This document shows, piece after piece, positions 1-64,000 of a stretch of DNA of 64,000 nucleotides; the stretch's first letter is position 1; each line of letters begins with the position of its first letter. The notes beneath the pieces are model-generated. The model made no database searches. It worked only from the letters and a program-made list of their open reading frames with translations, and was not told the DNA's origin. The stretch covers positions 62,001 through 126,000 of the forward strand of contig JAJPHI010000019.1 in NCBI GenBank assembly GCA_021325355.1. The letters are read 5' to 3'. This DNA comes from Pseudomonadota bacterium. Its GTDB lineage: Bacteria; Desulfobacterota; Binatia; Binatales; Binataceae. Position numbers and translations under genes: made by a program.

Positions 1-180
1 CGCCAATTCAACACTATTGTCGGTCGAGGCCGAGTCTACATAGATCAACTCGATCGCGGCATCCGGCAGATGGATCGCGCCGACCGAGGTGAAACATCGC
101 GCCAGGCGAGCGCCCTCATTCCGGCCGATCACAACGACTGAAAGCTGCGGCTGCTCGCTGCTCGTTTGGCGATCGCTCAT
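1..180 (-). CDS. Family 2 glycosyltransferase, N-terminal fragment (runs off left edge)
   Basis: Read on the minus strand, an ATG at 180 opens a frame that stays open to base 1, giving the first 60 residues of a protein. The fragment reads SVVVIGRNEGARLARCFTSV and then IELIYVDSASTDNS, the first two beta-strand motifs of GT-A fold family 2 glycosyltransferases: the nucleotide-binding start and the D-S-x-S-x-D-x-S loop. An in-frame TGA lies three codons upstream of the ATG, so the start is well bounded. It is the last visible gene of the minus-strand polysaccharide set (Wza-like, Wzc-like, this gene), so a role in building the same polysaccharide is likely. Donor and acceptor cannot be read from the fragment. 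Confidence 0.85.
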   Translation of the reverse strand, partial: MSDRQTSSEQPQLSVVVIGRNEGARLARCFTSVGAIHLPDAAIELIYVDSASTDNSVELA

Positions 181-390
181 GGGAACTCAGCCAGATGGAG
201 CCGGAGCCTCCTGGTCGGTGAAAACTTCATCGCGCGCGATAGTCTCAGCGAAGGACCGCCGGTTCCGGTCGCCTCTAAGGGTTGTCGCTCCAGGTTCGTC
301 GGCACCGCCGAGGTGCTCGCTCAGACGACCGCGTCCGGCGATCCAGGCTGGACCGAAGTTTCGGACCAGCGCGTTAGCCTAATCGGTTCA

Positions 391-2667
391 CTACCCGACG
401 GTCTCCGGTTTGAGGTCGACTCTGGTCACGCGCGCGGCAGAGGTCGCAAACACGCCGGCAATGGTCGGTTCGACTCGCGCGGCAGCCACCGGCACTGGCG
501 AAGTCTCGGCGACCGCGGCGGCATCGACTCGGTGCTGGCGGACAACGATCCCGATGACCGGCGGCGACAGTCGGCTGAGCTCCCGCATGGTCGCGGCGAT
601 CTCGGGTAAACGGTCGCGTCCGGCAGCAATTGCCAGCACCACGCCCGCCGGATGCTGAATAAGCATCGCCGCATCCGCCGATTTCAGTACCGGCGGCGCA
701 TCCAACAGCACGAGATCGTGCGTGTTCAGAACGAGATCGAGAGCGTCGCGGACGCAGGACGTCAGCAGACGATCATTCCGCTGATGCGCGCAGATCGCCA
801 TACGGTCGGGCAGCTCCGCTGACGCCTTCCTGATCGCATGGACACAGGTATCAGCCAGGGCGCCGCGATGAGCTGTGTCGGATTCTTCGATTGCCGTTGA
901 AGTACCCTCAGCCACGGCCTGCTGCAAGCGCTTCCTGCCTGACAAGAAGGCGGGCGAGTTCGGCTCCGCGTAACGAATATCGGGAGCTTCCGCGTTTGCT
1001 TCGACCGCGACCGCCGAGGCGCCCAGTTCCGTAAGCTCCCTCGAGAGCGCGAGAGTGAGCGAAGTGGTGCCCGCCCGTTCACCGACCGCGGTAACCACGA
1101 AGACCCGGGTCCCCGCCTGTCGCCGCTCCCGGATAATTCCCAGCGCGATACGGCGTAATGCGTCGCGATCGGAACGATCACCGAAACCGGTACTCCCCAG
1201 CACCGGGAGTTTGAAGACACTCTCGATTTCGAGCGCCGACTTGACCGTAGGATCGGTCAGATCGAGCAGGCAGGGGACGGCAATTCCGGCTATCAGCACC
1301 CCTAAACAGGTGAGCAGCACCAGAAACTTCTGCGGCTTGCCGACCATCGGCGCGTCCGGCTCCAGTGCCGGCAGTTCAAGGCTCGCGACTCCGGGCGAGC
1401 GGCTCTGCACCCGCATCACGTCAACGCGATCGTCGATCTCGCCAAGTTCCTTGAGGTGGTTTTCGTATTCATCATGAATCGCCAGCGCTTGATTGTATTT
1501 CGCGCCGAAGGAGGCCGCGCTCTGCTTCAGCGATGCGACCTCCTGCTGAATTCCCGCGAGCGCGCGTTGCGCCTGATCCACCTGAGTCTGCGCACTCGCA
1601 ATTTTCTGATGCAGGTCGGCGGTGTGCGATGCCTGCAGGATGGTGCGGGCCTGGCGCAAGGCGTCGCCATAGATACCGCGCGTCTCCGCATCGATATCGG
1701 CGATCTTCTGCTCGAGCGCCGGACGCCCGGGATGCGACTGCGAAAGCCCCTGAAGCTGTAAAAAGACGTCCTCGCGCTCTTTCTTCAACTCGGTCTCCTG
1801 CGCGCTCAAGTCCGGATCGTTGAGCAGCAGTTTCTGCGCGAGCGAGTTAAGATCGGCTTCGCTGGGAGCGGCGGAATCCGCCTGCAGCGCCGCCAGTCGC
1901 GACTGATCTTCGATCAAATCCCGTTGTTGGCGTTCCAGCGCCACGTTCGCATTGGCCAGCTTCAGATCATAGGGGTTGCTCGCGGGACCGCTGAACGTCG
2001 TCACGCCCAATTCTTCGGTGAGCTTGCCGAGCTGCGAGCGTTCGGCCTCGAGCGTCTGTTGCAGGTCGTCGCGTCGCTGCTGCAGCAGACGCACCCGTTC
2101 GTCGGTTCCGCTGAGCTCCTGCCTTTCCTGACGGGAGAGATAAGCGTTCACGACGGCGTTGACGATATCGGCCAAACCGTTCGGCTTGGTGCCTTCGAGA
2201 CTCACCGAGATCAAAAAGGTATCCGGGATCCAATCCACCCGCAGCTCCGCCATCAACCTTTCGGCCGCATGCCGGAGACTTTCGCCGGGCGCCTGCCACA
2301 GCGCGACCTTCGGTCCGAGAAGGTTCAGCGCATCCATGATGGTTTCGGGATTGGAAATTTCGAAGACCTGCTGCTGGACGAAACTGTGATACTCGACATT
2401 CGGCATCGAGGGGGTGTCGAGTCCCAGCATCGCCCCCGCGTCGTAGGTCGGCAGGATTCGCAGCGAAGCTTCAGCGGTATATTTGGCGGGGCAGAATAAT
2501 TTGATGGCGAGCAGCCCGGCCGCGAGAACCGCCACCACCAGTATCACCGAAAGCCTCCAGTGATTTCTGATACTGGTAAACGGCTCGAACGTCCGCCCCG
2601 GAACGATCTGCGGAATTATGCTGGGATGCGCGAACTGGGTGAGTTGCGATTCGGCTTCTAAGTTCAT
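391..2667 (-). CDS. Wzc/GumC-like polysaccharide co-polymerase with degenerate BY-kinase domain
   Basis: A protein of about 758 residues that would sit in the inner membrane and control chain length and export with the Wza-like lipoprotein encoded just upstream. Two membrane segments (about residues 37-60 and 443-468) flank a long periplasmic coiled-coil region rich in Gln, Glu and Arg, as in PCP-2a proteins. The cytoplasmic half resembles a bacterial tyrosine kinase, with a Walker-B-like LVLLDAPPVL near 652. The P-loop reads VGERAGTTSL where active kinases have a GEGKST-type sequence, so the lysine is missing, and the C-terminus (VTRVDLKPETVG) has no tyrosine cluster. I infer a structural co-polymerase without kinase activity. 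ATG at 2667 is preferred over TTG at 2670. Confidence 0.88.
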   Translation of the reverse strand: MNLEAESQLTQFAHPSIIPQIVPGRTFEPFTSIRNHWRLSVILVVAVLAAGLLAIKLFCPAKYTAEASLRILPTYDAGAMLGLDTPSMPNVEYHSFVQQQVFEISNPETIMDALNLLGPKVALWQAPGESLRHAAERLMAELRVDWIPDTFLISVSLEGTKPNGLADIVNAVVNAYLSRQERQELSGTDERVRLLQQRRDDLQQTLEAERSQLGKLTEELGVTTFSGPASNPYDLKLANANVALERQQRDLIEDQSRLAALQADSAAPSEADLNSLAQKLLLNDPDLSAQETELKKEREDVFLQLQGLSQSHPGRPALEQKIADIDAETRGIYGDALRQARTILQASHTADLHQKIASAQTQVDQAQRALAGIQQEVASLKQSAASFGAKYNQALAIHDEYENHLKELGEIDDRVDVMRVQSRSPGVASLELPALEPDAPMVGKPQKFLVLLTCLGVLIAGIAVPCLLDLTDPTVKSALEIESVFKLPVLGSTGFGDRSDRDALRRIALGIIRERRQAGTRVFVVTAVGERAGTTSLTLALSRELTELGASAVAVEANAEAPDIRYAEPNSPAFLSGRKRLQQAVAEGTSTAIEESDTAHRGALADTCVHAIRKASAELPDRMAICAHQRNDRLLTSCVRDALDLVLNTHDLVLLDAPPVLKSADAAMLIQHPAGVVLAIAAGRDRLPEIAATMRELSRLSPPVIGIVVRQHRVDAAAVAETSPVPVAAARVEPTIAGVFATSAARVTRVDLKPETVG

Positions 2668-2760
2668 CAATTTATTCCAACCGCGAAAATACTAGCGCAA
2701 GCCGCTCCCGGTCATCTTCTCTCGCAAGGCTTTCCGGAATACTTGCCAGGCGCGCTCCGA

Positions 2761-3813
2761 TTAAAAAAGTGCCGCGCCCACGAACAATGAGCTGGTGATT
2801 GGATTGATTTGCTGCATCACCCAGCCGACCTTGGCCAGCCCGTTCTTCGGCACGTAGATGATGTCTCCCTGCTGAAGCACATAGTTGGCCCGCCCATCGC
2901 CGGCGGTGAAATTGTCAAGATCGACCACCTGCTGAAGATTCTGCGACGGTCGGGCGAAGACGATCTTGCTCGGTTGCGCCGTATCGGTCGGCCCGCCGGC
3001 GTCGGCGAGCGCATCGAGGAACGACATGTTTGGCGTCAGCGGATAAGCGCCAGGTTTGGCAACCTGACCCATAACATAAACCAGTTGATCACCCGGATCC
3101 GGCACGTAAACCAGATCGCCCCGCTGCATCCTGATATTCAGCGCCGGATCCACGCCGCGGTAGAGGGGTGCCAGATTGAGCCAGAGCGCGCGATTCCTGC
3201 CGCGAAAGATCGCGCAGCGCGTGACGTCGGTGTTCTCGTTCGAGACCTGCGCCGTCCCGGCCTTGGCCAACACTTCGAGCAGCGTCGGATTGTCATTGAA
3301 GGTAAGCCGTCCCGGATGGGCAACGTGACCCAGCACAGTGACGCTGTTGCCGCTGTAACTGACCATCGTCACCGACGCGTAGGTCCGCACATAGTATTCT
3401 GACAACGCGCTGGTCAGCCGTTCGCTCGCCTGATCAGGGGTCAACGACGCGACATGGATCGAACCCAAAAACGGTATCTGGATATCGCCGTCCGGTCCGA
3501 CCACGTGCGTCCCCGATAGTTCCGGTCGCGCCCAGACGGTGACCGCGATGCGATCGCCTGGTCCGAGCGTGTACTGAGGCGGGCGAATGTCCTCGAAGCG
3601 GGTTACCACCTCGTCGGCGCTTGCCAGATCCTGGGGACTCGCGGTCGCGGCCGCATCCGAGGAGTCCGCCGTCGGAACCGCTGCGGCAGGCTTGGCCGCT
3701 CCCGACGAGGCGGGCGACGGCGCCTGGCCGGCGCATCCCACCAGTAGTGCGGCAACTACCAGGAAAAGAGCCGTTACATATCGATGGGCCTGGCCCGTCG
3801 CCGTATTCGACAT
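2761..3813 (-). CDS. Wza-type polysaccharide export outer-membrane lipoprotein
   Basis: Outer-membrane polysaccharide export (OPX) protein of about 350 residues. From the ATG at 3813 it begins MSNTATGQAHRYVTALFLVV and reaches a lipobox LVGC with Cys27, so lipidation and export are expected. After a Pro/Ala/Ser-rich linker comes the poly_export domain (YTLGPGDRIAVTVWARPELS), followed by two SLBB-like repeats (SVTVLGHVAHPG and YVMGQVAKPGAYPL, each leading into a GDxVYVP-type strand). The family forms the outer-membrane channel for capsule or EPS and pairs with a Wzc/GumC protein, which is the next gene 93 bp downstream. An upstream in-frame start at 3873 exists but would bury the signal peptide, so 3813 is chosen. 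Confidence 0.9.
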   Translation of the reverse strand: MSNTATGQAHRYVTALFLVVAALLVGCAGQAPSPASSGAAKPAAAVPTADSSDAAATASPQDLASADEVVTRFEDIRPPQYTLGPGDRIAVTVWARPELSGTHVVGPDGDIQIPFLGSIHVASLTPDQASERLTSALSEYYVRTYASVTMVSYSGNSVTVLGHVAHPGRLTFNDNPTLLEVLAKAGTAQVSNENTDVTRCAIFRGRNRALWLNLAPLYRGVDPALNIRMQRGDLVYVPDPGDQLVYVMGQVAKPGAYPLTPNMSFLDALADAGGPTDTAQPSKIVFARPSQNLQQVVDLDNFTAGDGRANYVLQQGDIIYVPKNGLAKVGWVMQQINPITSSLFVGAALF

Positions 3814-4273
3814 GCCGGAGTCAGCAACGACGAGGGTTGACGATGAGCACGAGGGCCTGAAAATCTGGCGCATGTTCCTTAAGCATCTAACGACTTCGGA
3901 AGTTAACCGCCCGCTCCGGCATCATACGAGTCGGAGCACCGCGGGATAGCTTCGTCTCAACCGCTAGACTTCCTCCAGAAACGAGTTACGCATGCTCAAA
4001 CAGACCTATACCGCAGCGAACCTTAGGAACTCCGGCAGAGAGGCCTTCCAATACGGTCATTTGACCTGTGCCTTCTTGACCTTATCGAAGCTGCAATTAT
4101 TTCAGCTAAACCAGCTTTTTGCAAGCACAGACAACTCGCTCCAAGAAATCCTCTGCCATTGCGTTCTTCTATAGCAAGCTAAAGGCGACCGTCGATCACG
4201 CTTACAGGTCAGCGGCTTCCACCCGGCCGCGAATCAAGGGGCGGCGCCTCACGGCGTGTCGGCGTCTCTGGAG

Positions 4274-4302
4274 GCGCGACCGATAGGCTCGCCTGGTCGC
4301 GC
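4274..4302 (-). terminator. GC-rich hairpin downstream of the NRPS gene
   Basis: Arms GCGCGACC (4274-4281) and GGTCGCGC (4295-4302) are perfectly complementary. The 13-nt interior can itself pair AGG with CCT around CTCG. It lies about 58 bp past the NRPS stop in the direction of transcription. There is no U-tract, so a Rho-independent terminator is not proven; it could equally protect the 3' end of the transcript. Confidence 0.35.
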
Positions 4303-4330
4303 GTCGAGACACATCTGTCGAGACACATCT
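4303..4330. repeat. Tandem 2 x 14-bp direct repeat
   Basis: The 14-mer GTCGAGACACATCT occurs at 4303-4316 and again, without a gap, at 4317-4330, just downstream of the NRPS stop and directly next to the hairpin at 4274-4302. It looks like a simple slippage duplication. No function can be inferred. Confidence 0.8.
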
Positions 4331-4359
4331 AACGATCCCTGATTTTGCGCACGAGTTCC

Positions 4360-7300
4360 TCAAGCCTCCACGACCGCATTCGAGGCGCCGGAACCGATTC
4401 GTGCCATTTTGCGCATCCCCGGCGCGGGCCGGCTCTCAAGGCGTTCATCGATCCTTTGCGCCAGCACCTGCAGATGGGGCTCCTTCAGGAGCGTCCAATG
4501 ATCGCCCGGCACGTCGACAATCTCGAGACCCCCGCTAAAGAGACCGTCCCAGCCCATCGCACCCGCGCCGGCATCGCTCGTCCGCAACAGAACCGCGCGA
4601 CACCCTAACGGGCGATACCGATAATTCCGGCGAGACTTGAGATAAAGGTGCGCCGGAATATCAGACGGTTGGTAGCTATCAACCTGATTTGATTCGCGCA
4701 TCGACGGCTGGTCGGCGATCGCTTTGAAGCGCTCCGTCAGTTGGCGCAACCTGCTTCGAAGCGCGACCTTCGCCTTGATCTCCTCCCAGAGCAGAGACTG
4801 TCGCCGCCGGAAGGGAAGCTTCCGCCAGGCGTCGAGCAACAAGATCATCTCGACCGAGATACCGTGACGCTTGAGTTGATGCGCAACTTCGCAGGCGATC
4901 GTGCCACCGAAGGAATGGCCCACCAGAACCAGCGGGCCGGAACGCTCGACGCTGCGGATCAGGGCGACATGCTTCGCAGCGAGACTCTCGACCGACGGAA
5001 ACGTCCTGATCGATTCGCGATCGCTCGCCCCGTCGGCTAGCCCCGGTAACGAGACCACCGTGGCAAAGGAAGCCAGATTGGTTTTCAGCAGCCGCGCCAG
5101 GCGGCATTGCCCGACACCGGCGTCGAGGAAGAAAAGAGTTCCCGGCTTCGTGCCGGAAGCCAACCCGATGAGCTGATCACGATCGTTCCTCGGATCTGAT
5201 TCATGAAGGGCGCGGGACAGGCCTTCAACCGTCGGGTTCAGGAAGAAAACCGGAACCGGGATATGTTGATTGAACAATTTTCCGACTCGGGCCAGCACCT
5301 GGATTACCTGAAGGGAATTGCCGCCCAGGACGAAGAAATCGTCGTGCACGCCGATTTCGCCGATGCCCAGAACCTCCCTACAGACCCCGGCCAGAACCTC
5401 TTCGGTAGGTGTCCGCGGAGCCACGAACGGCCGCTCCGAGTGCACTCGCCCCAATTCCGGAGCGGGCAGCGCTTTGCGGTTGATCTTGCCGCTCGCCGTC
5501 AATGGCAGCCGTTCCAGTGTCACGAAGGCCGCCGGGATCATGTAGTCCGGCAGCTTCTGTTTAAGCGAGCGGCGCAGCTCGTCGGCCTTGGGTACGCGAT
5601 CCGGATCGCGGGGCACCAGATAGGCCACGAGTTGCTTTTGTCCGACGGTGTCGTCGCGCGCGATTACCACGCACTGTCCGATCGCCAGATGCTCCCGCAA
5701 CACCGCTTCGATCTCACCCAACTCGATGCGAAAACCGCGCAGCTTGACCTGATCGTCATTGCGACCGAGGAACTCGATATTGCCGTCAGGAAGGTAACGC
5801 CCGCGATCGCCGGTGCGGTACATCCGCGCTCCGGAGCTGCCGCTGAAGGGGTCGGCGACAAACTTCTCAGCAGTTAGTTCGGGGCGGCCGAGGTAACCGC
5901 GACCGACGCCCACCCCGCCGATGAACAGCTCTCCCGGGATTCCGATCGGAACCGGATTAAGCTGGTTGTCCAGGATATAGATGGCGACGTTGGCGATTGG
6001 TCGTCCGATCGGAACGAGGTTTTTTCCATAATCCGTTCGACAGTTCCAAAAGGTAACGTCGACCGCGGCTTCGGTCGGACCGTACAGATTGCACAAGCTC
6101 GCCTGGAACCGGCTGAAATACTGTTCCTGCAGATCGAATGGAAGGGCTTCGCCACTGCAGATGACGCGTTGCAGGGAGCGGCATTTGTCGGCTTCGGCCG
6201 CGTTGACAAAGGCCCGCAACATTGACGGGACGAAGTGGATCGTCGTAACCCCGTGCCGATGGATCGCCTCCGTCAGATACTGGCTGTCGCCCTGCCCCCC
6301 GGGTCGCGCGAGGACGAGGCGCGCGCCGTTCAGCAACGGCCAGAAAAACTCCCATACCGAGACGTCAAAACTGAACGAGGTCTTCTGTAGCACGACGTCG
6401 GCCGGCGAAAGCCCATACTCGTCCTGCATCCAGCACAAACGATTGCGGATCGCGCCGTGCGTGTTCATCGCACCCTTGGGTTTGCCGGTGGAGCCCGAGG
6501 TATAGATGACATACGCCAGATGGTCGGAATTGACGGCGCTTTCCGGCGCACCGACCGGCTTGTCCGCGATGAGCGGCCAGTCCCTGTCGAGACAGAAGGT
6601 CGTGCTTGCGCGCTGCGGCAGCACGTCAAGCAGCTTCGCCTGCGTCAGCAGAACCGCCGGAGCGGCGTCCTCCAGCATGAACGAGAGCCGTTCCGGCGGA
6701 TATTCCGGATCCAATGGGACGTAGGCCCCGCCGGCCTTCAGGATTCCCAGCAGTCCGACCACCATCTCGATCGATCTTTCGGCGCAGATGCCGACTAACA
6801 CGTCAGGACCCACGCCCAGGCTCTGGAGATGATGAGCGAGCTGATTCGCGCGCTGATTTAATTGACGATAGGTGACTTCGCGGCCTTCGCAGACGACCGC
6901 CACCGCGTCAGGCGTCCGCTCGGCCTGGCGCTCGACCAGCTCGTGGATGCATCGGTCGCGCGGATACTCCACGGCACTCGCGTTCCAGTCAAACAACACC
7001 TGCCGACGTTCGCCCTCGGTCAGCAGCGGGAGTTCATCGAGTCGGCGGCTCGGGTCGGCGGCGGCCGCCTGCAGGAGGGTCGCAAAATGGGTGAACATCC
7101 GCGCGATACGATCGCTGTCGAAGATCTCGGTGCTGTATTCCACCTCCATCCAGATCTCGTCGCCGAAGTCGGTCAGAAAAAAAGTGAGGTCGAATTTCGA
7201 CGTCCCCGCCTCGGCGAGCTCGGACCGCACCTCGAGTCCCTCGAGGCCGATGAACGACAGATGCTGGTCCTGATCGCGCCAATTGATCATCACCTGGAAC

Positions 7301-10300
7301 AGCGGCGCGTGGCTCAAGCTGCGCCGCGGTTGAAGTCTGCTGACCACCTGTTCGAACGGCACCTCGCGATGGGCATACAGGTCGAGCGCGCCCTTCTGGA
7401 CCTGCGCGAGGAGGTCGCGAAAAGTCATCGCGCCGGCAAGCCTGGTGCGCAGCGCCTGCGTATGGATCAGGAAGCCGATTACCGCGGCCAGTTCGGGCCG
7501 CTCGCGCTCCGCGATGGGCACGCCGATCACCAGGTCTTCGGCGCCGGAGTAGCGATAAAGAAGAACCTTCAGCGCGGCGGTCGAGAAAGCGAAGAGGCTC
7601 GCTTTTTCATTCCGGCTGCATGAACGCATCGCTGCCGTAAGATCAGCGTTGAGGCGAAACCGCTGGCGCGCGCCCCGATAACTTTGCACCTGCGGACGCG
7701 GGCGATCGGTCGGCAGGTCCAGCAGTTCCGGCGCGCCTTCGAGGGTCTTTGCCCAGAAATCAAGGTCCTCGGCGAAGGCGCCGTCGAGAGTTCTCTTCTG
7801 CTGCCAAATCGCATAGTCACCGTACTGAATCGGCAGAGCTGGCAGGTTCGGCGTCTCGCCGCGCACCAGCGCGCGATAGGCCGCCGACAACTCGCGCCAG
7901 ATAACGCCCTCTGACGCCCAGTCGCAGATGAGATGGTGCATCATCAGGATGAAGACGTGCTCGGTGGGCGTGAGGCGAATCAGGGTCGCCCGAATGCCGG
8001 GAGTGTTGGCGAGGTCGTAAGGCGCGCGCGGCTCCTCGCGCAGCAGACGCTCAACTTCGGCGCTGCTTTGCGCCGGCCAGAGCGCGCTCAGATCGACCTG
8101 CTTGATGCGCAGAACGAAACTCGGGTGGACCAGCACCTCGGGACCCTGCTCGCTTTTGCGAATGGTGCTGCGCAGCATCTCGTGACGCGCGATGACGAGG
8201 TTCAGCGCCTGCTCCAGCGCAGGCGCATTCAATTCCCCGATGAGTCGCACCGCCTCGGATTCATTGTAGAGCGGAAAGCCCGGCGCCAATTCCTCGAAAA
8301 ACCAGATCCGTCGTTGACCGGAACTTAGCGGATGAGACCACGGCCGCCCGCTTACCGGAATAGCCTGTGCGCCGCCGTCGTTCGCCGTCGGCAGTGCGCG
8401 CGGCGTCGTCGACAAAGACGCCGGTGAGCGTCCGTTGCCGCCATCCGCGTTGGTCCTTGCGTGCAAGCGCTCGGCAATCAGGTTCATCTGCTGCTCGACC
8501 GTCGGATGCTCGAAGAAATCCGTCAGCGAAAGCACGATCCCGAGCTTTTCGCGAATCGCGGCGAGGCACTTGATCGCCGCCAGCGAATGGCCGCCCAGCG
8601 CGAAGAAGTTGACGTCTCGCCCGATCCCGCTCTGATTAAGGACCTCGCTCCAGCTCTGGAGCAGGGCGTCGGCGACCGCGGTCGGAGCAATTTGAGCCGG
8701 AGCGGAATGGTTTCCGTTGTCGGTACCCCTCGTCGCGGTTCCGGCCAACTCGAGCAGGCGCAGACGCTGAACCTTGCCCGAAGGGCCCTTCGGCAGGTCG
8801 CTGACAAAGTGAATATGCGTCGGCGTCTTGAAATGCCCGAGGCGGCTTTCACAAAAGGACAGCAGGGCCGATTCGTCGACCGCCTGGCCTTTCCGCAGAA
8901 CGACATACGCGACCAGATCCTCGCCCAGATAACGGTCGGGGACGCCGACGACGGCAGCCTCAAAGACCGCGGGATGCGACTCGAGCACCTCGTCGATCTG
9001 CCGCGGCGCGATGTTCATCCCGCCCTTGATGATCAACTCTTTCGAGCGCCCGATGATGAAGAAGTAGCCGTCACTGTCCTGGTAGGCGAGGTCACCGGTA
9101 TGGAGCCAGCCGTCGGCGTCGAGCACCGCGCGGGTCTGTTCCTGGTCCTTGTAGTAGCCCTGCATCACGGCGTCGCCGCGAATCAGAACTTCGCCCGGCT
9201 GGCCCGGCGCGACGTCGGCGCCGTCCGGCGCGATAATCCGCGTCTCAAAACCCCAGGCCTTCCCCGGTGTGCCGATTTTGTTCGCTCCGGGGGCCTGCGG
9301 ATTGGCGAAAATATTGCCCGCCTCGCTGGAACCCATCGCCTGAATGAGCCGAATGGGAAACCGCTCCATGAATTCGCGTTGCAAGGAAGGCGACAACGGC
9401 GCCGAAGAGGAGCGAATGAAGCGGATACGCTCGTAGGCCCCCCGTCGCTGGTCAGCCTTCGGATCCCGCCAGTCCAGCAGTTGGGAAATGATAGTCGGCA
9501 CGATTGCCGACCACGTGCAGCGATAGTCGTCGAGCCAGTCCCAGAAGCGACTCACGTTGAAGTGGTTGGGAACGACGACCGAGCCTCCGGCGACCATCGT
9601 CGGCATCAAGGTCACGCACTCAGCATTGATATGGTAAATCGGCAGAACCAGGAGCGAGCGATCGGTGGCGGTCAGTTGATGTGACCGCGCCGAATTGCGG
9701 CCATGGGCCAAGAGCGTCTTATGCGAATGGATCGCCGCCTTGGGTTGACCCACACTGCCCGAGGTGTACATCAAAAGCGCCACGTCGTTTTCGTTGACGG
9801 GCGGGAGCGCCGAGGGCGCAGCGGAGGACAGCAGCTCGCTCGCTAAGGCATCGACCTCGGCGGCAACCACCTCGACCGATCGCGTAACCTCGGCCAGGGC
9901 CGCGCGCGCCAGCGCCGCGTATTGTTCTTCGACGAAGACCACGTTGGCGTCGCTGTGATCGATCGTAAAGGCGAGTTGCGACACCCCGGCGCGAACGTTC
10001 AAAGGTACCGCCACCATCCCGCCGTACATCGATCCCAGAAATAGCTGCGCGGTATAGAGGCCATTGTCGAGCAGGAACGCGACCTTGTCGCCTGGATGCA
10101 GGCCGAACGACTGCAATATCGCCACCATGGCCCGACACTGCGCCTGGAATTGGCCGTAGGTGAGGGAGCGGTCGTTATCCGCTCCGAGGAGAAACAGGGA
10201 ATCCCCGCAGACCTGAGCTCTTTCGTCGATGAGTTCGCGAATGGTTCTTGCCCTGCAGGACACGCCCGTGGTCTCTCCCGACAATTCCGGTTGAAGCTGT

Positions 10301-10311
10301 GAATTGGTCAT
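4360..10311 (-). CDS. Six-domain NRPS: acyl ligase-T-C-A(Ser)-T-TE
   Basis: A 1983-residue peptide synthetase. Domains in order: an acyl/amino-acid ligase (about 20-540; YTSGSVGQPK near 182; the stretch LPIYHINAECVTLMPTM resembles CaiC-type acyl-CoA ligases); a carrier with LGGHSL (Ser near 574); a condensation domain (about 660-1090; HHLICDWASEG near 792); an A domain (about 1115-1610; YTSGSTGKPK near 1272); a carrier with LGGNSL (near 1664); and a thioesterase with GHSFGG (near 1800) and a C-terminal GDHW His. Aligned by eye to GrsA, the pocket of the second A domain reads D-V-W-H-I-S-L-V-D-K, close to the serine code. C-A(Ser)-T-TE is the EntF layout, here fused behind its own loading module. 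ATG at 10311, preceded by GAGG, is preferred to TTG at 10353. The gene is the last of a four-gene minus-strand set. Confidence 0.93.
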   Translation of the reverse strand: MTNSQLQPELSGETTGVSCRARTIRELIDERAQVCGDSLFLLGADNDRSLTYGQFQAQCRAMVAILQSFGLHPGDKVAFLLDNGLYTAQLFLGSMYGGMVAVPLNVRAGVSQLAFTIDHSDANVVFVEEQYAALARAALAEVTRSVEVVAAEVDALASELLSSAAPSALPPVNENDVALLMYTSGSVGQPKAAIHSHKTLLAHGRNSARSHQLTATDRSLLVLPIYHINAECVTLMPTMVAGGSVVVPNHFNVSRFWDWLDDYRCTWSAIVPTIISQLLDWRDPKADQRRGAYERIRFIRSSSAPLSPSLQREFMERFPIRLIQAMGSSEAGNIFANPQAPGANKIGTPGKAWGFETRIIAPDGADVAPGQPGEVLIRGDAVMQGYYKDQEQTRAVLDADGWLHTGDLAYQDSDGYFFIIGRSKELIIKGGMNIAPRQIDEVLESHPAVFEAAVVGVPDRYLGEDLVAYVVLRKGQAVDESALLSFCESRLGHFKTPTHIHFVSDLPKGPSGKVQRLRLLELAGTATRGTDNGNHSAPAQIAPTAVADALLQSWSEVLNQSGIGRDVNFFALGGHSLAAIKCLAAIREKLGIVLSLTDFFEHPTVEQQMNLIAERLHARTNADGGNGRSPASLSTTPRALPTANDGGAQAIPVSGRPWSHPLSSGQRRIWFFEELAPGFPLYNESEAVRLIGELNAPALEQALNLVIARHEMLRSTIRKSEQGPEVLVHPSFVLRIKQVDLSALWPAQSSAEVERLLREEPRAPYDLANTPGIRATLIRLTPTEHVFILMMHHLICDWASEGVIWRELSAAYRALVRGETPNLPALPIQYGDYAIWQQKRTLDGAFAEDLDFWAKTLEGAPELLDLPTDRPRPQVQSYRGARQRFRLNADLTAAMRSCSRNEKASLFAFSTAALKVLLYRYSGAEDLVIGVPIAERERPELAAVIGFLIHTQALRTRLAGAMTFRDLLAQVQKGALDLYAHREVPFEQVVSRLQPRRSLSHAPLFQVMINWRDQDQHLSFIGLEGLEVRSELAEAGTSKFDLTFFLTDFGDEIWMEVEYSTEIFDSDRIARMFTHFATLLQAAAADPSRRLDELPLLTEGERRQVLFDWNASAVEYPRDRCIHELVERQAERTPDAVAVVCEGREVTYRQLNQRANQLAHHLQSLGVGPDVLVGICAERSIEMVVGLLGILKAGGAYVPLDPEYPPERLSFMLEDAAPAVLLTQAKLLDVLPQRASTTFCLDRDWPLIADKPVGAPESAVNSDHLAYVIYTSGSTGKPKGAMNTHGAIRNRLCWMQDEYGLSPADVVLQKTSFSFDVSVWEFFWPLLNGARLVLARPGGQGDSQYLTEAIHRHGVTTIHFVPSMLRAFVNAAEADKCRSLQRVICSGEALPFDLQEQYFSRFQASLCNLYGPTEAAVDVTFWNCRTDYGKNLVPIGRPIANVAIYILDNQLNPVPIGIPGELFIGGVGVGRGYLGRPELTAEKFVADPFSGSSGARMYRTGDRGRYLPDGNIEFLGRNDDQVKLRGFRIELGEIEAVLREHLAIGQCVVIARDDTVGQKQLVAYLVPRDPDRVPKADELRRSLKQKLPDYMIPAAFVTLERLPLTASGKINRKALPAPELGRVHSERPFVAPRTPTEEVLAGVCREVLGIGEIGVHDDFFVLGGNSLQVIQVLARVGKLFNQHIPVPVFFLNPTVEGLSRALHESDPRNDRDQLIGLASGTKPGTLFFLDAGVGQCRLARLLKTNLASFATVVSLPGLADGASDRESIRTFPSVESLAAKHVALIRSVERSGPLVLVGHSFGGTIACEVAHQLKRHGISVEMILLLDAWRKLPFRRRQSLLWEEIKAKVALRSRLRQLTERFKAIADQPSMRESNQVDSYQPSDIPAHLYLKSRRNYRYRPLGCRAVLLRTSDAGAGAMGWDGLFSGGLEIVDVPGDHWTLLKEPHLQVLAQRIDERLESRPAPGMRKMARIGSGASNAVVEA

Positions 10312-10439
10312 ACAGGTTGACCTCGGTCTCCTCAGGGTTTGACTGACGGTCAATGGTTAGAGCACCTGCGGCTCACGGATCTGCTGACGCATCGCGGCTC
10401 GTCGAACGCAAAGCGGCCAGGCTGAACATCAGTCATTTT

Positions 10440-11528
10440 TCATCCGCAGCTATCGAGGAAAGGCCGCAGCGCGTTGGCGAGCGAATCGACGAAGCGCTCC
10501 TCGAGCATCGACGAATGGCCACCCTCGACGTCGATCACCTTGAGCTTCGGCACGAGCGCGCTCCAACCGAAAGACTCGTCCCGATAAACCTCCCGGTAAG
10601 GGACGTCGTCGCCTTCGCCGCTCTGCGCGCGCACCAGTACGACCGACGCTAGGGCCACCGGCCTTGGCGCATAGCGCTGATGGGCGGTCGCGTAGATCTG
10701 CCGCGCCGACAGTTCTGGGAGAAAGCGCGGCCATTCGCGCCCGCGGTGGAGCCGCGCGCGCATCAGATGAAAGCGCGCGATAGTCCACCATCGCGCGCTG
10801 CGCTCAGTAATTTCCCAGCGCAGCGCGCCGCCCGCCTTGCGGGCGCTCACCACGGTTACCGTCCGGAGTCGATCGAACCAGCTCGCCTGGCTTCCGCGAT
10901 GTTCCGCGATGGCTTGCCTGAGTCGCGCGAGGCGCTTGTCGAGCGTGAGTCCCGGGCGCTTAAGCGCCTGCGGCATCGACGCTTCCAGCAGAAGGACCAG
11001 CGCGACACTCTCACCCGCTGCTTCCAGTTGCGCCGCCATCTCGTAGGCGATTACTCCGCCGGCGCACATGCCGCCGAGCAGGTAGGGTCCGTGCGGTTGT
11101 TTGCGACGCACCGCCTCGAGGTAAAAGGCCGCCATCTCCTCAATCGATGAATGCGCGAGCGGAATTCCTGCGACCCGCCGCGGCTCGAGCCCGAATACCG
11201 CCATATCGGCGGGCAGGCGGCGCGCGAGACTCAGGTAAAGAAGGACTTCGCCATCACCGTCGTGGACGAGAAAAAGATTGCGTCGGTCGCCGCGCTTGAG
11301 CTCAACCAGCGATCCCGAGCGCATCCGCGCGAGCCAGGCCTCGGTGATCTGTCGGCGCCGCAGCGCAACGGCCGGATTGTCAGCGCTTATCGGCGATCGT
11401 CGCGCGCCGTTGGGCAGCGGTTCGTCCTTGCGGACGAGACGCCTGTTTAAATCTCGATCTACCGGTTGCTCCGACGTTGGCTTCATCCTTCGCATCGCCG
11501 GCGTAGCCTGCCCTCGCTCTGTCGTCAT
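10440..11528 (-). CDS. Stand-alone thioesterase with Cys in the nucleophile position
   Basis: Alpha/beta-hydrolase thioesterase of 362 residues, of the type that serves NRPS/PKS systems. After a basic, probably disordered first 50 or so residues, the core reads RRNLFLVHDGDGEVLLYLSL and then LLGGMCAGGVIAYEM. The nucleophile elbow G-x-[S/C]-x-G therefore carries Cys155 where most thioesterases have Ser. The C-terminal half ends with a conserved-looking His in VEGGHSSMLEE. Family members hydrolyse, transfer or cyclise carrier-bound acyl chains. Cys-type elbows are known in some NRPS thioesterases, including the beta-lactone-forming one of obafluorin synthesis. It starts 3 bp after the amino acid:[carrier protein] ligase and lies 128 bp before the NRPS, which has its own Ser-type thioesterase. 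A separate release or transfer step is likely. Confidence 0.88.
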   Translation of the reverse strand: MTTERGQATPAMRRMKPTSEQPVDRDLNRRLVRKDEPLPNGARRSPISADNPAVALRRRQITEAWLARMRSGSLVELKRGDRRNLFLVHDGDGEVLLYLSLARRLPADMAVFGLEPRRVAGIPLAHSSIEEMAAFYLEAVRRKQPHGPYLLGGMCAGGVIAYEMAAQLEAAGESVALVLLLEASMPQALKRPGLTLDKRLARLRQAIAEHRGSQASWFDRLRTVTVVSARKAGGALRWEITERSARWWTIARFHLMRARLHRGREWPRFLPELSARQIYATAHQRYAPRPVALASVVLVRAQSGEGDDVPYREVYRDESFGWSALVPKLKVIDVEGGHSSMLEERFVDSLANALRPFLDSCG

Positions 11529-11531
11529 CCG

Positions 11532-12410
11532 TCAGGCGAGGTGCAGTGCTTCGCGCACCGCAGCCGGCCACTGCCACGGATCGAGACCGTGGTTGGCAAA
11601 GAGCGCGAGCACCAGTCGCTCCATGCCGAAAGCGACGCAACTGCTGTGCGCGATCGCGCCGTCAGCCGTCCGCAGCGACCAGGTCGAACCAAAGTGATCC
11701 AGATGATAGTTGAAGCTCATGCATGCCGTCGGCGCGCTTCCGATCGGAATGACCATCTCGAACTTCAGGGATTGTTCGATTTGCCGCGACGCCGCGAGTT
11801 GGCCACCCCGCCCGAAGAAGGGATCGCTGGCCGCCACGACCTCATACGGCAACTCGAGCCGCTCGACCAGTTGCCGCGCACGAGGGATCCACCGCGACCT
11901 GAATTCCAGCGCTTGGGTCGGCGTGCCCACGCATACGAATTCGCGCATCCGGAACGATTGCAGACGGCCCGCTTCCGACGTCGCCTCATGGCGAAAGCAA
12001 AAGGCCGAAACGTCGAACAGACGGCCCTCGTCGGGTAGCCGACCGACCTCGGCCTGAAGGGCGTAGACCGGATAACAGGCCGCCGGTGCAAGCACCAATT
12101 CGCTCGCCTTGAGCGTAGTGAGCCACCCGCCGCTCTCGACCGCGCTCCGAATCTTCATCTCGTCGCCCTCGAGGCAACTGACGCAGCCGAGCAGATGGGG
12201 AAAACTGTCGAGATAGCCCGAGGTTTCCAGCAGTTGGCGGCTCATCACCGGGGGAAAGTGCAGCACCTCGGTAGCGGGCTCGCGATACCGGCTGATAAGA
12301 AGTGAGAGCCGGTCGTTGACCTCTTCGAACACCGGGGTCCGGGCGTACACGCCCGCCGCACCGACCGTTCTGAGAAGCGCGGGCATGATTGTTTCGATCG
12401 CGGCTTTCAT
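11532..12410 (-). CDS. Amino acid:[carrier protein] ligase (class II aaRS-like)
   Basis: A 292-residue homologue of the catalytic core of atypical (archaeal-type) seryl-tRNA synthetase, without a tRNA-binding domain. Enzymes of this family activate a small amino acid (Gly or Ala in the Bradyrhizobium enzyme) with ATP and load it onto the phosphopantetheine of a dedicated carrier protein. Visible features are ALQAEVGRLPDEGRLFDVSA, the class II motif 2 region FRHEAT...FRMREFVCVG, and motif 3 SSCVAFGMERLVLALF. Cys112, Glu157 and Cys258 fall where the zinc ligands of the family lie. The partner is probably the carrier protein at 13735; a dehydrogenase homologue lies between them. An NRPS A domain and a tRNA-synthetase-derived loader in one locus suggest two separately delivered amino acids. 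Confidence 0.9.
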   Translation of the reverse strand: MKAAIETIMPALLRTVGAAGVYARTPVFEEVNDRLSLLISRYREPATEVLHFPPVMSRQLLETSGYLDSFPHLLGCVSCLEGDEMKIRSAVESGGWLTTLKASELVLAPAACYPVYALQAEVGRLPDEGRLFDVSAFCFRHEATSEAGRLQSFRMREFVCVGTPTQALEFRSRWIPRARQLVERLELPYEVVAASDPFFGRGGQLAASRQIEQSLKFEMVIPIGSAPTACMSFNYHLDHFGSTWSLRTADGAIAHSSCVAFGMERLVLALFANHGLDPWQWPAAVREALHLA

Positions 12411-12489
12411 GATTCAGCTCCCCAGTCGCTCAGGGGTCGAGCGCAATACGACCGGCGCAAATTTGTGTGTTGAAGTGGTCCCATCACCT

Positions 12490-13653
12490 TTAGGCTCTCA
12501 GCGTCGAAGGGGTCGCCAGCAACATCGAGGCGCCAGTTGTATTAGCAAGAATACGCTCATTATTAATCATTATTGCAGACGAAAGAATATCACGCAATTG
12601 ACGAGAGATGCTGAATTCGCCTTTGTTTCTATACCCGGCGAGGCCGCACGCGTTCAGACAATCGAGTACCGTCGCGATCGCGGTCTCGGAGGCGCTCACC
12701 TTCAGCAGGTTCATCGTGTTCTGAAAATCCAGCGCTTCGAGCTGCGCGCCGGCGCTCGCGATAGTTTGGAATTGCCCAAGTGCGGCGACAATCATGCTCT
12801 GTAGGGTGCGGAGGGACATCGTCGCCCGCGTGAGATGAACGGCTCCGGGCGGCAGTTGTCCACCGCTCCGTCGGGCCGCGGCACGCACGAAACGGCGTGC
12901 GCGGTCGACGGCCGCCGCGGCTATTCCGCACCAGACCGCGCTCCAGGTTAAATGCGCGACCGGCATCATCGTGTGCGCCTGGATGGTGGCGTAAGGCTCG
13001 GGCAAGAGCTGATCCGCCGCCGCCGACACGGTGAGCCTGAAACCTGCGCTGCAGGTCCCGCGCATCCCCAGGGTTTCCCACTCCACCGTTCGCTCGAGCC
13101 GATAGTCGCTCTTGAGCGCGGCCAGCAATACCTGATCGGTCGGCGCGGCGTCGGGCGCGCGTCGTGCCGTTGTCACAATGGCGTCCGCCTCCGCGCCATA
13201 AGAAACGACCGTCGCTTCCTTCACAAACGAAAGCCGGGTGCCGTGCCTTTCAATCGGCGCCACGCTGGTGCGCAGGTCGCCGCCACCCTGCCCTTCGGTG
13301 GTCGAAGAGGCCAGCAGCAACTGCGCAAGCGCGAGGTCGCGCAGGAGCTGGCGATGCCAGATGCTCTGCTCGCCATGACGCACCAGAATCGCGACCATTA
13401 TCTGATGCATCGCGAAGATCATCCCGACCGCGGCACATTCGCGCGCGAGCAGGTAACAGATGTCGGCAACGTCGGCGATACTGGCACCGTCACCGCCCAG
13501 GCTGCTCGGCACCAGGATGCTCAGGAGGCGCTCCTGGCGCGCGGCCTTGAAGGCCTCGAGTGGAAAGCGCGCTTCACGGTCAACGCTATCAGCGTGCTCC
13601 GCAGCTTGCTTAGCTACTATTGTCGCGCGTCGCTTAAGGTCTTCACTCAACAT
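12490..13653 (-). CDS. Acyl-CoA dehydrogenase homologue, probably acting on a carrier-bound aminoacyl group
   Basis: A 387-residue flavoprotein of the acyl-CoA dehydrogenase superfamily. The N-terminal helices (FPLEAFKAARQERLLSILVP), the FAD-contact segment LASSTTEGQGGGDLRTSV and WETLGMRGTCSAGFRL are clear. In the C-terminal region, where classical members read Y-E-G-T-x-E-I with the catalytic Glu, this protein reads IMINNERILANTTG, so the usual base appears to be absent. It lies beside an aminoacyl-carrier-protein ligase and opposite a carrier protein, so I infer that it oxidises a carrier-tethered amino acid or acts by another route, rather than fatty acid beta-oxidation. It is the first gene of the minus-strand set and starts 81 bp from the divergent carrier protein. 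Confidence 0.85.
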   Translation of the reverse strand: MLSEDLKRRATIVAKQAAEHADSVDREARFPLEAFKAARQERLLSILVPSSLGGDGASIADVADICYLLARECAAVGMIFAMHQIMVAILVRHGEQSIWHRQLLRDLALAQLLLASSTTEGQGGGDLRTSVAPIERHGTRLSFVKEATVVSYGAEADAIVTTARRAPDAAPTDQVLLAALKSDYRLERTVEWETLGMRGTCSAGFRLTVSAAADQLLPEPYATIQAHTMMPVAHLTWSAVWCGIAAAAVDRARRFVRAAARRSGGQLPPGAVHLTRATMSLRTLQSMIVAALGQFQTIASAGAQLEALDFQNTMNLLKVSASETAIATVLDCLNACGLAGYRNKGEFSISRQLRDILSSAIMINNERILANTTGASMLLATPSTLRA

Positions 13654-13734
13654 GCTGTCTTCACGCCGTGCTCTTTAAGCCTAATGTCACCGAATCTCTG
13701 GCTAACCAAGCACAAATAAGCTATTATTTCCAGT
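13654..13734. promoter_or_regulatory. Divergent promoter region between dehydrogenase and carrier-protein genes
   Basis: These 81 bp separate two outward-facing starts (ATG at 13653 on minus, GTG at 13735 on plus) and are A+T-rich near the carrier-protein start (CACAAATAAGCTATTATTTC, 13711-13730). Both promoters must lie here or overlap the genes, so the dehydrogenase set and the carrier protein are probably co-regulated. I do not see a clear operator palindrome. Confidence 0.5.
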
Positions 13735-14004
13735 GTGAATCACAGAGATCAGGATGACCTGCTGCGTCACAACAGGGTTGCTAATCTTGTGCAACAGATG
13801 CTGAAGGAACGTTCAATCGTCCAAAGCATTGCGACCGATGATACCCTCATCGACGCTGGACTGACGTCGCTCGATCTGGTCAAGCTTGTCTTCCGCGTGG
13901 AGTCGGAGTTCGACCTGACGATCCCGGTCTGCGATATCACACCCGACAATTTCCGCACGATTGGGACGATCCATGGGCTGGTCAGCCGCCTCCTTGAGTC
14001 CTGA
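13735..14004 (+). CDS. Acyl/peptidyl carrier protein (partner of the amino acid:CP ligase)
   Basis: An 89-residue free-standing carrier protein. The phosphopantetheine site is IDAGLTSLDLVKL, with Ser45 as the attachment residue, followed by the helix III region VESEFDLTIPVCDITPDNFRTIGTI that is typical of the fold. It is acidic and of normal length. It is transcribed away from the dehydrogenase, amino acid:CP ligase and thioesterase genes, and family precedent pairs such ligases with a nearby carrier, so I take it as the acceptor for the activated amino acid. The start is a GTG with no strong Shine-Dalgarno sequence, which could mean a short leader. Activation would need a phosphopantetheinyl transferase, and one is encoded at 15691. 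Confidence 0.9.
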   Translation: MNHRDQDDLLRHNRVANLVQQMLKERSIVQSIATDDTLIDAGLTSLDLVKLVFRVESEFDLTIPVCDITPDNFRTIGTIHGLVSRLLES

Positions 14005-14180
14005 ACCGCAGGCTTAGTCAGCCGGCCCGGGGCGCCGTCCGGCGCGCGATCAAGGCCCGACACGGCACGCCGAAGGCTGCTCATAGGAGATTCCTGACCT
14101 CTCGTCGCCGCCTCATGGAAAAACGGCTTGCGCGAATCCAGCCTTCCGCGGCTTGCCACGTGACAACGGCTGACCGCCTT

Positions 14181-15254
14181 CTAGCACCCCTCCCCGCGAC
14201 AGAACTTCAGGAGCGTGCCGCCGATAATCTTGAGGTCCTGCCACAGTGACCAGGTGTCGATATACTTGCAGTCGAGCCTCACGATCTCTTCGAAATCGCT
14301 GACCTTCTTGACTCCCGCCAGTTGCCAGGGACCGGTGATGCCCGGTTTCATGCTGAGCCGGCGCTGATGATGGGCGCTGTACTTCGCCACCTCCTCGGGA
14401 ATCGGCGGTCGCGTTCCGACCAGGCTCATCTCACCTCGGAGCACATTCCAGAACTGCGGCAGCTCATCGATATAGTGTCGTCGCAGAAAGCGTCCGATCG
14501 GGGTCACCCGCGGATCGTTGCAAATCTTGAAGATGTGCCCCTTCATCTCATTCTGCGCGGCCAACTGGCTCAGTTGCTCTTCGGCGGTCACATACATCGT
14601 CCGAAATTTGTAGAGCTGGAAGTGGCGGCCGTTGCGTCCGACGCGAATCTGCTTGAATAAGACCGAACCGCCGCTTTCCCGCCGGATGCGGCGAGCGAAC
14701 ACGAGCCAGGCGATTCCCGCCGCCATCAGCCCGAAGATGGCCGCCACGATATCAATGCCGCGCTTGATCGACAGCGCCATCCGGTTGGTTGGCACGGTCT
14801 CCAGCGACAGCAGATATTCGCCGTTTCCGAGATGGCGGGTGGAGTAGCGGCCGCTTTCGCCCAAAGGTGACTGTAAGACCCTTTTGAACGTGATGCCGCG
14901 AACGGCGCAAGCGACCGACAGGTCTTCGCCGTTGATCCCGGCACATGGACCCAATTGCACGACTTCATCGATTGGATATCTGTCAAGGACCCAATCGAGC
15001 TCGTCGCAGGCCTGCAGGCGATCGCCACGCCGGAGCTGCAGACTACCGCGCGGACCTACATTAAGAAAGCCTACGATATCGATGGATTGCTCTTTATAGT
15101 TTTTGAAAAGTTTGATAAGCTTGTTATTGCTGTTTTCATCTCCGACGACTAAGACGTGTGTCTGCGACGCTCGCGGCAGTACCCTGAGCTGCCGTGAAGT
15201 GCGCGCTTCCGAAACGTTTACGGCAGTTTCGGCGGTTTCGAGCGATACGTCCAC
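14181..15254 (-). CDS. Initiating sugar transferase (polyprenyl-phosphate glycosylphosphotransferase) with soluble N-domain
   Basis: A 357-residue protein. The C-terminal 200 residues are a bacterial sugar transferase domain: KRGIDIVAAIFGLMAAGIAW forms the single re-entrant or membrane helix, followed by FKQIRVGRNGRHFQLYKFRTM, DELPQFWNVLRGEMSLVGTR and KPGITGPWQ. These enzymes move a sugar-1-phosphate onto undecaprenyl phosphate to begin a polysaccharide repeat unit. The N-terminal 145 residues read as a Rossmann-like nucleotide-binding domain (THVLVVGDENSNNKLIKLF), but the four-helix membrane bundle usual in WbaP/ExoY-type long forms is missing. The start is GTG, with AGGAGGT 13 bases before it and an in-frame TAA further up. 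It faces the carrier protein at 13735 convergently. Confidence 0.88.
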   Translation of the reverse strand: MDVSLETAETAVNVSEARTSRQLRVLPRASQTHVLVVGDENSNNKLIKLFKNYKEQSIDIVGFLNVGPRGSLQLRRGDRLQACDELDWVLDRYPIDEVVQLGPCAGINGEDLSVACAVRGITFKRVLQSPLGESGRYSTRHLGNGEYLLSLETVPTNRMALSIKRGIDIVAAIFGLMAAGIAWLVFARRIRRESGGSVLFKQIRVGRNGRHFQLYKFRTMYVTAEEQLSQLAAQNEMKGHIFKICNDPRVTPIGRFLRRHYIDELPQFWNVLRGEMSLVGTRPPIPEEVAKYSAHHQRRLSMKPGITGPWQLAGVKKVSDFEEIVRLDCKYIDTWSLWQDLKIIGGTLLKFCRGEGC

Positions 15255-15690
15255 TGCGAACCCTCGGACCTCCTGTCCAAGCGACTCGCCGCGAACTCTA
15301 ACAAAGATGGCGTGACAAGAAAAGACCAGTTAATCTTATTGTTGATAGGTAAAACTAGGGACAGAAGATGATGACAAAATTTGATTCAGTTTATCTTGAT
15401 AGGGCAGTAATGTTCACAGAATGACAGGTAACTGGTCTCTTCAGCACTGCTCGAAGATGAAGCGCTAAGATGAGAGGAATAAAGGCTATATTGTCTTGGC
15501 CTGCATGGTTTGCATTTATATTAGAGGCTCGTTGGTAAGCACAGGTCGGCATCGAGAATGGTACCCTAAACAGAGGCACGCGGGCCTACGATAACGGCTC
15601 GCGTTGCGCCTTTGATTCGACGCAGCTTCGGCGATGACTTGCTGCCGTGATCCGAACGTGCCCCAATCCCTCTGAGCGGGCAGTCCTCCG
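15255..15690. other. A+T-rich intergenic region between sugar transferase and PPTase genes
   Basis: About 436 bp separating divergently transcribed genes. It is strikingly richer in A+T than the flanks at 15310-15540 and holds an imperfect 14-bp inverted repeat with arms about 100 bp apart (15319-15442, listed separately). Both promoters should be here. No coding frame with a ribosome site or recognisable protein was found. Confidence 0.5.
15319..15442. repeat. Long-range inverted repeat (14-bp arms)
   Basis: The left arm GAAAAGACCAGTTA (15319-15332) matches the reverse complement of the right arm TAACTGGTCTCTTC (15429-15442) at 13 of 14 positions, including a perfect 10-bp core (AGACCAGTTA / TAACTGGTCT). 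The enclosed 96 bp is A+T-rich and non-coding. It could be a pair of protein-binding half-sites or the remnant of a miniature mobile element. No target-site duplication is obvious. Confidence 0.55.
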
Positions 15691-16362
15691 ATGACCTCAC
15701 CGCTGCGCGCGCAAATCCGACGACTCCTGCCGGCTGGAGTGGCGGGCGCGGAATTGCTTGAGTTCGCTCGTGCGGCTCCACTCTTGATCGACGAGGAGAT
15801 GGCAGTCGCCACGGCTGCCGAAAGCCGTCGCCTGGAGTTCAGGGCGGGACGCGACTGCGCGCGGCGCGCCTTGCTCGAACTCAATTATCCGATTCAACCC
15901 CTGCGCCGTCGGGCCGACCGCACGGTCGAATGGCCCGAAGGCGTGGTCGGTAGCGTGACGCATACCCGGGACTACGCTGCAGCCGTGGTCGCGCGGTCGT
16001 GCGATTGGGGTGGGATCGGCATCGACGCCGAGTTAAGCGACGGCGCGAATGATCCGAAACTATGGCGGCTTATCGCGACCCCCGAGGAGATCACCTGGGT
16101 CGCCGCCCAGGGCGAACGCGCCGCGTTCAGCGCTACCCTGCTCTTCAGCGCCAAAGAGGCCTTCTACAAGGCTCAGTACTGTCTCACGGCGCGATGGGTG
16201 AATTTTGACGAAGCGCGATTTCATCTCACACCGGGTGGCTTTGAGATCGAACTCCTCATCGACCTGCCGCGAGTCGGCAAGCGCGGGTCGCGTCTTAGCG
16301 GCAGCTATTGCGAGGACGAGGCGCGGATCGTGACCTTCCTCGCGCTGCCCGCCCGTCGCTGA
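15691..16362 (+). CDS. 4'-phosphopantetheinyl transferase (EntD/Npt type)
   Basis: A 223-residue enzyme that transfers phosphopantetheine from coenzyme A to the serine of carrier proteins. The family signatures are all present: GSVTHTRDYAAAVV, GIGIDAELSD (Asp112 and Glu114 as Mg ligands) and LFSAKEAFYKAQY (Glu156, Lys160). The short EntD-like length and the N-terminal FRAGRDCARRAL motif place it with transferases of secondary metabolism rather than AcpS. Its position between the two carrier-protein modules, in the same locus as four carrier sites (two in the NRPS, one each at 13735 and 23187), makes it the likely activator of all of them. ATG at 15691 follows a GAGCGGG. Confidence 0.93.
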   Translation: MTSPLRAQIRRLLPAGVAGAELLEFARAAPLLIDEEMAVATAAESRRLEFRAGRDCARRALLELNYPIQPLRRRADRTVEWPEGVVGSVTHTRDYAAAVVARSCDWGGIGIDAELSDGANDPKLWRLIATPEEITWVAAQGERAAFSATLLFSAKEAFYKAQYCLTARWVNFDEARFHLTPGGFEIELLIDLPRVGKRGSRLSGSYCEDEARIVTFLALPARR

Positions 16363-16519
16363 TCGCTCCTTCAGGGGAGGAATCACCGAACCCGGTATCC
16401 TGGCGACTGTTATTTTAGGCATTGACCAGCATACACCATCAACACATGGTTATGCCTGTTGCTAACATGTCATTATCTGCTATTCTAGTTGTAACTCGTG
16501 CATTCTAGGTTTTATTGCC

Positions 16520-16556
16520 ATTTGACGGGATTTAGCACTATTTGACGGCATGACGG
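16520..16556. promoter_or_regulatory. Direct-repeat operator-like site upstream of the Alg14-like operon
   Basis: ATTTGACGG occurs at 16520-16528 and again at 16540-16548, exactly 20 bp apart (about two helical turns), with a further TGACGG at 16551-16556. Such phased direct repeats are typical binding sites for response regulators or activators. They lie 26-62 bp upstream of the GTG that starts the glycosyltransferase operon. The regulator is unknown. Confidence 0.5.
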
Positions 16557-16581
16557 ATCTCGTCGCAACAAGGCCTGAATC

Positions 16582-17070
16582 GTGAGCGATTCTCGGGCTT
16601 ATTTGAACATGGGTGAGCGAAAGGTAAAGGTGCTCGCGATAGCATCCGGTGGGGGACACTGGCTTGAGATGCAGCGCCTCTATCCGGCGTTCGAGAATCT
16701 CGATGTCGCCTTCGTCAGCGTCCACCCCGCTTATGCGGAGCAGGTGCCCAATCATCGGTTTTACGTCGTCCGCGACGTCACGCGATGGGATCGTTGGGGT
16801 CTGATCGTTCTCGCGGCGCAACTCATCAGGATCATCTGGATCGAACGCCCGACAACCGTAATTACCACCGGATCAGCCCCGGGATTGTTCGCGCTGGCGA
16901 TCGCCAAGCTGATGCGGCGGGCGCGCACGATCTGGATCGATAGCATCGCGAACTGTGAACAACTTTCCTCGTCGGGCCGGCGCGCGCGCTACGTCGCCGA
17001 TGTCTGGCTGACGCAGTGGCCGGAAGTTGAGCGTCCTGAAGGACCCGCTTATTGGGGAGCCGTCCTTTGA
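16582..17070 (+). CDS. Alg14-like glycosyltransferase membrane-anchor subunit
   Basis: A 162-residue homologue of the Alg14/PssD/EpsF-type partner that anchors and completes a GT28-like UDP-sugar transferase. The start motif KVLAIASGGGHWLEMQRLYP carries the GGGH loop. A hydrophobic segment (WGLIVLAAQLIRIIWI, about 74-90) and VITTGSAPGLFALAIAKLM follow. In bacteria these two-gene enzymes add a hexose to the lipid-linked intermediate early in EPS assembly. The stop overlaps the start of the Alg13-like gene, so the subunits are translationally coupled. The start is GTG at 16582, preceded by AAGG; an internal ATG at 16609 has no ribosome site. Confidence 0.87.
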   Translation: MSDSRAYLNMGERKVKVLAIASGGGHWLEMQRLYPAFENLDVAFVSVHPAYAEQVPNHRFYVVRDVTRWDRWGLIVLAAQLIRIIWIERPTTVITTGSAPGLFALAIAKLMRRARTIWIDSIANCEQLSSSGRRARYVADVWLTQWPEVERPEGPAYWGAVL

Positions 17071-17591
17071 TTATCGTCACGACCGGCACGATGTTGCCTT
17101 TTGATCGTCTGGTGCGCGCGATGGATGAATGGGTCGCCCATCATCCGCACGAACAGGCGTTCGCCCAGATTGGCAATGGGGCGTACGAGCCGCGCCACAT
17201 GGAGTGGGTGCGCTTTCTTGCGCCCAGCGAATTCACCAGGCAGGTCAAGCGCTCCGCGTTGATCGTCGCCCACGCCGGCACCGGCAGCTTTTTCCTCGCG
17301 GCCGAGACCTGCAAGCCGCTGGTGATGCTGCCGCGCCTGGCAGCGAACGGAGAACATACCACGGACCACCAGGTGCATACCGCGCGATGGCTCTGCGACA
17401 AACCTGGAGTTTATATCGCGATGACGGAACGCGAGTTGCCGGTGGCGATTGCCAAGGCGCGCGTGGGAGATCCGGTTGCCAGCCAACGTACCGCATACGC
17501 CCCGGAAGAATTCCTGCAGCGGATTCGTCGATGCCTGGTGGATCCTGAACTTCCGCCCATCCCCGGCAAAGCGCGCAAGGGATCGCGTTGA
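17067..17591 (+). CDS. Alg13-like glycosyltransferase catalytic subunit
   Basis: About 174 residues, matching the C-terminal half of a GT28 transferase (Alg13/PssE). It begins IIVTTGTMLPFDRLVRAMDE and carries the nucleotide-sugar-binding stretch SALIVAHAGTGSFFLAAETC, PLVMLPRLAANGEHTTDHQ. With the preceding Alg14-like gene it would form one complete cytoplasmic-face enzyme using a UDP-sugar. TTG at 17067 is chosen because it overlaps the upstream TGA (TTGA) and has GGGGAG seven or so bases before it; an upstream TTG at 17052 would add five residues. The next gene overlaps its stop by 4 bp, so all three genes form one operon. Confidence 0.87.
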   Translation: MIIVTTGTMLPFDRLVRAMDEWVAHHPHEQAFAQIGNGAYEPRHMEWVRFLAPSEFTRQVKRSALIVAHAGTGSFFLAAETCKPLVMLPRLAANGEHTTDHQVHTARWLCDKPGVYIAMTERELPVAIAKARVGDPVASQRTAYAPEEFLQRIRRCLVDPELPPIPGKARKGSR

Positions 17592-18700
17592 TGACTCGTA
17601 TCGGCGTGGTCGGACTCGGCAAGATGGGACTTTCCCATCTGGCCATCCTGAACGCTCATCCCGAAGCGCAGGTCGCGGCGGTGTGCGACAGCAACTCCTA
17701 CGTTCTGACAACCCTGCACAAATACACCGGGCTTCGCGTGACAAGCGACTACGAGCGGTTGCTGACCGAGGTCGAGCTCGACGCGGTCGTCATCGCCACC
17801 CCGCCGCGCCTGCATAGCGAGATGGTGCGGGCGGCGCTCGAGCGCGGTCTGCACGTTTTCTGCGAGAAGCCGCTATGCCTGAACGTCGCGGACAGCGTCG
17901 AACTCGCCGCGCTGGCCGACGAGCGCGGACTGGTCAACCAGGTGGGCTACCACCTGCGCTTCGTGGCCTCTCATCGCGAGGCGCAACGGCTCATCAGGGC
18001 GGGCCTGCTCGGCCGCATTCATCACGTGCGGGCGGAAGCCTTCGGTGGCGTGGTGTTGCGCGCCGCCGGCTCGTCATGGCGCGCGCAGCGCAGTGAAGGC
18101 GGCGGATGTCTGCACGATTACGCCACCCATGTGATCGATTTGCTGACCTACCTGATAGGTCCGCCGGAGCGCGTTGGCGGAAGCGTGCTCAATCGCATCT
18201 TCTCCGATGATGTCGAGGATGAGGTTTACGCGACCTTGTACTTTCCGGGAGGGACCACCGGTCAGCTCGCGGTCAACTGGAGCGACGACAGCTATCGCAA
18301 ACTGACCACCCGCGTGACCATCTGGGGAACAAACGGCCGCCTTAGCGTCGACCGCCAGGAACTGCAACTCTTTCTGCGCGATCGACCGTCCGACGCAGCG
18401 AGCCTGAACAAGGGATGGAACATCGTCTACTCGGCGGGGCTCGCCGACGGGGTGTGGTACTACGTGCGCGGCGAGGAATACTCGGCGCAACTCGATCACT
18501 TCGTTCGCTCCGTCGAGGCCAGGCGGACGCCCACTGAAGCGTCCTTCGCCTCAGCAAGCCAGACCGACCGCGTGGTTGGGTTGATCAAGGAAGATGCGAT
18601 CGCGCCCAGGTCCGCCGGCGACCATCTGACGTATCAGGCGCGGCCCCACAGACGTAAGAGCTTCCCACGCCTGCGTCGCTTCTTCGTCGGCAGCCCCTGA
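17588..18700 (+). CDS. Gfo/Idh/MocA-family NAD(P)-dependent sugar dehydrogenase
   Basis: A 370-residue oxidoreductase. The N-terminal Rossmann motif is TRIGVVGLGKMGLSHLAIL, followed by the cofactor/substrate signature HVFCEKPLCLN, where the Lys is the usual catalytic residue, and HDYATHVIDLL in the C-terminal alpha/beta substrate domain. The family oxidises or reduces hydroxyls of nucleotide sugars or cyclitols. It is the third gene of the Alg14/Alg13-like operon, with ATGA overlap, so it probably tailors a nucleotide sugar used by this EPS pathway, for example as a 3-dehydrogenase ahead of amination. No aminotransferase lies beside it, so the exact step is open. Confidence 0.87.
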   Translation: MMTRIGVVGLGKMGLSHLAILNAHPEAQVAAVCDSNSYVLTTLHKYTGLRVTSDYERLLTEVELDAVVIATPPRLHSEMVRAALERGLHVFCEKPLCLNVADSVELAALADERGLVNQVGYHLRFVASHREAQRLIRAGLLGRIHHVRAEAFGGVVLRAAGSSWRAQRSEGGGCLHDYATHVIDLLTYLIGPPERVGGSVLNRIFSDDVEDEVYATLYFPGGTTGQLAVNWSDDSYRKLTTRVTIWGTNGRLSVDRQELQLFLRDRPSDAASLNKGWNIVYSAGLADGVWYYVRGEEYSAQLDHFVRSVEARRTPTEASFASASQTDRVVGLIKEDAIAPRSAGDHLTYQARPHRRKSFPRLRRFFVGSP

Positions 18701-18739
18701 CCGCGGCGCCCGCAGACGGCCCCGCAACCGCAGGAGAAC

Positions 18740-19663
18740 ATGGAAAGAGTTCTGTTCGGGGATAATCAGTTCTTCGGCATCAACCACATGTCCGAGGAGA
18801 AGGCGCGCGCGCAGGCGATGCGGTTTCAGGACGATCGCAGCATCATCGAGTTGCTCGATATCGCCTACGCCGCCGGCATCCGGGTGTTCATGTGCACAAC
18901 GCACGCGCGGATGGCGTCGTTATGCGACCATATTCGCGCACATCCGGAGCGCTACGCGGGCTTTCAGCTTTATCCCTGCATGCCTTATGCGCACAAATAC
19001 GCCGACGCGGTTACCGAGCACGGCATGATCGGCGCGCTGAAGCGCTTCCTTCCGGAGGAGCGCGCGTTCAACGCGCTCTTCAAAGGCGGGATGGCGCTGG
19101 CGACGCGCGACCTCGAAGCCATCGCGCAGTTGTTGATCGACGCCGAGATGAAGAGTTTTGCGGGTCTCGAGACACCGATCATCTTCCTGCAAAACGTGGT
19201 GACCGATCTGCTGCTGGGCCTCGGCTTCGTGCAGGCGTTTCGCATGTTTGCGGATCATGTCGAGCGCAAGTACAAGGCGGAAGCGGGCTTCATCACGATG
19301 AACATGCCGCGTCTGCTCGACGCGCTTGAAAGCGTCGGTATCGACAATCCGATTATCTGCGCGAACATCAACAAGATCGGCTTTCGGATGTGCGGCGGCA
19401 AAGAGCTTTACGAAAAGACGATTGCGACTCGGCAATTCCGGCCAATCGCGATGTCCGTGCTGGCCTCAGGCGCGATCCCGCCGCGCGAAGCCATCGCCTA
19501 TGTGTGCGCCCAGAAACAGATTCGCTCGATAGTGTTCGGCGCCTCCAGCCGATCGACCCTGCTTGAAACGAAACGGCTAATCGACGAACTGAGCCAGCCC
19601 ACGCCGTCCCCGGATTCAGCGGTCGAAGACGCGTTCAGTACGGGTCCACGGCATGTCGCCTGA
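18740..19663 (+). CDS. Conserved TIM-barrel-like protein of polysaccharide loci (aldo-keto-reductase-like)
   Basis: A 307-residue protein beginning MERVLFGDNQFFGINHMSE. The late segment RPIAMSVLASGAIPPREAIA, followed by IRSIVFGASSRSTLLETKRL, resembles the end of aldo-keto reductase barrels (gain-of-site and cofactor loops). The classical D-Y-K-H tetrad cannot be placed with certainty, so I do not claim reductase activity. Similar unnamed proteins occur in EPS loci. It follows the Gfo/Idh/MocA gene by 39 bp with a good AGGAG, and is probably the last gene of that operon. Its 3' end overlaps the convergent glycosyltransferase gene by 48 bp. Its role in sugar modification is inferred from context only. 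Confidence 0.65.
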   Translation: MERVLFGDNQFFGINHMSEEKARAQAMRFQDDRSIIELLDIAYAAGIRVFMCTTHARMASLCDHIRAHPERYAGFQLYPCMPYAHKYADAVTEHGMIGALKRFLPEERAFNALFKGGMALATRDLEAIAQLLIDAEMKSFAGLETPIIFLQNVVTDLLLGLGFVQAFRMFADHVERKYKAEAGFITMNMPRLLDALESVGIDNPIICANINKIGFRMCGGKELYEKTIATRQFRPIAMSVLASGAIPPREAIAYVCAQKQIRSIVFGASSRSTLLETKRLIDELSQPTPSPDSAVEDAFSTGPRHVA

Positions 19664-20803
19664 GGCGGCCCGCAGGATTTTCGGCAAGAGCCGCAATTTC
19701 CACAGGACGTAGAACGGCGCGACCAGCAGCACCGCGAGGTCGCGCCATCCGCCGCCGCCAACGACGATGGCGACGATGATGTGAAAGAAGACCAGAGTCA
19801 AAGCGAAGACTGCGTAAATGCGGCAGAGCGCGATCGGAATGATCAGAGCGGCCCCCAACAAGACCACGTGAAAAGCGAGCGGCAGCAAAAGCAGATCCAG
19901 CAGTGGTTCGATCAGCGCGACGCGTCCACGCAGGACCTCGCGGGCCAGCGCCGGGGCATGACGCCCTAGCATCCTGAAGCGGCCGCCTTCCCATCGCAGA
20001 CGCTGACTCTCGACCCCGGGTCCCGCACCCGGCATGAGTGCGCGAACCGTCGTCTTATCGGCGAACTGCACCCGCCTGCCGGAGGTCACGAGCCGTAAGC
20101 TGTATTCGAGGTCCTCGACGATAGAACTGGCGTCGTATGGCGCGGCGGCGAGCGTGCCCGAGGTCACGGCAAAGCCGTTGCCAAGGATTCCCGCCGAAAG
20201 TCCGAGACGCTGGCGGCCACGCGGGCGCACCACGTTGGCCGCCATCAGGGCGGTGTTCATCAGGCGCGTCCGCAGCGCGGCGGTGGGATTCAACACCAGA
20301 TAACGCGTCTGGACCGCGTCCGCGCCGTCGTTCAGAAGGCCGACTACTTCGGTCAGGAGGTTGGATTCAACCTTGGTGTCGGCATCAACCACGAGGAAGG
20401 CATCGAATCCGTCTGCCGTCAAACGCGCAAAAGCGTATTGCAGGGCGTAGCCTTTGCCGCGACGGTCGCTATCGAATCGTTCAATTACATCTGCCCCGGC
20501 GGCGGCGGCAGCCGTCGCGGTGTGGTCGCGGCAGTTATCGGCGACGACCACGATCGCCAGGCGGATCAAGGATTCTGGCCGCACGCACGCGGCGACGCTG
20601 CTGACCGCGGCGGCGATACTCGAAGCCTCGTCGTGCGCTGGAATGACCACGGCCAGCCTCCGCACGCGCGCCTGACGATTACCCGGATTCGGAGCTCGCG
20701 GCGGCAGAATCGCGCCGACGGTCACCAACAGCAGTTCGAGAGTTCCCGGCAACGAGAGCATCACCAGCAGGGCTCCGATCGCCAGTGCGGCCGCGTGAAT
20801 CAT
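19616..20803 (-). CDS. Processive-type family 2 glycosyltransferase, membrane-bound
   Basis: About 395 residues. An N-terminal membrane helix (IHAAALAIGALLVMLSLPGTLELLLVTVG) is followed by a GT2 catalytic domain: LAVVIPAHDEASSIAAAVSS, AIVVVADNCRDHT, FLVVDADTKVESN with the DxD metal site, a YLVLNPTAALRTR loop, and QRLRWEGGRF, the Q-x-x-R-W motif of processive synthases. Hydrophobic segments (LLDLLLLPLAFHVVLLGAALIIPIALC and LTLVFFHIIVAIVV) follow in the C-terminal third. The ATG at 20803 overlaps the stop of the upstream GT4 gene (ATGA), so the two are translated together. Substrate unknown. A start at 20872 is possible but would place a basic tail inside the neighbouring gene. Confidence 0.88.
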   Translation of the reverse strand: MIHAAALAIGALLVMLSLPGTLELLLVTVGAILPPRAPNPGNRQARVRRLAVVIPAHDEASSIAAAVSSVAACVRPESLIRLAIVVVADNCRDHTATAAAAAGADVIERFDSDRRGKGYALQYAFARLTADGFDAFLVVDADTKVESNLLTEVVGLLNDGADAVQTRYLVLNPTAALRTRLMNTALMAANVVRPRGRQRLGLSAGILGNGFAVTSGTLAAAPYDASSIVEDLEYSLRLVTSGRRVQFADKTTVRALMPGAGPGVESQRLRWEGGRFRMLGRHAPALAREVLRGRVALIEPLLDLLLLPLAFHVVLLGAALIIPIALCRIYAVFALTLVFFHIIVAIVVGGGGWRDLAVLLVAPFYVLWKLRLLPKILRAASGDMPWTRTERVFDR

Positions 20804-22065
20804 GCGCTTACCGCAAGGTCGGGAGCGGCCGCTGCATGCTGACTCGCGGCAAGCCGAGCGTTGAAGCGACACGCGAGGCGTGCGACGTTCAGCTCGAGGT
20901 CAAACTGGTCTTTTACGCGCTGCCGCGCTGCCTGACCAAGACGCCAACGCAACTGCTCGTCCTCGACGAGCCGCCCGATCGCGTCGGCGAGTGCGCGGTC
21001 ATCCGCCGGAGGCACCAGCAGCCCATCAACTTCGTTGCGGATCAGTTCCGGAATGCCGGCGATAGCGGTGGCAACGCAGGGAATCTCCATCGCCATCGCC
21101 TCCATCAGGACGATCGGGATACCCTCGGCGAAGCTCGCGAGGACGAAGACGTCGGCCTCGCAATAATACTGGCCAATCTGGTCCTGGTTCACGCTGCCAG
21201 CGAAACTCACGCGGGCGCAGAGTCCGCGCCTTGTGACTTCGCGTTCGAGGCTCGTCCGATCCGGCCCGTCGCCGACGAGCCGCAGCGTCACATTGCGACC
21301 GCTGCGCAGGAGCCGGTCGAGCGCGGCGATAAGCACGTGCTGGCCCTTGGCGGGAACCAATCGGCCGACGCAGAGCAGGCTCAGGGGTGATGGGCTGCGA
21401 CGAAACGGGCGTGGCTTAAATACCCCGGCGTCGACGCCAAGGCGTGACACTTCGAGCTTGGACCACTGGGAGACGTCGACGAGCTTCATAAGCTGGCTGC
21501 GGGCGAATTGACTGATACAGAAAACGAACGCCGCACCCTCGATCTTCTCTTTCAGGCGCAGACGCTTAACATCATAAAACTCGTCGGGACCATGAACCGT
21601 CAGCGAAAAGCCCGTCCCAAAGATACGGCTGGTAATGAGCCCGACGGTTGCCGCCGCATTGGCAAAATGGACATGGAGGTGACGCACACCCCGCCGCGCC
21701 ATCCAGTTACCAAGCATCAGCGCTTCAGTGAAATAAAAGACCGAAAAAAGCAGTTGGCGGAGGTCGCCGCCGCCCAGTCCGAGGGCAAAACCGAGACCAC
21801 GCAGATAAGCGAGCGGGTGCCGGCGCAGGGTCTGGAGATGCGCCCGGAGCGCGGCGAGCGCGCCGGCCGGCTTGATATAGAAGGTGCGACTCGCTTCGTC
21901 ACGGTCGGCCGAGGCCATCGCGGCGGGTTGGCGCGGGGCGTTGATTGAGGCGGTAAGAACCTCGAACCCCAGTGCGCGCAGTCCGCGGACTTCACGCAGG
22001 ATAAAAGTGTGGGAGACGGCCGGATACTCGCTGACCAGGTACGCGAGGCGAACCGTTTCGCGCAT
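20800..22065 (-). CDS. Family 4 glycosyltransferase (WcaL/colanic-acid type)
   Basis: About 421 residues with the two-domain GT-B fold. The start RLAYLVSEYPAVSHTFILRE is the characteristic opening of the WcaL/AmsK group, where an N-terminal serine/threonine loop binds the acceptor. The middle has VHGPDEFYDVKRLRLKEKI, then SRLGVDAGVFKPRPF and the donor-binding EGIPIVLMEAMAMEIPCVAT with the E-x7-E pattern. Colanic-type members add a hexose (often galactose) to lipid-linked oligosaccharide. ATG at 22065 is preferred over an upstream TTG at 22122 without a ribosome site. It is the first gene of a two-gene minus-strand operon divergent from the oxygenase gene at 22291. Confidence 0.87.
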   Translation of the reverse strand: MRETVRLAYLVSEYPAVSHTFILREVRGLRALGFEVLTASINAPRQPAAMASADRDEASRTFYIKPAGALAALRAHLQTLRRHPLAYLRGLGFALGLGGGDLRQLLFSVFYFTEALMLGNWMARRGVRHLHVHFANAAATVGLITSRIFGTGFSLTVHGPDEFYDVKRLRLKEKIEGAAFVFCISQFARSQLMKLVDVSQWSKLEVSRLGVDAGVFKPRPFRRSPSPLSLLCVGRLVPAKGQHVLIAALDRLLRSGRNVTLRLVGDGPDRTSLEREVTRRGLCARVSFAGSVNQDQIGQYYCEADVFVLASFAEGIPIVLMEAMAMEIPCVATAIAGIPELIRNEVDGLLVPPADDRALADAIGRLVEDEQLRWRLGQAARQRVKDQFDLELNVARLACRFNARLAASQHAAAAPDLAVSA

Positions 22066-22290
22066 CTGCTCGGCCGGATCGGCGCGAAGGTTAACAAAGG
22101 AATTCAGGTTTTGCTGCTCCAAGGCACGAATTAGGCGCTTTTATCGTACCGAAGCATTGGACCAAACAACGCGAAGTCTTGCAAGCCAGGACTGGTTTCG
22201 CCAAGAAAAGGTCATGAGAAAGGCTATGAAAAAACGCTGCTATCTGTTAGCATGCCTAAATTAAGAATTGCATAGAATGGCGAAATAAAC

Positions 22291-23151
22291 ATGATCGTCG
22301 AAGCGGGGCCACCGCCTTTTTGGTTCTTTGATCCGAGCCTGGCTGAAAAGGGGGCCGAATACACCGCACAATACAACGCAGCTTCGCCGTTTCCACATAT
22401 CGTCCTGGACGATTTTCTCCCGACGGAATTAGCCAATCTGTGCCTGGAAGAGTTCCCGCAATGCCGGGCGGCTCACACGCAGTACGCGCGCAACCAGGAA
22501 AATCGGAAATTTGAGTTCAAACCCGAGACCCTGTCGCCGACGCTGCGGTCGCTGTTTCAGTCGTTCAATTCCGCACCCTTCATCGCCTTTATCGAGAACG
22601 TCACCGGGATTAAGGGGCTGATTCCCGATCCTCTCTATGCGGGTGCCGGCTTGCATGAGGTGGCGGACGGCGGCCATCTCAGCATCCATGCCGACTTTAA
22701 CCATCATGCCCAGCTCAACCTTGAGCGGCGCGTCAATGTGCTCATCTATCTGAATCCGGACTGGCAGGAGAGCTATGGCGGCGCCTTCGAGATTTGGGAT
22801 GCGGCAATGACGCAGTGCCGCTTGCGCGTGGTGCCGGTGTTTAACCGTTGCGTGATCTTCAACACGTCGTCGACTTCGTACCACGGCAACCCGGAGCCGG
22901 TGAGGCATCCACAAGGGAAGTCACGGCGTTCGATCGCGCTGTACTATTACACCGCGACCTGGGACGAAACGCGTCGCGACCATTCGACTCGCTTCAAAGT
23001 CCGACCCGCTTCGAATGATCGATACGATCTCGGCCTGCGGTTTTCGGAAATCGCCGCTGAATTGACGCCGCCCTTGGCGAACCGCGCGCTGCGCAAGGTG
23101 TTGCGTCGCTTCAGGCGCGCGCTGGTCGCGTCCAATGGCGCCCCGCACTGA
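22291..23151 (+). CDS. 2-oxoglutarate/Fe(II)-dependent dioxygenase (prolyl-hydroxylase-like)
   Basis: A 286-residue enzyme of the prolyl-4-hydroxylase-like 2OG-Fe(II) group. The double-stranded beta-helix shows HADFNHH (His133, Asp135) and TSSTSYHGNPEPV (His198), the 2-His-1-carboxylate iron site, then SRRSIALYYYTA, with Arg212 or Arg213 to hold the 2-oxoglutarate carboxylate. FPHIVLDDFLPTELA is the family's usual N-terminal strand. Members hydroxylate amino-acid side chains or carrier-bound substrates, and some act on sugars. It is the first gene of a plus-strand run that continues, after 35 bp, into a carrier protein and an adenylating enzyme, so hydroxylation of a carrier-tethered or free amino acid is the best inference. 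Confidence 0.85.
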   Translation: MIVEAGPPPFWFFDPSLAEKGAEYTAQYNAASPFPHIVLDDFLPTELANLCLEEFPQCRAAHTQYARNQENRKFEFKPETLSPTLRSLFQSFNSAPFIAFIENVTGIKGLIPDPLYAGAGLHEVADGGHLSIHADFNHHAQLNLERRVNVLIYLNPDWQESYGGAFEIWDAAMTQCRLRVVPVFNRCVIFNTSSTSYHGNPEPVRHPQGKSRRSIALYYYTATWDETRRDHSTRFKVRPASNDRYDLGLRFSEIAAELTPPLANRALRKVLRRFRRALVASNGAPH

Positions 23152-23186
23152 CGTCCCCCCGCAAACATGAAGCGAGGATGGTCCCG

Positions 23187-23429
23187 ATGTCTGTAAGAGC
23201 AGCGGTCATCTCACAAATCGAAACCGTCGCGCGGGAGAAGTCGCTGAAGCTGCCGCCCCTGGCCGACGACCTCGTGCTGCTGGGGTCCGGACTCGATTCC
23301 CTCTCGCTCGCGATTCTGGTCGTACGCCTCGCCGACCAACTCGGCTACGATCCGTTCGAGGCGGGCTTGTCGGAGATGCCGATCACGCTCGGCGATTTCA
23401 TCAGGATGTACGAACGTCATGCAGCATGA
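23187..23429 (+). CDS. Second free-standing carrier protein
   Basis: An 80-residue carrier with phosphopantetheine site LLGSGLDSLSLAILVVRLAD, Ser38 being the attachment residue. The rest (FEAGLSEMPITLGDFIRMY) has the loop and helix IV layout of acyl/peptidyl carriers. ATG at 23187 with AGGATGG eight bases upstream is preferred over ATG at 23178, which sits directly on its own AGG. The gene overlaps the following adenylating enzyme by 11 bp, so the two are translationally coupled, and that enzyme is the obvious candidate to load it. It differs clearly in sequence from the carrier at 13735 (GLDSLSLA versus GLTSLDLV), so the two should have different partners. Confidence 0.9.
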   Translation: MSVRAAVISQIETVAREKSLKLPPLADDLVLLGSGLDSLSLAILVVRLADQLGYDPFEAGLSEMPITLGDFIRMYERHAA

Positions 23430-24810
23430 AATCGCCTCGCTGCGAGAGCTCGTAGAGGAGCTCGATGGGTCGGCCGCGACTGCTATCCGGAGCGCGACCG
23501 CGAGCGCAACGCTGAGGGATCTGCTCGACGGTTCGGTCCTCGGCGGACGCACCGCCGCGTTGGCCGGCCGCTCGGTGCTGTTGGCGACCAAGGAACAACT
23601 GACGACCGCGTTGGCGCTAATCGAACTGGACGGGCTGGTTCGGCGGGTTGTGCTTTATCCGGGCGACCTGGCGAGCGCTTATGTGCCGGAGGTGATCGCG
23701 CGCGCCGAAGTGGATGCGCTGGTCGGCGACGCGAAGGCGCCGGCGGTCGGAACCTACGGCGTCGAGTGTTTTACGGCGAGCGAGGCGGTCGTTCGAGGCG
23801 CCAACGCCCTGCCCTCAGCGCGTTTTCGCACTGAATGGGTGTTGCTGACTTCGGCCACCACCGGGGCTCCCAAACTGACCGTCCATACCCTGCAGACCTT
23901 GAGCGGAGCGATAAGCCGCAACCCGAAACCACGTGACGCCGTGGTCTGGAGCACCTTCTACGATATTCGCCGATACGGCGGCCTGCAGATTTTCCTTCGC
24001 GCACTGTTTGATCACGCGTCGCTCATCCTGTCGGATCCGGCGGAAGCGACCGGCAATTTCCTTCTGCGCGCGGCAGCCGCGGGCGTGACCCATATCTCCG
24101 GCACTCCGACGCAGTGGCGTCGCGCGCTGATGAGTCCGGTAATCGGTCACTTCGCGCCGCGATACGTGCGACTTTCGGGCGAGATTGTCGACCAGGGGAT
24201 CCTGGACAGTCTGCGGGCGACTTTTCCGACAGCGACCATCGCACATGCGTTTGCCTCGACCGAAGCGGGGGTCGCCTTCGAGGTGCGCGACGGGCGTGCA
24301 GGTTTTCCGGAGGAATTCATCCGCAACGCCCAGGGAGACGTCGAGCTGCGGGTCGAGGACGGCACCCTGAGAATTCGGTCGCCGCGGACGGCGCTGCGGT
24401 ATCTCGGGGGCGAGCCTCTGCCCGTGCGCGAGGGGTTTATTGACACGCGCGACCAGGTCGAATTGCGCGACGGACGTTACTACTTCGTCGGCCGTTTAGA
24501 CGGGGTGATCAACGTCGGCGGCGCCAAGGTATATCCGGAAGAAGTCGAGGCGGTCCTCAATCGCCATCCGCGCGTCAGGATGGCGTTGGTCAAGGGCCGC
24601 AGGAACCGCATCACCGGCGCGATCGTGGTTGCCGACGTGGTCGCCGAGCCCGCGTCTGAAGACAATGGCGGCAGCGACGACGCGCTCACCAGCGAACTGA
24701 TGCAACTGTGTCAGCGAAGCCTGGCGCCCTACAAGGTGCCGGCGGCGATCCGTCTGGTGCCGACGTTGGATCTGAGCAACGCCGGGAAATTGGCGCGGAC
24801 GGTCGATTGA
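23419..24810 (+). CDS. Stand-alone acyl/amino-acid adenylating enzyme (ANL superfamily)
   Basis: A 463-residue AMP-forming ligase. The P-loop-like A3 motif reads WVLLTSATTGAPKLTVHT (residues about 140-157), where most relatives have S-G-T-T-G. Other core motifs are HAFASTEAGVAFEV, FIDTRDQVELRDGRYYFVGR, VINVGGAKVYPEEVE and the C-terminal catalytic lysine in LSNAGKLART. At 463 residues it is shorter than typical fatty-acyl-CoA ligases because the N-terminal subdomain is reduced. It is fused in translation to the preceding carrier protein gene, so it probably adenylates an acid or amino acid and loads that carrier. The substrate cannot be read with confidence. A MetY-MetA-decarboxylase run follows. 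Confidence 0.88.
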   Translation: MQHEIASLRELVEELDGSAATAIRSATASATLRDLLDGSVLGGRTAALAGRSVLLATKEQLTTALALIELDGLVRRVVLYPGDLASAYVPEVIARAEVDALVGDAKAPAVGTYGVECFTASEAVVRGANALPSARFRTEWVLLTSATTGAPKLTVHTLQTLSGAISRNPKPRDAVVWSTFYDIRRYGGLQIFLRALFDHASLILSDPAEATGNFLLRAAAAGVTHISGTPTQWRRALMSPVIGHFAPRYVRLSGEIVDQGILDSLRATFPTATIAHAFASTEAGVAFEVRDGRAGFPEEFIRNAQGDVELRVEDGTLRIRSPRTALRYLGGEPLPVREGFIDTRDQVELRDGRYYFVGRLDGVINVGGAKVYPEEVEAVLNRHPRVRMALVKGRRNRITGAIVVADVVAEPASEDNGGSDDALTSELMQLCQRSLAPYKVPAAIRLVPTLDLSNAGKLARTVD

Positions 24811-24823
24811 GGCGTCCATCGTT

Positions 24824-24853
24824 GCTGGCGAAAGCAGTCAGGCTTTCGTCGGC
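24824..24853 (+). promoter_or_regulatory. 12-bp intercistronic RNA hairpin before metY
   Basis: Arms GCTGGCGAAAGC (24824-24835) and GCTTTCGTCGGC (24842-24853) pair over all 12 positions when two G-U pairs are allowed, around a six-base loop AGTCAG. It ends 26 bases before the GTG of metY and about 10 bases before the GGGAG ribosome site. No U-run follows, so it is not an ordinary terminator. It may stabilise the transcript or tune translation of metY relative to the upstream adenylating enzyme. Confidence 0.55.
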
Positions 24854-24879
24854 GAGGGTGGGCGCGGGAGACGAACCAG

Positions 24880-26208
24880 GTGCGCAGAGAAACGATCGCA
24901 ATACATGGCGGCTACATGGTTGATCCGACCACGCGCGCCGTGGCGGTGCCGATTTACCAGACGGTCGCCTATGCCTTTGACAGCGCGGAACATGGCGCCG
25001 CGTTGTTTAATCTCGAGACACCCGGCCATCGCTACGGTCGGATCAGCAATCCGACCAACGATGTGCTGGAAGCTCGGGTGGCGGAGCTCGAAGGCGGTAT
25101 CGGCGCGCTGAGCGTCGCCACCGGCCAGGCCGCCTTGCACTTTGCCGTCCTGAACCTGGTCGAGCACGGCAAAAATCTCGTCTCGGTGCCGCAGCTCTAC
25201 GGCACGACGTACACCCTGTTCGCGAACATTCTGCCGCAACTGGGCATCACGGTGCGCTTTGCCGAATCGGCCGAACCGGCGGCGATCGCCCGCCTTATCG
25301 ATGACGACACCCGCGGGATCTTCTGTGAGAGTGTCGGCAATCCTGCCGGCAATATCTGCGATATTGAAGCGCTGGCCGAGGTCGCCCATCGGCACGCGAT
25401 GCCGCTTTTGGTGGACAACACGGTGGCGACGCCAATCCTGCTGCGACCGTTTGAATATGGCGCCGACATCCTGATTCATTCGTTGACGAAGTTCCTGGGC
25501 GGGCACGGCACCACGCTCGGCGGCATTATCGTCGATAGCGGTCGGTTTCCGTGGGCCGAGCAGGCCGACCGCTACCCGATGTTCAGTCAGCCGGACCCCT
25601 CCTATCATGGCTTGATCTATACCGATCATTTCGGCGCGGCCGCCTATATCGGACGCTGTCGCAGCGTCTATCAGCGCAATATGGGGTCGGTGCTACCGCC
25701 GCTCAGCGCCTTTCTGCTGCTCCAGGGAATCGAAAAGCTGGCGCTGCGGATTGAACGGCACGTCGAGAATGCGCGGCGGGTGGCGGAATTTCTCCGCGAC
25801 GACCGCCGCGTCCAATGGGTTAATTACGTCGGCTTCCCGGACAATCCTTATTACCCGCTGGCGCAGAAGTACTTGAACGGCCGGGCCTGTTCGCTGATCA
25901 CCTTCGGAGTCCGCGGCGGCTTTGACGGCGGATGCCACTTTTATAATGCCCTTAAGCTGATCAAGCGGCTGGTCAACCTCGGCGACGCGAAGTCGCTCGC
26001 CTGTCATCCGGCGTCGACGACGCATCGCCAGATGACCCCGGCCGAGCAGCTCAAGGCCGGGGTCACGCCCGACACGATCCGGCTGAGCGTCGGGATCGAG
26101 CACGTCGACGATATCATCGAAGACCTTGATCAGGCGCTCGAGGCCTGTGAGCGGGTTGCCGCGCCCAGCGACAACGGTATCGCCGGCGCCGCCCGAAGCG
26201 CCCAATGA
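24880..26208 (+). CDS. metY: O-acetylhomoserine sulfhydrylase-type Cys/Met metabolism PLP enzyme
   Basis: A 442-residue member of the gamma-family of PLP enzymes. RRETIAIHGGYMVDPTTRAV and AVPIYQTVAYAFDSAEHGAA open the fold, YGRISNPTNDVLEARVAELE follows, and the PLP lysine sits in IHSLTKFLGGHGTTLGG (about residue 205). The length and the SLACHPASTTHRQM segment favour O-acetylhomoserine (thiol)-lyase over cystathionine synthase. It would replace the acyl group of O-acylhomoserine with sulfide or another thiol to give homocysteine or an analogue. Start is GTG with GGGAG upstream. It overlaps the next gene, a homoserine O-acyltransferase homologue that would supply the substrate. The pair could be ordinary methionine synthesis or a specialised supply for this locus. 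Confidence 0.9.
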   Translation: MRRETIAIHGGYMVDPTTRAVAVPIYQTVAYAFDSAEHGAALFNLETPGHRYGRISNPTNDVLEARVAELEGGIGALSVATGQAALHFAVLNLVEHGKNLVSVPQLYGTTYTLFANILPQLGITVRFAESAEPAAIARLIDDDTRGIFCESVGNPAGNICDIEALAEVAHRHAMPLLVDNTVATPILLRPFEYGADILIHSLTKFLGGHGTTLGGIIVDSGRFPWAEQADRYPMFSQPDPSYHGLIYTDHFGAAAYIGRCRSVYQRNMGSVLPPLSAFLLLQGIEKLALRIERHVENARRVAEFLRDDRRVQWVNYVGFPDNPYYPLAQKYLNGRACSLITFGVRGGFDGGCHFYNALKLIKRLVNLGDAKSLACHPASTTHRQMTPAEQLKAGVTPDTIRLSVGIEHVDDIIEDLDQALEACERVAAPSDNGIAGAARSAQ

Positions 26209-27176
26209 ACGTCGCGGTCGAAAGCTCGCGAAATGTGTCTCATCGTGGCGGGACGATCGTTATCGGGCTGGTGAACAACATGCCGGACGCCGCGCTGCAG
26301 GCGACCGAGCAACAATTTTACGAGCTGCTCGCGGCAGCCGCGGGCGATCGCCCATTCTGCCTGCGCTATTTCACGCTGCCGGAAATTCCGCGTGGTGAAG
26401 CCGTCCGCGCTCGTCTCCGCGACCTTTACGAATCGTTGAGCGCCTTGTGGACAAGCCCGTTCGACGGTCTCATCGTTACCGGCACGGAGCCGCGCGCCGA
26501 TGAGCTATCTCAGGAACCTTATTGGGATTCGCTGCGACGGCTGATCGACTGGAGCGCGAGCCATACGATCTCCACGGTCTGGTCCTGCCTCGCGGCCCAC
26601 GCTGCGGTGCTGCATCTCGACGGCATTCGACGACGGCGCCTGGCGCAGAAACTGTCGGGGGTATTCCTGTGTGAGCGTCGCCGCGATCATCGACTCGCGG
26701 CCGGCGGCGGCGCGGTGTGGAGCGTGCCGCATTCGCGCTACAACGACCTCCCGCTCGGCGCGCTCGAGCACGCGGGTTACTGCGTGCTGTCGAGCTCAGC
26801 CGAAGTCGGCGCCGATGCGTTTATCAAGGATCGCGGCAGCCTGGACGTCTTCTTCCAGGGGCACTTCGAGTATCAGCCCGATACCCTGTTGCGCGAGTAT
26901 CGCCGCGACGTTGCGCGATATCTTGCGGGGCATCGCGACGATTATCCCGAGATGCCGCGCGGCTATTTTAGCGCTGCCGTCGCCCAGACGTTCGAGGATT
27001 TTCGACGATGCTGTCTGCGCGACCGATCCGAGAATCTGCTGAAAGCCTTTCCCCGTGTGGAAGCGGCTCCCAACCTAGGCTACGCCTGGCGCGGCCCGGC
27101 GGTGCGCATTTACGCGAACTGGCTCGAGTACCTGGCGGAGCGCAAGGGGCAAGACGCCGGTGCGCGCGCCCGCTGA
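26205..27176 (+). CDS. metA: Homoserine O-acyltransferase (MetA family)
   Basis: A 323-residue protein of the MetA class, which moves an acetyl or succinyl group from CoA to the hydroxyl of homoserine. Family landmarks are VIGLVNNMPDAALQATEQQF at the N-terminus, GLIVTGTEPRADELSQEPYW, the nucleophile in TVWSCLAAHAAVLHLDG (Cys128), and the His/Glu pair in FFQGHFEYQPDTLLREY. It differs from the E. coli enzyme in its shorter start and several loops, so acyl donor and acceptor (homoserine or serine) are uncertain. The start ATG overlaps the metY stop (ATGA) and the decarboxylase begins 9 bp after it, placing all three in one operon. Confidence 0.88.
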   Translation: MNVAVESSRNVSHRGGTIVIGLVNNMPDAALQATEQQFYELLAAAAGDRPFCLRYFTLPEIPRGEAVRARLRDLYESLSALWTSPFDGLIVTGTEPRADELSQEPYWDSLRRLIDWSASHTISTVWSCLAAHAAVLHLDGIRRRRLAQKLSGVFLCERRRDHRLAAGGGAVWSVPHSRYNDLPLGALEHAGYCVLSSSAEVGADAFIKDRGSLDVFFQGHFEYQPDTLLREYRRDVARYLAGHRDDYPEMPRGYFSAAVAQTFEDFRRCCLRDRSENLLKAFPRVEAAPNLGYAWRGPAVRIYANWLEYLAERKGQDAGARAR

Positions 27177-27185
27177 AGCGCTGAA

Positions 27186-28631
27186 ATGAAACCCTCGATG
27201 CCGGCCCCGCAGACAGCGCTCTTTCCACCGGCCGCTGAGCGGCTGCGCTGCGACGATCTTTTGACCCGCGCATTGGAACAGGCCAGGGAGCGGATTCGGC
27301 AGGGATCGGTGGTACCGACACCTGACCGATCGGCGTTCGCGCAGGAACTGACGGAGTTCGATTTCCAGCGGCCGCGTCCTCTCGACGAGGTGCTGAAGTG
27401 GACGACTGCGAGCCTCGAGTGCGGACTCGTCCACGTCACCCATCCGCGGTATTTCGGGCTTTTCAATCCGGCGCCGACCTTTCCCGCGGCCTGTGCGGAT
27501 CGGATCGCCGCGACCTTCAACCCGCAACTTGCGACCGCGACCACCTCGCCCGCGGCGGTCGCGATTGAAGCGCATGTGATTCGCGCAGTGGCGCAGCGCG
27601 CCGGATTACCGTCCGACGCCATCGGGCATTTCACCAGCGGCGGATCGGAAGCAAACTACACCGCGCTCATCTGTGCCTTGACCCGCGCGAACGAGCGCTT
27701 TGCGCGCGACGGCGCGCGGGCCTTCGCGGGTCCGCCGGTATTTTACGTATCGCGCGAAAGTCATCTGGCATGGCTCAAGATTGCCCATCAGGCCGGCGTC
27801 GGACGCGCCGCCGTGCGCCTGGTCGCCACCGACGGCTGTGGTCGGATGGCGGTCGAGGCGCTCCGTGCCGCGCTGCTTGACGATCGCGCAAACGGCTGCG
27901 TGCCGGTCATGGTCGCGGCGACGGCGGGCACCACTAACGCCGGCATGATCGATCCACTGCTGCCCTGCTTCGAAATCGCGCGCGCCAATGATCTCTGGTT
28001 CCACGTTGACGCCGCCTGGGGAGGAGCGGTGATCGCATCGGATCACCGACGCGCGGTCCTGGAGGGCATCGGGCTGGCGGACTCGATCACCATCGACGCG
28101 CATAAGTGGTTCGCCACCACGATGGGCTGTGGGATGTTTATCACCCGGCATGCGCCGATCCTGACCGCGGCTTTTCACGTCACCGCCGGGTTCATGCCGT
28201 CAAACAACCCGGGACTGGATCCTTACGTAACCTCGGCGCAGTGGTCGCGGCGTTTCCTCGGTTTGCGCCTGTTCCTGTCGCTGGCGGTCGCCGGATGGGC
28301 GGGTTATGGCGATCACGTTGATCGTTCCATCGCTCTTGCCGAGATGCTGAAGCAGGAGCTCGAGGCGCGCGGATGGAAGATTGCCAACGACTCGCCACTC
28401 GCGGTGCTATGCGTCACGCCACCATCGGGTGACCCGCGAGCGCTCGTCGCCGAGATCGTCGCGAGCGGCAGGGCCTGGGTTGCCGCGACCCGGTTCGAGG
28501 ACCGCGACGTCATCCGGGTCTGCATCAGCAATGGCGAGACGACCGCCGAAGACGTCGCGATACTCATAACGGCGCTGGAACATGCGGCGGCGCGATCCGC
28601 GTCGAAGCCCGTGCCGGAGCGTTCGGTATGA
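27186..28631 (+). CDS. PLP-dependent L-amino-acid decarboxylase (group II)
   Basis: A 481-residue group II decarboxylase of the aromatic-amino-acid/glutamate type. GLVHVTHPRYFGLFNPAPTF and GHFTSGGSEANYTALICAL are the substrate-entry and PLP-phosphate motifs. FHVDAAWGGAVIASD carries the PLP-stacking and aspartate region, and ITIDAHKWFATTMGCGMFI holds the Schiff-base lysine (about residue 306). Members convert Trp, Tyr, Phe, Val, Glu or Asp to the amine, and the specificity is not readable here. It is the last gene of the carrier-adenylating-metYA set. An amine product could be a building block for the carrier-bound product or a substituent for the polysaccharide. Confidence 0.9.
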   Translation: MKPSMPAPQTALFPPAAERLRCDDLLTRALEQARERIRQGSVVPTPDRSAFAQELTEFDFQRPRPLDEVLKWTTASLECGLVHVTHPRYFGLFNPAPTFPAACADRIAATFNPQLATATTSPAAVAIEAHVIRAVAQRAGLPSDAIGHFTSGGSEANYTALICALTRANERFARDGARAFAGPPVFYVSRESHLAWLKIAHQAGVGRAAVRLVATDGCGRMAVEALRAALLDDRANGCVPVMVAATAGTTNAGMIDPLLPCFEIARANDLWFHVDAAWGGAVIASDHRRAVLEGIGLADSITIDAHKWFATTMGCGMFITRHAPILTAAFHVTAGFMPSNNPGLDPYVTSAQWSRRFLGLRLFLSLAVAGWAGYGDHVDRSIALAEMLKQELEARGWKIANDSPLAVLCVTPPSGDPRALVAEIVASGRAWVAATRFEDRDVIRVCISNGETTAEDVAILITALEHAAARSASKPVPERSV

Positions 28632-28757
28632 TGACCACGCGACCTGCCAGCCACGGCGAATCGCTGGCTGACTTTGCCAAATTCGCACACACCGCCGGGT
28701 CCGGTGCCAAATCGCGCGGTCGAAACGAAAGTGCTTCAGCGGGACGGGACTAGCAAA

Positions 28758-29450
28758 GTGACGCGTCCACCGACCAAGCCCGAGCCCAACGACTGGTTCT
28801 GGATGGGCGCGGCGTTTGCCGGATCGTTCGCCCTGGCCCTGCTTGCTGTCACCATCCACGGTGTCAACTTCAAGAGCCTTATCCTGGCGCTTCGGCTGAC
28901 CGGACGCTGGTCATTCCTCCCGTTCTGGCTCGCCTATGCAGGTGGTGCGATGGCGACCCTTTTCGGACGGACCTTCGTGCCATTAGCCAACCGGCGGCGT
29001 CAATTCGGGCTGGCGTACGCCGCCGCTCTATCCGGCCATCTTGGCCTGATTGCCATCTTCTATTTGCGAGCTTCCCATCTGCCGCTCTCCGGAAAACTAT
29101 TGTTCTTCTTTCTTACGGCGGCGTGCTGGACCTACGTTCTGACGCTCTTTTCATTCGGCGGTCTGGCGGCGAAGCTGGGCGCGGCGAACTGGCGTGCCCT
29201 GCGATTTGTAGGAATGAACTACATCTTGTATGCCTTCTGGTCCGACTTCGGGCCGGCGACCTTTCATCCGGGCACATCCGACACCCTTGTTCACACGCTC
29301 GCGTATACGCCGTTCGCCCTGATGGCACTCGCGGCGCCTCTTCTGGCCGTCGGTGCGTTCGTCGTTAGGCGCTGGCGAACGTCGCGGACCGGGCACGCGC
29401 CATCCGCTGACACCCTCGCGACGGATCGCTCCGAGGCGCGCGCAAGCTGA
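28758..29450 (+). CDS. Multi-pass membrane protein, ferric-reductase-like transmembrane domain
   Basis: About 230 residues with roughly six hydrophobic segments (for example WMGAAFAGSFALALLAVTIH, LAYAGGAMATLFG, YAAALSGHLGLIAIFYL, LLFFFLTAACWTYVLTLFSF and LMALAAPLLAVGAFVV). RRRQFGLAYAAALSGHLGLI resembles the heme-binding helix of MsrQ/ferric-reductase-like domains, with the His as possible heme ligand. GTG at 28758 with GGGACGGG upstream is preferred over TTG at 28674, but either is possible. It follows the decarboxylase by about 130 bp on the same strand and converges on the rhamnose operon. Function beyond a membrane redox or heme role is not supported. Confidence 0.6.
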   Translation: MTRPPTKPEPNDWFWMGAAFAGSFALALLAVTIHGVNFKSLILALRLTGRWSFLPFWLAYAGGAMATLFGRTFVPLANRRRQFGLAYAAALSGHLGLIAIFYLRASHLPLSGKLLFFFLTAACWTYVLTLFSFGGLAAKLGAANWRALRFVGMNYILYAFWSDFGPATFHPGTSDTLVHTLAYTPFALMALAAPLLAVGAFVVRRWRTSRTGHAPSADTLATDRSEARAS

Positions 29451-29532
29451 GCACGAGCGCCGCGCCCCGCCACCTCTTCGGATTCGGCGGATCGCCGACG
29501 TGACGCTTACCCCGAGCCAGCTCGTCAAAATG

Positions 29533-30356
29533 TCAGAGCTCGAGCGAGCCCCGTGCGAATTCCGCGACGCCCTCCTGCCATCGGGGCAGTTCGATGCGCG
29601 GATCCTGGATGGTGGTGAGCACGCTGTATCGAGGCCGTGCCGCCAGAGTGGCGAAGGTGCTGGCCGCCACCGGTAAAGGCTCGTCGAGGCCTAAGTTTCG
29701 GCACATCTCGCGCACCAGTTCCCAGCGACTGGCGCCACCCGCGCCGGCGAAGTGATAGGTACCCCACGCTTCGGTGACGATCAGCCGGGTAATCGCTTCG
29801 GCCAGATGCGGGGCGTAAGTCGGCGAGCCGAATTGATCGTCGGCGACACGAAGGCGCTCGTTCGCCGCCCGCACCCGCATCGTGTTGAGGAAGTTGCGGC
29901 CGCCTTCCCAGTAGAGCCAGGCCGTACGCACGACATAATGCCGCCGGCTTAAGACCCGCACTGCCTCCTCGCCGGCGAGTTTGCTCGCGCCGTAGACTGA
30001 CAGCGGGCGGGTCAGATCGAACTCATGATAGGGTCGCCCCAGGGTGCCATCGAATACATAGTCGGTAGACACATGGAGGAGCGGAATTTTGGCGGCCGCG
30101 GTCACGATCGCAAGATTGCGCGGTCCCAGCGCGTTGATGGCGTACGCTTCGTGCACGCGACGCTCGGCGTCGTCAACCAGGTTGAACGCCGCGGCGTTAA
30201 TCACGAGGTCTGGCTGATGCTGAGAAACCGCCTGGCGCACCTGCTCGAGGCGCGTGATATCGAGAGCGGCATGCTCCAATCCAATCAGGTCGTGACTCGC
30301 CAACGAGCGCATCAGGCAGCGCCCGAGCTGGCCGCCCGCGCCGGCGATGAGAATCT

Positions 30357-30360
<4 letters not shown>
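29533..30360 (-). CDS. rmlD: dTDP-4-dehydrorhamnose reductase
   Basis: A 275-residue short-chain-type reductase that performs the last step of dTDP-L-rhamnose synthesis. The start KILIAGAGGQLGRCLMRSLA has the NAD(P)-binding G-x-x-G-x-x-G pattern, and VYGASKLAGEEAV carries the Tyr and Lys of the catalytic Y-x3-K. VSTDYVFDG is another family landmark. GTG at 30360 overlaps the rmlC stop (GTGA), placing it as the fourth gene of rmlBACD. The rhamnose produced would be a donor sugar for the glycosyltransferases of this EPS locus or for O-antigen. Confidence 0.95.
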
Positions 30361-30920
<560 letters not shown>

Positions 30921-30921
30921 C

Positions 30922-31824
30922 TCAACCCTCCGGCTCGACCAGCCGCCTCAGGTACTGGCCATAGCCGCTGTTGCCCATCGTCTCGGCGATCCGCAAAACG
31001 TCGCGGCCACTGATGTATCCCATGCGCCAGGCGATCTCTTCGAGGCAGGCGACCTTGAGTCCCTGCCGTTCTTCGATCGCCTGGATGAAATTCGCCGCCT
31101 GCATCAACGCCTCGTGCGTGCCGGTATCAAGCCAGGCAATTCCGCGCCCCATTTTTTCGACCCGCAGAGCGCCCGCGCAGAGATACGACAGATTGAGGTC
31201 AGTAATTTCAAGTTCGCCGCGCGGCGACGGTTTCAATCTGGCGGCGCGGTCGCAGACGCTGGCATCGTAGAAATAGAGGCCGGTGACAGCGTAAGCGCTC
31301 CTGGGGCGCAAAGGCTTCTCCTCGATGCTCACTGCGCGACCCGCCGCGTCGAGCTCGACGACCCCATAGCGCTCCGGATCCCTGACCCGGTAGCCGAATA
31401 CCGTCGCACCTTCACGACGGCTGGTCGCGCGTTGCAAAAGTTCAGGGATGCCGTGACCGTAGAAGATATTATCGCCCAGCGCCAACGCCACGTTGCGGCC
31501 GTCAATGAACTCGCGACCAATCAAGAACGCCTGCGCGATGCCCTCCGGACGCGGCTGAACGGCATAATGGAAGCTCACCCCAAGATCTTCCCCGGTGCCA
31601 AGCAGACGGCGAAAACTCTGCTGCTCGTGCGGGGCATTGATAATCAGAAACTCGCGAATTCCAGCCAGCATCAGCGTCGCCAGCGGATAGTAGATCATCG
31701 GCTTGTCGTACACCGGCGCCAACTGCTTCGAGATCGCTCGTGTCACCGGATAGAGCCGTGTGCCCGAGCCTCCCGCCAGGATGATTCCCTTCCACTCCGG
31801 GGGTCGCTCCGCGATAAGGCTCAT
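30922..31824 (-). CDS. rmlA: Glucose-1-phosphate thymidylyltransferase
   Basis: A 300-residue nucleotidyltransferase that makes dTDP-glucose. The N-terminal activation loop reads [20 protein letters not shown], followed by [35 protein letters not shown] holds the metal site and [11 protein letters not shown] the sugar-binding Glu-Lys-Pro. The length and sequence fit the RmlA group rather than GalU. ATG at 31824 overlaps the rmlB stop (ATGA). It commits glucose-1-phosphate to rhamnose and is normally feedback-inhibited by dTDP-rhamnose (family knowledge). Confidence 0.95.
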
Positions 31825-32963
31825 GGTTCGCCCTCGACCGCTCGCTCGTGCTCATCGACAGGCGTCGCGCGGACCGCGAGCCCGAGACGCTCACCGCCAT
31901 AGCGTCCCGCCTGCACCGCTGCGGCCCATTCCTGGTTCGCCAGGTACCATCGCACGGTTGCCCGCAAGCCCTCCTCGAGCGTGGTGCGCGGATACCAGCC
32001 GAGCTCGTCCCGGATTAAGGTGCAGTCAAGTGCGTAGCGCCGATCATGCCCCGGACGGTCTGGGACGAAAGTGATGAGGTCGGCGTAGCGATCGCACTTG
32101 CCCGGCGATGCCACCTTAGGGCGGCGCGGCGCCATCTCGTCGAGCAGCGCGCAGATCTGCCTTATCAACTCAAGATTCGTGCGCTCGCAATTGCCGCCTA
32201 TATTGTAGTTGGCGCCCGGACGGCCGCGTTCGAGCACTGCGAGCAGACCTTCGCAATGGTCCTCGACGAAGATCCAGTCGCGCACGTTAAGCCCGTCGCC
32301 GTAGATCGGGATGGGCTTGCCTGCCAGAGCCCGCTGAATTGCCAGCGGTATCAGCTTTTCCGGGTACTGGTAGTAGCCGTAATTGTTGGTGCAGTTCGTG
32401 ATTAGAACCTGCAGCCCATAGGTCTCATGATAGGCGCGCACGAAATGATCGGCGGCCGCCTTCGAGGCGGCATAGGGCGAACGCGGAGCGTAGGGAGACT
32501 TTTCGGTCGAACGAGATCCCTCCGGTAGCGAGCCGTACACTTCGTCAGTGGACACATGGAGGAAGCGAAGCTGCTCGCGCTCCGTCGCGCTAAGTTGATC
32601 GCGATAAACGCGCAGCGCCTCGAGCAGCTCAAAGGTGCCGACCACATTGGTCTCGAGAAAGCGGCGGGGGCCATCAATGGACCGATCAACATGAGTTTCG
32701 GCGGCGAAGTTAACCACCGCAGAGGGCCGTACTTCGCGCAATACGCTCAGCATCAATTCACGATCGGCGATGTCGCCGAGGATAAACCGATAACCAGGCG
32801 CGCCCTCCGCCGCCTTCAGATTGAGTCGGCTGCCGGCATAGGTGAGTTTATCCACAACGACGACCCGTCGATTGCGATCGGCGAGAGCCAGTCGAACAAA
32901 ATTTGCGCCGATGAAGCCCGCTCCGCCGGCAACCAGGATCACCTTCGTGAAGTCACGGCTCAT
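31821..32963 (-). CDS. rmlB: dTDP-glucose 4,6-dehydratase
   Basis: About 380 residues, an extended short-chain dehydrogenase. [20 protein letters not shown] binds [23 protein letters not shown] and [12 protein letters not shown] are dehydratase signatures, and [13 protein letters not shown] holds the catalytic Tyr-Lys. It is longer than usual by a C-terminal tail (about 30 residues past the conserved end). ATG at 32963, preceded by GGTGG, is chosen over TTG at 32978. As the first gene of rmlBACD it probably carries the operon promoter in the A+T-rich region upstream. Confidence 0.94.
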
Positions 32964-33453
32964 GGGCAACGCCACCAATTGTCATCGATACCAGTCCTAT
33001 TTAGGCATGTATATTCTGAAATCATTTGTTCTAAGCTATGCTTTCTATTGTCTCGAATTTGCCAGATGATGCAAGTCTTGGACAGCAATACCTTGTTTAT
33101 CCGGCCGAACTTGGTCGTTGATAGCCGATCGATCTGTTCGCGATAATCGAAGGCGGGTGTCGGGGTTTGTCGGGCCTGAAAATGGCGCGATGAAGGCCCG
33201 GTGCGGGCGATGTGCTAATCCAGGCGGTCAGAGGATCGTAATTTGATCGCTCGGCGACGCCTTGTTAGAAACAATTGGCAACACTCGATGGCAGTGGTCG
33301 CACTCGATAGTCGCTCGCTGAGTCGGGACCGATAGCTGACGTCAGCGAGGATGTACTCTGTTTTGCTCGGCGGTGCCTGGTCGCCGGCTAAAATCCGGGC
33401 GCGCCGACCAATCGCAATGCGCAACGCGCCGTGGGCGCTGAGGGAGGGCCGCG
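32964..33453. other. Divergent intergenic region between rmlB and amidase
   Basis: About 490 bp with outward-facing genes. The rml-proximal 150 bp (32985-33130) is A+T-rich and is the likely rmlBACD promoter region; no sharp -35/-10 could be fixed. The amidase-proximal part holds a perfect 12-bp palindrome (33335-33346, listed separately) and a weak stem with arms CGGGCCT at 33171 and AGGCCCG at 33194. No gene is visible. Confidence 0.5.
33335..33346. promoter_or_regulatory. Perfect 12-bp palindrome GCTGACGTCAGC
   Basis: GCTGACGTCAGC is its own reverse complement, with a TGACGTCA core. It lies about 107 bp upstream of the amidase start and about 370 bp from rmlB. The form suits a dimeric regulator (LacI, GntR or MarR type). 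The regulator is unknown and the assignment rests on symmetry alone. Confidence 0.4.
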
Positions 33454-34878
33454 ATGACTAGCTCGGACGAGCTGACAGGCCTCGACGTAGTGGCACTGGC
33501 CGATCGCATCCGCCGGCGTGAGCTCTCACCGGTCGAACTGACGGAGTCGTTCCTTCGTCGGATAGAACGACTGGATTCACGGCTTAAGTGCTATATCACG
33601 GTGACGGCGGATCAGGCGCGCGAGGCGGCGCGGCGCGCGGAAGCCGAGATCGCGGGCGGCGCCTACCGCGGACCCTGGCACGGTATCCCGATCGCGCTGA
33701 AGGACCTGTGTGCCGTCAGGGGCGTGCGCAATACCGGCGGCTCGAAGATTCTCGCCGACCAGATTGCGGCAGCGGATTGCACCGTATGGGCGCGGCTGCA
33801 GGCGGCCGGTGCCGTTTTGCTCGGCAAGCTGAACCTGCACGAATTCGCCGCCGGCCTCACCAACACCAATCAGCATTGGGGCACCTGTCGCAATCCATAT
33901 AATCTCGAGCGCATTCCGGGAGGATCGAGCGGTGGTTCGGCGGCGGCGGTCGTCGCCGGTCTCGCCGCAGCGACGATCGGCACCGATACCGGCGGTTCGA
34001 TTCGTATCCCGGCGGCTTTCTGCGGCTGCGTCGGAATAAAGCCGACCTACAGCCGCGTCAGCCGCTACGGTATCCTGCCGCTCGCCGATTCGCTCGATCA
34101 CGCCGGACCCATCACGCGCAGCGTGCGCGATGCCGCTCTGATGCTCAACGCCATCGCCGGCTACGACGCGAGCGATTCCACGTCGAGTCGCGAGCCGGTT
34201 CCGGATTATCTCGCGGCCTGCGACGGCGGTCTTGCCGCTACCCGCGTCGGCGTTATCAAGGAACTGACCACCGGCTTGAGTGCCGACGTCGCCGTGTCGT
34301 TCAACCGGGCGCTCGATCACCTGCGTAGCCGCGGCGCCGCGCTTACCGAGGTCTCGATCCCGTCGATCGCGCATATCGCTGCAATCTCGACCACGATTAC
34401 CTTCGTCGAAGCGGCCGAGTATCACGAAAGATGGCTGCGCGAGCGGCCCGACGATTACAGCGTGGACGTGCGCCGCGCCTTCGAGGCGGGGATGCTGATG
34501 CCGGCTTTGCACTACGTCCGCGCGCAGCGCGCCCGCGCCGTGATGGTCGCCGAAGCGCTGGCAGCGCTGGATCGGAACCAGGTGCTGGTGGCGCCCACCG
34601 CGGCGATTCCGGCCCCGCTCATCGATCGCGGTGCGCGCACCCTGATGCCGAACGGCGAGCCCGTCGATGTGGTCGCCAGCGTGCTGCGCTTTACGGCGCC
34701 CTTCAACGTCACGGGCCAGCCTGCGCTCGCGATTCCGACGGGACTCTCAGCAGATGGCCTGCCGCTTTCGATGCAGATTATCGGCCGACCCTTCGACGAG
34801 GCCGCGGTCTTCCGCATCGCCGCCGCCTATGAGGAAACGCGCGGCCCGCTGCCGGCGCCGACGGCGCTCGCCGCCTAG
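33454..34878 (+). CDS. Amidase-signature family hydrolase (GatA-like)
   Basis: A 474-residue amidase-signature enzyme. The catalytic Lys is in WHGIPIALKDLCAV (about residue 82), the glycine/serine-rich signature is GGSSGGSAAAVVAG (from about 155, cis-Ser), and the nucleophile Ser lies in GTDTGGSIRIPAAF (about 180). These form the Lys-Ser-Ser triad of the family, which hydrolyses carboxylic amides. It resembles GatA in length and layout. No gatB or gatC lies beside it, so a stand-alone amidase is more likely than the Glu-tRNA amidotransferase. ATG at 33454 has a strong AGGGAGGG. It is isolated between a divergent rml operon and a convergent glucosidase. Confidence 0.88.
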   Translation: MTSSDELTGLDVVALADRIRRRELSPVELTESFLRRIERLDSRLKCYITVTADQAREAARRAEAEIAGGAYRGPWHGIPIALKDLCAVRGVRNTGGSKILADQIAAADCTVWARLQAAGAVLLGKLNLHEFAAGLTNTNQHWGTCRNPYNLERIPGGSSGGSAAAVVAGLAAATIGTDTGGSIRIPAAFCGCVGIKPTYSRVSRYGILPLADSLDHAGPITRSVRDAALMLNAIAGYDASDSTSSREPVPDYLAACDGGLAATRVGVIKELTTGLSADVAVSFNRALDHLRSRGAALTEVSIPSIAHIAAISTTITFVEAAEYHERWLRERPDDYSVDVRRAFEAGMLMPALHYVRAQRARAVMVAEALAALDRNQVLVAPTAAIPAPLIDRGARTLMPNGEPVDVVASVLRFTAPFNVTGQPALAIPTGLSADGLPLSMQIIGRPFDEAAVFRIAAAYEETRGPLPAPTALAA

Positions 34879-34928
34879 CGCCGGGACCATCGGGCGTGAG
34901 TGGTGCGCCTCAGACGAGGCGCGCGCGC

Positions 34929-37157
34929 TCATCGAACCACTTCGACGCTTACCGCCCGATGCCGTTCGAGCACGCCGATCGCGGGCCCTTCGGGCATGCG
35001 TCGGATAATCAGCGAAACCTCGCCGTTACCGACTTTCAGCCGCTCGATTCTGAGCCAATCGAGCCAATCGGGCAGCGCCGGCGAATCGATGACCAGTTTC
35101 TGCTCGAAGCCGCGCACCTCGAGACCCAGGACGGCCTGCAGAATCATGAAGACGCTCGCCGCCGACCACGCCTGCGGATGGCAGGCGACCGGATACGGCA
35201 CCGGACCGAGTCGCTCATCGCGAGTGAATCCGCAGAAGAGCTCCGGAAGACTGCCGGTCTTGAATTGCCCGGCGGCCTGTACCAGACCATTAAGAATCCG
35301 CATCGCGTCCTGGCGCCGCTGGTACCGTCCGAGACCACTGGCCAGCAGGGCGTTGTCGTGCGGCCAGACTGAGCCGTTGTGATAGCTCATCGGGTTGTAG
35401 CGCCGTTCGCGCGCGCTCAGCGTGCGCACGCCCCATCCCGAGAACATGTCTTCGCCCATCAGCCGGTCGGCAACCACCGCCGCCTGCTGGTGATTGAGCA
35501 GACCGGTCGCGAGGCAGTGCCCGGCGTTCGAAGCCATCACGCCGCATGGCCGCTTCTGACTGTCGAGCGCAAGGGCCACGGTGCCGACGGAATCGAGCCA
35601 GAAATCGTTCGCGAAGCTGGCGCGCAGCGCCGCCGCCCGCTGCTCCATGCGTTCGGCGCGATCGGCGTGATTGAGCCTTCGCGCCAGCATCGCGCCTGCT
35701 TCATACGCGGCGTAAACGTAGCCTTGAACCTCACACAGCGCGATCGGCGACCGGGCCAGCGTGCCGTCAGCATGCATGATCGCGTCGGCCGAGTCCTTCC
35801 ATCCCTGGTTGACGAGGCCATGCGCGGTTTCGCAGAAGTATTCGACGTAGCCGTCGCCGTCGCGATCGCCAAAGCGTTCGACCCAGTCGAGCGCCGCGCA
35901 GGCGTTCGGCCACAGTTCCTCGGCCAGAGTGAGGTCGCCCGAGGTCTCGACATAGCGGCCGAGCAGCCAGAGAAACAACGGCGTCGCATCGACACTGCCG
36001 TAGTAGCGCCCGAACGGCACTTCGCCAATCGCCGCCAGTTCGCCGCCGCGAATCTCATGGACGATCTTGCCGGGCTGTTCGTCCCGCTGCGGATCGACCG
36101 TCGTTCCTTGGAGGCGCGCCAGCGTCTTGAGCGTCCCTACCGCCAAAGCCGGATTGAACGGCAAGACGAACAGCGCGGTCAGCAGACTGTCACGCCCGAA
36201 CAGGGTCGCAAACCACGGTATCCCGGCCATCAGATACGAACCTTCGGGAGCAAAACGAATCATGGAGGTCAGATCGGCAATCGAGCGCTGCAGCAGCAGG
36301 TCGAGTGATTCATGACTGGCGCTGATCCGAGTCCAGCCGGCATCGAGCCCGTCGAGCTCGCGACGGCGTTGCGTCAGGGCCGCATCGAAGCGCCTCGGCA
36401 CCTGCACAGACGCCGCGGGTTCCGCGCTTCCGACCAGGACGCGCACTTCGAGCTCCTTCGCTTCGTCCGACTGGAGCGTGCAGACAAACGATGCGCGGTC
36501 GGCTTCGAGCGTGACCGGCGCGGGCTCGAAGATGAGTTTACTGAAGCGTTGCACGCCGTCACGACCTTCATAGCCGAAGATGAGCGCGTCGGCCGTCACC
36601 TGCGGCGCGAGCTGACCGCCGCGCGCCGCGCGCTTGACGCCGCGCACGTGGAAGATGTCGGCGAAGTCCACGCCGAGCAGCAGGTCGAGCGGCACTTCGA
36701 TCGCGCGACTGAAGTAGTTGAACAATTTTATCTTGTGAAACAGCGCCGATCCCGCGATTACCCAGTTGCGCTCGATTTGGATCGAGTTTCGCGCAAGCTT
36801 GATTGTGCCGCGGGCATCGGCGAGGTCGGGATTGCTCAGATTCACCCGCAGTTGCGCATTCTCACGGCTCGCGTAGGAATTCAACAGATAGGGCGTTTCG
36901 CCGGCGAAACGCAGCTCGAAGCGACTGAGATAACGCGTGTCGCGGTAAAAGAAACCGAGCGGTTCCTGCGGCATCTCGAGGACGTCGCCGGCCGCGTCGA
37001 AAACCGCGAAGCTCTCGCCGTTGACGAGCACGCGCGTAAGTCGGCGCGACGCAACCGCCGAGGGATGAATGTAAAATTGCGAGAGTTTAACGACGCCTGC
37101 CGCCGTGGATGAATCAGGCGGTTTCGACGTTTGCTCGCCAACCTTCCGAGGGTTCAC
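34929..37157 (-). CDS. Glycogen-debranching-type amylo-alpha-1,6-glucosidase
   Basis: A 742-residue protein. The N-terminal 300 or so residues are a beta-sandwich GDE N-terminal domain (VNGESFAVFDAAGDVLEMPQ, LGFFYRDTRYLSRFEL). The rest is an (alpha/alpha)6-barrel glucosidase domain with GIPWFATLFGRDSLLTALF, EIRGGELAAIGEVPFGRYYG, LDWVERFGDRDGDGYVEYF and YHNGSVWPHDNALLASGL, in which the acidic residues fit a GH15/GH133-like inverting site. It would trim alpha-1,6 branches of glycogen-like glucan or a similar oligosaccharide in the cytoplasm. Start GTG at 37157. The gene overlaps the upstream GT4 gene by 44 bp, so the two probably act together in storage-glucan turnover. Confidence 0.88.
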   Translation of the reverse strand: MNPRKVGEQTSKPPDSSTAAGVVKLSQFYIHPSAVASRRLTRVLVNGESFAVFDAAGDVLEMPQEPLGFFYRDTRYLSRFELRFAGETPYLLNSYASRENAQLRVNLSNPDLADARGTIKLARNSIQIERNWVIAGSALFHKIKLFNYFSRAIEVPLDLLLGVDFADIFHVRGVKRAARGGQLAPQVTADALIFGYEGRDGVQRFSKLIFEPAPVTLEADRASFVCTLQSDEAKELEVRVLVGSAEPAASVQVPRRFDAALTQRRRELDGLDAGWTRISASHESLDLLLQRSIADLTSMIRFAPEGSYLMAGIPWFATLFGRDSLLTALFVLPFNPALAVGTLKTLARLQGTTVDPQRDEQPGKIVHEIRGGELAAIGEVPFGRYYGSVDATPLFLWLLGRYVETSGDLTLAEELWPNACAALDWVERFGDRDGDGYVEYFCETAHGLVNQGWKDSADAIMHADGTLARSPIALCEVQGYVYAAYEAGAMLARRLNHADRAERMEQRAAALRASFANDFWLDSVGTVALALDSQKRPCGVMASNAGHCLATGLLNHQQAAVVADRLMGEDMFSGWGVRTLSARERRYNPMSYHNGSVWPHDNALLASGLGRYQRRQDAMRILNGLVQAAGQFKTGSLPELFCGFTRDERLGPVPYPVACHPQAWSAASVFMILQAVLGLEVRGFEQKLVIDSPALPDWLDWLRIERLKVGNGEVSLIIRRMPEGPAIGVLERHRAVSVEVVR

Positions 37158-38268
37158 GTCCCAGGACTTCTTCGGCTAATCCGCGGCCCAGCCCATCAAC
37201 ACGTCGGCCTCCCGGCAAGCGCTCGTCGCATAGGCGGTAATAGATCCTTTCATAGTTTGCCGCCATCACCTCGGCCGTGAAACGCCGGTCAAATTCAGCG
37301 CGGCAGTCGCGGCGCGAGATGGCTGAAACGCGCCGCACGGCCTGCGCGAGATCCTCTACGGTCGAAGCCGTATAACCTGTGATCCCCTCGCGCAGAACCT
37401 CGGGGACCGCTCCGCAGGGACGCGCGATAACCGGCGTTCCGCAGGCCATCGCCTCAATCATGACCAAACCGAACGGCTCAGGCCAGTCGATTGGAAACAG
37501 CAGCGCGAGGGCATTGCCGAGGAAATCACTCTTCTCCTGTTCGGTTATCTCGCCGATAAATTCGACGCCGCCGCCGTCGAGCAGCGGACGGATATGGTGC
37601 TCGAAGTATTCGCGATCGGCCGCATCGACTTTGGCGGCGATTTTAAGCGGCAGGCCGACCCGACGCGCGATGGCGATCGCCAGATCCGGACGCTTCTCGG
37701 GCGCGATCCGTCCAAGGAAGGCGAGGTAACTCCCCTGCCCCGGATTGAATCGCAGTTGAGCGGCCGGGAGACCGTGATGAACGGTGTCCATCCAGTTCAA
37801 CTCCGGCAAGGGTTTGCGCTGCGCATCGCTGATCGACACGACGGGGATTCCCGAATAGTGGCGGTAAACACCGTAAAGTTCCGGGATATCCAACCGCCCG
37901 TGCAGCGTCGTGACGGTCGGCGTCGTCACCATCCGCGCAAAGGGGAAACTCCAGTAGTCCAGGTGACAATGGATCACGTCGAAGCGATGGGCGTTTTCAA
38001 AGACTTCGCTCAGCATCGGGAGCTGCAGCGCATTGGCCCAAGGCGCGAGACCGCTGAGCCTCAACGCCGCGGGATATCCCGCCACGATCGGTGCGGCGGC
38101 GGTGGAATCACCGGACGCGAACAGGGTTACCTCGTGACCGCGGCGAATCAGTTCTTCGGTCAGATAGGCGACGATGCGTTCGGTCCCACCGTAAAGCTTC
38201 GGTGGGACGCTTTCACAAAGCGGAGCCACCTGCGCGATGCGCAGGCGGCGACGGGCCGGAGCAGACAT
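37114..38268 (-). CDS. Family 4 glycosyltransferase
   Basis: A 384-residue GT-B transferase. The opening LRIAQVAPLCESVPPKLYGG and GTERIVAYLTEELIRRGHEV matches a group of GT4 enzymes that take ADP- or UDP-glucose. HCHLDYWSFPFARM, YLAFLGRIAPEKRPDLAI and LFPIDWPEPFGLVMIEAMACGTPVIA are the acceptor and donor motifs, the last with E-x7-E. It overlaps the debranching-type glucosidase gene, so a linked role in glucan or glucosylated-solute metabolism is inferred. ATG at 38268. The promoter should lie in the 354-bp divergent region before the propeller gene. Confidence 0.87.
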   Translation of the reverse strand: MSAPARRRLRIAQVAPLCESVPPKLYGGTERIVAYLTEELIRRGHEVTLFASGDSTAAAPIVAGYPAALRLSGLAPWANALQLPMLSEVFENAHRFDVIHCHLDYWSFPFARMVTTPTVTTLHGRLDIPELYGVYRHYSGIPVVSISDAQRKPLPELNWMDTVHHGLPAAQLRFNPGQGSYLAFLGRIAPEKRPDLAIAIARRVGLPLKIAAKVDAADREYFEHHIRPLLDGGGVEFIGEITEQEKSDFLGNALALLFPIDWPEPFGLVMIEAMACGTPVIARPCGAVPEVLREGITGYTASTVEDLAQAVRRVSAISRRDCRAEFDRRFTAEVMAANYERIYYRLCDERLPGGRRVDGLGRGLAEEVLGREPSEGWRANVETA

Positions 38269-38622
38269 GCGATGTAATCTCTACATTTAATAATTCAGCG
38301 ACCGCGCGGCGGGCTGTCGGTGGCCGGGATGCAACTAACGAGCCGGAGAATAACGCTGGCTTTTGACGCCGAACCTCCGGCGGGGTCCGTGTAACGCGAA
38401 AAATAAAGCCGAAAAACCGGCCCCTTGACCGTGGCAGTAACTTCGCCATGCCCGCGGAGCGCTCGCTTTTCGTTTTTTAGATATAACCACCGATCAAACC
38501 CGCGCAAGCCGATCGCCGGCGTAACTCAAGCGAGCCCTTGCTTGCCGAGGCGCGGTCGCCTGCCCTATAACCCAATCATCCCGCCGCGAGTGCGGCCCAT
38601 TCTTGGCGCGAGGTGAAAGCAT
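38269..38622. other. Divergent intergenic region between GT4 and propeller-protein genes
   Basis: About 354 bp. It carries a 7-bp inverted repeat (GCCGGAG at 38342-38348 and CTCCGGC at 38375-38381) and an A-rich patch near 38398-38416. Promoters for both flanking genes should be here. A GAGGTG ribosome site precedes the plus-strand gene. I see no coding sequence or clear operator. Confidence 0.45.
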
Positions 38623-39624
38623 ATGGCGCATAACTTTACGATTTGCGTCGGCACGGTCGGCGCCGGCGTATGGTTCAGTCCCGACGGCGGCGATCATTGG
38701 CGGCGCAGCAAGATGAATCTCCCCTTCCATGCCGAGCCGGGCGAAATCCAAATCCGCTCGCTGGCGGTCTCGCCGCATAACCCGCATCATCTGCTTGCCG
38801 GCTCCGAAGCGGGGCTCTACCGCAGCGAAGACAACGGCGCGACCTGGAATCTGGTTGATTCGCCGATGGACGGTCAGCAGATCTGGTCGACCTCGTGGCA
38901 TCCGAGCGAGCCCGCGACGATCTTCGCCGGGACCAAGGCACCCAACGTCTATCGCTCGAAGGACGCCGGCCGGAGTTGGGAAAAACTGGATGTGCCGATG
39001 GCCCGGGAATGCTTTGCCGGCGCGCCCAAGGTCACCAATATCATCGTCGACCAGACCGATCCGCGCACGATTTTCGTCGGAGTCGAAATCGACGGAGTCT
39101 TTCGCAGCCGCGACGGCGGCGACTCCTGGACGCGACTGCCGCCGTTGGGCGACAAGATGCTCAACCAGGACGTCCATGGTCTGGCCCGCGCCAACGGACC
39201 GTTTCCGCGGTTGTTCGCGACCACCCCGGACGGCATCTGGACCAGTGCCGATGACGGCGAGAGCTGGTCGTTGCACGGTTTTCCGAAATTTGCCGAGCGC
39301 GACACGATTTCCTACTGTCGCGGGATGACCATCAAGCCCGACGATCCCAACGTGATGTTCGTCGGCAACGGCGACTTTATCCCGGGCAAACGCGGAGCGA
39401 TCCAACGCACGACAGACGGCGGTAAAACCTGGAGCGCCTGCCAACTGCCGGTCGAACCGAATTCCGTGGTTTATTGGCTGGCGACCCATCCGGCCGATCC
39501 GAATGTCGTGGTCGCCAACAGTCTGCATGGCTACGTCTACACCAGCACCGACGCGGGTGAGACCTGGACCAAGAATCGGCGCGAATTCGGCGAGATTCGG
39601 GCGTTGGCCTGGGTGCCCAACTGA
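38623..39624 (+). CDS. Seven-Asp-box beta-propeller protein (sialidase/Ycf48-like, no catalytic site)
   Basis: A 333-residue protein made almost wholly of BNR/Asp-box repeats. Seven S/T-x-D-x-G-x-x-W motifs are visible: SPDGGDHW, SEDNGATW, SKDAGRSW, SRDGGDSW, SADDGESW, TTDGGKTW and STDAGETW, spaced roughly 40-60 residues apart. This fits a six- or seven-bladed propeller as in sortilin, Ycf48 and sialidase scaffolds. There is no signal peptide and no membrane segment, so it is probably cytoplasmic unless exported by another route. I see no sialidase Arg triad or Tyr-Glu pair that would make it an enzyme. It precedes an LLM oxidoreductase gene by 63 bp on the same strand, with a palindromic element between them. 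Confidence 0.85.
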   Translation: MAHNFTICVGTVGAGVWFSPDGGDHWRRSKMNLPFHAEPGEIQIRSLAVSPHNPHHLLAGSEAGLYRSEDNGATWNLVDSPMDGQQIWSTSWHPSEPATIFAGTKAPNVYRSKDAGRSWEKLDVPMARECFAGAPKVTNIIVDQTDPRTIFVGVEIDGVFRSRDGGDSWTRLPPLGDKMLNQDVHGLARANGPFPRLFATTPDGIWTSADDGESWSLHGFPKFAERDTISYCRGMTIKPDDPNVMFVGNGDFIPGKRGAIQRTTDGGKTWSACQLPVEPNSVVYWLATHPADPNVVVANSLHGYVYTSTDAGETWTKNRREFGEIRALAWVPN

Positions 39625-39646
39625 GCGGACTCTCCGCCCTGCTCAC

Positions 39647-39674
39647 GCCTTCCCCGCCCGGCTGCGGGGAAGGC
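39647..39674. repeat. REP-like palindromic element (11-bp stem)
   Basis: Arms GCCTTCCCCGC (39647-39657) and GCGGGGAAGGC (39664-39674) are perfectly complementary around the six-base loop CCGGCT. This C+T-rich / G+A-rich palindrome resembles the REP-type intergenic elements scattered through many soil bacterial genomes. It sits between the propeller gene and the LLM oxidoreductase and ends about 14 bases before the next start codon, so it could also act as a terminator-like or attenuating RNA stem. No U-tract follows. Confidence 0.65.
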
Positions 39675-39687
39675 CAAAGGACTCCTT

Positions 39688-40557
39688 ATGAAAATCGGCG
39701 TGCTGGCCTTTGTCACCGCAGACACGATTGATCCCGCGACGATGGCGCGACGGGCCGAAGAATTGGGCTTCGAGTCCTTCTTCCTGCCCGAGCATGCGAT
39801 AATTCCGGTCACCTGTCGCTCGAAGTATCCGGGCACTCCGGACGGTTCGATTCCCGCGCCGCTCGCCCATTTTATCGATCCTTTTATCGGCTTGACGCTG
39901 GCCGCTGCGGCGACCTCGAAAATCAACCTCGGCACCGGGATTTGTCTCGTCCCCGAGCATCATCCGATAGTGCTCGCCAAGGAGATCGCGACGCTCGACC
40001 ATTATTCAGGCGGGCGCTTCCTGTTCGGTATCGGCGCGGGTTGGCTGGCCGATGAAAGCGCGGCCATGGGCGTGGATTTCAAACGGCGATGGCCGACGAC
40101 ACGCGAGTATATCCGCGCCATAAAGGAGCTGTGGACCAAACCCGAGGCGAGCTTCAGCGGCGAGTTTGTCAACTTTCCGCCGGTGCGATGCAATCCCAAG
40201 CCCGCCCGCAAGCCCCATCCGCCGATTCATATCGGCGCAACCGCGAGCGGAGCGGGGCGTGAGCGCGCCCTCCGTGATACGGTCGCGATCGCAGACGGCT
40301 GGGGGCCGCTGGCCTTGCCCGCGGCGACGCTGGCGGCGGAACTCTCTCGGCTGAGGCAGATGTGCGACGAGGCCGGGCGCAACTTCGCCGATCTGGAAAT
40401 TACCATGTACTCGCCGGTGGTCGAGGGCGATACCAAAGGGACCCGTGAGGCGTATCGCAAGGCGGGCGCCCATCGGCTGGTTCTGATTATCGATAATCCG
40501 CGACGCGAGAGTTACGAACGCCAGCTTGGCGACCTGGCGCAAGCCTGGATCGGCTGA
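39688..40557 (+). CDS. LLM-class, probably F420-dependent oxidoreductase
   Basis: A 289-residue luciferase-like monooxygenase-fold protein. MKIGVLAFVTADTIDPATMA opens the barrel. MARRAEELGFESFFLPEHAII, LAAAATSKINLGTGICLVPE, HHPIVLAKEIATLDHYSGGR and FGIGAGWLADESAAMGVDF are the conserved strands of the F420-type LLM group (TIGR03619-like). Members use F420 or FMN for oxidoreductions on varied substrates. The length is short for the group, and substrate cannot be inferred. It is followed closely by a Gfo/Idh/MocA gene on the same strand. Confidence 0.85.
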   Translation: MKIGVLAFVTADTIDPATMARRAEELGFESFFLPEHAIIPVTCRSKYPGTPDGSIPAPLAHFIDPFIGLTLAAAATSKINLGTGICLVPEHHPIVLAKEIATLDHYSGGRFLFGIGAGWLADESAAMGVDFKRRWPTTREYIRAIKELWTKPEASFSGEFVNFPPVRCNPKPARKPHPPIHIGATASGAGRERALRDTVAIADGWGPLALPAATLAAELSRLRQMCDEAGRNFADLEITMYSPVVEGDTKGTREAYRKAGAHRLVLIIDNPRRESYERQLGDLAQAWIG

Positions 40558-40584
40558 GCGCGCGCGGGGCGGGATTTCAGGCGG

Positions 40585-41601
40585 ATGCTGCGCGGCGCGA
40601 TCTCGGGATTTGGTGAAGTTGCGGCCCGCGGCCATCTGCCCGGATGGGCGAGCGCGCCCGATATACAAATTGTCGCAGTACACGACCCGGTCGGCGCGCG
40701 CCGCCATCTTGCGCTCAAGCTGCTCAAGAATGTGCGCGTGTACGACAACCTCGAGCTGATGCTCGAGGGCGAGCGGCTCGACTTCATCGATGTCGCGAGT
40801 CCGCCGGTCCATCACGCCCCGACGATCCGGACGGCCCTGCAGAAGGGCGTCCATGTGCTGGTCGAAAAGCCGCTCTGTCTCGATCTCGCAACCCTGGCGG
40901 AGCTCAGGCGCGAGGCCGCAGATGCGCGCCGCGTGCTGATGTGTGTGCATAACTGGAAACATGCGCCGGTCTACCGCCGCGCCCATCAGCTAATCGCCTC
41001 CGGACGGATCGGCGAGGTATCTCATTTGTCCTTTGAACGGCTGCGTACCGCTCCTGCCGGCAGTTCCGGTCAAGTCGAAAAGTGGCGCCTCGACCCGCAT
41101 CAGGGCGGCGGCATCCTGATCGATCATGGCTGGCACGTCTTCTACCTGATGCATTGGCTGAGCGGCCAGAGGACGCCACGTCATCTCAAGGCCGATCTTG
41201 GCCGCAGTCAGGCCGGCGCCGTCGATACTCGCGCGGAGCTGTCGATCGAGTGCGATCGCGCGGAGACGCGGATCGTGCTGTCATGGGAGGCAGACCGCCG
41301 CTCGACGACGGCCTTCGTGCGCGGTGCGGACGGTGCGATCGCAATCGAGGGGAATCACCTCGTAGTGCAGTCAGGGAGCGCAGCCGAGAGCATCGCGGTC
41401 GCCGACGCCGACGATGATTCGTATCATCCGAGCTGGTTCGCGTCGGTGGCCGACCAATTCCGTCGCGCCGTGCTCGAAGGTCCCGACGCCGTCGGAGCCG
41501 CGGAGAATCTCGTCGAGGCGACGACCGCCCTGGCCCTTATCACTGCCGCCCGCGATTCGGCGGGGCGTCGCGTAAGCGTCGCGACGGACGGTGGACAATA
41601 G
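40585..41601 (+). CDS. Gfo/Idh/MocA-family oxidoreductase
   Basis: A 338-residue dehydrogenase. The N-terminus LRGAISGFGEVAARGHLPGW is the Rossmann nucleotide site with an unusual first glycine context. The catalytic Lys lies in GVHVLVEKPLCLDLATL, and DPHQGGGILIDHGWHVFYLM is in the C-terminal substrate domain. It differs strongly from the family member at 17588 and is not in the EPS operon. It starts 28 bp after the LLM oxidoreductase gene, so the two may act on one substrate. Sugar or inositol dehydrogenation is the usual role, but nothing in the context fixes it. Confidence 0.85.
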   Translation: MLRGAISGFGEVAARGHLPGWASAPDIQIVAVHDPVGARRHLALKLLKNVRVYDNLELMLEGERLDFIDVASPPVHHAPTIRTALQKGVHVLVEKPLCLDLATLAELRREAADARRVLMCVHNWKHAPVYRRAHQLIASGRIGEVSHLSFERLRTAPAGSSGQVEKWRLDPHQGGGILIDHGWHVFYLMHWLSGQRTPRHLKADLGRSQAGAVDTRAELSIECDRAETRIVLSWEADRRSTTAFVRGADGAIAIEGNHLVVQSGSAAESIAVADADDDSYHPSWFASVADQFRRAVLEGPDAVGAAENLVEATTALALITAARDSAGRRVSVATDGGQ

Positions 41602-41655
41602 CGTCGCCGATGCCGGCGGCTTGCTTGACTTCTTTGCCTGAGCCGTTAGATTTAT

Positions 41656-41674
41656 CGGTTATTGACCGACTGGT
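41656..41674. promoter_or_regulatory. Candidate TetR operator
   Basis: Two overlapping short palindromes occur 34-52 bp upstream of the TetR-family start: CGGT-TATTG-ACCG (41656-41668) and ACC-GACT-GGT (41665-41674). TetR repressors commonly bind such sites beside their own gene. The symmetry is short, so this is a suggestion only. Confidence 0.35.
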
Positions 41675-41707
41675 TAGGAGCCCCCAGACGCACGCGGGGC
41701 GGCAATC

Positions 41708-42325
41708 GTGGTTGAAGAAGTATCCAACGCCGGCAACGAGTCACGCGCCCAGGAATCGCGCGATGAAATCCTCCAGGCGGCGACTGCGCTGTTTGCCCGG
41801 CGCGGTTTCCATGAAACCTCGATGGCCGAGGTCGCCCGCGAGGCCGGCGTCAGCAAGGCGCTGATCTTCTGGCACTTCAAGACCAAGGAAGAGCTATTTT
41901 TCGCGGTGCTCGCGCGGTTGCTCGAGCCCTACGTAATCGATTTCGCTGAGGAGCGCAGCGCGCTCGACGAAAAGACCCAGATCCTTAAATTAATCGAGGC
42001 GTATCTTTCGTTCGTTCGCGACCATGCCGATTCGATCCGCTTCTTTGTCGCGCAATTGCTGCGCAGCGAGAAACCCTCCCCCGCTCTGAACAACCAGGTG
42101 CTGGCGCTTTACGAAGGCTATCGCGCGCTCCTTACCGATCTTATCCAACACGCCCAGGATGACGGTCTCTGCTCCAGGCGTCTCGACGCCGCGAATACCG
42201 CGGCCTTTCTGCTCTCGACGCTTAACGGATTGCTGATCAGCTATCTGTTTCTCGGCAATCAGGCGCTCAGCCTTGAGGGAATGATGGGGATGTTGGGTGA
42301 CTGGCTGTTTGGTGGGATGGCGTAA
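41708..42325 (+). CDS. TetR/AcrR-family transcriptional regulator
   Basis: A 205-residue regulator. The N-terminal DNA-binding domain reads SRDEILQAATALFARRGFHE, TSMAEVAREAGVSKALIFWH and FKTKEELFFAVL, the typical TetR helix-turn-helix. The C-terminal two-thirds is the variable ligand and dimer domain, ending SLEGMMGMLGDWLF. Start GTG at 41708. It is 51 bp upstream of hpnH and on the same strand, so it is the best candidate regulator of the hopanoid operon, as well as of itself through the site at 41656. The ligand is unknown. Confidence 0.87.
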   Translation: MVEEVSNAGNESRAQESRDEILQAATALFARRGFHETSMAEVAREAGVSKALIFWHFKTKEELFFAVLARLLEPYVIDFAEERSALDEKTQILKLIEAYLSFVRDHADSIRFFVAQLLRSEKPSPALNNQVLALYEGYRALLTDLIQHAQDDGLCSRRLDAANTAAFLLSTLNGLLISYLFLGNQALSLEGMMGMLGDWLFGGMA

Positions 42326-42376
42326 ACCCTGTTTCCTCGGCGCCATCGGAGCGCCCGGACTTCATACGGAGATTGC

Positions 42377-43375
42377 ATGCGAGTACCGCTGAGACAGATG
42401 ATCGATTTGGGCCGCTATATCCGCGCCCGCAAGAAAGCCGGCGAGAAGTACTTCCCGATCGTCCTGATGCTCGAGCCGCTGCACGCCTGCAACCTTGCCT
42501 GTCTTGGTTGCGGACGCATCGTCGAATACAAGGACACTATCCGGGATCAGATGCCGCTCGAGGAGGCAATCGGCGCCGCCGAGGAATGCGGCGCGCCGAT
42601 CATTTCAATCTGCGGCGGCGAACCTCTGATGTACAAGCATATCGACCGGCTGACCCAGGCGCTTATCGAGCGGCGGCGCCATGTGATGATCTGCACCAAC
42701 GCCATCCTGCTCGAGCGCTTCGTCAAAAAGGTCGCGCCGAGTCCCTACCTGAGTTTCAATATTCACATTGACTGGATGCGCGAAACGCATGACCGCGTGG
42801 TCGATCGTCCGGGCGTCTTCGACACCTGCGTGAAGATGATTCGGATGCTGAAGGAGAAAGGCTATCGGGTACAGACCAACTCGACCATCTTTCGCGAGAC
42901 CAGCGCGGAGGAAGTCGAAGAACTGGTGCGGTTTCTGGGCGGATTGGGCGTCGATGGCATGTTGCTCACTCCCGGCTATCACTACCAGGTATTGACTAAT
43001 GACATCTACCTGAAAAGCGACGAGATGCCTTACAAGTTTCACAAGGTGCGCAAACTCGCCGAAGATTACAAAATTATCAATACGCCAATCTACCTGGATT
43101 ATCTGGTCGGCGAGCGCGACCTGCTCTGCAGTCCGTGGACCACGGTGACGCGCAATCCCCAGGGCTGGAAAGGCCCCTGCTACCTGATAACCAATGGACA
43201 CTACAAAAGCTTCGCCGAGCTGCACAGCTCGACCGACTGGGAATATTACCGCACCAAGCAGGATATCCGTTGTCGCGATTGCAAGCTCCATTCGGGCTTC
43301 GAGGGCACCGTCGCGCTGGACTTCGGCACCAGCCTCAAGGATTCCTGGCGCATGGTGCGGCATTATCTGTCGTAG
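42377..43375 (+). CDS. hpnH: Adenosyl-hopene transferase, radical SAM
   Basis: A 332-residue radical-SAM enzyme that joins the 5'-deoxyadenosyl group to diploptene, the first step of the C35 hopanoid side chain. The N-terminus VPLRQMIDLGRYIRARKKAG is typical of HpnH. The iron-sulfur motif is C-x3-C-x2-C in LHACNLACLGCGRIVEY (Cys38, Cys42, Cys45). EECGAPIISICGGEPLMYKH is the SAM-binding GGE region. A later cysteine cluster (DIRCRDCKLHSGFEG) is also present. It is the first gene of the hopanoid operon, with ACGGAGA before the ATG, and is followed by the farnesyl diphosphate synthase gene after 98 bp. Confidence 0.95.
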   Translation: MRVPLRQMIDLGRYIRARKKAGEKYFPIVLMLEPLHACNLACLGCGRIVEYKDTIRDQMPLEEAIGAAEECGAPIISICGGEPLMYKHIDRLTQALIERRRHVMICTNAILLERFVKKVAPSPYLSFNIHIDWMRETHDRVVDRPGVFDTCVKMIRMLKEKGYRVQTNSTIFRETSAEEVEELVRFLGGLGVDGMLLTPGYHYQVLTNDIYLKSDEMPYKFHKVRKLAEDYKIINTPIYLDYLVGERDLLCSPWTTVTRNPQGWKGPCYLITNGHYKSFAELHSSTDWEYYRTKQDIRCRDCKLHSGFEGTVALDFGTSLKDSWRMVRHYLS

Positions 43376-43473
43376 TTTGAAACGCGCGACCGCCGCCCGC
43401 TCTGCCGCGGCTTCGTGCGGCGCTTTCAGTTTTGGTCGAAGGTTGAAGACACGATTATCCGGGCATCGACTTC

Positions 43474-44367
43474 ATGGCGTTTGATCTCGCCCAGTATATG
43501 AAAGACCGCGCCGCATTGGTCGAGCGAACGCTGGAGCGTCAGGTCCCGAGCCGCAACGGGCGCGCCGCGCGGCTTAGCGAGGCGATGCGTTACAGTCTGC
43601 TCGCGGGCGGCAAACGCCTGCGCCCGATCCTCGCGATCGCCGCCTGTGAAGCGGTCGGCGGTGCCGCCGAGAACTGTCTCAATTTTGCCTGCGCGCTCGA
43701 GATGATTCACACCTATTCGCTCATCCACGATGACCTGCCGTGCATGGATGACGACGACCTGCGGCGCGGACGGCCGACGAATCATAAAGTCTATGGCGAG
43801 GCGGTCGCCGTGCTCGCGGGCGACGCCCTGCTGACCGATGCCTTCAGAATAGCTGCCGAGCCGTCGCGGGCCGGCGTTTCCCCTGAGCTTGCACTGCATG
43901 TGGTGGCGGAACTGGCGGAGGCGGCGGGCTCGGTCGGGATGGTCGCGGGACAGGTTATCGACCTCGAGGGCGAAGGACGCGCCTTCACTCGCGAGGAACT
44001 CGAAGACCTGCACAACCGCAAGACCGGGGCTCTATTTGTGGCGGCGGTTGGCGGCGGCGCGCGGCTGGGCGGCGCCTCTCACCAACAGCTCGAGGCTTTG
44101 CGCGCCTATGCCCGTCCCCTGGGACTCGCTTTTCAGGTCGCCGACGATCTGCTCGACGTTGAAGCGGCCACCGACCACGTTGGTAAGCGCACGCATAAGG
44201 ATGCCGACCGCGGTAAAGCCACCTATCCGACGATCATGGGAATCGAGGGTTCGCACGCCTTTGCGCGCGAACTGGTGCGACGGGCGCAGGCGGCGCTCGA
44301 GCCGTTCGACGAACGCGCCGAGCCCTTGCGCGCTCTCGCCGCATACGCCGTGGAGCGTAAGCAATGA
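43474..44367 (+). CDS. ispA: Farnesyl diphosphate synthase (short-chain prenyltransferase)
   Basis: A 297-residue trans-prenyltransferase. The first aspartate-rich motif is in IHDDLPCMDDDDLRRGRPTN, with two extra Asp residues typical of bacterial IspA, and the second is in AFQVADDLLDVEAATDHVGK. SLLAGGKRLRPILAIAACEA is the usual IPP-binding segment. It condenses IPP with DMAPP and GPP to make farnesyl diphosphate, the substrate for squalene synthesis by HpnCD further along the operon. The stop overlaps the next start (ATGA). Product length C15 is inferred from the family and context. Confidence 0.93.
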   Translation: MAFDLAQYMKDRAALVERTLERQVPSRNGRAARLSEAMRYSLLAGGKRLRPILAIAACEAVGGAAENCLNFACALEMIHTYSLIHDDLPCMDDDDLRRGRPTNHKVYGEAVAVLAGDALLTDAFRIAAEPSRAGVSPELALHVVAELAEAAGSVGMVAGQVIDLEGEGRAFTREELEDLHNRKTGALFVAAVGGGARLGGASHQQLEALRAYARPLGLAFQVADDLLDVEAATDHVGKRTHKDADRGKATYPTIMGIEGSHAFARELVRRAQAALEPFDERAEPLRALAAYAVERKQ

Positions 44368-45434
44368 GTGCTGAGCCCGCGCCTGCAGCTCGAGACCGGC
44401 ATGCAACGCCGCGCCAGGCGTTGTTGCTGGCGCCGGGCCGCCTCGAGTTGCGTGAAGTTCCGCGACCGCATCCGGGGCCCGGCGAGGTCGTGCTGAAGAT
44501 TACCTGCGCCTTGAGCTGCGGCACCGACCTCAAGGCCTTCCGCCGCGGGCATCCGATGTGGCCGATGCCGACGCCGTTCGGACACGAGTTTACCGGCATC
44601 ATCGCCGAGGTCGGAGCGGATGTGAGCGATTTCCGTGAGGGCGACGCCGTGATGGCCGCACCCACGGCACCTTGCGGTCGGTGCTTTTTCTGCGCGCGCG
44701 GACAGGAAAACCTCTGTCCTCAGGCGATGGCCCGGATGGTCCTCGGCGCCTATGCCGACTATCTGCTGGTCGGCGCCCACGTCGTCGCGCGCAACATGTT
44801 TCACAAACCCGCGAGTCTCGCGATCGAGCAGGCGGCCCTGCTCGAACCCTTATCCTGCGTGGTGCATGCGCACGAGATGGCGCGGCCGGAGCCCGGCGAA
44901 AACGTGCTGATCGTCGGTGCCGGCGCTTTCGGACTGTTGCATGCGCTTGTTCTCAAGGCGCGTGGGGTCAGCGATATCGCGATTGTCGGACGCGGGGCGA
45001 ACCGCCTGCGTTGGGCGTCCGAGCTCGACGGCGTGAGAACTCTGGACGCGCGCGCCGACGGCATCGACGAGGCGATCGCCGCGCTCAACCAGGGCCACGG
45101 TCCCGACCTGGTCATCGAATCCACCGGCCAGGTGGATGGATGGGCCGATGCCTTCCGGCGCGTCAGGCGCGGCGGCCGGGTGCTCTTTTTCGGCGGATGT
45201 CCCCCCGACACAACGCTGGGCGTGGATACCCGTCGCATGCATTATGACAACCTTGCACTGTTGTCGCCGTTTCACTTCCGGCCGCGCGACGTGCGGAGCG
45301 CCTATGAGCTGCTCGCCTCCGGGCGACTCGAAGCGGGGCGACTCGTCAATGCCCGGCGACCGCTGGCCGAGCTGCCCGAAGTGTTTGCGATGCTCGGGCG
45401 CGGCGAAGCCCTGAAGTGCGCGGTTATTCCGTAG
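44364..45434 (+). CDS. Zinc-dependent alcohol dehydrogenase (MDR family) in the hopanoid operon
   Basis: A 356-residue medium-chain dehydrogenase. The catalytic zinc ligands are Cys52 (SCGTDLKAF) and His74-Glu75 (GHEFTGIIAEVG). A structural zinc site is formed by Cys104, Cys107, Cys110 and Cys118 (CGRCFFCARGQENLC). NVLIVGAGAFGLLHALVLKA is the NAD(P)-binding Rossmann motif. Substrate is unknown. It sits between ispA (4-bp overlap) and squalene-hopene cyclase, and no hopanoid step that I know of needs such an enzyme before cyclisation, so it may act on a side-chain alcohol or aldehyde later in the pathway. Confidence 0.87.
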   Translation: MSAEPAPAARDRHATPRQALLLAPGRLELREVPRPHPGPGEVVLKITCALSCGTDLKAFRRGHPMWPMPTPFGHEFTGIIAEVGADVSDFREGDAVMAAPTAPCGRCFFCARGQENLCPQAMARMVLGAYADYLLVGAHVVARNMFHKPASLAIEQAALLEPLSCVVHAHEMARPEPGENVLIVGAGAFGLLHALVLKARGVSDIAIVGRGANRLRWASELDGVRTLDARADGIDEAIAALNQGHGPDLVIESTGQVDGWADAFRRVRRGGRVLFFGGCPPDTTLGVDTRRMHYDNLALLSPFHFRPRDVRSAYELLASGRLEAGRLVNARRPLAELPEVFAMLGRGEALKCAVIP

Positions 45435-45451
45435 GAGAGGCGGGAGGGCGG

Positions 45452-47425
45452 ATGATGGATCAAGGAAGCGCAGCAACGGTCGGCGGCAGCAGCCCTTTGA
45501 CACTGATCGCGCGCGATGATTTCCGCGCGAAACTCGACCGTGCGATCGACCGGGCGCAACGCTCGCTCATCGAACAGCAGCACCTCGACGGCTACTGGCA
45601 AGCTCCGCTCGAAGCCAACGCGGAGATGAACGCCGAGTACATCATCTTCAGCCGCTTTATGGACCTGCCGCCCGATCCGACGACGGAGGCAAAGCTGCGC
45701 AAGCATCTGCTCGACACCCAGACCGGCGATGGCTCGTGGACGCTATTTCCGGGCGGCGAGGGCGACCTTTCGACCACCATCGAAGCTTACTTTGCGCTGA
45801 AGCTGACCGGCGCCCGCGCCGGTGACGAGCCGATGATGCGCTGCCGGCGATGGATTCTCTCGCGTGGCGGCATCGCGCACAGCGGGACGCTCGCGCGTTG
45901 CTATCTGGCCGCGATGAACCAGGTGCCGTGGGACGCGGTACCGGCCCTGCCGATTGAAATCACGCTGTTGCCGAACTGGTTCCCGGTCAACATGTACGAA
46001 CTGTCGTCGTGGGCGCGCGCCACGCTCTTCGCCCTGATGACGTTGCAGGCGGCGCGACCCTCGGTAACGGTTGATTGGCGCTACGGCGTGCTGGAACTCT
46101 ATATCGAGCCGCCCCATTTCACCCGCTTTGTCACCCGGCGCGGCGAGCGTCTGCTGTCGCGCCGTAACGCGCTGCTGCTCGCCGATAAACTACTGCGCCT
46201 TTACAATCGCCGGCCGTTGAAAACGCTGCGCAGCCGGGCGCTGCGTTATGCGGAAAACTGGCTGCTCGACCATCAGGACGCCAACGGCTCGTGGGGCGGT
46301 ATCGAACCCTGTTATCTGCTGAGTCCGATGGCCCTCAAGGCGCTCGGCTATCGCAATGACCATCCGGTGATCGCCCGGGCGCTCGAAGCCGTCCGTGAAC
46401 TCATCTGGGACTACGGCGACTCGATTTTGTACCAGCCCTGCGTCTCGCCGAATTGGGATACCGCCCTGGCGGCCAAGGCGCTGCTCGATTCCGACCTCTC
46501 GTCCGAGCATCCGAGCCTTACGCGCGCCGCCAAATGGCTGATCGATCATCAGATCTTTCGCAAAGGCGATTGGTCAATTAAACGCCCGGACCTCGAACCC
46601 GGCGGATGGGCCTTCGAGTTCTTCAACGACTGGTATCCCGACGTTGATGATTCGGCGGTCATCCTGATGGTCCTGGCGGGCGTGGCGCATGCAGACGAGG
46701 GCGCGCGCGACCGCGCGATCCGCCTCGGCGCCAACTGGGTGATGGGCATGCAGTCGCGCGACGGCGGTTTCGCCGCCTTCGACGTGGATAACGACTCAAC
46801 CTGGCTCAACGACGCGCCCTTTGCAGATGTCGAGGCCTCGACCGATCCGACCTGCGCCGACCTTACCGGGCGCGTCCTCGAGATGATGGCGGCGGTCGGT
46901 TACAACCGCGACCATCCGGTGGCCCGCCGCGCGATCGACTGGCTGCGCGGTCATCAGGAGGCCGATGGGTCGTGGTGGGGGCGCTGGGGCGTCAGCTATA
47001 TCTACGGCACCTTCTCCGCCCTCTCGGGCCTCCGCGCCATCGGATGCGACATCAACGAGCCGTGGATCAAGCGCGCCGCGCAGTGGCTCAAGAGCGTGCA
47101 GAACGCCGACGGCGGATGGGGCGAGAGCTGCCTCGCCGATCGTGATCCGGGTTTCAAGGGCAAAGGCAACAGCACGCCCTCGCAGACCGCCTGGGCGCTG
47201 ATCGGGCTGCTCGCGGCGGAGGACGAGCCTTCTGACCATCTGATGCGCGGTGCGGCCTGGCTCTTTGATCATCAGAACGAAGCCGGACGCTGGGAAGATC
47301 GCGAATTCACCGGTACCGGTTTTCCGAATCACTTCTATCTCCGCTATCACATGTATGCGCACTACTTCCCGCTGATGGCGCTCGGACGGCTGCGTCGGCG
47401 CCTGACAGAACGGGCTTTCGCGTGA
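45452..47425 (+). CDS. shc: Squalene-hopene cyclase
   Basis: About 657 residues. It cyclises squalene to hopene and hopanol at the membrane. The catalytic Asp-rich motif DVDDSAVILMVLAGV (D-x-D-D, about residue 396) protonates squalene. Repeated QW motifs (GYWQAPLE, GDGSWTLFPGG, NGSWGGIEPCY, DGGFAAFDVDNDS, DGSWWGRWGV, DGGWGESCLAD) are visible. The N-terminal YIIFSRFMDL and C-terminal GTGFPNHFYLRYHMYAHYFP are as in the family. ATG at 45452 follows GGAGGGCG; the gene is thus 17 bp after the dehydrogenase. It is followed by dxr after 15 bp. Confidence 0.96.
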   Translation: MMDQGSAATVGGSSPLTLIARDDFRAKLDRAIDRAQRSLIEQQHLDGYWQAPLEANAEMNAEYIIFSRFMDLPPDPTTEAKLRKHLLDTQTGDGSWTLFPGGEGDLSTTIEAYFALKLTGARAGDEPMMRCRRWILSRGGIAHSGTLARCYLAAMNQVPWDAVPALPIEITLLPNWFPVNMYELSSWARATLFALMTLQAARPSVTVDWRYGVLELYIEPPHFTRFVTRRGERLLSRRNALLLADKLLRLYNRRPLKTLRSRALRYAENWLLDHQDANGSWGGIEPCYLLSPMALKALGYRNDHPVIARALEAVRELIWDYGDSILYQPCVSPNWDTALAAKALLDSDLSSEHPSLTRAAKWLIDHQIFRKGDWSIKRPDLEPGGWAFEFFNDWYPDVDDSAVILMVLAGVAHADEGARDRAIRLGANWVMGMQSRDGGFAAFDVDNDSTWLNDAPFADVEASTDPTCADLTGRVLEMMAAVGYNRDHPVARRAIDWLRGHQEADGSWWGRWGVSYIYGTFSALSGLRAIGCDINEPWIKRAAQWLKSVQNADGGWGESCLADRDPGFKGKGNSTPSQTAWALIGLLAAEDEPSDHLMRGAAWLFDHQNEAGRWEDREFTGTGFPNHFYLRYHMYAHYFPLMALGRLRRRLTERAFA

Positions 47426-47440
47426 TCTTGCGGGGGCGCC

Positions 47441-48604
47441 ATGAAAGCGATTGCCATCCTCGGTTCGACCGGTTCCGTCGGGGTTACCACGCTCGACGTG
47501 GTGAGCCGCTTTCCGGAGCGTTTCAAAGTCGTCGCGCTGGCGGCGGGACACAATCTCGACCGCCTGGCTGATCAGGTCCGCCGCTTCCAGCCGCAATTGG
47601 TCTCGGTCGCCGCGCCCGAACTGGTCGGCGAGCTGCGCGAGCGGATTCGGCCGCTCGCGCCCACGATCCTCTGCGGCGTCGAAGGCGCCAACGCGGTGGC
47701 GACTCATCCGGAGGCGGCGCTGGTGATGTCGGCGCTGGTCGGCGCGCTGGGCCTCGCGCCCACGCTGGCCGCGATTCGCGCGCGCAAACATATTGCCTTT
47801 GCCAACAAGGAAGTGCTCGTGATGGCCGGGGAGCTGGTGACGCGCGCGGTCCGCGACCACGGCGTCATGCTGTTGCCGGTGGACAGCGAGCACAACGCGA
47901 TCTTCCAGTGCCTCGAAGGCAAACCGCGCGAGGCCGTAAAGCGGATCATTCTGACCGCCTCCGGTGGCCCCTTTCGCACGTGGCCCGCCGATCGCTTCAA
48001 CCGCATCACGGTGCGCGACGCCCTTAACCATCCGACCTGGCGAATGGGTGAGAAGATCACCATCGATTCGGCGACCCTGATGAACAAGGGTCTCGAGGTG
48101 ATCGAGGCGCGATGGCTCTTCGATTTGAACGCGTCGCAAATCAGTGTCGTGATCCATCCGCAGAGCGTGATCCACTCGATGGTCGAAATGGTGGACGGTT
48201 CAGTGCTCGCGCAGTTGGCGGTACCGGATATGGCGATTCCCGTCGCCTTCGCCCTCGCCTATCCCGAGCGGCTGCCGCTGACACATCTGAAGCGCCTGTC
48301 GTTCACCGATTGCGGATCGTTGACCTTCGAGGAACCGGACACCGCGCGTTTCCCCTGCCTGCGCCTCGCCTACGACGCCCTCGCCGCGGGCGGCACGATG
48401 CCGGCGTGTCTCAACGGCGCCAACGAGGAGCTGGTCGCGAACTTTCTTGCGGGCCGCTTGCCGTTCAACGCAATTCCACGCCATCTCGCGGCCGTGATGG
48501 AGATGCATCGCGGCGGTCCGGTTTCGAGCCTCGAGGAGTTGCTGGAAACCGACAGTTGGGCGCGTCGCATCGTTCGCGAGCGCCTCGCCGCAACGGCCGC
48601 CTGA
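47441..48604 (+). CDS. dxr: 1-deoxy-D-xylulose 5-phosphate reductoisomerase
   Basis: A 387-residue MEP-pathway enzyme that makes 2-C-methylerythritol 4-phosphate. KAIAILGSTGSVGVTTLDVV binds NADPH. IAFANKEVLVMAGELV and LLPVDSEHNAIFQCLEGKPR carry the divalent-metal and substrate residues, and LTASGGPFRTWPADRF is the flexible active-site loop. HPTWRMGEKITIDSATLMNK is a further signature. It provides isoprenoid precursor for the squalene made by the same operon. It starts 15 bp after squalene-hopene cyclase and ends 19 bp before hpnC, so it is fully part of the hopanoid run. Confidence 0.95.
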   Translation: MKAIAILGSTGSVGVTTLDVVSRFPERFKVVALAAGHNLDRLADQVRRFQPQLVSVAAPELVGELRERIRPLAPTILCGVEGANAVATHPEAALVMSALVGALGLAPTLAAIRARKHIAFANKEVLVMAGELVTRAVRDHGVMLLPVDSEHNAIFQCLEGKPREAVKRIILTASGGPFRTWPADRFNRITVRDALNHPTWRMGEKITIDSATLMNKGLEVIEARWLFDLNASQISVVIHPQSVIHSMVEMVDGSVLAQLAVPDMAIPVAFALAYPERLPLTHLKRLSFTDCGSLTFEEPDTARFPCLRLAYDALAAGGTMPACLNGANEELVANFLAGRLPFNAIPRHLAAVMEMHRGGPVSSLEELLETDSWARRIVRERLAATAA

Positions 48605-48623
48605 GATTGAGCGCGAGGCAGGC

Positions 48624-49517
48624 TTGGCCGGATTCGCCCATAGTCTCGATAAATCGCCTGCGCTCGCGCCCGCCGGCGCGGCGCTCGACGAGGCGTATGC
48701 CTATTGTGCGCGGCTGGCTCGCAGCCACTACGAGAACTTCACCATCGCCTCGTGGCTGATGCCGCGGGCGATGCGTCCCCATATGTACGCGATCTATGCC
48801 TATGCGCGGATCGCCGATGATTTCGCCGACGAAGACCGCAGTCTCCCGAAGCTCGACGACTGGGAACGCGAGCTCGACGCCGCCTACGCCGGTCATCCGC
48901 AGCATCCGGTGATGATCGCCGTCGCCGACACGGCGCGCCGTTTCGCGATTCCGCGCGAGCCGTTTGCCGATCTGCTCACGGCCTTCCGCAGCGACGTTAA
49001 CTTCCAGGGCTTCGCGACGATGACCGCCCTGCTCGACTATGCTCGGAACTCCGCCAATCCGGTGGGCCGCCTGGTCCTGTATCTCTTCGGCTATCGGGAC
49101 GCGGAGCGCCAGCAGCTTTCCGATCTCGTCTGCAGCGGCCTGCAACTCGCCAACTTCTGGCAGGATATCGCGATCGATCTTACCAAGGGACGCATCTATC
49201 TGCCGCGCGCGGACATGGCGCGCTTCGGCGTGTCCGACGCGGATTTGCGATCGCATCGTGTCAGTCGGCAGTTCGTTGAATTGATGGCGCACGAGGTCGC
49301 CTTCGCGCGCGATCTCCTGCGGCGCGGCGCCGAACTGCATCGGCTCGTCGATCGCCGTCTGCGCCGCGACATTCTGATGTTCGCCGGCGGTGGCCTGGCG
49401 ATCCTGCGCGCGATCGAACGCGTCGGTTACGACGTTTTTACGCGGCGCCCGCGGCTGACCAAGGTCGACTATCTTCAACTCGGCGTGAATGCCTTGTGCG
49501 GGCGAGTGGCGGGATGA
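48624..49517 (+). CDS. hpnC: Hydroxysqualene synthase
   Basis: A 297-residue squalene/phytoene-synthase-fold enzyme. In the three-step bacterial route it converts presqualene diphosphate to hydroxysqualene. The N-terminal EAYAYCARLARSHYENFTIA and the first Asp motif YARIADDFADEDR, with the second region LANFWQDIAIDLTKGRIYLP, fit HpnC rather than HpnD. The start is TTG at 48624 after a GCGAGGCAGG. The stop is overlapped by the start of hpnD (ATGA), showing translational coupling. Confidence 0.93.
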   Translation: MAGFAHSLDKSPALAPAGAALDEAYAYCARLARSHYENFTIASWLMPRAMRPHMYAIYAYARIADDFADEDRSLPKLDDWERELDAAYAGHPQHPVMIAVADTARRFAIPREPFADLLTAFRSDVNFQGFATMTALLDYARNSANPVGRLVLYLFGYRDAERQQLSDLVCSGLQLANFWQDIAIDLTKGRIYLPRADMARFGVSDADLRSHRVSRQFVELMAHEVAFARDLLRRGAELHRLVDRRLRRDILMFAGGGLAILRAIERVGYDVFTRRPRLTKVDYLQLGVNALCGRVAG

Positions 49518-50407
49518 GCGGATTGCTGGATGGCCGCGTCGGCGCGGCGGGCGACCTCGAGGCCGACTATGCCCGCTGCGCGGCAATTACCCGCGCCGCC
49601 TCGTCGAATTTCTACTATGCCTTCATGCTGCTGCCGCGCGAACGGCGCCGCGCGCTCTGTGCGGTTTATGCCTTCTGCCGCTATGTGGACGACATCGCCG
49701 ACGGCGGGATCGCGGGCGACCCCGCGGCGTTGCTTGAGCGCTGGCGCGAGGAGCTCGACCGCGTTTACCGCGGCTCCTCGAACCGCCCGATCTCGCGCGC
49801 GCTTGCCGACGCGGTGCGCGTGTTTTCGATTCCGCAGCGTTATTTCCACGAAGTGATCGACGGAGTCGAGCTTGACCTGACGCGCAAACGCTACGCAACC
49901 TTTGACGATCTGCGCCGCTACTGCTACCTCGTCGCTTCGGCCGTCGGCCTTATCTGTATCGAGATCTTCGGTTACCGGAATCCTTCGGCCAAAGCGTATG
50001 CCGAACGGCTGGGCCTGGCGTTTCAGCTCACCAATATCCTGCGCGACGTCGGCGAGGACGCCGCCCGCGACCGCATCTATCTTCCTCTGGAAGACCTGGC
50101 GCGTTTCGGCGTGAGCGAAGAACAGATCCTGCGGACGGCGCCGCCTCCGGCTTTCACGCAGTTGATGGCCTTCGAGGCTGACCGTGCGCGGCAGTTTTAT
50201 CGCGAGGCCGAAGCCGCGCTGGCGCCTGAGGATCGCTCATCGATGGTCGCCGCCGAAGCGATGCGCCTCATCTATGCGGCGCTGCTTGATGAAATTGCCA
50301 AATCCGGTTATCGGGTCTTCGGCCAACGGTTGCGAGTTTCCACCCCGCGCAAGCTCTACCTCGTCGGACGAGCCTGGGCCAACACGCGCTTGGCTCGCGC
50401 CGCCTGA
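49514..50407 (+). CDS. hpnD: Presqualene diphosphate synthase
   Basis: About 297 residues. It joins two farnesyl diphosphates to presqualene diphosphate. RCAAITRAASSNFYYAFMLL, the first Asp motif YAFCRYVDDIADG, and the second FQLTNILRDVGEDAARDRIY are squalene/phytoene synthase hallmarks. ATG at 49514 overlaps the hpnC stop. A further upstream start at 49496 is possible but would lie inside hpnC. The following gene, hpnE, begins 6 bp after the stop. Confidence 0.93.
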   Translation: MSGLLDGRVGAAGDLEADYARCAAITRAASSNFYYAFMLLPRERRRALCAVYAFCRYVDDIADGGIAGDPAALLERWREELDRVYRGSSNRPISRALADAVRVFSIPQRYFHEVIDGVELDLTRKRYATFDDLRRYCYLVASAVGLICIEIFGYRNPSAKAYAERLGLAFQLTNILRDVGEDAARDRIYLPLEDLARFGVSEEQILRTAPPPAFTQLMAFEADRARQFYREAEAALAPEDRSSMVAAEAMRLIYAALLDEIAKSGYRVFGQRLRVSTPRKLYLVGRAWANTRLARAA

Positions 50408-50413
50408 TCGACA

Positions 50414-51775
50414 GTGGCGGTCGAGGCCAAAGACGTCGTAATCATCGGCGGCGGCTTCGCCGGCTTGAGCGCCGGTGTCGCTCTCGCTGAGCGCGGCTTT
50501 CGCGTCGCCCTGCTCGAAAGCAAACCTGCCCTGGGCGGCCGCGCCTACTCCTTCGCCGATCCCGACAGCGGCGATTTCGTCGATAACGGCCAGCATGTCC
50601 TGATGGGTTGCTATCACGCCACGCTCGCCTTCCTCGAGAAGCTCGGCACGCGCGACCGTCTCATCGCGCGGCCCGACCTCGCGATCGAGATGCTGACCGG
50701 CCCGCAGCAGAGCGCCTGCGTGCGCACCGCGCGATTGCCCGGACCGCTGCACATGGCCGCGGCCATCCTGCGCTATCAGCATCTCGGCCCAACCGAGCGA
50801 CTAAGCGTGCTGCGCGCCGGTCTCCGCCTGATGTACATGCGCCGTTTTCAAGCGCGGCGGCTAGCCCAACTGAGCGTCGCGCAGTTCATGGATGCCACCC
50901 GCCAGAATGAAACCGCGCGGCGCTGCCTCTGGTATCCGATCGCGCTCGCGACGCTGAGCGAAGATCCACAACTGGCCTCCGCGAGCTTGTTCGCCGAAGT
51001 GATGCGCCTCGCGTTCTTTGCCCGCCGCCGCGACTCCGCCTTCCTGTATGCGACGGTCGGCCTGAGCGATCTGTACTGCGAGCCCGCCCGGCGGATCATC
51101 GAGGACCGCGGCGGCGTCGTCGCCTGCCGCAGTATTGCCGACCATCTCGAATTCGGCGATGACGGGCGCGTGAGCCGCGTCCGCCTGCGCGACGGGGCCG
51201 CGCTCCAGGCGGCCAATTTTATCGCCGCAGTGACCCCCGATCGCCTGCTCAAGCTGCTGCCCGAAGGTGCTGCCGGCGCATCGTCCTTCGCCGCGCTGAC
51301 CGATCTGAAGACTTCGCCCATCGTCTGTCTCCATGCCTGGTTCGATCGTCCCGTCACCGATGCGGCCTTCGTCGGCTTCGTCGGCACCGATACGCAATGG
51401 CTGTTCAACAAGCGGGTCATCTTCGGCGGCCCCAGCGATCGCCCTGGCTATTTGAGTTTCGTTATCAGCGGCGCGCGTGATTTCGTGTCGCGCTCCAACG
51501 GCGAGTTAATCGATATCATCCTTGGCGATCTGCGGCGGATGATCCCCGCGGCCGCGAAAGCCAGATTGCTGCGGGCGATGGTAATCAGGGAAAAGCAGGC
51601 GACCATCGCCACGGATACCGTTTCCAATCTCAAACGGCCCGCGACGATTACGTCGATTCCCAACCTCTTCCTGGCCGGCGACTGGATTCAGACCGGGCTG
51701 CCTGCGACGATCGAGAGTGCGGTCCGTTCGGGCAACGCCGCGGCCGAGGCGGTAAGCGCCCGCGTCGGCGCCTGA
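50414..51775 (+). CDS. hpnE: Hydroxysqualene reductase (squalene-associated FAD enzyme)
   Basis: A 453-residue FAD-dependent amine-oxidase-fold protein. KDVVIIGGGFAGLSAGVALA is the FAD-binding motif, with LLESKPALGGRAYSF following. In the HpnCDE route it reduces hydroxysqualene to squalene. The interior stretch VDNGQHVLMGCYHATLAFLE and the C-terminus NLFLAGDWIQTGLPATIESA are as in the family. Start GTG at 50414. The end runs into hpnA after 5 bp. Confidence 0.94.
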   Translation: MAVEAKDVVIIGGGFAGLSAGVALAERGFRVALLESKPALGGRAYSFADPDSGDFVDNGQHVLMGCYHATLAFLEKLGTRDRLIARPDLAIEMLTGPQQSACVRTARLPGPLHMAAAILRYQHLGPTERLSVLRAGLRLMYMRRFQARRLAQLSVAQFMDATRQNETARRCLWYPIALATLSEDPQLASASLFAEVMRLAFFARRRDSAFLYATVGLSDLYCEPARRIIEDRGGVVACRSIADHLEFGDDGRVSRVRLRDGAALQAANFIAAVTPDRLLKLLPEGAAGASSFAALTDLKTSPIVCLHAWFDRPVTDAAFVGFVGTDTQWLFNKRVIFGGPSDRPGYLSFVISGARDFVSRSNGELIDIILGDLRRMIPAAAKARLLRAMVIREKQATIATDTVSNLKRPATITSIPNLFLAGDWIQTGLPATIESAVRSGNAAAEAVSARVGA

Positions 51776-51780
51776 TCGGG

Positions 51781-52785
51781 ATGGCTGCGCGCACCGCTCT
51801 GGTCACCGGCGCCAACGGCTTCGTCGGATGCCACGTGGTGCGCGCGCTGACCGAAGCCGGATGCGCGGTCCGCGCGATGGTCCGCCGCGGCGCCGATCAG
51901 CGAGCGCTCGACGGCGTCGCCTGCACGGTCGTGCACGGCGATTTGTGCGATCCTTCATCGCTGGTCGAGGCCGCGCGCGGTTGCGACGAGATCTATCACG
52001 TCGCCGCCGACTACCGCCTGTGGGTGGAAGACGAAACGCCGATGTACGCGGCCAACGTCGAAGGTACGTGCAACATCATCGAGGTCGCGCGCAAGCTCGG
52101 GGTGCACCGCCTCGTCCATACCAGCACCGTCGGTACGCTCGGCATCGGAGCGGACGGTATCGGCCGCGAGGACACGCCGGTGAACTTCAACGCGATGGTC
52201 GGGCCCTACAAGCGGTCAAAGTTCCTCGCGGAACAGGAAGCGCTCAAAGCCGCGCGCGCCGGCGTGCCGATCGTGATCGTCAATCCCTCGACGCCGATCG
52301 GCGCCTTCGACTTCAAACCTACGCCGACGGGACGGATCGTGGTCGATTTCTTAAACGGCAGGATGCCGGCCTTCATCGACACCGGCCTTAACCTGGTCTG
52401 CGCCGAAGATGTCGCGCGAGGCCATCTGCTCGCCGCCGCACGCGGCCGTATCGGCGAGAAATACATTTTGGGCGCCGAGAATCTTACGCTCGCCGAGCTC
52501 CTGCGGCGTCTCGCGCAACTCGCCGGCCGGCGCGCGCCGCGGCTCAAGCTGCCTTATGCGGTGGCTTACGCCTATGCGCTGGGCGCCGAAGCGGTCGCTC
52601 GCGGCATCACCCATCGCGCGCCGCGCGCGAGTATTACCGAGGTCCGGATGGCGCGTAAGCGGATGTTCTTTGATTCCGCCAAAGCGCGGAGCGAACTCGG
52701 TTATACGCCCGGCGCGATCGACGCCGGCCTTCAGCGCGCCATCGATTTTTTTCGTTCATGCGGAATGGTTCGCTCCCGACAGTAG
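51781..52785 (+). CDS. hpnA: Hopanoid-associated sugar epimerase/dehydratase
   Basis: A 334-residue extended short-chain dehydrogenase. RTALVTGANGFVGCHVVRAL binds NAD(P). The catalytic YxxxK appears as GPYKRSKFLAEQEAL, and VHTSTVGTLGIGADGIGRED is a landmark of HpnA. The real reaction of HpnA is not well established; it is named for its steady place in hopanoid operons. Here it lies between hpnE and the CruF-like gene. Confidence 0.9.
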   Translation: MAARTALVTGANGFVGCHVVRALTEAGCAVRAMVRRGADQRALDGVACTVVHGDLCDPSSLVEAARGCDEIYHVAADYRLWVEDETPMYAANVEGTCNIIEVARKLGVHRLVHTSTVGTLGIGADGIGREDTPVNFNAMVGPYKRSKFLAEQEALKAARAGVPIVIVNPSTPIGAFDFKPTPTGRIVVDFLNGRMPAFIDTGLNLVCAEDVARGHLLAAARGRIGEKYILGAENLTLAELLRRLAQLAGRRAPRLKLPYAVAYAYALGAEAVARGITHRAPRASITEVRMARKRMFFDSAKARSELGYTPGAIDAGLQRAIDFFRSCGMVRSRQ

Positions 52786-52787
52786 CC

Positions 52788-53681
52788 ATGCATCTGCTGT
52801 TCGCCACGATCGCGCTGCGACCCTATGTCTTTGTTTTCCTCGCGGCTTTTCTCGGTATCTCGACGATCAATTTCGGCCTTCGCACGACGCTCCTCTTCGC
52901 GTTGCTCACCTACGGCGTCGCCTGGGTCTGCGAGACCAGCTCGGTGCACAATGGCTTTCCGTTCGGCCTCTATCACTATCTGCCGACGACGCGCGGACGT
53001 GAAATCTGGGTCGGCGACGTGCCGTTTTTTGATTCACTGTCGTTCACCTTCCTGGGCTTCGCCAGCTACACCGTGGCGCTGCTGCTGGCCGCACCGGTGC
53101 TTGGTGAGCGCGGCGATCTGCGTCTGCTCGAGACGCGGGCGATCCGCCGGTCGTGGCGGGTCACGCTGCTGGCCGCGCTGCTGATGGTGATGGTTGACTG
53201 GGTGGTCGATCCGCTGAGCGTCAGGGGCGAGCGCTGGTTCCTCGGCAAAATCTTCTGGTATGACCCGCCGGGTCCGCATTTCGGCGTGCCCATCGCCAAT
53301 TATCTCGGATGGTTTTTCGTCGCGCTGATCACCATCCGAATTTTCCAATGGCTCGACTTTTACCTCGGTCGCACAACCGGCAAACCGTCGGGCATTATCC
53401 CGACCCTGTTCTGGCGCGCGCTGCTCGGACCGTTCCTCTACGTGGGCATCGTCGGCTTCGGCATCACGATGCTTTTTCGCATCGGCGCGGCGGAAATCGC
53501 GTGGGCCGCCGTTTTCATCTATCTCCCGGCGCTGGTTCTCGCCGTCCATTTCCTGACCCGCGCCGACCTGCGCGCATCGGCGGCAGAGGTGCGGCGCCAT
53601 TTCGAAGATTTCCCCTACGATGCTCCGCTCGACCCCTTGGCCGACGGCCCATCAGGTCGGATCGGTCGCCCGGATGTTTAG
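52788..53681 (+). CDS. CruF-like carotenoid 1,2-hydratase homologue (membrane protein)
   Basis: About 297 residues with seven or eight hydrophobic segments (for example VFVFLAAFLGISTINFGLRT, LLFALLTYGVAWVCETSSVH, TVALLLAAPVL, TLLAALLMVMVDWVVDPLSV and YVGIVGFGITMLF). CETSSVHNGFPFGLYHYLPT and MVDWVVDPLSVRGERWF are hallmarks of the carotenoid biosynthesis (CruF/DUF422) family, which adds water to terminal double bonds of carotenoids. ATG at 52788, three bases after the hpnA stop, is preferred to ATG at 52758 inside hpnA; neither has a strong ribosome site. It overlaps the convergent hpnG by 4 bp. Its substrate here could be a carotenoid made elsewhere or a hopanoid-pathway polyene. Confidence 0.82.
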   Translation: MHLLFATIALRPYVFVFLAAFLGISTINFGLRTTLLFALLTYGVAWVCETSSVHNGFPFGLYHYLPTTRGREIWVGDVPFFDSLSFTFLGFASYTVALLLAAPVLGERGDLRLLETRAIRRSWRVTLLAALLMVMVDWVVDPLSVRGERWFLGKIFWYDPPGPHFGVPIANYLGWFFVALITIRIFQWLDFYLGRTTGKPSGIIPTLFWRALLGPFLYVGIVGFGITMLFRIGAAEIAWAAVFIYLPALVLAVHFLTRADLRASAAEVRRHFEDFPYDAPLDPLADGPSGRIGRPDV

Positions 53682-54436
53682 GCTCCGACGGGGCCGTTGG
53701 TCAGGATCGCCTCGATGGCGATCGCCGCGTTCTCGGCGGCGATTCTCAAGTCGCGCAGCAGGCGCAGCGACGCGGCGACAAGGCGCGGCTTCCGCACAAT
53801 CAGCCGTACCGCTGCGGCCAGACGAATTCGCCCATCCGCATCGGTGAGCAGTGCTCCTTCGAGGTCTTGAGCGGCGGTGTCCATGATCGCCCGCACGACC
53901 GTAAAAGGAAGCGCGCGGCTGGCCGCCTGCTGCGCGATCACCGCGCTCTCCATATCCACCGCGATCGCGCCCAGCGTCGCGCGAATCCGGCGTTTTTCCG
54001 CCGCGGTCGCGACCACGCGTCGCGAGGTGATGATTGCGCCGCGGGTGTGTTTGATGCGCTGGCTTTGCAGCCCGCTCAGCGCGGCGGTCAGATGGACGGG
54101 CGAAACCTCCAATTGATGCTCAGTCGTGAAGCTGTCCTCCCGTCGCAGCATCAGGCGATCGCCCACGACGACGTCGCCGATGCCCAGCTCCTCATGCAAC
54201 GCCCCGGCCACACCGGCGATCATCACGCCGCTTACATCCTCGAGGTTGTCCAACGCAAGACCGGCTGTTGCCTGCGCCCGCCGGATACCGATTCCGCTGA
54301 CGACCAGTGCAACTTCCTGTTCGCCGAGGCGGCCCCGATAGCCGCGCAGCCCGGGCCGGCCGAGGCGCTCGGGCCGCCTAAGCCGCGCGCGCAACGGCCC
54401 GAGCTCGGCCCCAAACGCGCAGAAAACGACCATCAT
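53678..54436 (-). CDS. hpnG: Hopanoid-associated nucleoside phosphorylase
   Basis: A 252-residue phosphorylase that removes adenine from adenosylhopane to give ribosylhopane derivatives. VALVVSGIGIRRAQATAGLA, VMIAGVAGALHEELGIGDVV and AIAVDMESAVIAQQAASRAL (with the M-E-S purine site) are the phosphorylase/MTAN-fold signatures. It acts directly after HpnH. It is on the opposite strand to the rest of the operon, overlapping the CruF-like gene by 4 bp at the 3' end and diverging from hpnK across 54 bp. The hopanoid genes therefore form at least two transcripts. Confidence 0.92.
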   Translation of the reverse strand: MMVVFCAFGAELGPLRARLRRPERLGRPGLRGYRGRLGEQEVALVVSGIGIRRAQATAGLALDNLEDVSGVMIAGVAGALHEELGIGDVVVGDRLMLRREDSFTTEHQLEVSPVHLTAALSGLQSQRIKHTRGAIITSRRVVATAAEKRRIRATLGAIAVDMESAVIAQQAASRALPFTVVRAIMDTAAQDLEGALLTDADGRIRLAAAVRLIVRKPRLVAASLRLLRDLRIAAENAAIAIEAILTNGPVGA

Positions 54437-54490
54437 CGCGCGGCTGCTTGAGGAGCATCTGCCGCCGACACAAAATGGCGGGATACAGCG

Positions 54491-55378
54491 ATGGTCTCAT
54501 CGTCGAGCGCTAACAAGGTTCCAGGCGACAACGGCTCAGCTCCTTTCAAAGCCCTGATCGTTACTGCCGACGATTTCGGTCTCTCGCGTGAAATCAATGC
54601 CGGTGTCTTGAAGGCCCATCGCGACGGCATCCTCACCGCCGCAAGCCTGATCGTCGCCGGTGAGGCCTGCGAAGAGGCCGCGTCCTTGGCGCGGGAAACT
54701 GCGACGCTCGACGTCGGGCTGCATCTGGTGGTCTGTCGTGGGCGCGCCCTCACCCGATCGCCGCTCGTCGATAGCGCCGGCGCGTTTGCCCACAACCCGA
54801 CGCTGACCGGAATACGCTACTTCTTCAATCGGCGCCTGAGGTCTCATCTCCGCGACGAAATCCGCGCCCAAATCGATCGGCATCTGAGTCTCGTCGGCTA
54901 TCTGAAGCATATCGATGGACATCTCAACTTTCACGTTCATCCGGTGATTGCCGATCTGACGGTCGAACTGGCAAGTGAATACCATGTCTCCAGTATCCGC
55001 GTCCCGCGCGAGCCGGTTTTCACCACGCTGCGTCTCGCGCGCGACCACGCCCCGCGCAAGGCGGTTGAGGCGCTGATTTTTCGCGCGCTCTCGCGTCGCA
55101 CGCGCCGGCTGCTCGACGCCCATAACCTCCGCACCAGCGATTATCTCTTCGGGCTCCATCAGAGCGGCCATCTGTCCGCGGGCTACGTACGCGGTCTTAT
55201 CCCGCGATTACCTCCCGGTCTGACGGAACTCTATTTTCATCCGGCGCTCGATATCGGCGCCGTGCCGCCCCCGGCGGCCGCACAGGCCGAAGTCGCCATC
55301 CTGACGGACCCGATGATCCGCAGGGCACTCGCGAGCAGCGGCGTGCGCCTGACCAGCTTCGCCCGGCTTGCAAGCTGA
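54491..55378 (+). CDS. hpnK: Hopanoid biosynthesis-associated YdjC-type deacetylase
   Basis: A 295-residue YdjC/ChbG-fold deacetylase. LIVTADDFGLSREINAGVLK is the metal-binding start (Asp-Asp pair), LDVGLHLVVCRGRALTRSPL follows, and LKHIDGHLNFHVHPVIADLT carries the His ligands. In characterised bacteria HpnK removes the acetyl group from GlcNAc-bacteriohopanetetrol. No hpnI (GlcNAc transferase) lies in this window, so its substrate must be made by genes elsewhere or differ. ATG at 54491 diverges from hpnG over 54 bp. Confidence 0.9.
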   Translation: MVSSSSANKVPGDNGSAPFKALIVTADDFGLSREINAGVLKAHRDGILTAASLIVAGEACEEAASLARETATLDVGLHLVVCRGRALTRSPLVDSAGAFAHNPTLTGIRYFFNRRLRSHLRDEIRAQIDRHLSLVGYLKHIDGHLNFHVHPVIADLTVELASEYHVSSIRVPREPVFTTLRLARDHAPRKAVEALIFRALSRRTRRLLDAHNLRTSDYLFGLHQSGHLSAGYVRGLIPRLPPGLTELYFHPALDIGAVPPPAAAQAEVAILTDPMIRRALASSGVRLTSFARLAS

Positions 55379-55443
55379 GCGGGCGGCCGTGGCGCGCGCG
55401 GCGGCCATAAATCTGCTAGGTTCTTCGCCTCGGAGGCCTGGTC

Positions 55444-56592
55444 ATGTCAACGCTGCCCGACCACGAAATCGTTGAAGCCGTTCGTCGTTTCGTTGACCGC
55501 GACGTTATCCCGGTCGCCACTGAACTCGAACACAACGACGAGTATCCGCACGCCCTCGTCGGCAAGATGAAGGAGCTGGGTCTGTTCGGCGCGACCATCC
55601 CGCAGGAGCATGGCGGCCTCGGCCTCAGTTTCGTCACCTACGCCCATGTCATGTCAGAGCTGTCGCGCGGATGGATGAGCCTTGCCGGCGTCATCAACAG
55701 TCATCTGATCATGGCCTTCATCATCGCCAATCACGGGACCGAGGAGCAGAAACGCCGTTTCCTACCCGCGATGGCGACCGGCGAAAAGCGCGGCGGCCTC
55801 GCCCTGACCGAACCGCATGCCGGCAGCGACGTTCAATCGCTGCGCACCACGGCGATCCGCCACGGCGACAGTTATGTGGTCTCGGGCGCCAAGATGTTCA
55901 TCACGAATGCGCGGTACGGCACGATGCTCGCCGTCGCTGCCAAAACCAATCCCAAAGCCGAACCCGCCTACGCCGGCATCAGTGTGTTCGCCGTCGAGAA
56001 GAACGAACACGGCCCGACCGTGAGCCGTCAATTGAAGAAACTGGGCTACAAGGGCCTCGACACCTGCGAGGTGCTGTTCGAAGACCTCGCGGTTCCGGCA
56101 GACAACCTGATCGGCGGCCGCGAGGGCGAGGGCTTCAAACAGCTCATGAGCGCGCTCGAGGTCGGCCGGATCAATGTAGCCGCGCGCGCCGTCGGTGTCG
56201 GCCAGGCCGCCTTCGAACACGCCATCCGCTACGCTCAGCAACGCAGCGCCTTCGGCAAACCGATCGCGCAGCATCAGGCGGTCCAACTGATGCTCGCTGA
56301 TATGGGCACGCGCCTCCAGGCAGCGCGTCTGATGGTCGAGCACGCGGCGCAGAAAAAGGACGCCGGCGAACGCTGTGACGTAGAGGCCGGGATGGCCAAG
56401 CTGTTCGCCTCTGAAGCCTGCGCCAAGATGACCCTTGACGCGATGCGCGTGCTCGGCGGCTACGGCTACATGGCGGAGTTCCCGGTCGAGCGCTTCTATC
56501 GCGATGCTCCGCTGATGATGATTGGCGAGGGCACCAACGAGATTCAGGCACTCGTCATTGCGCGTGGTCTCCTGGCGCGCCATCCGATCTAG
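55444..56592 (+). CDS. Acyl-CoA dehydrogenase
   Basis: A 382-residue flavoenzyme with the complete classical signature: GGLALTEPHAGSDVQSLRTT, KLGYKGLDTCEVLFEDL, YAQQRSAFGKPIAQHQAVQL and the catalytic Glu in APLMMIGEGTNEIQALVIAR (about residue 360). It oxidises acyl-CoA to the trans-2-enoyl-CoA with FAD. In contrast to the homologue at 12490 nothing important is missing. ATG with CGGAGG upstream. It follows hpnK by 65 bp and may be its own unit; a connection with hopanoids is not shown. Confidence 0.9.
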   Translation: MSTLPDHEIVEAVRRFVDRDVIPVATELEHNDEYPHALVGKMKELGLFGATIPQEHGGLGLSFVTYAHVMSELSRGWMSLAGVINSHLIMAFIIANHGTEEQKRRFLPAMATGEKRGGLALTEPHAGSDVQSLRTTAIRHGDSYVVSGAKMFITNARYGTMLAVAAKTNPKAEPAYAGISVFAVEKNEHGPTVSRQLKKLGYKGLDTCEVLFEDLAVPADNLIGGREGEGFKQLMSALEVGRINVAARAVGVGQAAFEHAIRYAQQRSAFGKPIAQHQAVQLMLADMGTRLQAARLMVEHAAQKKDAGERCDVEAGMAKLFASEACAKMTLDAMRVLGGYGYMAEFPVERFYRDAPLMMIGEGTNEIQALVIARGLLARHPI

Positions 56593-56731
56593 GACGCATC
56601 GAGGCATCCGCCGTCGGCCACATAGCCGCAGGTTTGCTCGTCGCTCGCCTGAGCGATCAAATGCGACCGACTTTGATCCGGAGCGTCGTGCCCGGTCTCC
56701 ATCCGCACAGGAAAAGCAGCCGGCCGCGGAT

Positions 56732-57145
56732 TCAGCCCATCTGCGGCATCTTCGGCACCTTCGCCAGCGCCGGATTCATATGGTCCCACGGCTGCGCGCT
56801 CGACGTGTAGATGTCCATCATCGGCTTGAAGATGCTCGGATCGTCGAGGCTGCCCGCCGTCAATACGATCAGATCGGGCGCGAACGACGGTTCGCTGAAC
56901 AGGCGCGATCCGCAGTTCGGACAAAAGGCCCGCTTCGCCGGACTGCCGCTGTCGGCTTTCGATTCGTAATACTTCACGGTGCCGGTGATCTTCACGGCGC
57001 TGCGCGGTACGCCGATTGCCGGGTTGTAGGCGCCGCCGCCCGCCCTTTGGCAGTCGCGGCAATGACAGTTACCCATGAACACCGGATCGCCGGTGCACTC
57101 ATAGCGCACCGCTCCGCACATACATCCGCCCTGTGCCGCCGCCAT
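56732..57145 (-). CDS. GFA/CENP-V-type zinc protein
   Basis: A 137-residue protein of the glutathione-dependent formaldehyde-activating (Gfa/CENP-V) fold. Zinc-binding cysteines are in QGGCMCGAVRY, MGNCHCRDCQRAGGGA and RAFCPNCGSRLFSEP. The family includes Gfa but most members bind glutathione-like thiols or have unknown roles, so formaldehyde activity is not claimed. ATG at 57145 is chosen because AAGGAGG lies eight bases before it; an extended frame to 57322 is not needed. It diverges from a similar gene at 57321. Confidence 0.88.
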   Translation of the reverse strand: MAAAQGGCMCGAVRYECTGDPVFMGNCHCRDCQRAGGGAYNPAIGVPRSAVKITGTVKYYESKADSGSPAKRAFCPNCGSRLFSEPSFAPDLIVLTAGSLDDPSIFKPMMDIYTSSAQPWDHMNPALAKVPKMPQMG

Positions 57146-57320
57146 AACTCCGTCCTCCTTGTCGCGTGCGCCCCAACTGTGTCGCAGAGGGGTGGGCGAC
57201 GCAATGGCCTTTTTTCCGCAAGCGTCGGCAGCATCGGGCGATGGACCCGGCTCGCGGTCCGGCGTAAGCTTCGCGACCATCAACCCGACGTGAAAAGCAG
57301 CCCACGGGAGGATGACCCTC

Positions 57321-57704
57321 ATGAGCGAGGCGAATGAACGATTCGAGGGCGGATGCTTATGCGGCGCCGTTCGCTTCGTTGCGAACGGCCGCCCGGCGGC
57401 GATCTATTGGTGCCACTGCCAGAGCTGTCGGCGCCATACCGGCGCGCCGGTCGCGGTCTTTGCCGCCTTCAATCCCGAAAGCTACACGGTAACCAGAGGC
57501 GAGATAACCAAATTCGATTCGACCCCCGGGCAAACGCGACGCGGCTTCTGCGCGCGATGCGGTTCGACGCTCACCTGCGAGAGCCTGCCGACGACCGACC
57601 TGACCCACTTTCACGTCGGAGCGTTCGACGATCCCGCGCGGCTGGCTCCTTCGACCAAGCAATATTTCCCCGAAGAACGTCTGCCGTGGCTCCATCTGGG
57701 CTGA
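57321..57704 (+). CDS. Second GFA/CENP-V-type zinc protein
   Basis: A 127-residue member of the same family as the divergent neighbour. Cys motifs: EGGCLCGAVRF, WCHCQSCRRHTGAP and RGFCARCGSTLTCES. The end differs from the neighbour (EERLPWLHLG), and the two are only moderately alike, so they look like old paralogues. ATG at 57321 with GGGAGG nine bases upstream is preferred over ATG at 57312. It is followed by the next gene after 14 bp. Confidence 0.87.
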   Translation: MSEANERFEGGCLCGAVRFVANGRPAAIYWCHCQSCRRHTGAPVAVFAAFNPESYTVTRGEITKFDSTPGQTRRGFCARCGSTLTCESLPTTDLTHFHVGAFDDPARLAPSTKQYFPEERLPWLHLG

Positions 57705-57718
57705 GGAAGCGCACACCA

Positions 57719-58465
57719 ATGATCGACCATCCCAGGGGCAATTACAGTTTTATTCGCGGCGTTGCCGCCTATGCCGCAGGCGTCCGCGCCCATCCCGGCT
57801 ACGCGATCGTTTACGCGAGACTCCGCCGGTTGGCGCCGCTCGAGCGCGGCTATCAACTGATTGAACAGCATCTCCGGGAACAGTCGCGTCCGCCGGCCGC
57901 CTTGTGCGGGATGCAACTGCGGATTCCCAAGCCGCTCACCCGCGACGAATTCGAGGGTTTCAACCGCCCTTATATAGAACAGTTGCGCCGATGGGGCCTC
58001 GAAGTGGACGGTGCGAACCCGGTCGCGCGGACCAACGTCGCGCCTGCCGCCCCGTCGATCAGCGAGCCGATGCTGGCCGGTTTCTTTTACACCGTGCCCG
58101 CCGCGACCGTATCGCCGACCTGGCTTATAGCCGGCGTCCCGGAGTTCATCGCGCGCGACGGCAAACTCGCCGTCGCCGCGCCGGGCGACACCTCAGGCGA
58201 CGGCCTCCGTAACAAACTTGAAACGATTCTTGAAGCTGCGGGAGAACGCCTCGCGCAGTTGGCGACGCGCTGGCACGATGCGACGGCGATAAGTCTCTAC
58301 ACCGTGCACGACCTTCATCCACTGCTGGCGCCCCTGATCCTGCCAACGATCGGCGAAACTGCGCACCGCGGCCTGACCCTTCATTACGGGCGACCGCCGG
58401 TGAGCGGCCTCGAGATCGAACTCGATGCGTGGGCGGTCAGCCGCGAGCTGGTCCTCGACTTATAG
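57719..58465 (+). CDS. CnbZ/RidA-like conserved protein (possible 2-aminomuconate deaminase homologue)
   Basis: A 248-residue protein beginning MIDHPRGNYSFIRGVAAYAA. The phrases LCGMQLRIPKPLTRDEFEGF, NRPYIEQLRRWGLEVDGANP and VARTNVAPA recall the 2-amino-5-chloromuconate deaminase (CnbZ) group and RidA-like folds. I recognise this only by general resemblance and do not assert the reaction. ATG at 57719 with GAGGAAGC upstream is the sensible start. It is followed by an LLM oxidoreductase after 9 bp, so the two are probably co-transcribed, perhaps in degradation of an aromatic or amino-enoate compound. Confidence 0.55.
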   Translation: MIDHPRGNYSFIRGVAAYAAGVRAHPGYAIVYARLRRLAPLERGYQLIEQHLREQSRPPAALCGMQLRIPKPLTRDEFEGFNRPYIEQLRRWGLEVDGANPVARTNVAPAAPSISEPMLAGFFYTVPAATVSPTWLIAGVPEFIARDGKLAVAAPGDTSGDGLRNKLETILEAAGERLAQLATRWHDATAISLYTVHDLHPLLAPLILPTIGETAHRGLTLHYGRPPVSGLEIELDAWAVSRELVLDL

Positions 58466-58474
58466 GAGTCCCAG

Positions 58475-59485
58475 ATGAAATTCGGCTACCTTCTGGATTT
58501 TCGCCAGCCCGCGGATTTGCTTCCGTCGGACAGCGCGACGTTCTATCGCGCGATGTTCGAGCAGGTTGATTTCGTCGACCAGGCGGGATTCGACTCGATA
58601 TGGATTACCGAGCATCATTTTGTCGAGGACGGCTATCTGGCGGCAGCCATGCCGATGCTGGCGGCGATCGCGGCGCGAACGCGTAACGTCACGGTCGGCA
58701 GCTACGTTATCCTCGTGCCCTTTTATCATCCGTTGCGTCTGGCCGAAGACACCGCTCTGATCGATGTCATCGCGAACGGACGGCTGCGGCTGGGTCTCGG
58801 TATCGCCTACCGCCTCGAAGAATTCGAGGTCTTTGGCGTGCCGCGCAAGGAACGGCTCGGACGCACGCTCGAAACGATCGAAATCCTGAAGCGAGCATGG
58901 ACGGGCGAGCGCTTCAGTTTTGCCGGCAAGTACTTCTCGTTCAAGGACGCCCTGGTGCGACCCCGGCCGATCTCGAGACCCTATCCGGAGTTGTTGTGGG
59001 GCGGGATGGCGCCGGAGGCGATCCGCCGCGGAGCCCGCCTCGATATGGGTTTCGCCTGCAACCTCGGCGCGCGTGAAATCCGGATCTTTCACGAGGCCTT
59101 GCGCGAGCTCAACAAGGATCCGAGCGATTACAGTGTCGTCGCCAGCCGGACCGTTTTCGTCGCCGACAGCGAGGAAGAGGCCTGGCGCACGATTGAACCA
59201 TATCTCATGTATCAGATGAGATTGTACGGAGAGTGGCTCGCCGCGGGACAAATCACCACCGGCCACTTCAAGCCGGATCGCGAGGCGCTGCGGCGCGGCG
59301 CGATTATCGGGCCACCCGCGACCGTGGCGGCGCGGCTCGGTGAGTTTATCGCGAACTCGGCGGCGACCGAGGTTGTTATCACCAGCCAGCTACCGGGTCT
59401 GGAACCGGCCAAGGCGATGCGCTCGCTGCAGCGCTTCACCACCGAGGTGCTGCCGGCGTTGCGCGCGGCGCCTCAGAGATCCTGA
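58475..59485 (+). CDS. LLM-class flavin-dependent oxidoreductase
   Basis: A 336-residue luciferase-like monooxygenase. MKFGYLLDFRQPADLLPSDS starts the barrel. AGFDSIWITEHHFVEDGYLA, GSYVILVPFYHPLRLAEDTA, LIDVIANGRLRLGLGIAYRL and EELFGVPRKERLGRT-type strands follow. The length and EHHF motif are nearer to FMN-using alkanal-monooxygenase-like members than to the shorter protein at 39688. Substrate unknown. The last 13 bp overlap the convergent fur gene. Confidence 0.87.
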   Translation: MKFGYLLDFRQPADLLPSDSATFYRAMFEQVDFVDQAGFDSIWITEHHFVEDGYLAAAMPMLAAIAARTRNVTVGSYVILVPFYHPLRLAEDTALIDVIANGRLRLGLGIAYRLEEFEVFGVPRKERLGRTLETIEILKRAWTGERFSFAGKYFSFKDALVRPRPISRPYPELLWGGMAPEAIRRGARLDMGFACNLGAREIRIFHEALRELNKDPSDYSVVASRTVFVADSEEEAWRTIEPYLMYQMRLYGEWLAAGQITTGHFKPDREALRRGAIIGPPATVAARLGEFIANSAATEVVITSQLPGLEPAKAMRSLQRFTTEVLPALRAAPQRS

Positions 59486-59979
59486 TCGCCCGCTTTGGCG
59501 GCGCAATCGGCGCAACGCCCATAGAGTTCGAGCTTGTGACGATGGAGCGTCACGCCGAGGCGGCGGGCGATATTCCGCTGCATCCGCTCGATCGCCTCGT
59601 CCTCGAACTCGAGGATCCGTCCGCAATCCTCGCAGATGAAGTGATCGTGGTGATGCTCGCCGACCACCTCGTAGCGCGCCTGCCCTTCATCGAAATGGCG
59701 CTCGGAAAGAAGCCCGCAGTCTTTCAGCAGCTTGAGCGTGCGATAAATCGTCGCATAACCGACGTGCGGGTTGATGCGCTTGACCTCCGCGTAGAGCTCT
59801 TCGGCGCTGACGTGGCGGCTCAAGGCGAAGAAGACCCGGGCGATATCGTCGCGCGGCGCGGTGGATTTGAGGGCGCGCTCGCGCAGCCGCGCATGGAACA
59901 ACGCCATCCGCTGCTCGGCGCGGCGATTCTTAGCAGGACCGCCGACGTCCGTCTCGCCGTCTGCCGCGATCCGGGCCAT
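59473..59979 (-). CDS. fur: Fur-family ferric uptake regulator
   Basis: A 168-residue Fur-type metal regulator. The winged helix reads HVSAEELYAEVKRINPHVGY and ATIYRTLKLLKDCGLLSERH. Metal sites are HHHDHF (residues 109-114) and the structural zinc pairs C-x2-C at Cys116/Cys119 (ICEDCGRILEF) and Cys156/Cys159 (RCADCA). ATG at 59979 is preferred, and a shorter start at 59907 is possible. The first 25 or so residues are an extension over E. coli Fur. It lies 10 bp after the 99-residue gene. The specific metal (iron, zinc, manganese) is not decided by sequence. Confidence 0.9.
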   Translation of the reverse strand: MARIAADGETDVGGPAKNRRAEQRMALFHARLRERALKSTAPRDDIARVFFALSRHVSAEELYAEVKRINPHVGYATIYRTLKLLKDCGLLSERHFDEGQARYEVVGEHHHDHFICEDCGRILEFEDEAIERMQRNIARRLGVTLHRHKLELYGRCADCAAKAGDQDL

Positions 59980-59989
59980 AACGTTCCAA

Positions 59990-60289
59990 TCAGGCGGCCT
60001 CCGCGCCGCGCTGCAACAAGCGCCGCGCGGCCGGGGAGAGATAGAGTTCCTCGTGAGGCAGTTCGCGGATGGTATCGGCCAACAGCTCGATCTGATCGGC
60101 GGCCGGCATGTCACGGTCCAGGATGAGCAGCCGCTGATTGCGCAGACAGCATCGCCCCCCGCGGGCCCGATAACCAATCTCGCGCAGCAGCTTTTCGCGC
60201 CTTACTTCAAGGCCGAGGCGGCGCGCCGCTTCGCTCAATTCCTCTGCCAACTGTTGTTGCCGCACCGTCTCTCTGCCCATGACCCGCAT
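59990..60289 (-). CDS. Small conserved protein upstream of fur
   Basis: A 99-residue charged protein: RQQQLAEELSEAARRLGLEV, RREKLLREIGYRARGGRCCL and DRDMPAADQIELLADTIREL. The paired Cys in GGRCCLRN and the regular Leu/Glu pattern point to a compact helical protein. I do not recognise a family. Only 10 bp separate it from fur, so the two are likely to be co-transcribed and it may be controlled with, or modulate, metal regulation. A start at 60280 (MGRE) is equally possible. Confidence 0.6.
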   Translation of the reverse strand: MRVMGRETVRQQQLAEELSEAARRLGLEVRREKLLREIGYRARGGRCCLRNQRLLILDRDMPAADQIELLADTIRELPHEELYLSPAARRLLQRGAEAA

Positions 60290-60537
60290 GCCTTAACCGA
60301 ACAGTTTAGCCGCGCTTCGCCGTACCGCCATCGTTCCACGCGTTCGCGTTTCGGCCTCGCGCTGACATTCTAGCCGAGCCTCCGCAGGCACGCACCTCTG
60401 ATCGTGATTATTCGCCCGGCGCCAGGCAAGGCGAATCGCTCGGACGCGCCCCTTCGGGTTTGTCCACGCGGAATCTGACTCCGCCAGCGGCCGACGCGAG
60501 GCGATAGAGCGCGCGGCGCGGATACCCGTCGCGAGGC

Positions 60538-61161
60538 TTACTCGATTGCCGTCGAAGAGAGCGGCGGCGCCCCGCCCTTCGAGGGACTCACCGGCGCTTC
60601 GCTCAATGCCGGTCGCGACGTCGTGGCGCTGCTCGCGCCACCCGCCGACGGCATCGCGGTCGCGCCACTATCGATCGGCGCCGGCGTCACGGGCTGGGCT
60701 GCGGCGGAATATGACGCCGATCCTGCAGCCGCGGTGCTCGAAGAAGCCGCCGCGTTGGATGACCCATCCGGGGCAGCCGAGGTCGCCGTCGGTCCGCTGA
60801 AATGCACCGGCTGCTTCCCCGCCACCATGTCCGGCGTCAGAACGTAGTCACCGCCCAAAGAGCTGCGCCAGATCGTATCCGCCACCTGCTTGTTCCCGCC
60901 GGTCAGCACGTAACCGGCGCCGCCGCCGATTCCGCCGAGGATCCCATAGACGAGCTTGGCGGGAATATAGAGGACATTACCGGCAACCGTACCCGCGCCG
61001 ATTCCGACCCCTTTCCAGTTGACACCGTTTTCCGGAGGTTGCGGAACCTGCGGCGAGGTGCCGACCGGCGCCGAACTAGTGGTTTGTGCGAGGGCCAGAC
61101 CGGCCGTCGCCAGCAGGAGCAACGCCGTCAGTCCTGGCAGGCATTTCCGTTGACGCCGCAT
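60538..61161 (-). CDS. Secreted/periplasmic glycine-rich protein of unknown function
   Basis: A 207-residue protein with a clear signal peptide (RRQRKCLPGLTALLLLATAG then LALAQ, cleavage after ALA). The mature part has a conserved-looking core NVLYIPAKLVYGILGGIGGG, AGYVLTGGNKQVADTIWRSS and LGGDYVLTPDMVAGKQPVHF, with a glycine-rich hydrophobic helix. The C-terminal 80 residues are Ala/Ser/Pro-rich and low in complexity. Similar small proteins occur in deltaproteobacterial-grade genomes without known function. The 248 bp between it and the fur-linked gene show nothing further. Confidence 0.72.
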   Translation of the reverse strand: MRRQRKCLPGLTALLLLATAGLALAQTTSSAPVGTSPQVPQPPENGVNWKGVGIGAGTVAGNVLYIPAKLVYGILGGIGGGAGYVLTGGNKQVADTIWRSSLGGDYVLTPDMVAGKQPVHFSGPTATSAAPDGSSNAAASSSTAAAGSASYSAAAQPVTPAPIDSGATAMPSAGGASSATTSRPALSEAPVSPSKGGAPPLSSTAIE

Positions 61162-61191
61162 GTTTCACGTCCTCCACCCATCGGATTAAAC

Positions 61192-61920
61192 TTACTCCGT
61201 CCCCACCACCGCATCGTGCGGTAACAACTCCAGCAGACGCTGAAAAGCCGCTTCCACGTAATCGCGCCGTTTGGATTCCAGCGTCAATTTTACCCGATAC
61301 GCGCTCTCGCCGATACGTGGATATGAGCCCAACAACAGTTCCGGAAATTCCTTCAGACAGGCATTGAGATGCGGGGCGATTACCCCCTCGCCGGCCTGAC
61401 TGTAGATCACCCGGATGAAGTACGGATCGGTCGCGAAGCGTTCCATCAGCGCCCGCAGCTTGCGCTGGAAAAGCTGCGGGATACCCGGGAGGATGTAGAC
61501 GTTTTCGAGCTGAACCGTGGGAAAGCGCAGGTCGCCGTCGGCATTGAGCACCGCGCCCTCAGGCACCTCCGCCATCTTGAGTCCGACTTCGAGGCGGTCG
61601 CCGAAATGCTCGCGGACCAGCGCCTCCAGTTCCGGATGGATTACGACGCGGCGTGCAAAGGCCCGGGCGATACCCTCAATCGTGATGTCGTCGTGGGTTG
61701 GACCGACGCCGCCCGAGGTGAGGACAAAATCGAAGCTGCGCGCGCAGCTACGCACCTCTTCGGCGATCGCGTCGAGTTCGTCGGGGACGACGCTGATGCG
61801 GCGCAACGCGACGCCGACGCGTCTCAGTTCCTGCGCGGCAAAGTAGGCATTGGTGTCCTGCACCTTGCCCGACAAGATCTCATTGCCGACCACCACGATG
61901 CCTGCCGTACGTTCGCGCAT
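61192..61920 (-). CDS. CinA N-terminal (MoCF-like) domain protein
   Basis: A 242-residue protein consisting of the molybdopterin-binding-like domain of CinA. AGIVVVGNEILSGKVQDTNA and FVLTSGGVGPTHDDITIEGI are the two hallmark motifs. The C-terminal PncC-type nicotinamide-mononucleotide deamidase domain of full CinA is absent. In related proteins the N-domain has ADP-ribose pyrophosphatase activity, but that is not provable here. It precedes the secreted-protein gene by 30 bp on the same strand. The ATG is at 61920. Confidence 0.88.
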   Translation of the reverse strand: MRERTAGIVVVGNEILSGKVQDTNAYFAAQELRRVGVALRRISVVPDELDAIAEEVRSCARSFDFVLTSGGVGPTHDDITIEGIARAFARRVVIHPELEALVREHFGDRLEVGLKMAEVPEGAVLNADGDLRFPTVQLENVYILPGIPQLFQRKLRALMERFATDPYFIRVIYSQAGEGVIAPHLNACLKEFPELLLGSYPRIGESAYRVKLTLESKRRDYVEAAFQRLLELLPHDAVVGTE

Positions 61921-62008
61921 ACTTCGCTGCCGCCGTGATCTATTATCGCAACGCGATCAACGTCCGCTCAAGCACGATGGAGCCGCGCCGGAGGGCAGAT
62001 TTCGCGGT

Positions 62009-63148
<1,140 letters not shown>

Positions 63149-63226
63149 CGGCTGGGACCGACTCCTTTCCCGGCAACGCCCGCGGGCGATCTCCACCGAG
63201 GGCGGCGCCCGCCGGGGCGACAACCT

Positions 63227-63424
63227 TCAGGTGGTCTCCGGTTCGACGATTTTAGCCTTGCCCGCGGCGATTTCGCGGAGGGCAGTCACGACTTCCTTAT
63301 TGTCGGATTCGACCAGCGGACGCTCACCCTTCAGCAACTGTTTCGCGCGCCGCGCCGCGCCGAGCACCAGTGCAAAACGGTTCGGGGTCTTTTCCAGACA
63401 ATCTTCGACGGTTATTCGTGCCAT
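63227..63424 (-). CDS. rpoZ: RNA polymerase omega subunit
   Basis: A 65-residue omega subunit. [20 protein letters not shown] and [20 protein letters not shown] are the conserved N-terminal segment, with [15 protein letters not shown] closing the core. It stabilises the beta-prime subunit of RNA polymerase. The ATG at 63424 is selected, since the upstream frame to 63460 adds only unlike residues. It lies upstream of rpoH on the same strand, so both may be in one operon of transcription-machinery genes. Confidence 0.93.
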
Positions 63425-63484
63425 CGGTTTAATTGTCTGACCGGCTGCGACCCTTGTCAACGAAGCTCGGGCGCCGGATCGGGA

Positions 63485-64000
63485 TCATTTCTCGGCCGGC
63501 AGACCGGAGCGCGACCACTGCGCCCACGAGCCGTCGAACAGACGCGCACGGTAGCCGGCCTGCCGCAAGGCGAGGTAGCCGAGCGCCGCCCGCGGTCCGG
63601 AGCGGCAGTACGCGACGACCTCGGCGGCGGAACTCAGGCCAACGGCGGCGAAGAGTTCCTTAAGGTCCGCGGCCGATTTCAGGACCATCTCCCCCTGCCC
63701 CAATTCACGCCAGGCGACGTTCGACGAACCGGGGATATGGCCCGGGCGATCGTCGGCAATGGTCCGCGCGCCGCTGAACTCTTCGGCGCTGCGGAAATCG
63801 ACGAAGCGGGTTCCGGGGAGGACGCGGGCTTCTTCGACGCCGATCCTCACCGCAGCATCGGGGCGTGCGGTAAACCTTTGCGCGGCGGCATCGACAGGTT
63901 TGTAGAACACTTCGCGGCCCGACTTCTTCCAGGTCTCGAAGAACTCCAGCATGATCGCCACGTCGTCGCGGCCAAGGTATTCGAGAATCCAGGCAAGCAT
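63485..64000 (-). CDS. Rhodanese/3-mercaptopyruvate-type sulfurtransferase, C-terminal part (runs off right edge)
   Basis: The last 171 residues of a sulfurtransferase that continues beyond the window. The active-site loop is AYCRSGPRAALGYLALRQAG with the catalytic Cys, preceded by VDFRSAEEFSGARTIADDRP and GHIPGSSNVAWRELGQGEMV, the two substrate-pocket motifs of the C-terminal rhodanese domain. The full protein would have an inactive N-terminal rhodanese domain. It lies 61 bp upstream of rpoZ on the same strand. A CAT at the last three bases is within the coding region and not taken as a start. Confidence 0.85.
   Translation of the reverse strand: MLAWILEYLGRDDVAIMLEFFETWKKSGREVFYKPVDAAAQRFTARPDAAVRIGVEEARVLPGTRFVDFRSAEEFSGARTIADDRPGHIPGSSNVAWRELGQGEMVLKSAADLKELFAAVGLSSAAEVVAYCRSGPRAALGYLALRQAGYRARLFDGSWAQWSRSGLPAEK

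Follow-up and report, generated by a model that had tools for sequence, protein, structure and literature searches.

What does a thiotemplate synthetase with an acid-loading and a serine-type module make when its gene lies among genes for polysaccharide export? The gene in question is located in the stretch of 64,000 nt analysed here (the window) and encodes 1983 aa in a single open frame on the minus strand (10311..4360). Its ATG at 10311 is preceded by GAGGAGACCGAGG, a TTG at 10353 is a possible alternative start, and the plus strand of 4360–10311 translates with many stops. From the Pfam content (AMP-binding and AMP-binding_C twice each, PP-binding twice, Condensation and Thioesterase once each) and the motif positions the order A-T-C-A-T-TE follows, in agreement with the initial annotation, which had given no strand. 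As stated there, an acid-activating and a carrier function are fused ahead of the C-A-T-TE part: the adenylation domain A1 (aa 20–520, 8752..10254) and the carrier domain T1 (aa 548–608, 8488..8670; motif GGHSL). These are followed by the condensation domain C (aa 661–1105, 6997..8331), the serine-type adenylation domain A2 (aa 1127–1615, 5467..6933), a second carrier domain T2 (about aa 1631–1700, 5212..5421; GGNSL) and the thioesterase domain TE (about aa 1715–1955, 4447..5169), all on the minus strand. P-loops are found at aa 182 and 1270, A10 lysine motifs at 512 and 1608. The HHxxxD motif of the C domain at aa 792 reads HHLICDW, without the G of HHxxxDG, and the TE carries GHSFGG with Ser1800 as nucleophile and candidate Asp/His motifs at 1824 and 1935. 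The protein is probably a two-module enzyme joining some acid to serine.

For A2 the code was read by script from an alignment including EntF of E. coli K-12. It is DVWHISLVDK, exactly as first proposed, and differs from DVWHFSLVDK of EntF at one out of ten positions. Therefore, serine is the best prediction for the substrate of A2, and the computed pocket code is of the serine type. All ten residues recur in an A domain (58.6% identical) on a plasmid of Methylocystis bryophila, and an A domain of Rhizobium leguminosarum Vaf-108 reads DVWHVSLIDK.

A1 is a rare acid loader. Profile and structure-database matches identify it as an adenylation domain of the acyl-CoA-ligase type. It had been thought to be of the CaiC type, which is not borne out: the whole protein scores 380.3 bits with NCBIfam NF005947 (CaiC; cut-off 651), and among solved structures oxalate-CoA ligases come closest. 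With 24% identity to EntE a 2,3-dihydroxybenzoate (DHB)-type first domain was rejected, as the initial annotation had held. At the Asp235 column of the GrsA scheme all four A1 sequences (from the synthetase and from relatives in three other genomes) have Asn, and A1 is predicted to activate a carboxylic acid of the non-amino type; the code columns (NAVARSANIK by alignment) are provisional, since the same alignment misplaces EntE at the Asp235 motif. In this provisional reading the fifth place is Arg. The surrounding stretch FIRS is common to the oxalate-CoA ligases and absent from two feruloyl/fatty-acyl ligases among the matches listed; it may point to a small (di)acid, as a lead and no more. 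The relatives of A1 in the three other genomes are 55–76% identical and paired with differing second A domains. Six stand-alone ligases, 44–46% identical to A1, gave no clue to its substrate. One of them lies in an operon (L076) with subunits of a 2-oxoacid:acceptor oxidoreductase, other loci being similar by first residues; two transporter-like proteins at another stand-alone ligase locus (L078) had no NCBIfam match.

The most informative evidence, unused in the initial annotation, is the genomic context, a polysaccharide locus that contains two more systems of carrier protein and thioesterase. The synthetase gene is flanked by genes for polysaccharide export on one side and by a ligase/carrier/flavoenzyme/Cys-thioesterase system on the other. 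The former encode a Wza-type export protein (2761..3873, minus strand; Poly_export, SLBB) and a Wzc-like protein of the chain-length/tyrosine-kinase type (391..2670, minus strand), which has weak NCBIfam matches below cut-off and no Pfam match, and is 41% identical to the protein encoded after wza in a genome of the same genus (G001). The latter consists of TE2, a free-standing thioesterase with the Cys nucleophile motif GMCAGG (10440..11528, minus strand; poor AlphaFold model from a two-sequence alignment, mean pLDDT 48.4), an amino acid:[carrier protein] ligase of the Bll0957 family (11532..12410, minus strand), an acyl-CoA-dehydrogenase-like flavoenzyme (12490..13653, minus strand) and, divergent from it, a small carrier protein (13735..14004, plus strand; DAGLTSLD). 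This carrier has a PP-binding match of 34 bits (cut-off 20.8) and scores 42.8 bits with NCBIfam NF005480, below the cut-off of 72; an open frame at 13767–14159 on the minus strand, without Pfam match, was rejected as carrier in its favour. Further neighbours are a polyprenyl-phosphate sugar transferase (Bac_transf; 14181..15254, minus strand), a 4'-phosphopantetheinyl transferase (15691..16362, plus strand), two glycosyltransferase genes (19616..22122, minus strand), one GT2 (EpsU-like, below the EpsU cut-off) and one GT4, and rmlABCD.

The presence of Wza, the Wzc-like protein, the sugar transferase, the glycosyltransferases and rmlABCD around the synthetase leads us to favour, tentatively, the following explanation: the synthetase and two further carrier systems may make acyl, aminoacyl and glyceryl groups which decorate a surface polysaccharide, a target that we infer. 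This is plausible, though somewhat short of probable. Its acyl-serine part draws on the serine code of A2, shared by the Methylocystis domain, and on the Asn at Asp235 in the A1 relatives. Starting from what can be read directly in the sequence, namely domain order, motifs, serine-type code, ligase family and gene order, the following course may be envisaged. The phosphopantetheinyl transferase would prime the carriers of the synthetase, and possibly others of the locus. A1 would adenylate some carboxylic acid without an alpha-amino group and load it onto T1, and C would join it to serine loaded on T2 by A2. The TE would then take the N-acyl-seryl group and release or transfer it, transfer being assumed here over hydrolysis; the most likely acceptor would be a hydroxyl or amino group of the polysaccharide of the locus, or of its lipid-linked or nucleotide-sugar precursor. 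The triad of ligase, carrier and flavoenzyme would supply an oxidised or hydroxylated aminoacyl thioester, transferred by TE2, and the FkbH-T-TE protein P0004, encoded just left of the window, a glyceryl group, so that all three systems may serve one polysaccharide. Against this explanation counts the gap of 486 nt with a promoter-like site between synthetase and wza (promoter-like sites in the region: 5, versus 2.7 +/- 1.9 in shuffles).

The ligase of the triad scores 398.9 bits with NF005479 (cut-off 357), matches PDB 4h2w with an E-value of 1e-98 and aligns with the Bll0957-type ligases (Bradyrhizobium; PDB 4h2w, 3mey) over residues 8–291. A partner carrier and an acyl-CoA-dehydrogenase-like gene adjoin it, as in the triads of Azospirillum and Mycetohabitans. 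A note added in proof (2010) to PMC2922099 predicts that the role of such a triad is to link an amino acid to an amino group on a sugar of the cell surface; the seryl-tRNA-synthetase-like ligases are proposed there to feed cell-surface sugars, and an uncharacterised neighbour is named as the amide-forming enzyme. This prediction speaks for the decoration of a polysaccharide. However, the triads of Azospirillum and Mycetohabitans are followed by DUF1839 and not by TE2, which counts against it, whereas the neighbours of the window ligase are an NRPS and a Cys-thioesterase, and a DUF1839 homologue was not detected in the window or the adjoining 36 kb. Two DUF1839 proteins used as tblastn queries recovered both of their source loci but matched nothing in the window, L009, L091, L088, L040, L048, L049 and L065. 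The DUF1839 model, which gives 395.9 bits with the Azospirillum protein, detected none in 96 relatives, in a search in which the control was likewise silent.

The FkbH family loads glyceryl groups onto carriers. P0004 shares the FkbH domain (TIGR01686, 298.6 bits, cut-off 146.65), but unlike these loaders it is fused to a T-TE with a Cys nucleophile, and its gene overlaps by 4 nt the glycosyltransferase gene GT2a of the polysaccharide locus. A full-length homologue (46%) exists in an exosortase/polysaccharide locus of Aquisphaera giovannonii, where GT2a, GT2b, the ABC pair and the sugar transferase have homologues too. Plasmid Cy782201 of Gloeothece verrucosa encodes, next to PEP-CTERM genes, a single-module C-A-T-TE NRPS whose thioesterase is a Cys-TE of the TE2 kind and whose gene overlaps that of a GT2a homologue (48.5%); this NRPS differs from the synthetase in its code (DVQFISQVVK) and in having no acid-loading module. 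The TEs of TE2 (51% identical to that of P0004), P0004, Aquisphaera and Gloeothece share G(M/L)CAGG and form one branch (support 86/92, below the tool's mark for firm support). This grouping and the overlap of P0004 with GT2a support the decoration of a polysaccharide. On the other hand, the synthetase's own TE, with its Ser nucleophile, falls into another branch, and the 10–12 kb flanks of three TE2-like plasmid matches outside the Cys-TE branch contained no GT2a homologue; both observations count against it. From these loci one may go a step further, albeit with somewhat less assurance: in the host and in bacteria of at least two phyla, planctomycetes and cyanobacteria, thiotemplate lines (NRPS, amino acid:[carrier protein] ligases, FkbH) with Cys-TEs could act as polysaccharide acyl/aminoacyl transferases, with loaders swapped before a conserved T-TE plus GT2a unit, and the synthetase could be one such machine.

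The relatives in other genomes bear on the strongest competitor as well, a free secreted N-acyl-serine (a lipoamino acid or short lipopeptide) with the polysaccharide genes as accidental or co-regulated neighbours, which is possible but doubtful. Genes of the NRPS or FkbH-T-TE type are repeatedly found next to polysaccharide genes, in Aquisphaera and Gloeothece and also in two further genomes, which argues against accident and for decoration. In G001 wza (9664) shares 4 nt with a C-T-TE gene (7082–9667 of L088), and homologues of the Wzc-like, GT2 and Wzy_C kinds come next; in G029 the contig of a synthetase orthologue also carries homologues of the GT2 of the window (55–56%) and of RmlB (62%). 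Moreover, the two genes adjoining the synthetase, TE2 and wza, are by family no small-molecule exporters. The free product gains from the position of A1 within the broad acyl-CoA-ligase group and from two other relatives, both of which count against decoration. In G044 two amidohydrolase genes enclose a homologue, and no glycan gene was seen on the contig of 8.6 kb. In L021, from a Verrucomicrobiales bog MAG, an A1-T-C starter (A1 66%, C 55% identical; same ten A1 code residues) heads an ordinary-looking NRPS-PKS line. It differs in its second A domain, which is glycine-like (DLFNNALTY, tenth residue not covered), and in a methyltransferase-like insert followed by PKS modules, as judged by inspection; upstream of the line are two glycosyltransferase genes, an epimerase gene and an acyltransferase gene. 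Furthermore, P0001 has matches in 613 plasmid records at 1e-100; C-A-T-type NRPS parts are thus common, which also weakens the case for decoration.

Another release would be of the obafluorin type, in which a TE closes a beta-lactone, here from N-acyl-serine or, in G029, N-acyl-threonine. The code of the second A domain in G029 is what we take to be threonine-like, so that the two closest orthologues would both provide a beta-hydroxyl, and the TEs of G029 and G044 have a Cys nucleophile motif. The Cys in G029, as opposed to the Ser of the window synthetase, counts against decoration, but that same Ser makes a lactone improbable for the window enzyme.

The initial annotation had called the protein EntF-like. 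This holds for the domain order and the serine code, and the A domain of EntF is 44% identical to A2 over 553 aligned positions, but kinship is not supported, because the C domain is 24% identical, the TE aligns over no more than 62 aa with 32% identity, and the EntF model NF007605 yields 699.2 bits (cut-off 2400); in addition, A1-T is fused in front. No tblastn match (E<=1e-3) to EntA, EntB, EntC, Fes, FepA or YbdZ was found in the window, L009 and L091, i.e. the window and the adjoining 36 kb on its left side, and a scan for the MbtH motif over the same region recovered the YbdZ control alone. Having no homologue of DHB, iron-uptake or MbtH genes there, in contrast to the enterobactin system, the region was rejected as a catecholate siderophore locus. 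The earlier interpretation thus stands for the order, the serine of A2 and the fused acid loader, and an N-acyl-serine is the natural predicted intermediate. The other product suggested, a cyclic oligoester made by an iterative TE as in enterobactin and possibly chelating metal, is the least probable of all, given the short TE match, the distance of A1 from EntE and the missing siderophore genes, even though the C-A(Ser)-T-TE order, the near-identical code and the threonine-like code in G029, paralleling bacillibactin as the threonine counterpart, would suit it.

Glyceryl, aminoacyl and N-acyl-aminoacyl groups are well known on bacterial polysaccharides, and for many of them we know of no enzyme that puts them in place. 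Among the titles and opening parts of abstracts in the open-licence literature no report of an NRPS-decorated polysaccharide was found. In the window locus the ligase/carrier/redox triad comes together with an NRPS and a Cys-thioesterase amid polysaccharide genes, and in two plasmid loci, one from a planctomycete and one from a cyanobacterium, the same type of thioesterase is paired with one kind of glycosyltransferase. The proposal can thereby be tested in two strains, Gloeothece verrucosa PCC 7822 and Aquisphaera giovannonii OJF2. If it is true, some bacteria may decorate their outer coat by assembly lines of the kind used for antibiotics.

The synthetase P0001 is encoded by a single open frame of 1983 aa on the reverse strand (window 4360-10311), the only full-length one among 13 matches to it in its own genome. 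Pfam assigns two AMP-binding, two AMP-binding_C, two PP-binding, one Condensation and one Thioesterase domain, which together with the motif positions yields the order A1-T-C-A2-T-TE (A, adenylation; T, carrier; C, condensation; TE, thioesterase). The adenylation, carrier and thioesterase motifs are present, as is the condensation motif HHxxxD in the form HHLICDW. In an alignment including EntF of E. coli K-12, the ten-residue code of A2 is DVWHISLVDK, compared with DVWHFSLVDK in EntF. The same ten residues occur in an A domain of Methylocystis bryophila (58.6% identical) and a similar code, DVWHVSLIDK, in one of Rhizobium leguminosarum. Therefore, serine is the best prediction for the A2 substrate. 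The computed pocket code thus agrees with the serine code read in the initial annotation, and the mismatch named beforehand as speaking against it did not occur.

A relationship to EntF as a whole, which had also been proposed, was not borne out. The EntF model scores 699 bits against a cut-off of 2400. The C domain is 24% identical to that of EntF, but 65% and 55% to those of genome G029 and a Verrucomicrobiales bog MAG; the TE shares 32% with EntF over 62 aa. Neither the window nor the 36 kb to its left yielded a homologue of EntA, EntB, EntC, Fes, FepA or YbdZ.

For A1, the suggested CaiC type had to be given up (CaiC model 380.3 bits, cut-off 651). Of 110 NCBIfam models listed for P0001, the top 25 include just two that score above their cut-offs, both of them broad: the amino acid adenylation domain and the PRK06187 long-chain acyl-CoA ligase subfamily. 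The solved structures nearest to A1 are oxalate-CoA ligases (E 4e-75), followed by feruloyl- and fatty-acyl-CoA ligases. Its aligned code, NAVARSANIK, is identical in G029 and the MAG and reads NAAARSAELK in a third genome, G044; these columns are provisional, since EntE was misplaced at one motif in the same alignment. A1 is 76% identical in G029 (429 aa stretch), 66% in the MAG (506 aa) and 55% in G044 (311 aa), A2 47%, 48% and 56%, respectively; hence A1 is the better conserved domain in G029 and the MAG, but not in G044. The partner A domains read DFWNVGMVHK in G029 and DLFNNALTY in the MAG (tenth residue not covered), which we take to be Thr-like and Gly-like, and DAWFIGWIAK in G044. Going by these codes, one acid loader is joined with different amino acids. 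The predicted product of P0001 is an N-acyl-serine. Stand-alone ligases 44-46% identical to A1 were also seen (L074-L079); in the scanned operon L076, 2-oxoacid:acceptor oxidoreductase subunits adjoin.

A1 is rare. Because only part of the candidates was scored, all genome counts are lower bounds: at least 2 genomes, its own among them, out of 148 in the class at E<=1e-140 (a count that lacks the G044 copy, which is broken across frames), at least 2 of 384 genomes of the MAG's class at 1e-140, including that MAG, and at least 7 of 395 in a phylum sample at 1e-120, the six besides our own being stand-alone ligases. None of 72,556 plasmids matched at 1e-110. Outside A1, P0001 consists of common parts: the protein matches 613 plasmid records at 1e-100. 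In the family and class sample, the whole protein matches at least 16 of 96 genomes at 1e-150; besides its own gene, only the G029 match among the 96 extends into A1, and the G044 A1 was seen by local tblastn.

The setting is that of a polysaccharide locus. P0001 is followed downstream by genes for a Wza-type exporter and a Wzc-like protein, and its upstream side holds those for a sugar transferase and glycosyltransferases as well as rmlABCD. Left of the window, locus L009 encodes the FkbH-T-TE protein P0004 along with GT2 proteins, an ABC-2 pair and a Wzy_C protein. The matching locus of the congeneric genome G001 shares GT2 (58%), wza (52%), Wzc-like (41%), GT2 (57%) and Wzy_C (37.5%) proteins; there a C-T-TE gene overlaps wza by 4 nt, starts and overlaps in unannotated genomes being mechanical ORF calls. 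Thus, an NRPS-type gene directly precedes wza in both, with different domains. The G001 locus also encodes an exosortase E/protease (L088:5111-7171; exosortase E, 209 bits, cut-off 150); a motif scan of the window and L009 found no exosortase. In G029 the P0001 orthologue (58-59% identical) and homologues of two window proteins, GT2 and RmlB, are encoded on one contig; wza was not found in G029 at 1e-15. Elsewhere in the window, 22291-29450 encodes 2OG oxygenase, carrier-like (small, slightly below the Pfam cut-off), AMP-binding, O-acetylhomoserine sulfhydrylase-like, MetA-like and PLP decarboxylase proteins, possibly another carrier-based pathway. To the right of the polysaccharide locus, a radical SAM DUF3463 protein (42377-43375) and a squalene-hopene cyclase (45416-47425) likely make up a hopanoid block.

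Upstream of P0001, on the same strand, follow the thioesterase TE2 (10440-11528), after 3 nt an amino acid:[carrier protein] ligase (11532-12410; 398.9 bits, cut-off 357; PDB 4h2w, E 1e-98), an acyl-CoA-dehydrogenase-like flavoenzyme (12490-13653) and, divergently, a small carrier protein (13735-14004). At the site where a motif places the catalytic base of dehydrogenases, Glu is absent from all four aligned flavoenzymes; the one encoded here may act as a dehydrogenase or as a hydroxylase. In Azospirillum brasilense and Mycetohabitans rhizoxinica, carrier (18/81 and 20/79 identical residues, respectively), flavoenzyme (188/385, 166/385) and ligase (153/286, 138/292) are followed by DUF1839, glycosidase and alpha/beta hydrolase genes. 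No DUF1839 homologue was found near the P0001 locus, where TE2 takes that place instead. Flavoenzyme (64%) and ligase (59%) adjoin PKS/NRPS genes in the relative G017, and a ligase homologue (60%) adjoins a GT4 gene in G029; at 1e-20 the ligase occurs in at least 6 of 96 relatives, three (own genome, G017, G029) at >=59% and three at 29-32%. PMC2922099 predicts that a modified amino acid is linked by this triad to an amino group of a cell-surface sugar and assigns amide formation, likewise as a prediction, to the uncharacterised neighbour Atu2574. By gene order, Atu2574 would be a DUF1839 protein. PMC10318531 assigns a papain-like fold to DUF1839 and suggests a role in glycan processing.

TE2 is 51% identical to the TE of P0004 (L009:11467-14445, C17:57467-60445; FkbH 298.6 bits, cut-off 146.65). 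Both carry GMCAGG, with Cys where the P0001 TE has Ser. The P0004 gene overlaps that of the glycosyltransferase GT2a by 4 nt; P0004 is matched at 1e-80 in at least 2 of 96 relatives including its own genome, the other match covering FkbH only. Among 72,556 plasmids, five records match TE2 at 1e-20, two of them with an adjacent GT2a homologue. Aquisphaera giovannonii plasmid pOJF2_1 has a full-length P0004 homologue (46%; FkbH-T-TE, GMCAGG) in an exosortase/polysaccharide locus, with its GT2a homologue (39%) just upstream, split across two annotated genes. Gloeothece verrucosa has a C-A-T-TE protein (GLCAGG) and a 48.5% GT2a homologue overlapping by 8 nt; this single-module NRPS (plasmid Cy782201, L101:11764-16876; A code DVQFISQVVK) lies among PEP-CTERM genes. 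The fetched flanks of the other three (GHCYGG, GHCYGG, GWSLGG) contain no GT2a homologue. In a tree of 15 thioesterases, with 8 of 12 inner branches open and three long end branches, TE2, P0004, Aquisphaera and Gloeothece share a branch (86/92, below the mark for firm support; present in 88% of 200 bootstrap trees), and the P0001 TE pairs with that of G029, away from them. G029 also holds a broken FkbH/TE stretch lacking the protein middle (L090:2036-3767) at a contig end, adjoining a 62% GT2a homologue.

That P0001 makes a free product is a less probable reading, to which we give about one chance in three. Three observations count against decoration of the polysaccharide: the P0001 TE is of a different lineage from the TE2 group, the G044 copy sits among amidohydrolases, and the same A1-T-C serves an NRPS-PKS line in the MAG (L021), upstream of which two glycosyltransferase genes pass their cut-offs. 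The NRPS, ligase and FkbH proteins are each of a known type; in the open-licence papers searched, neither their combination nor a Cys-TE and GT2a unit with exchangeable loaders was found. Judged by its sequence, P0001 is a two-module acid and serine synthetase, with its motifs present, in a polysaccharide locus holding two other carrier-protein/thioesterase systems. Gene order in several lineages and the published prediction for the ligase triad, rather than chemistry, lead us to favour, tentatively and at somewhat below even chances, that its acyl-serine would be transferred to the polysaccharide.
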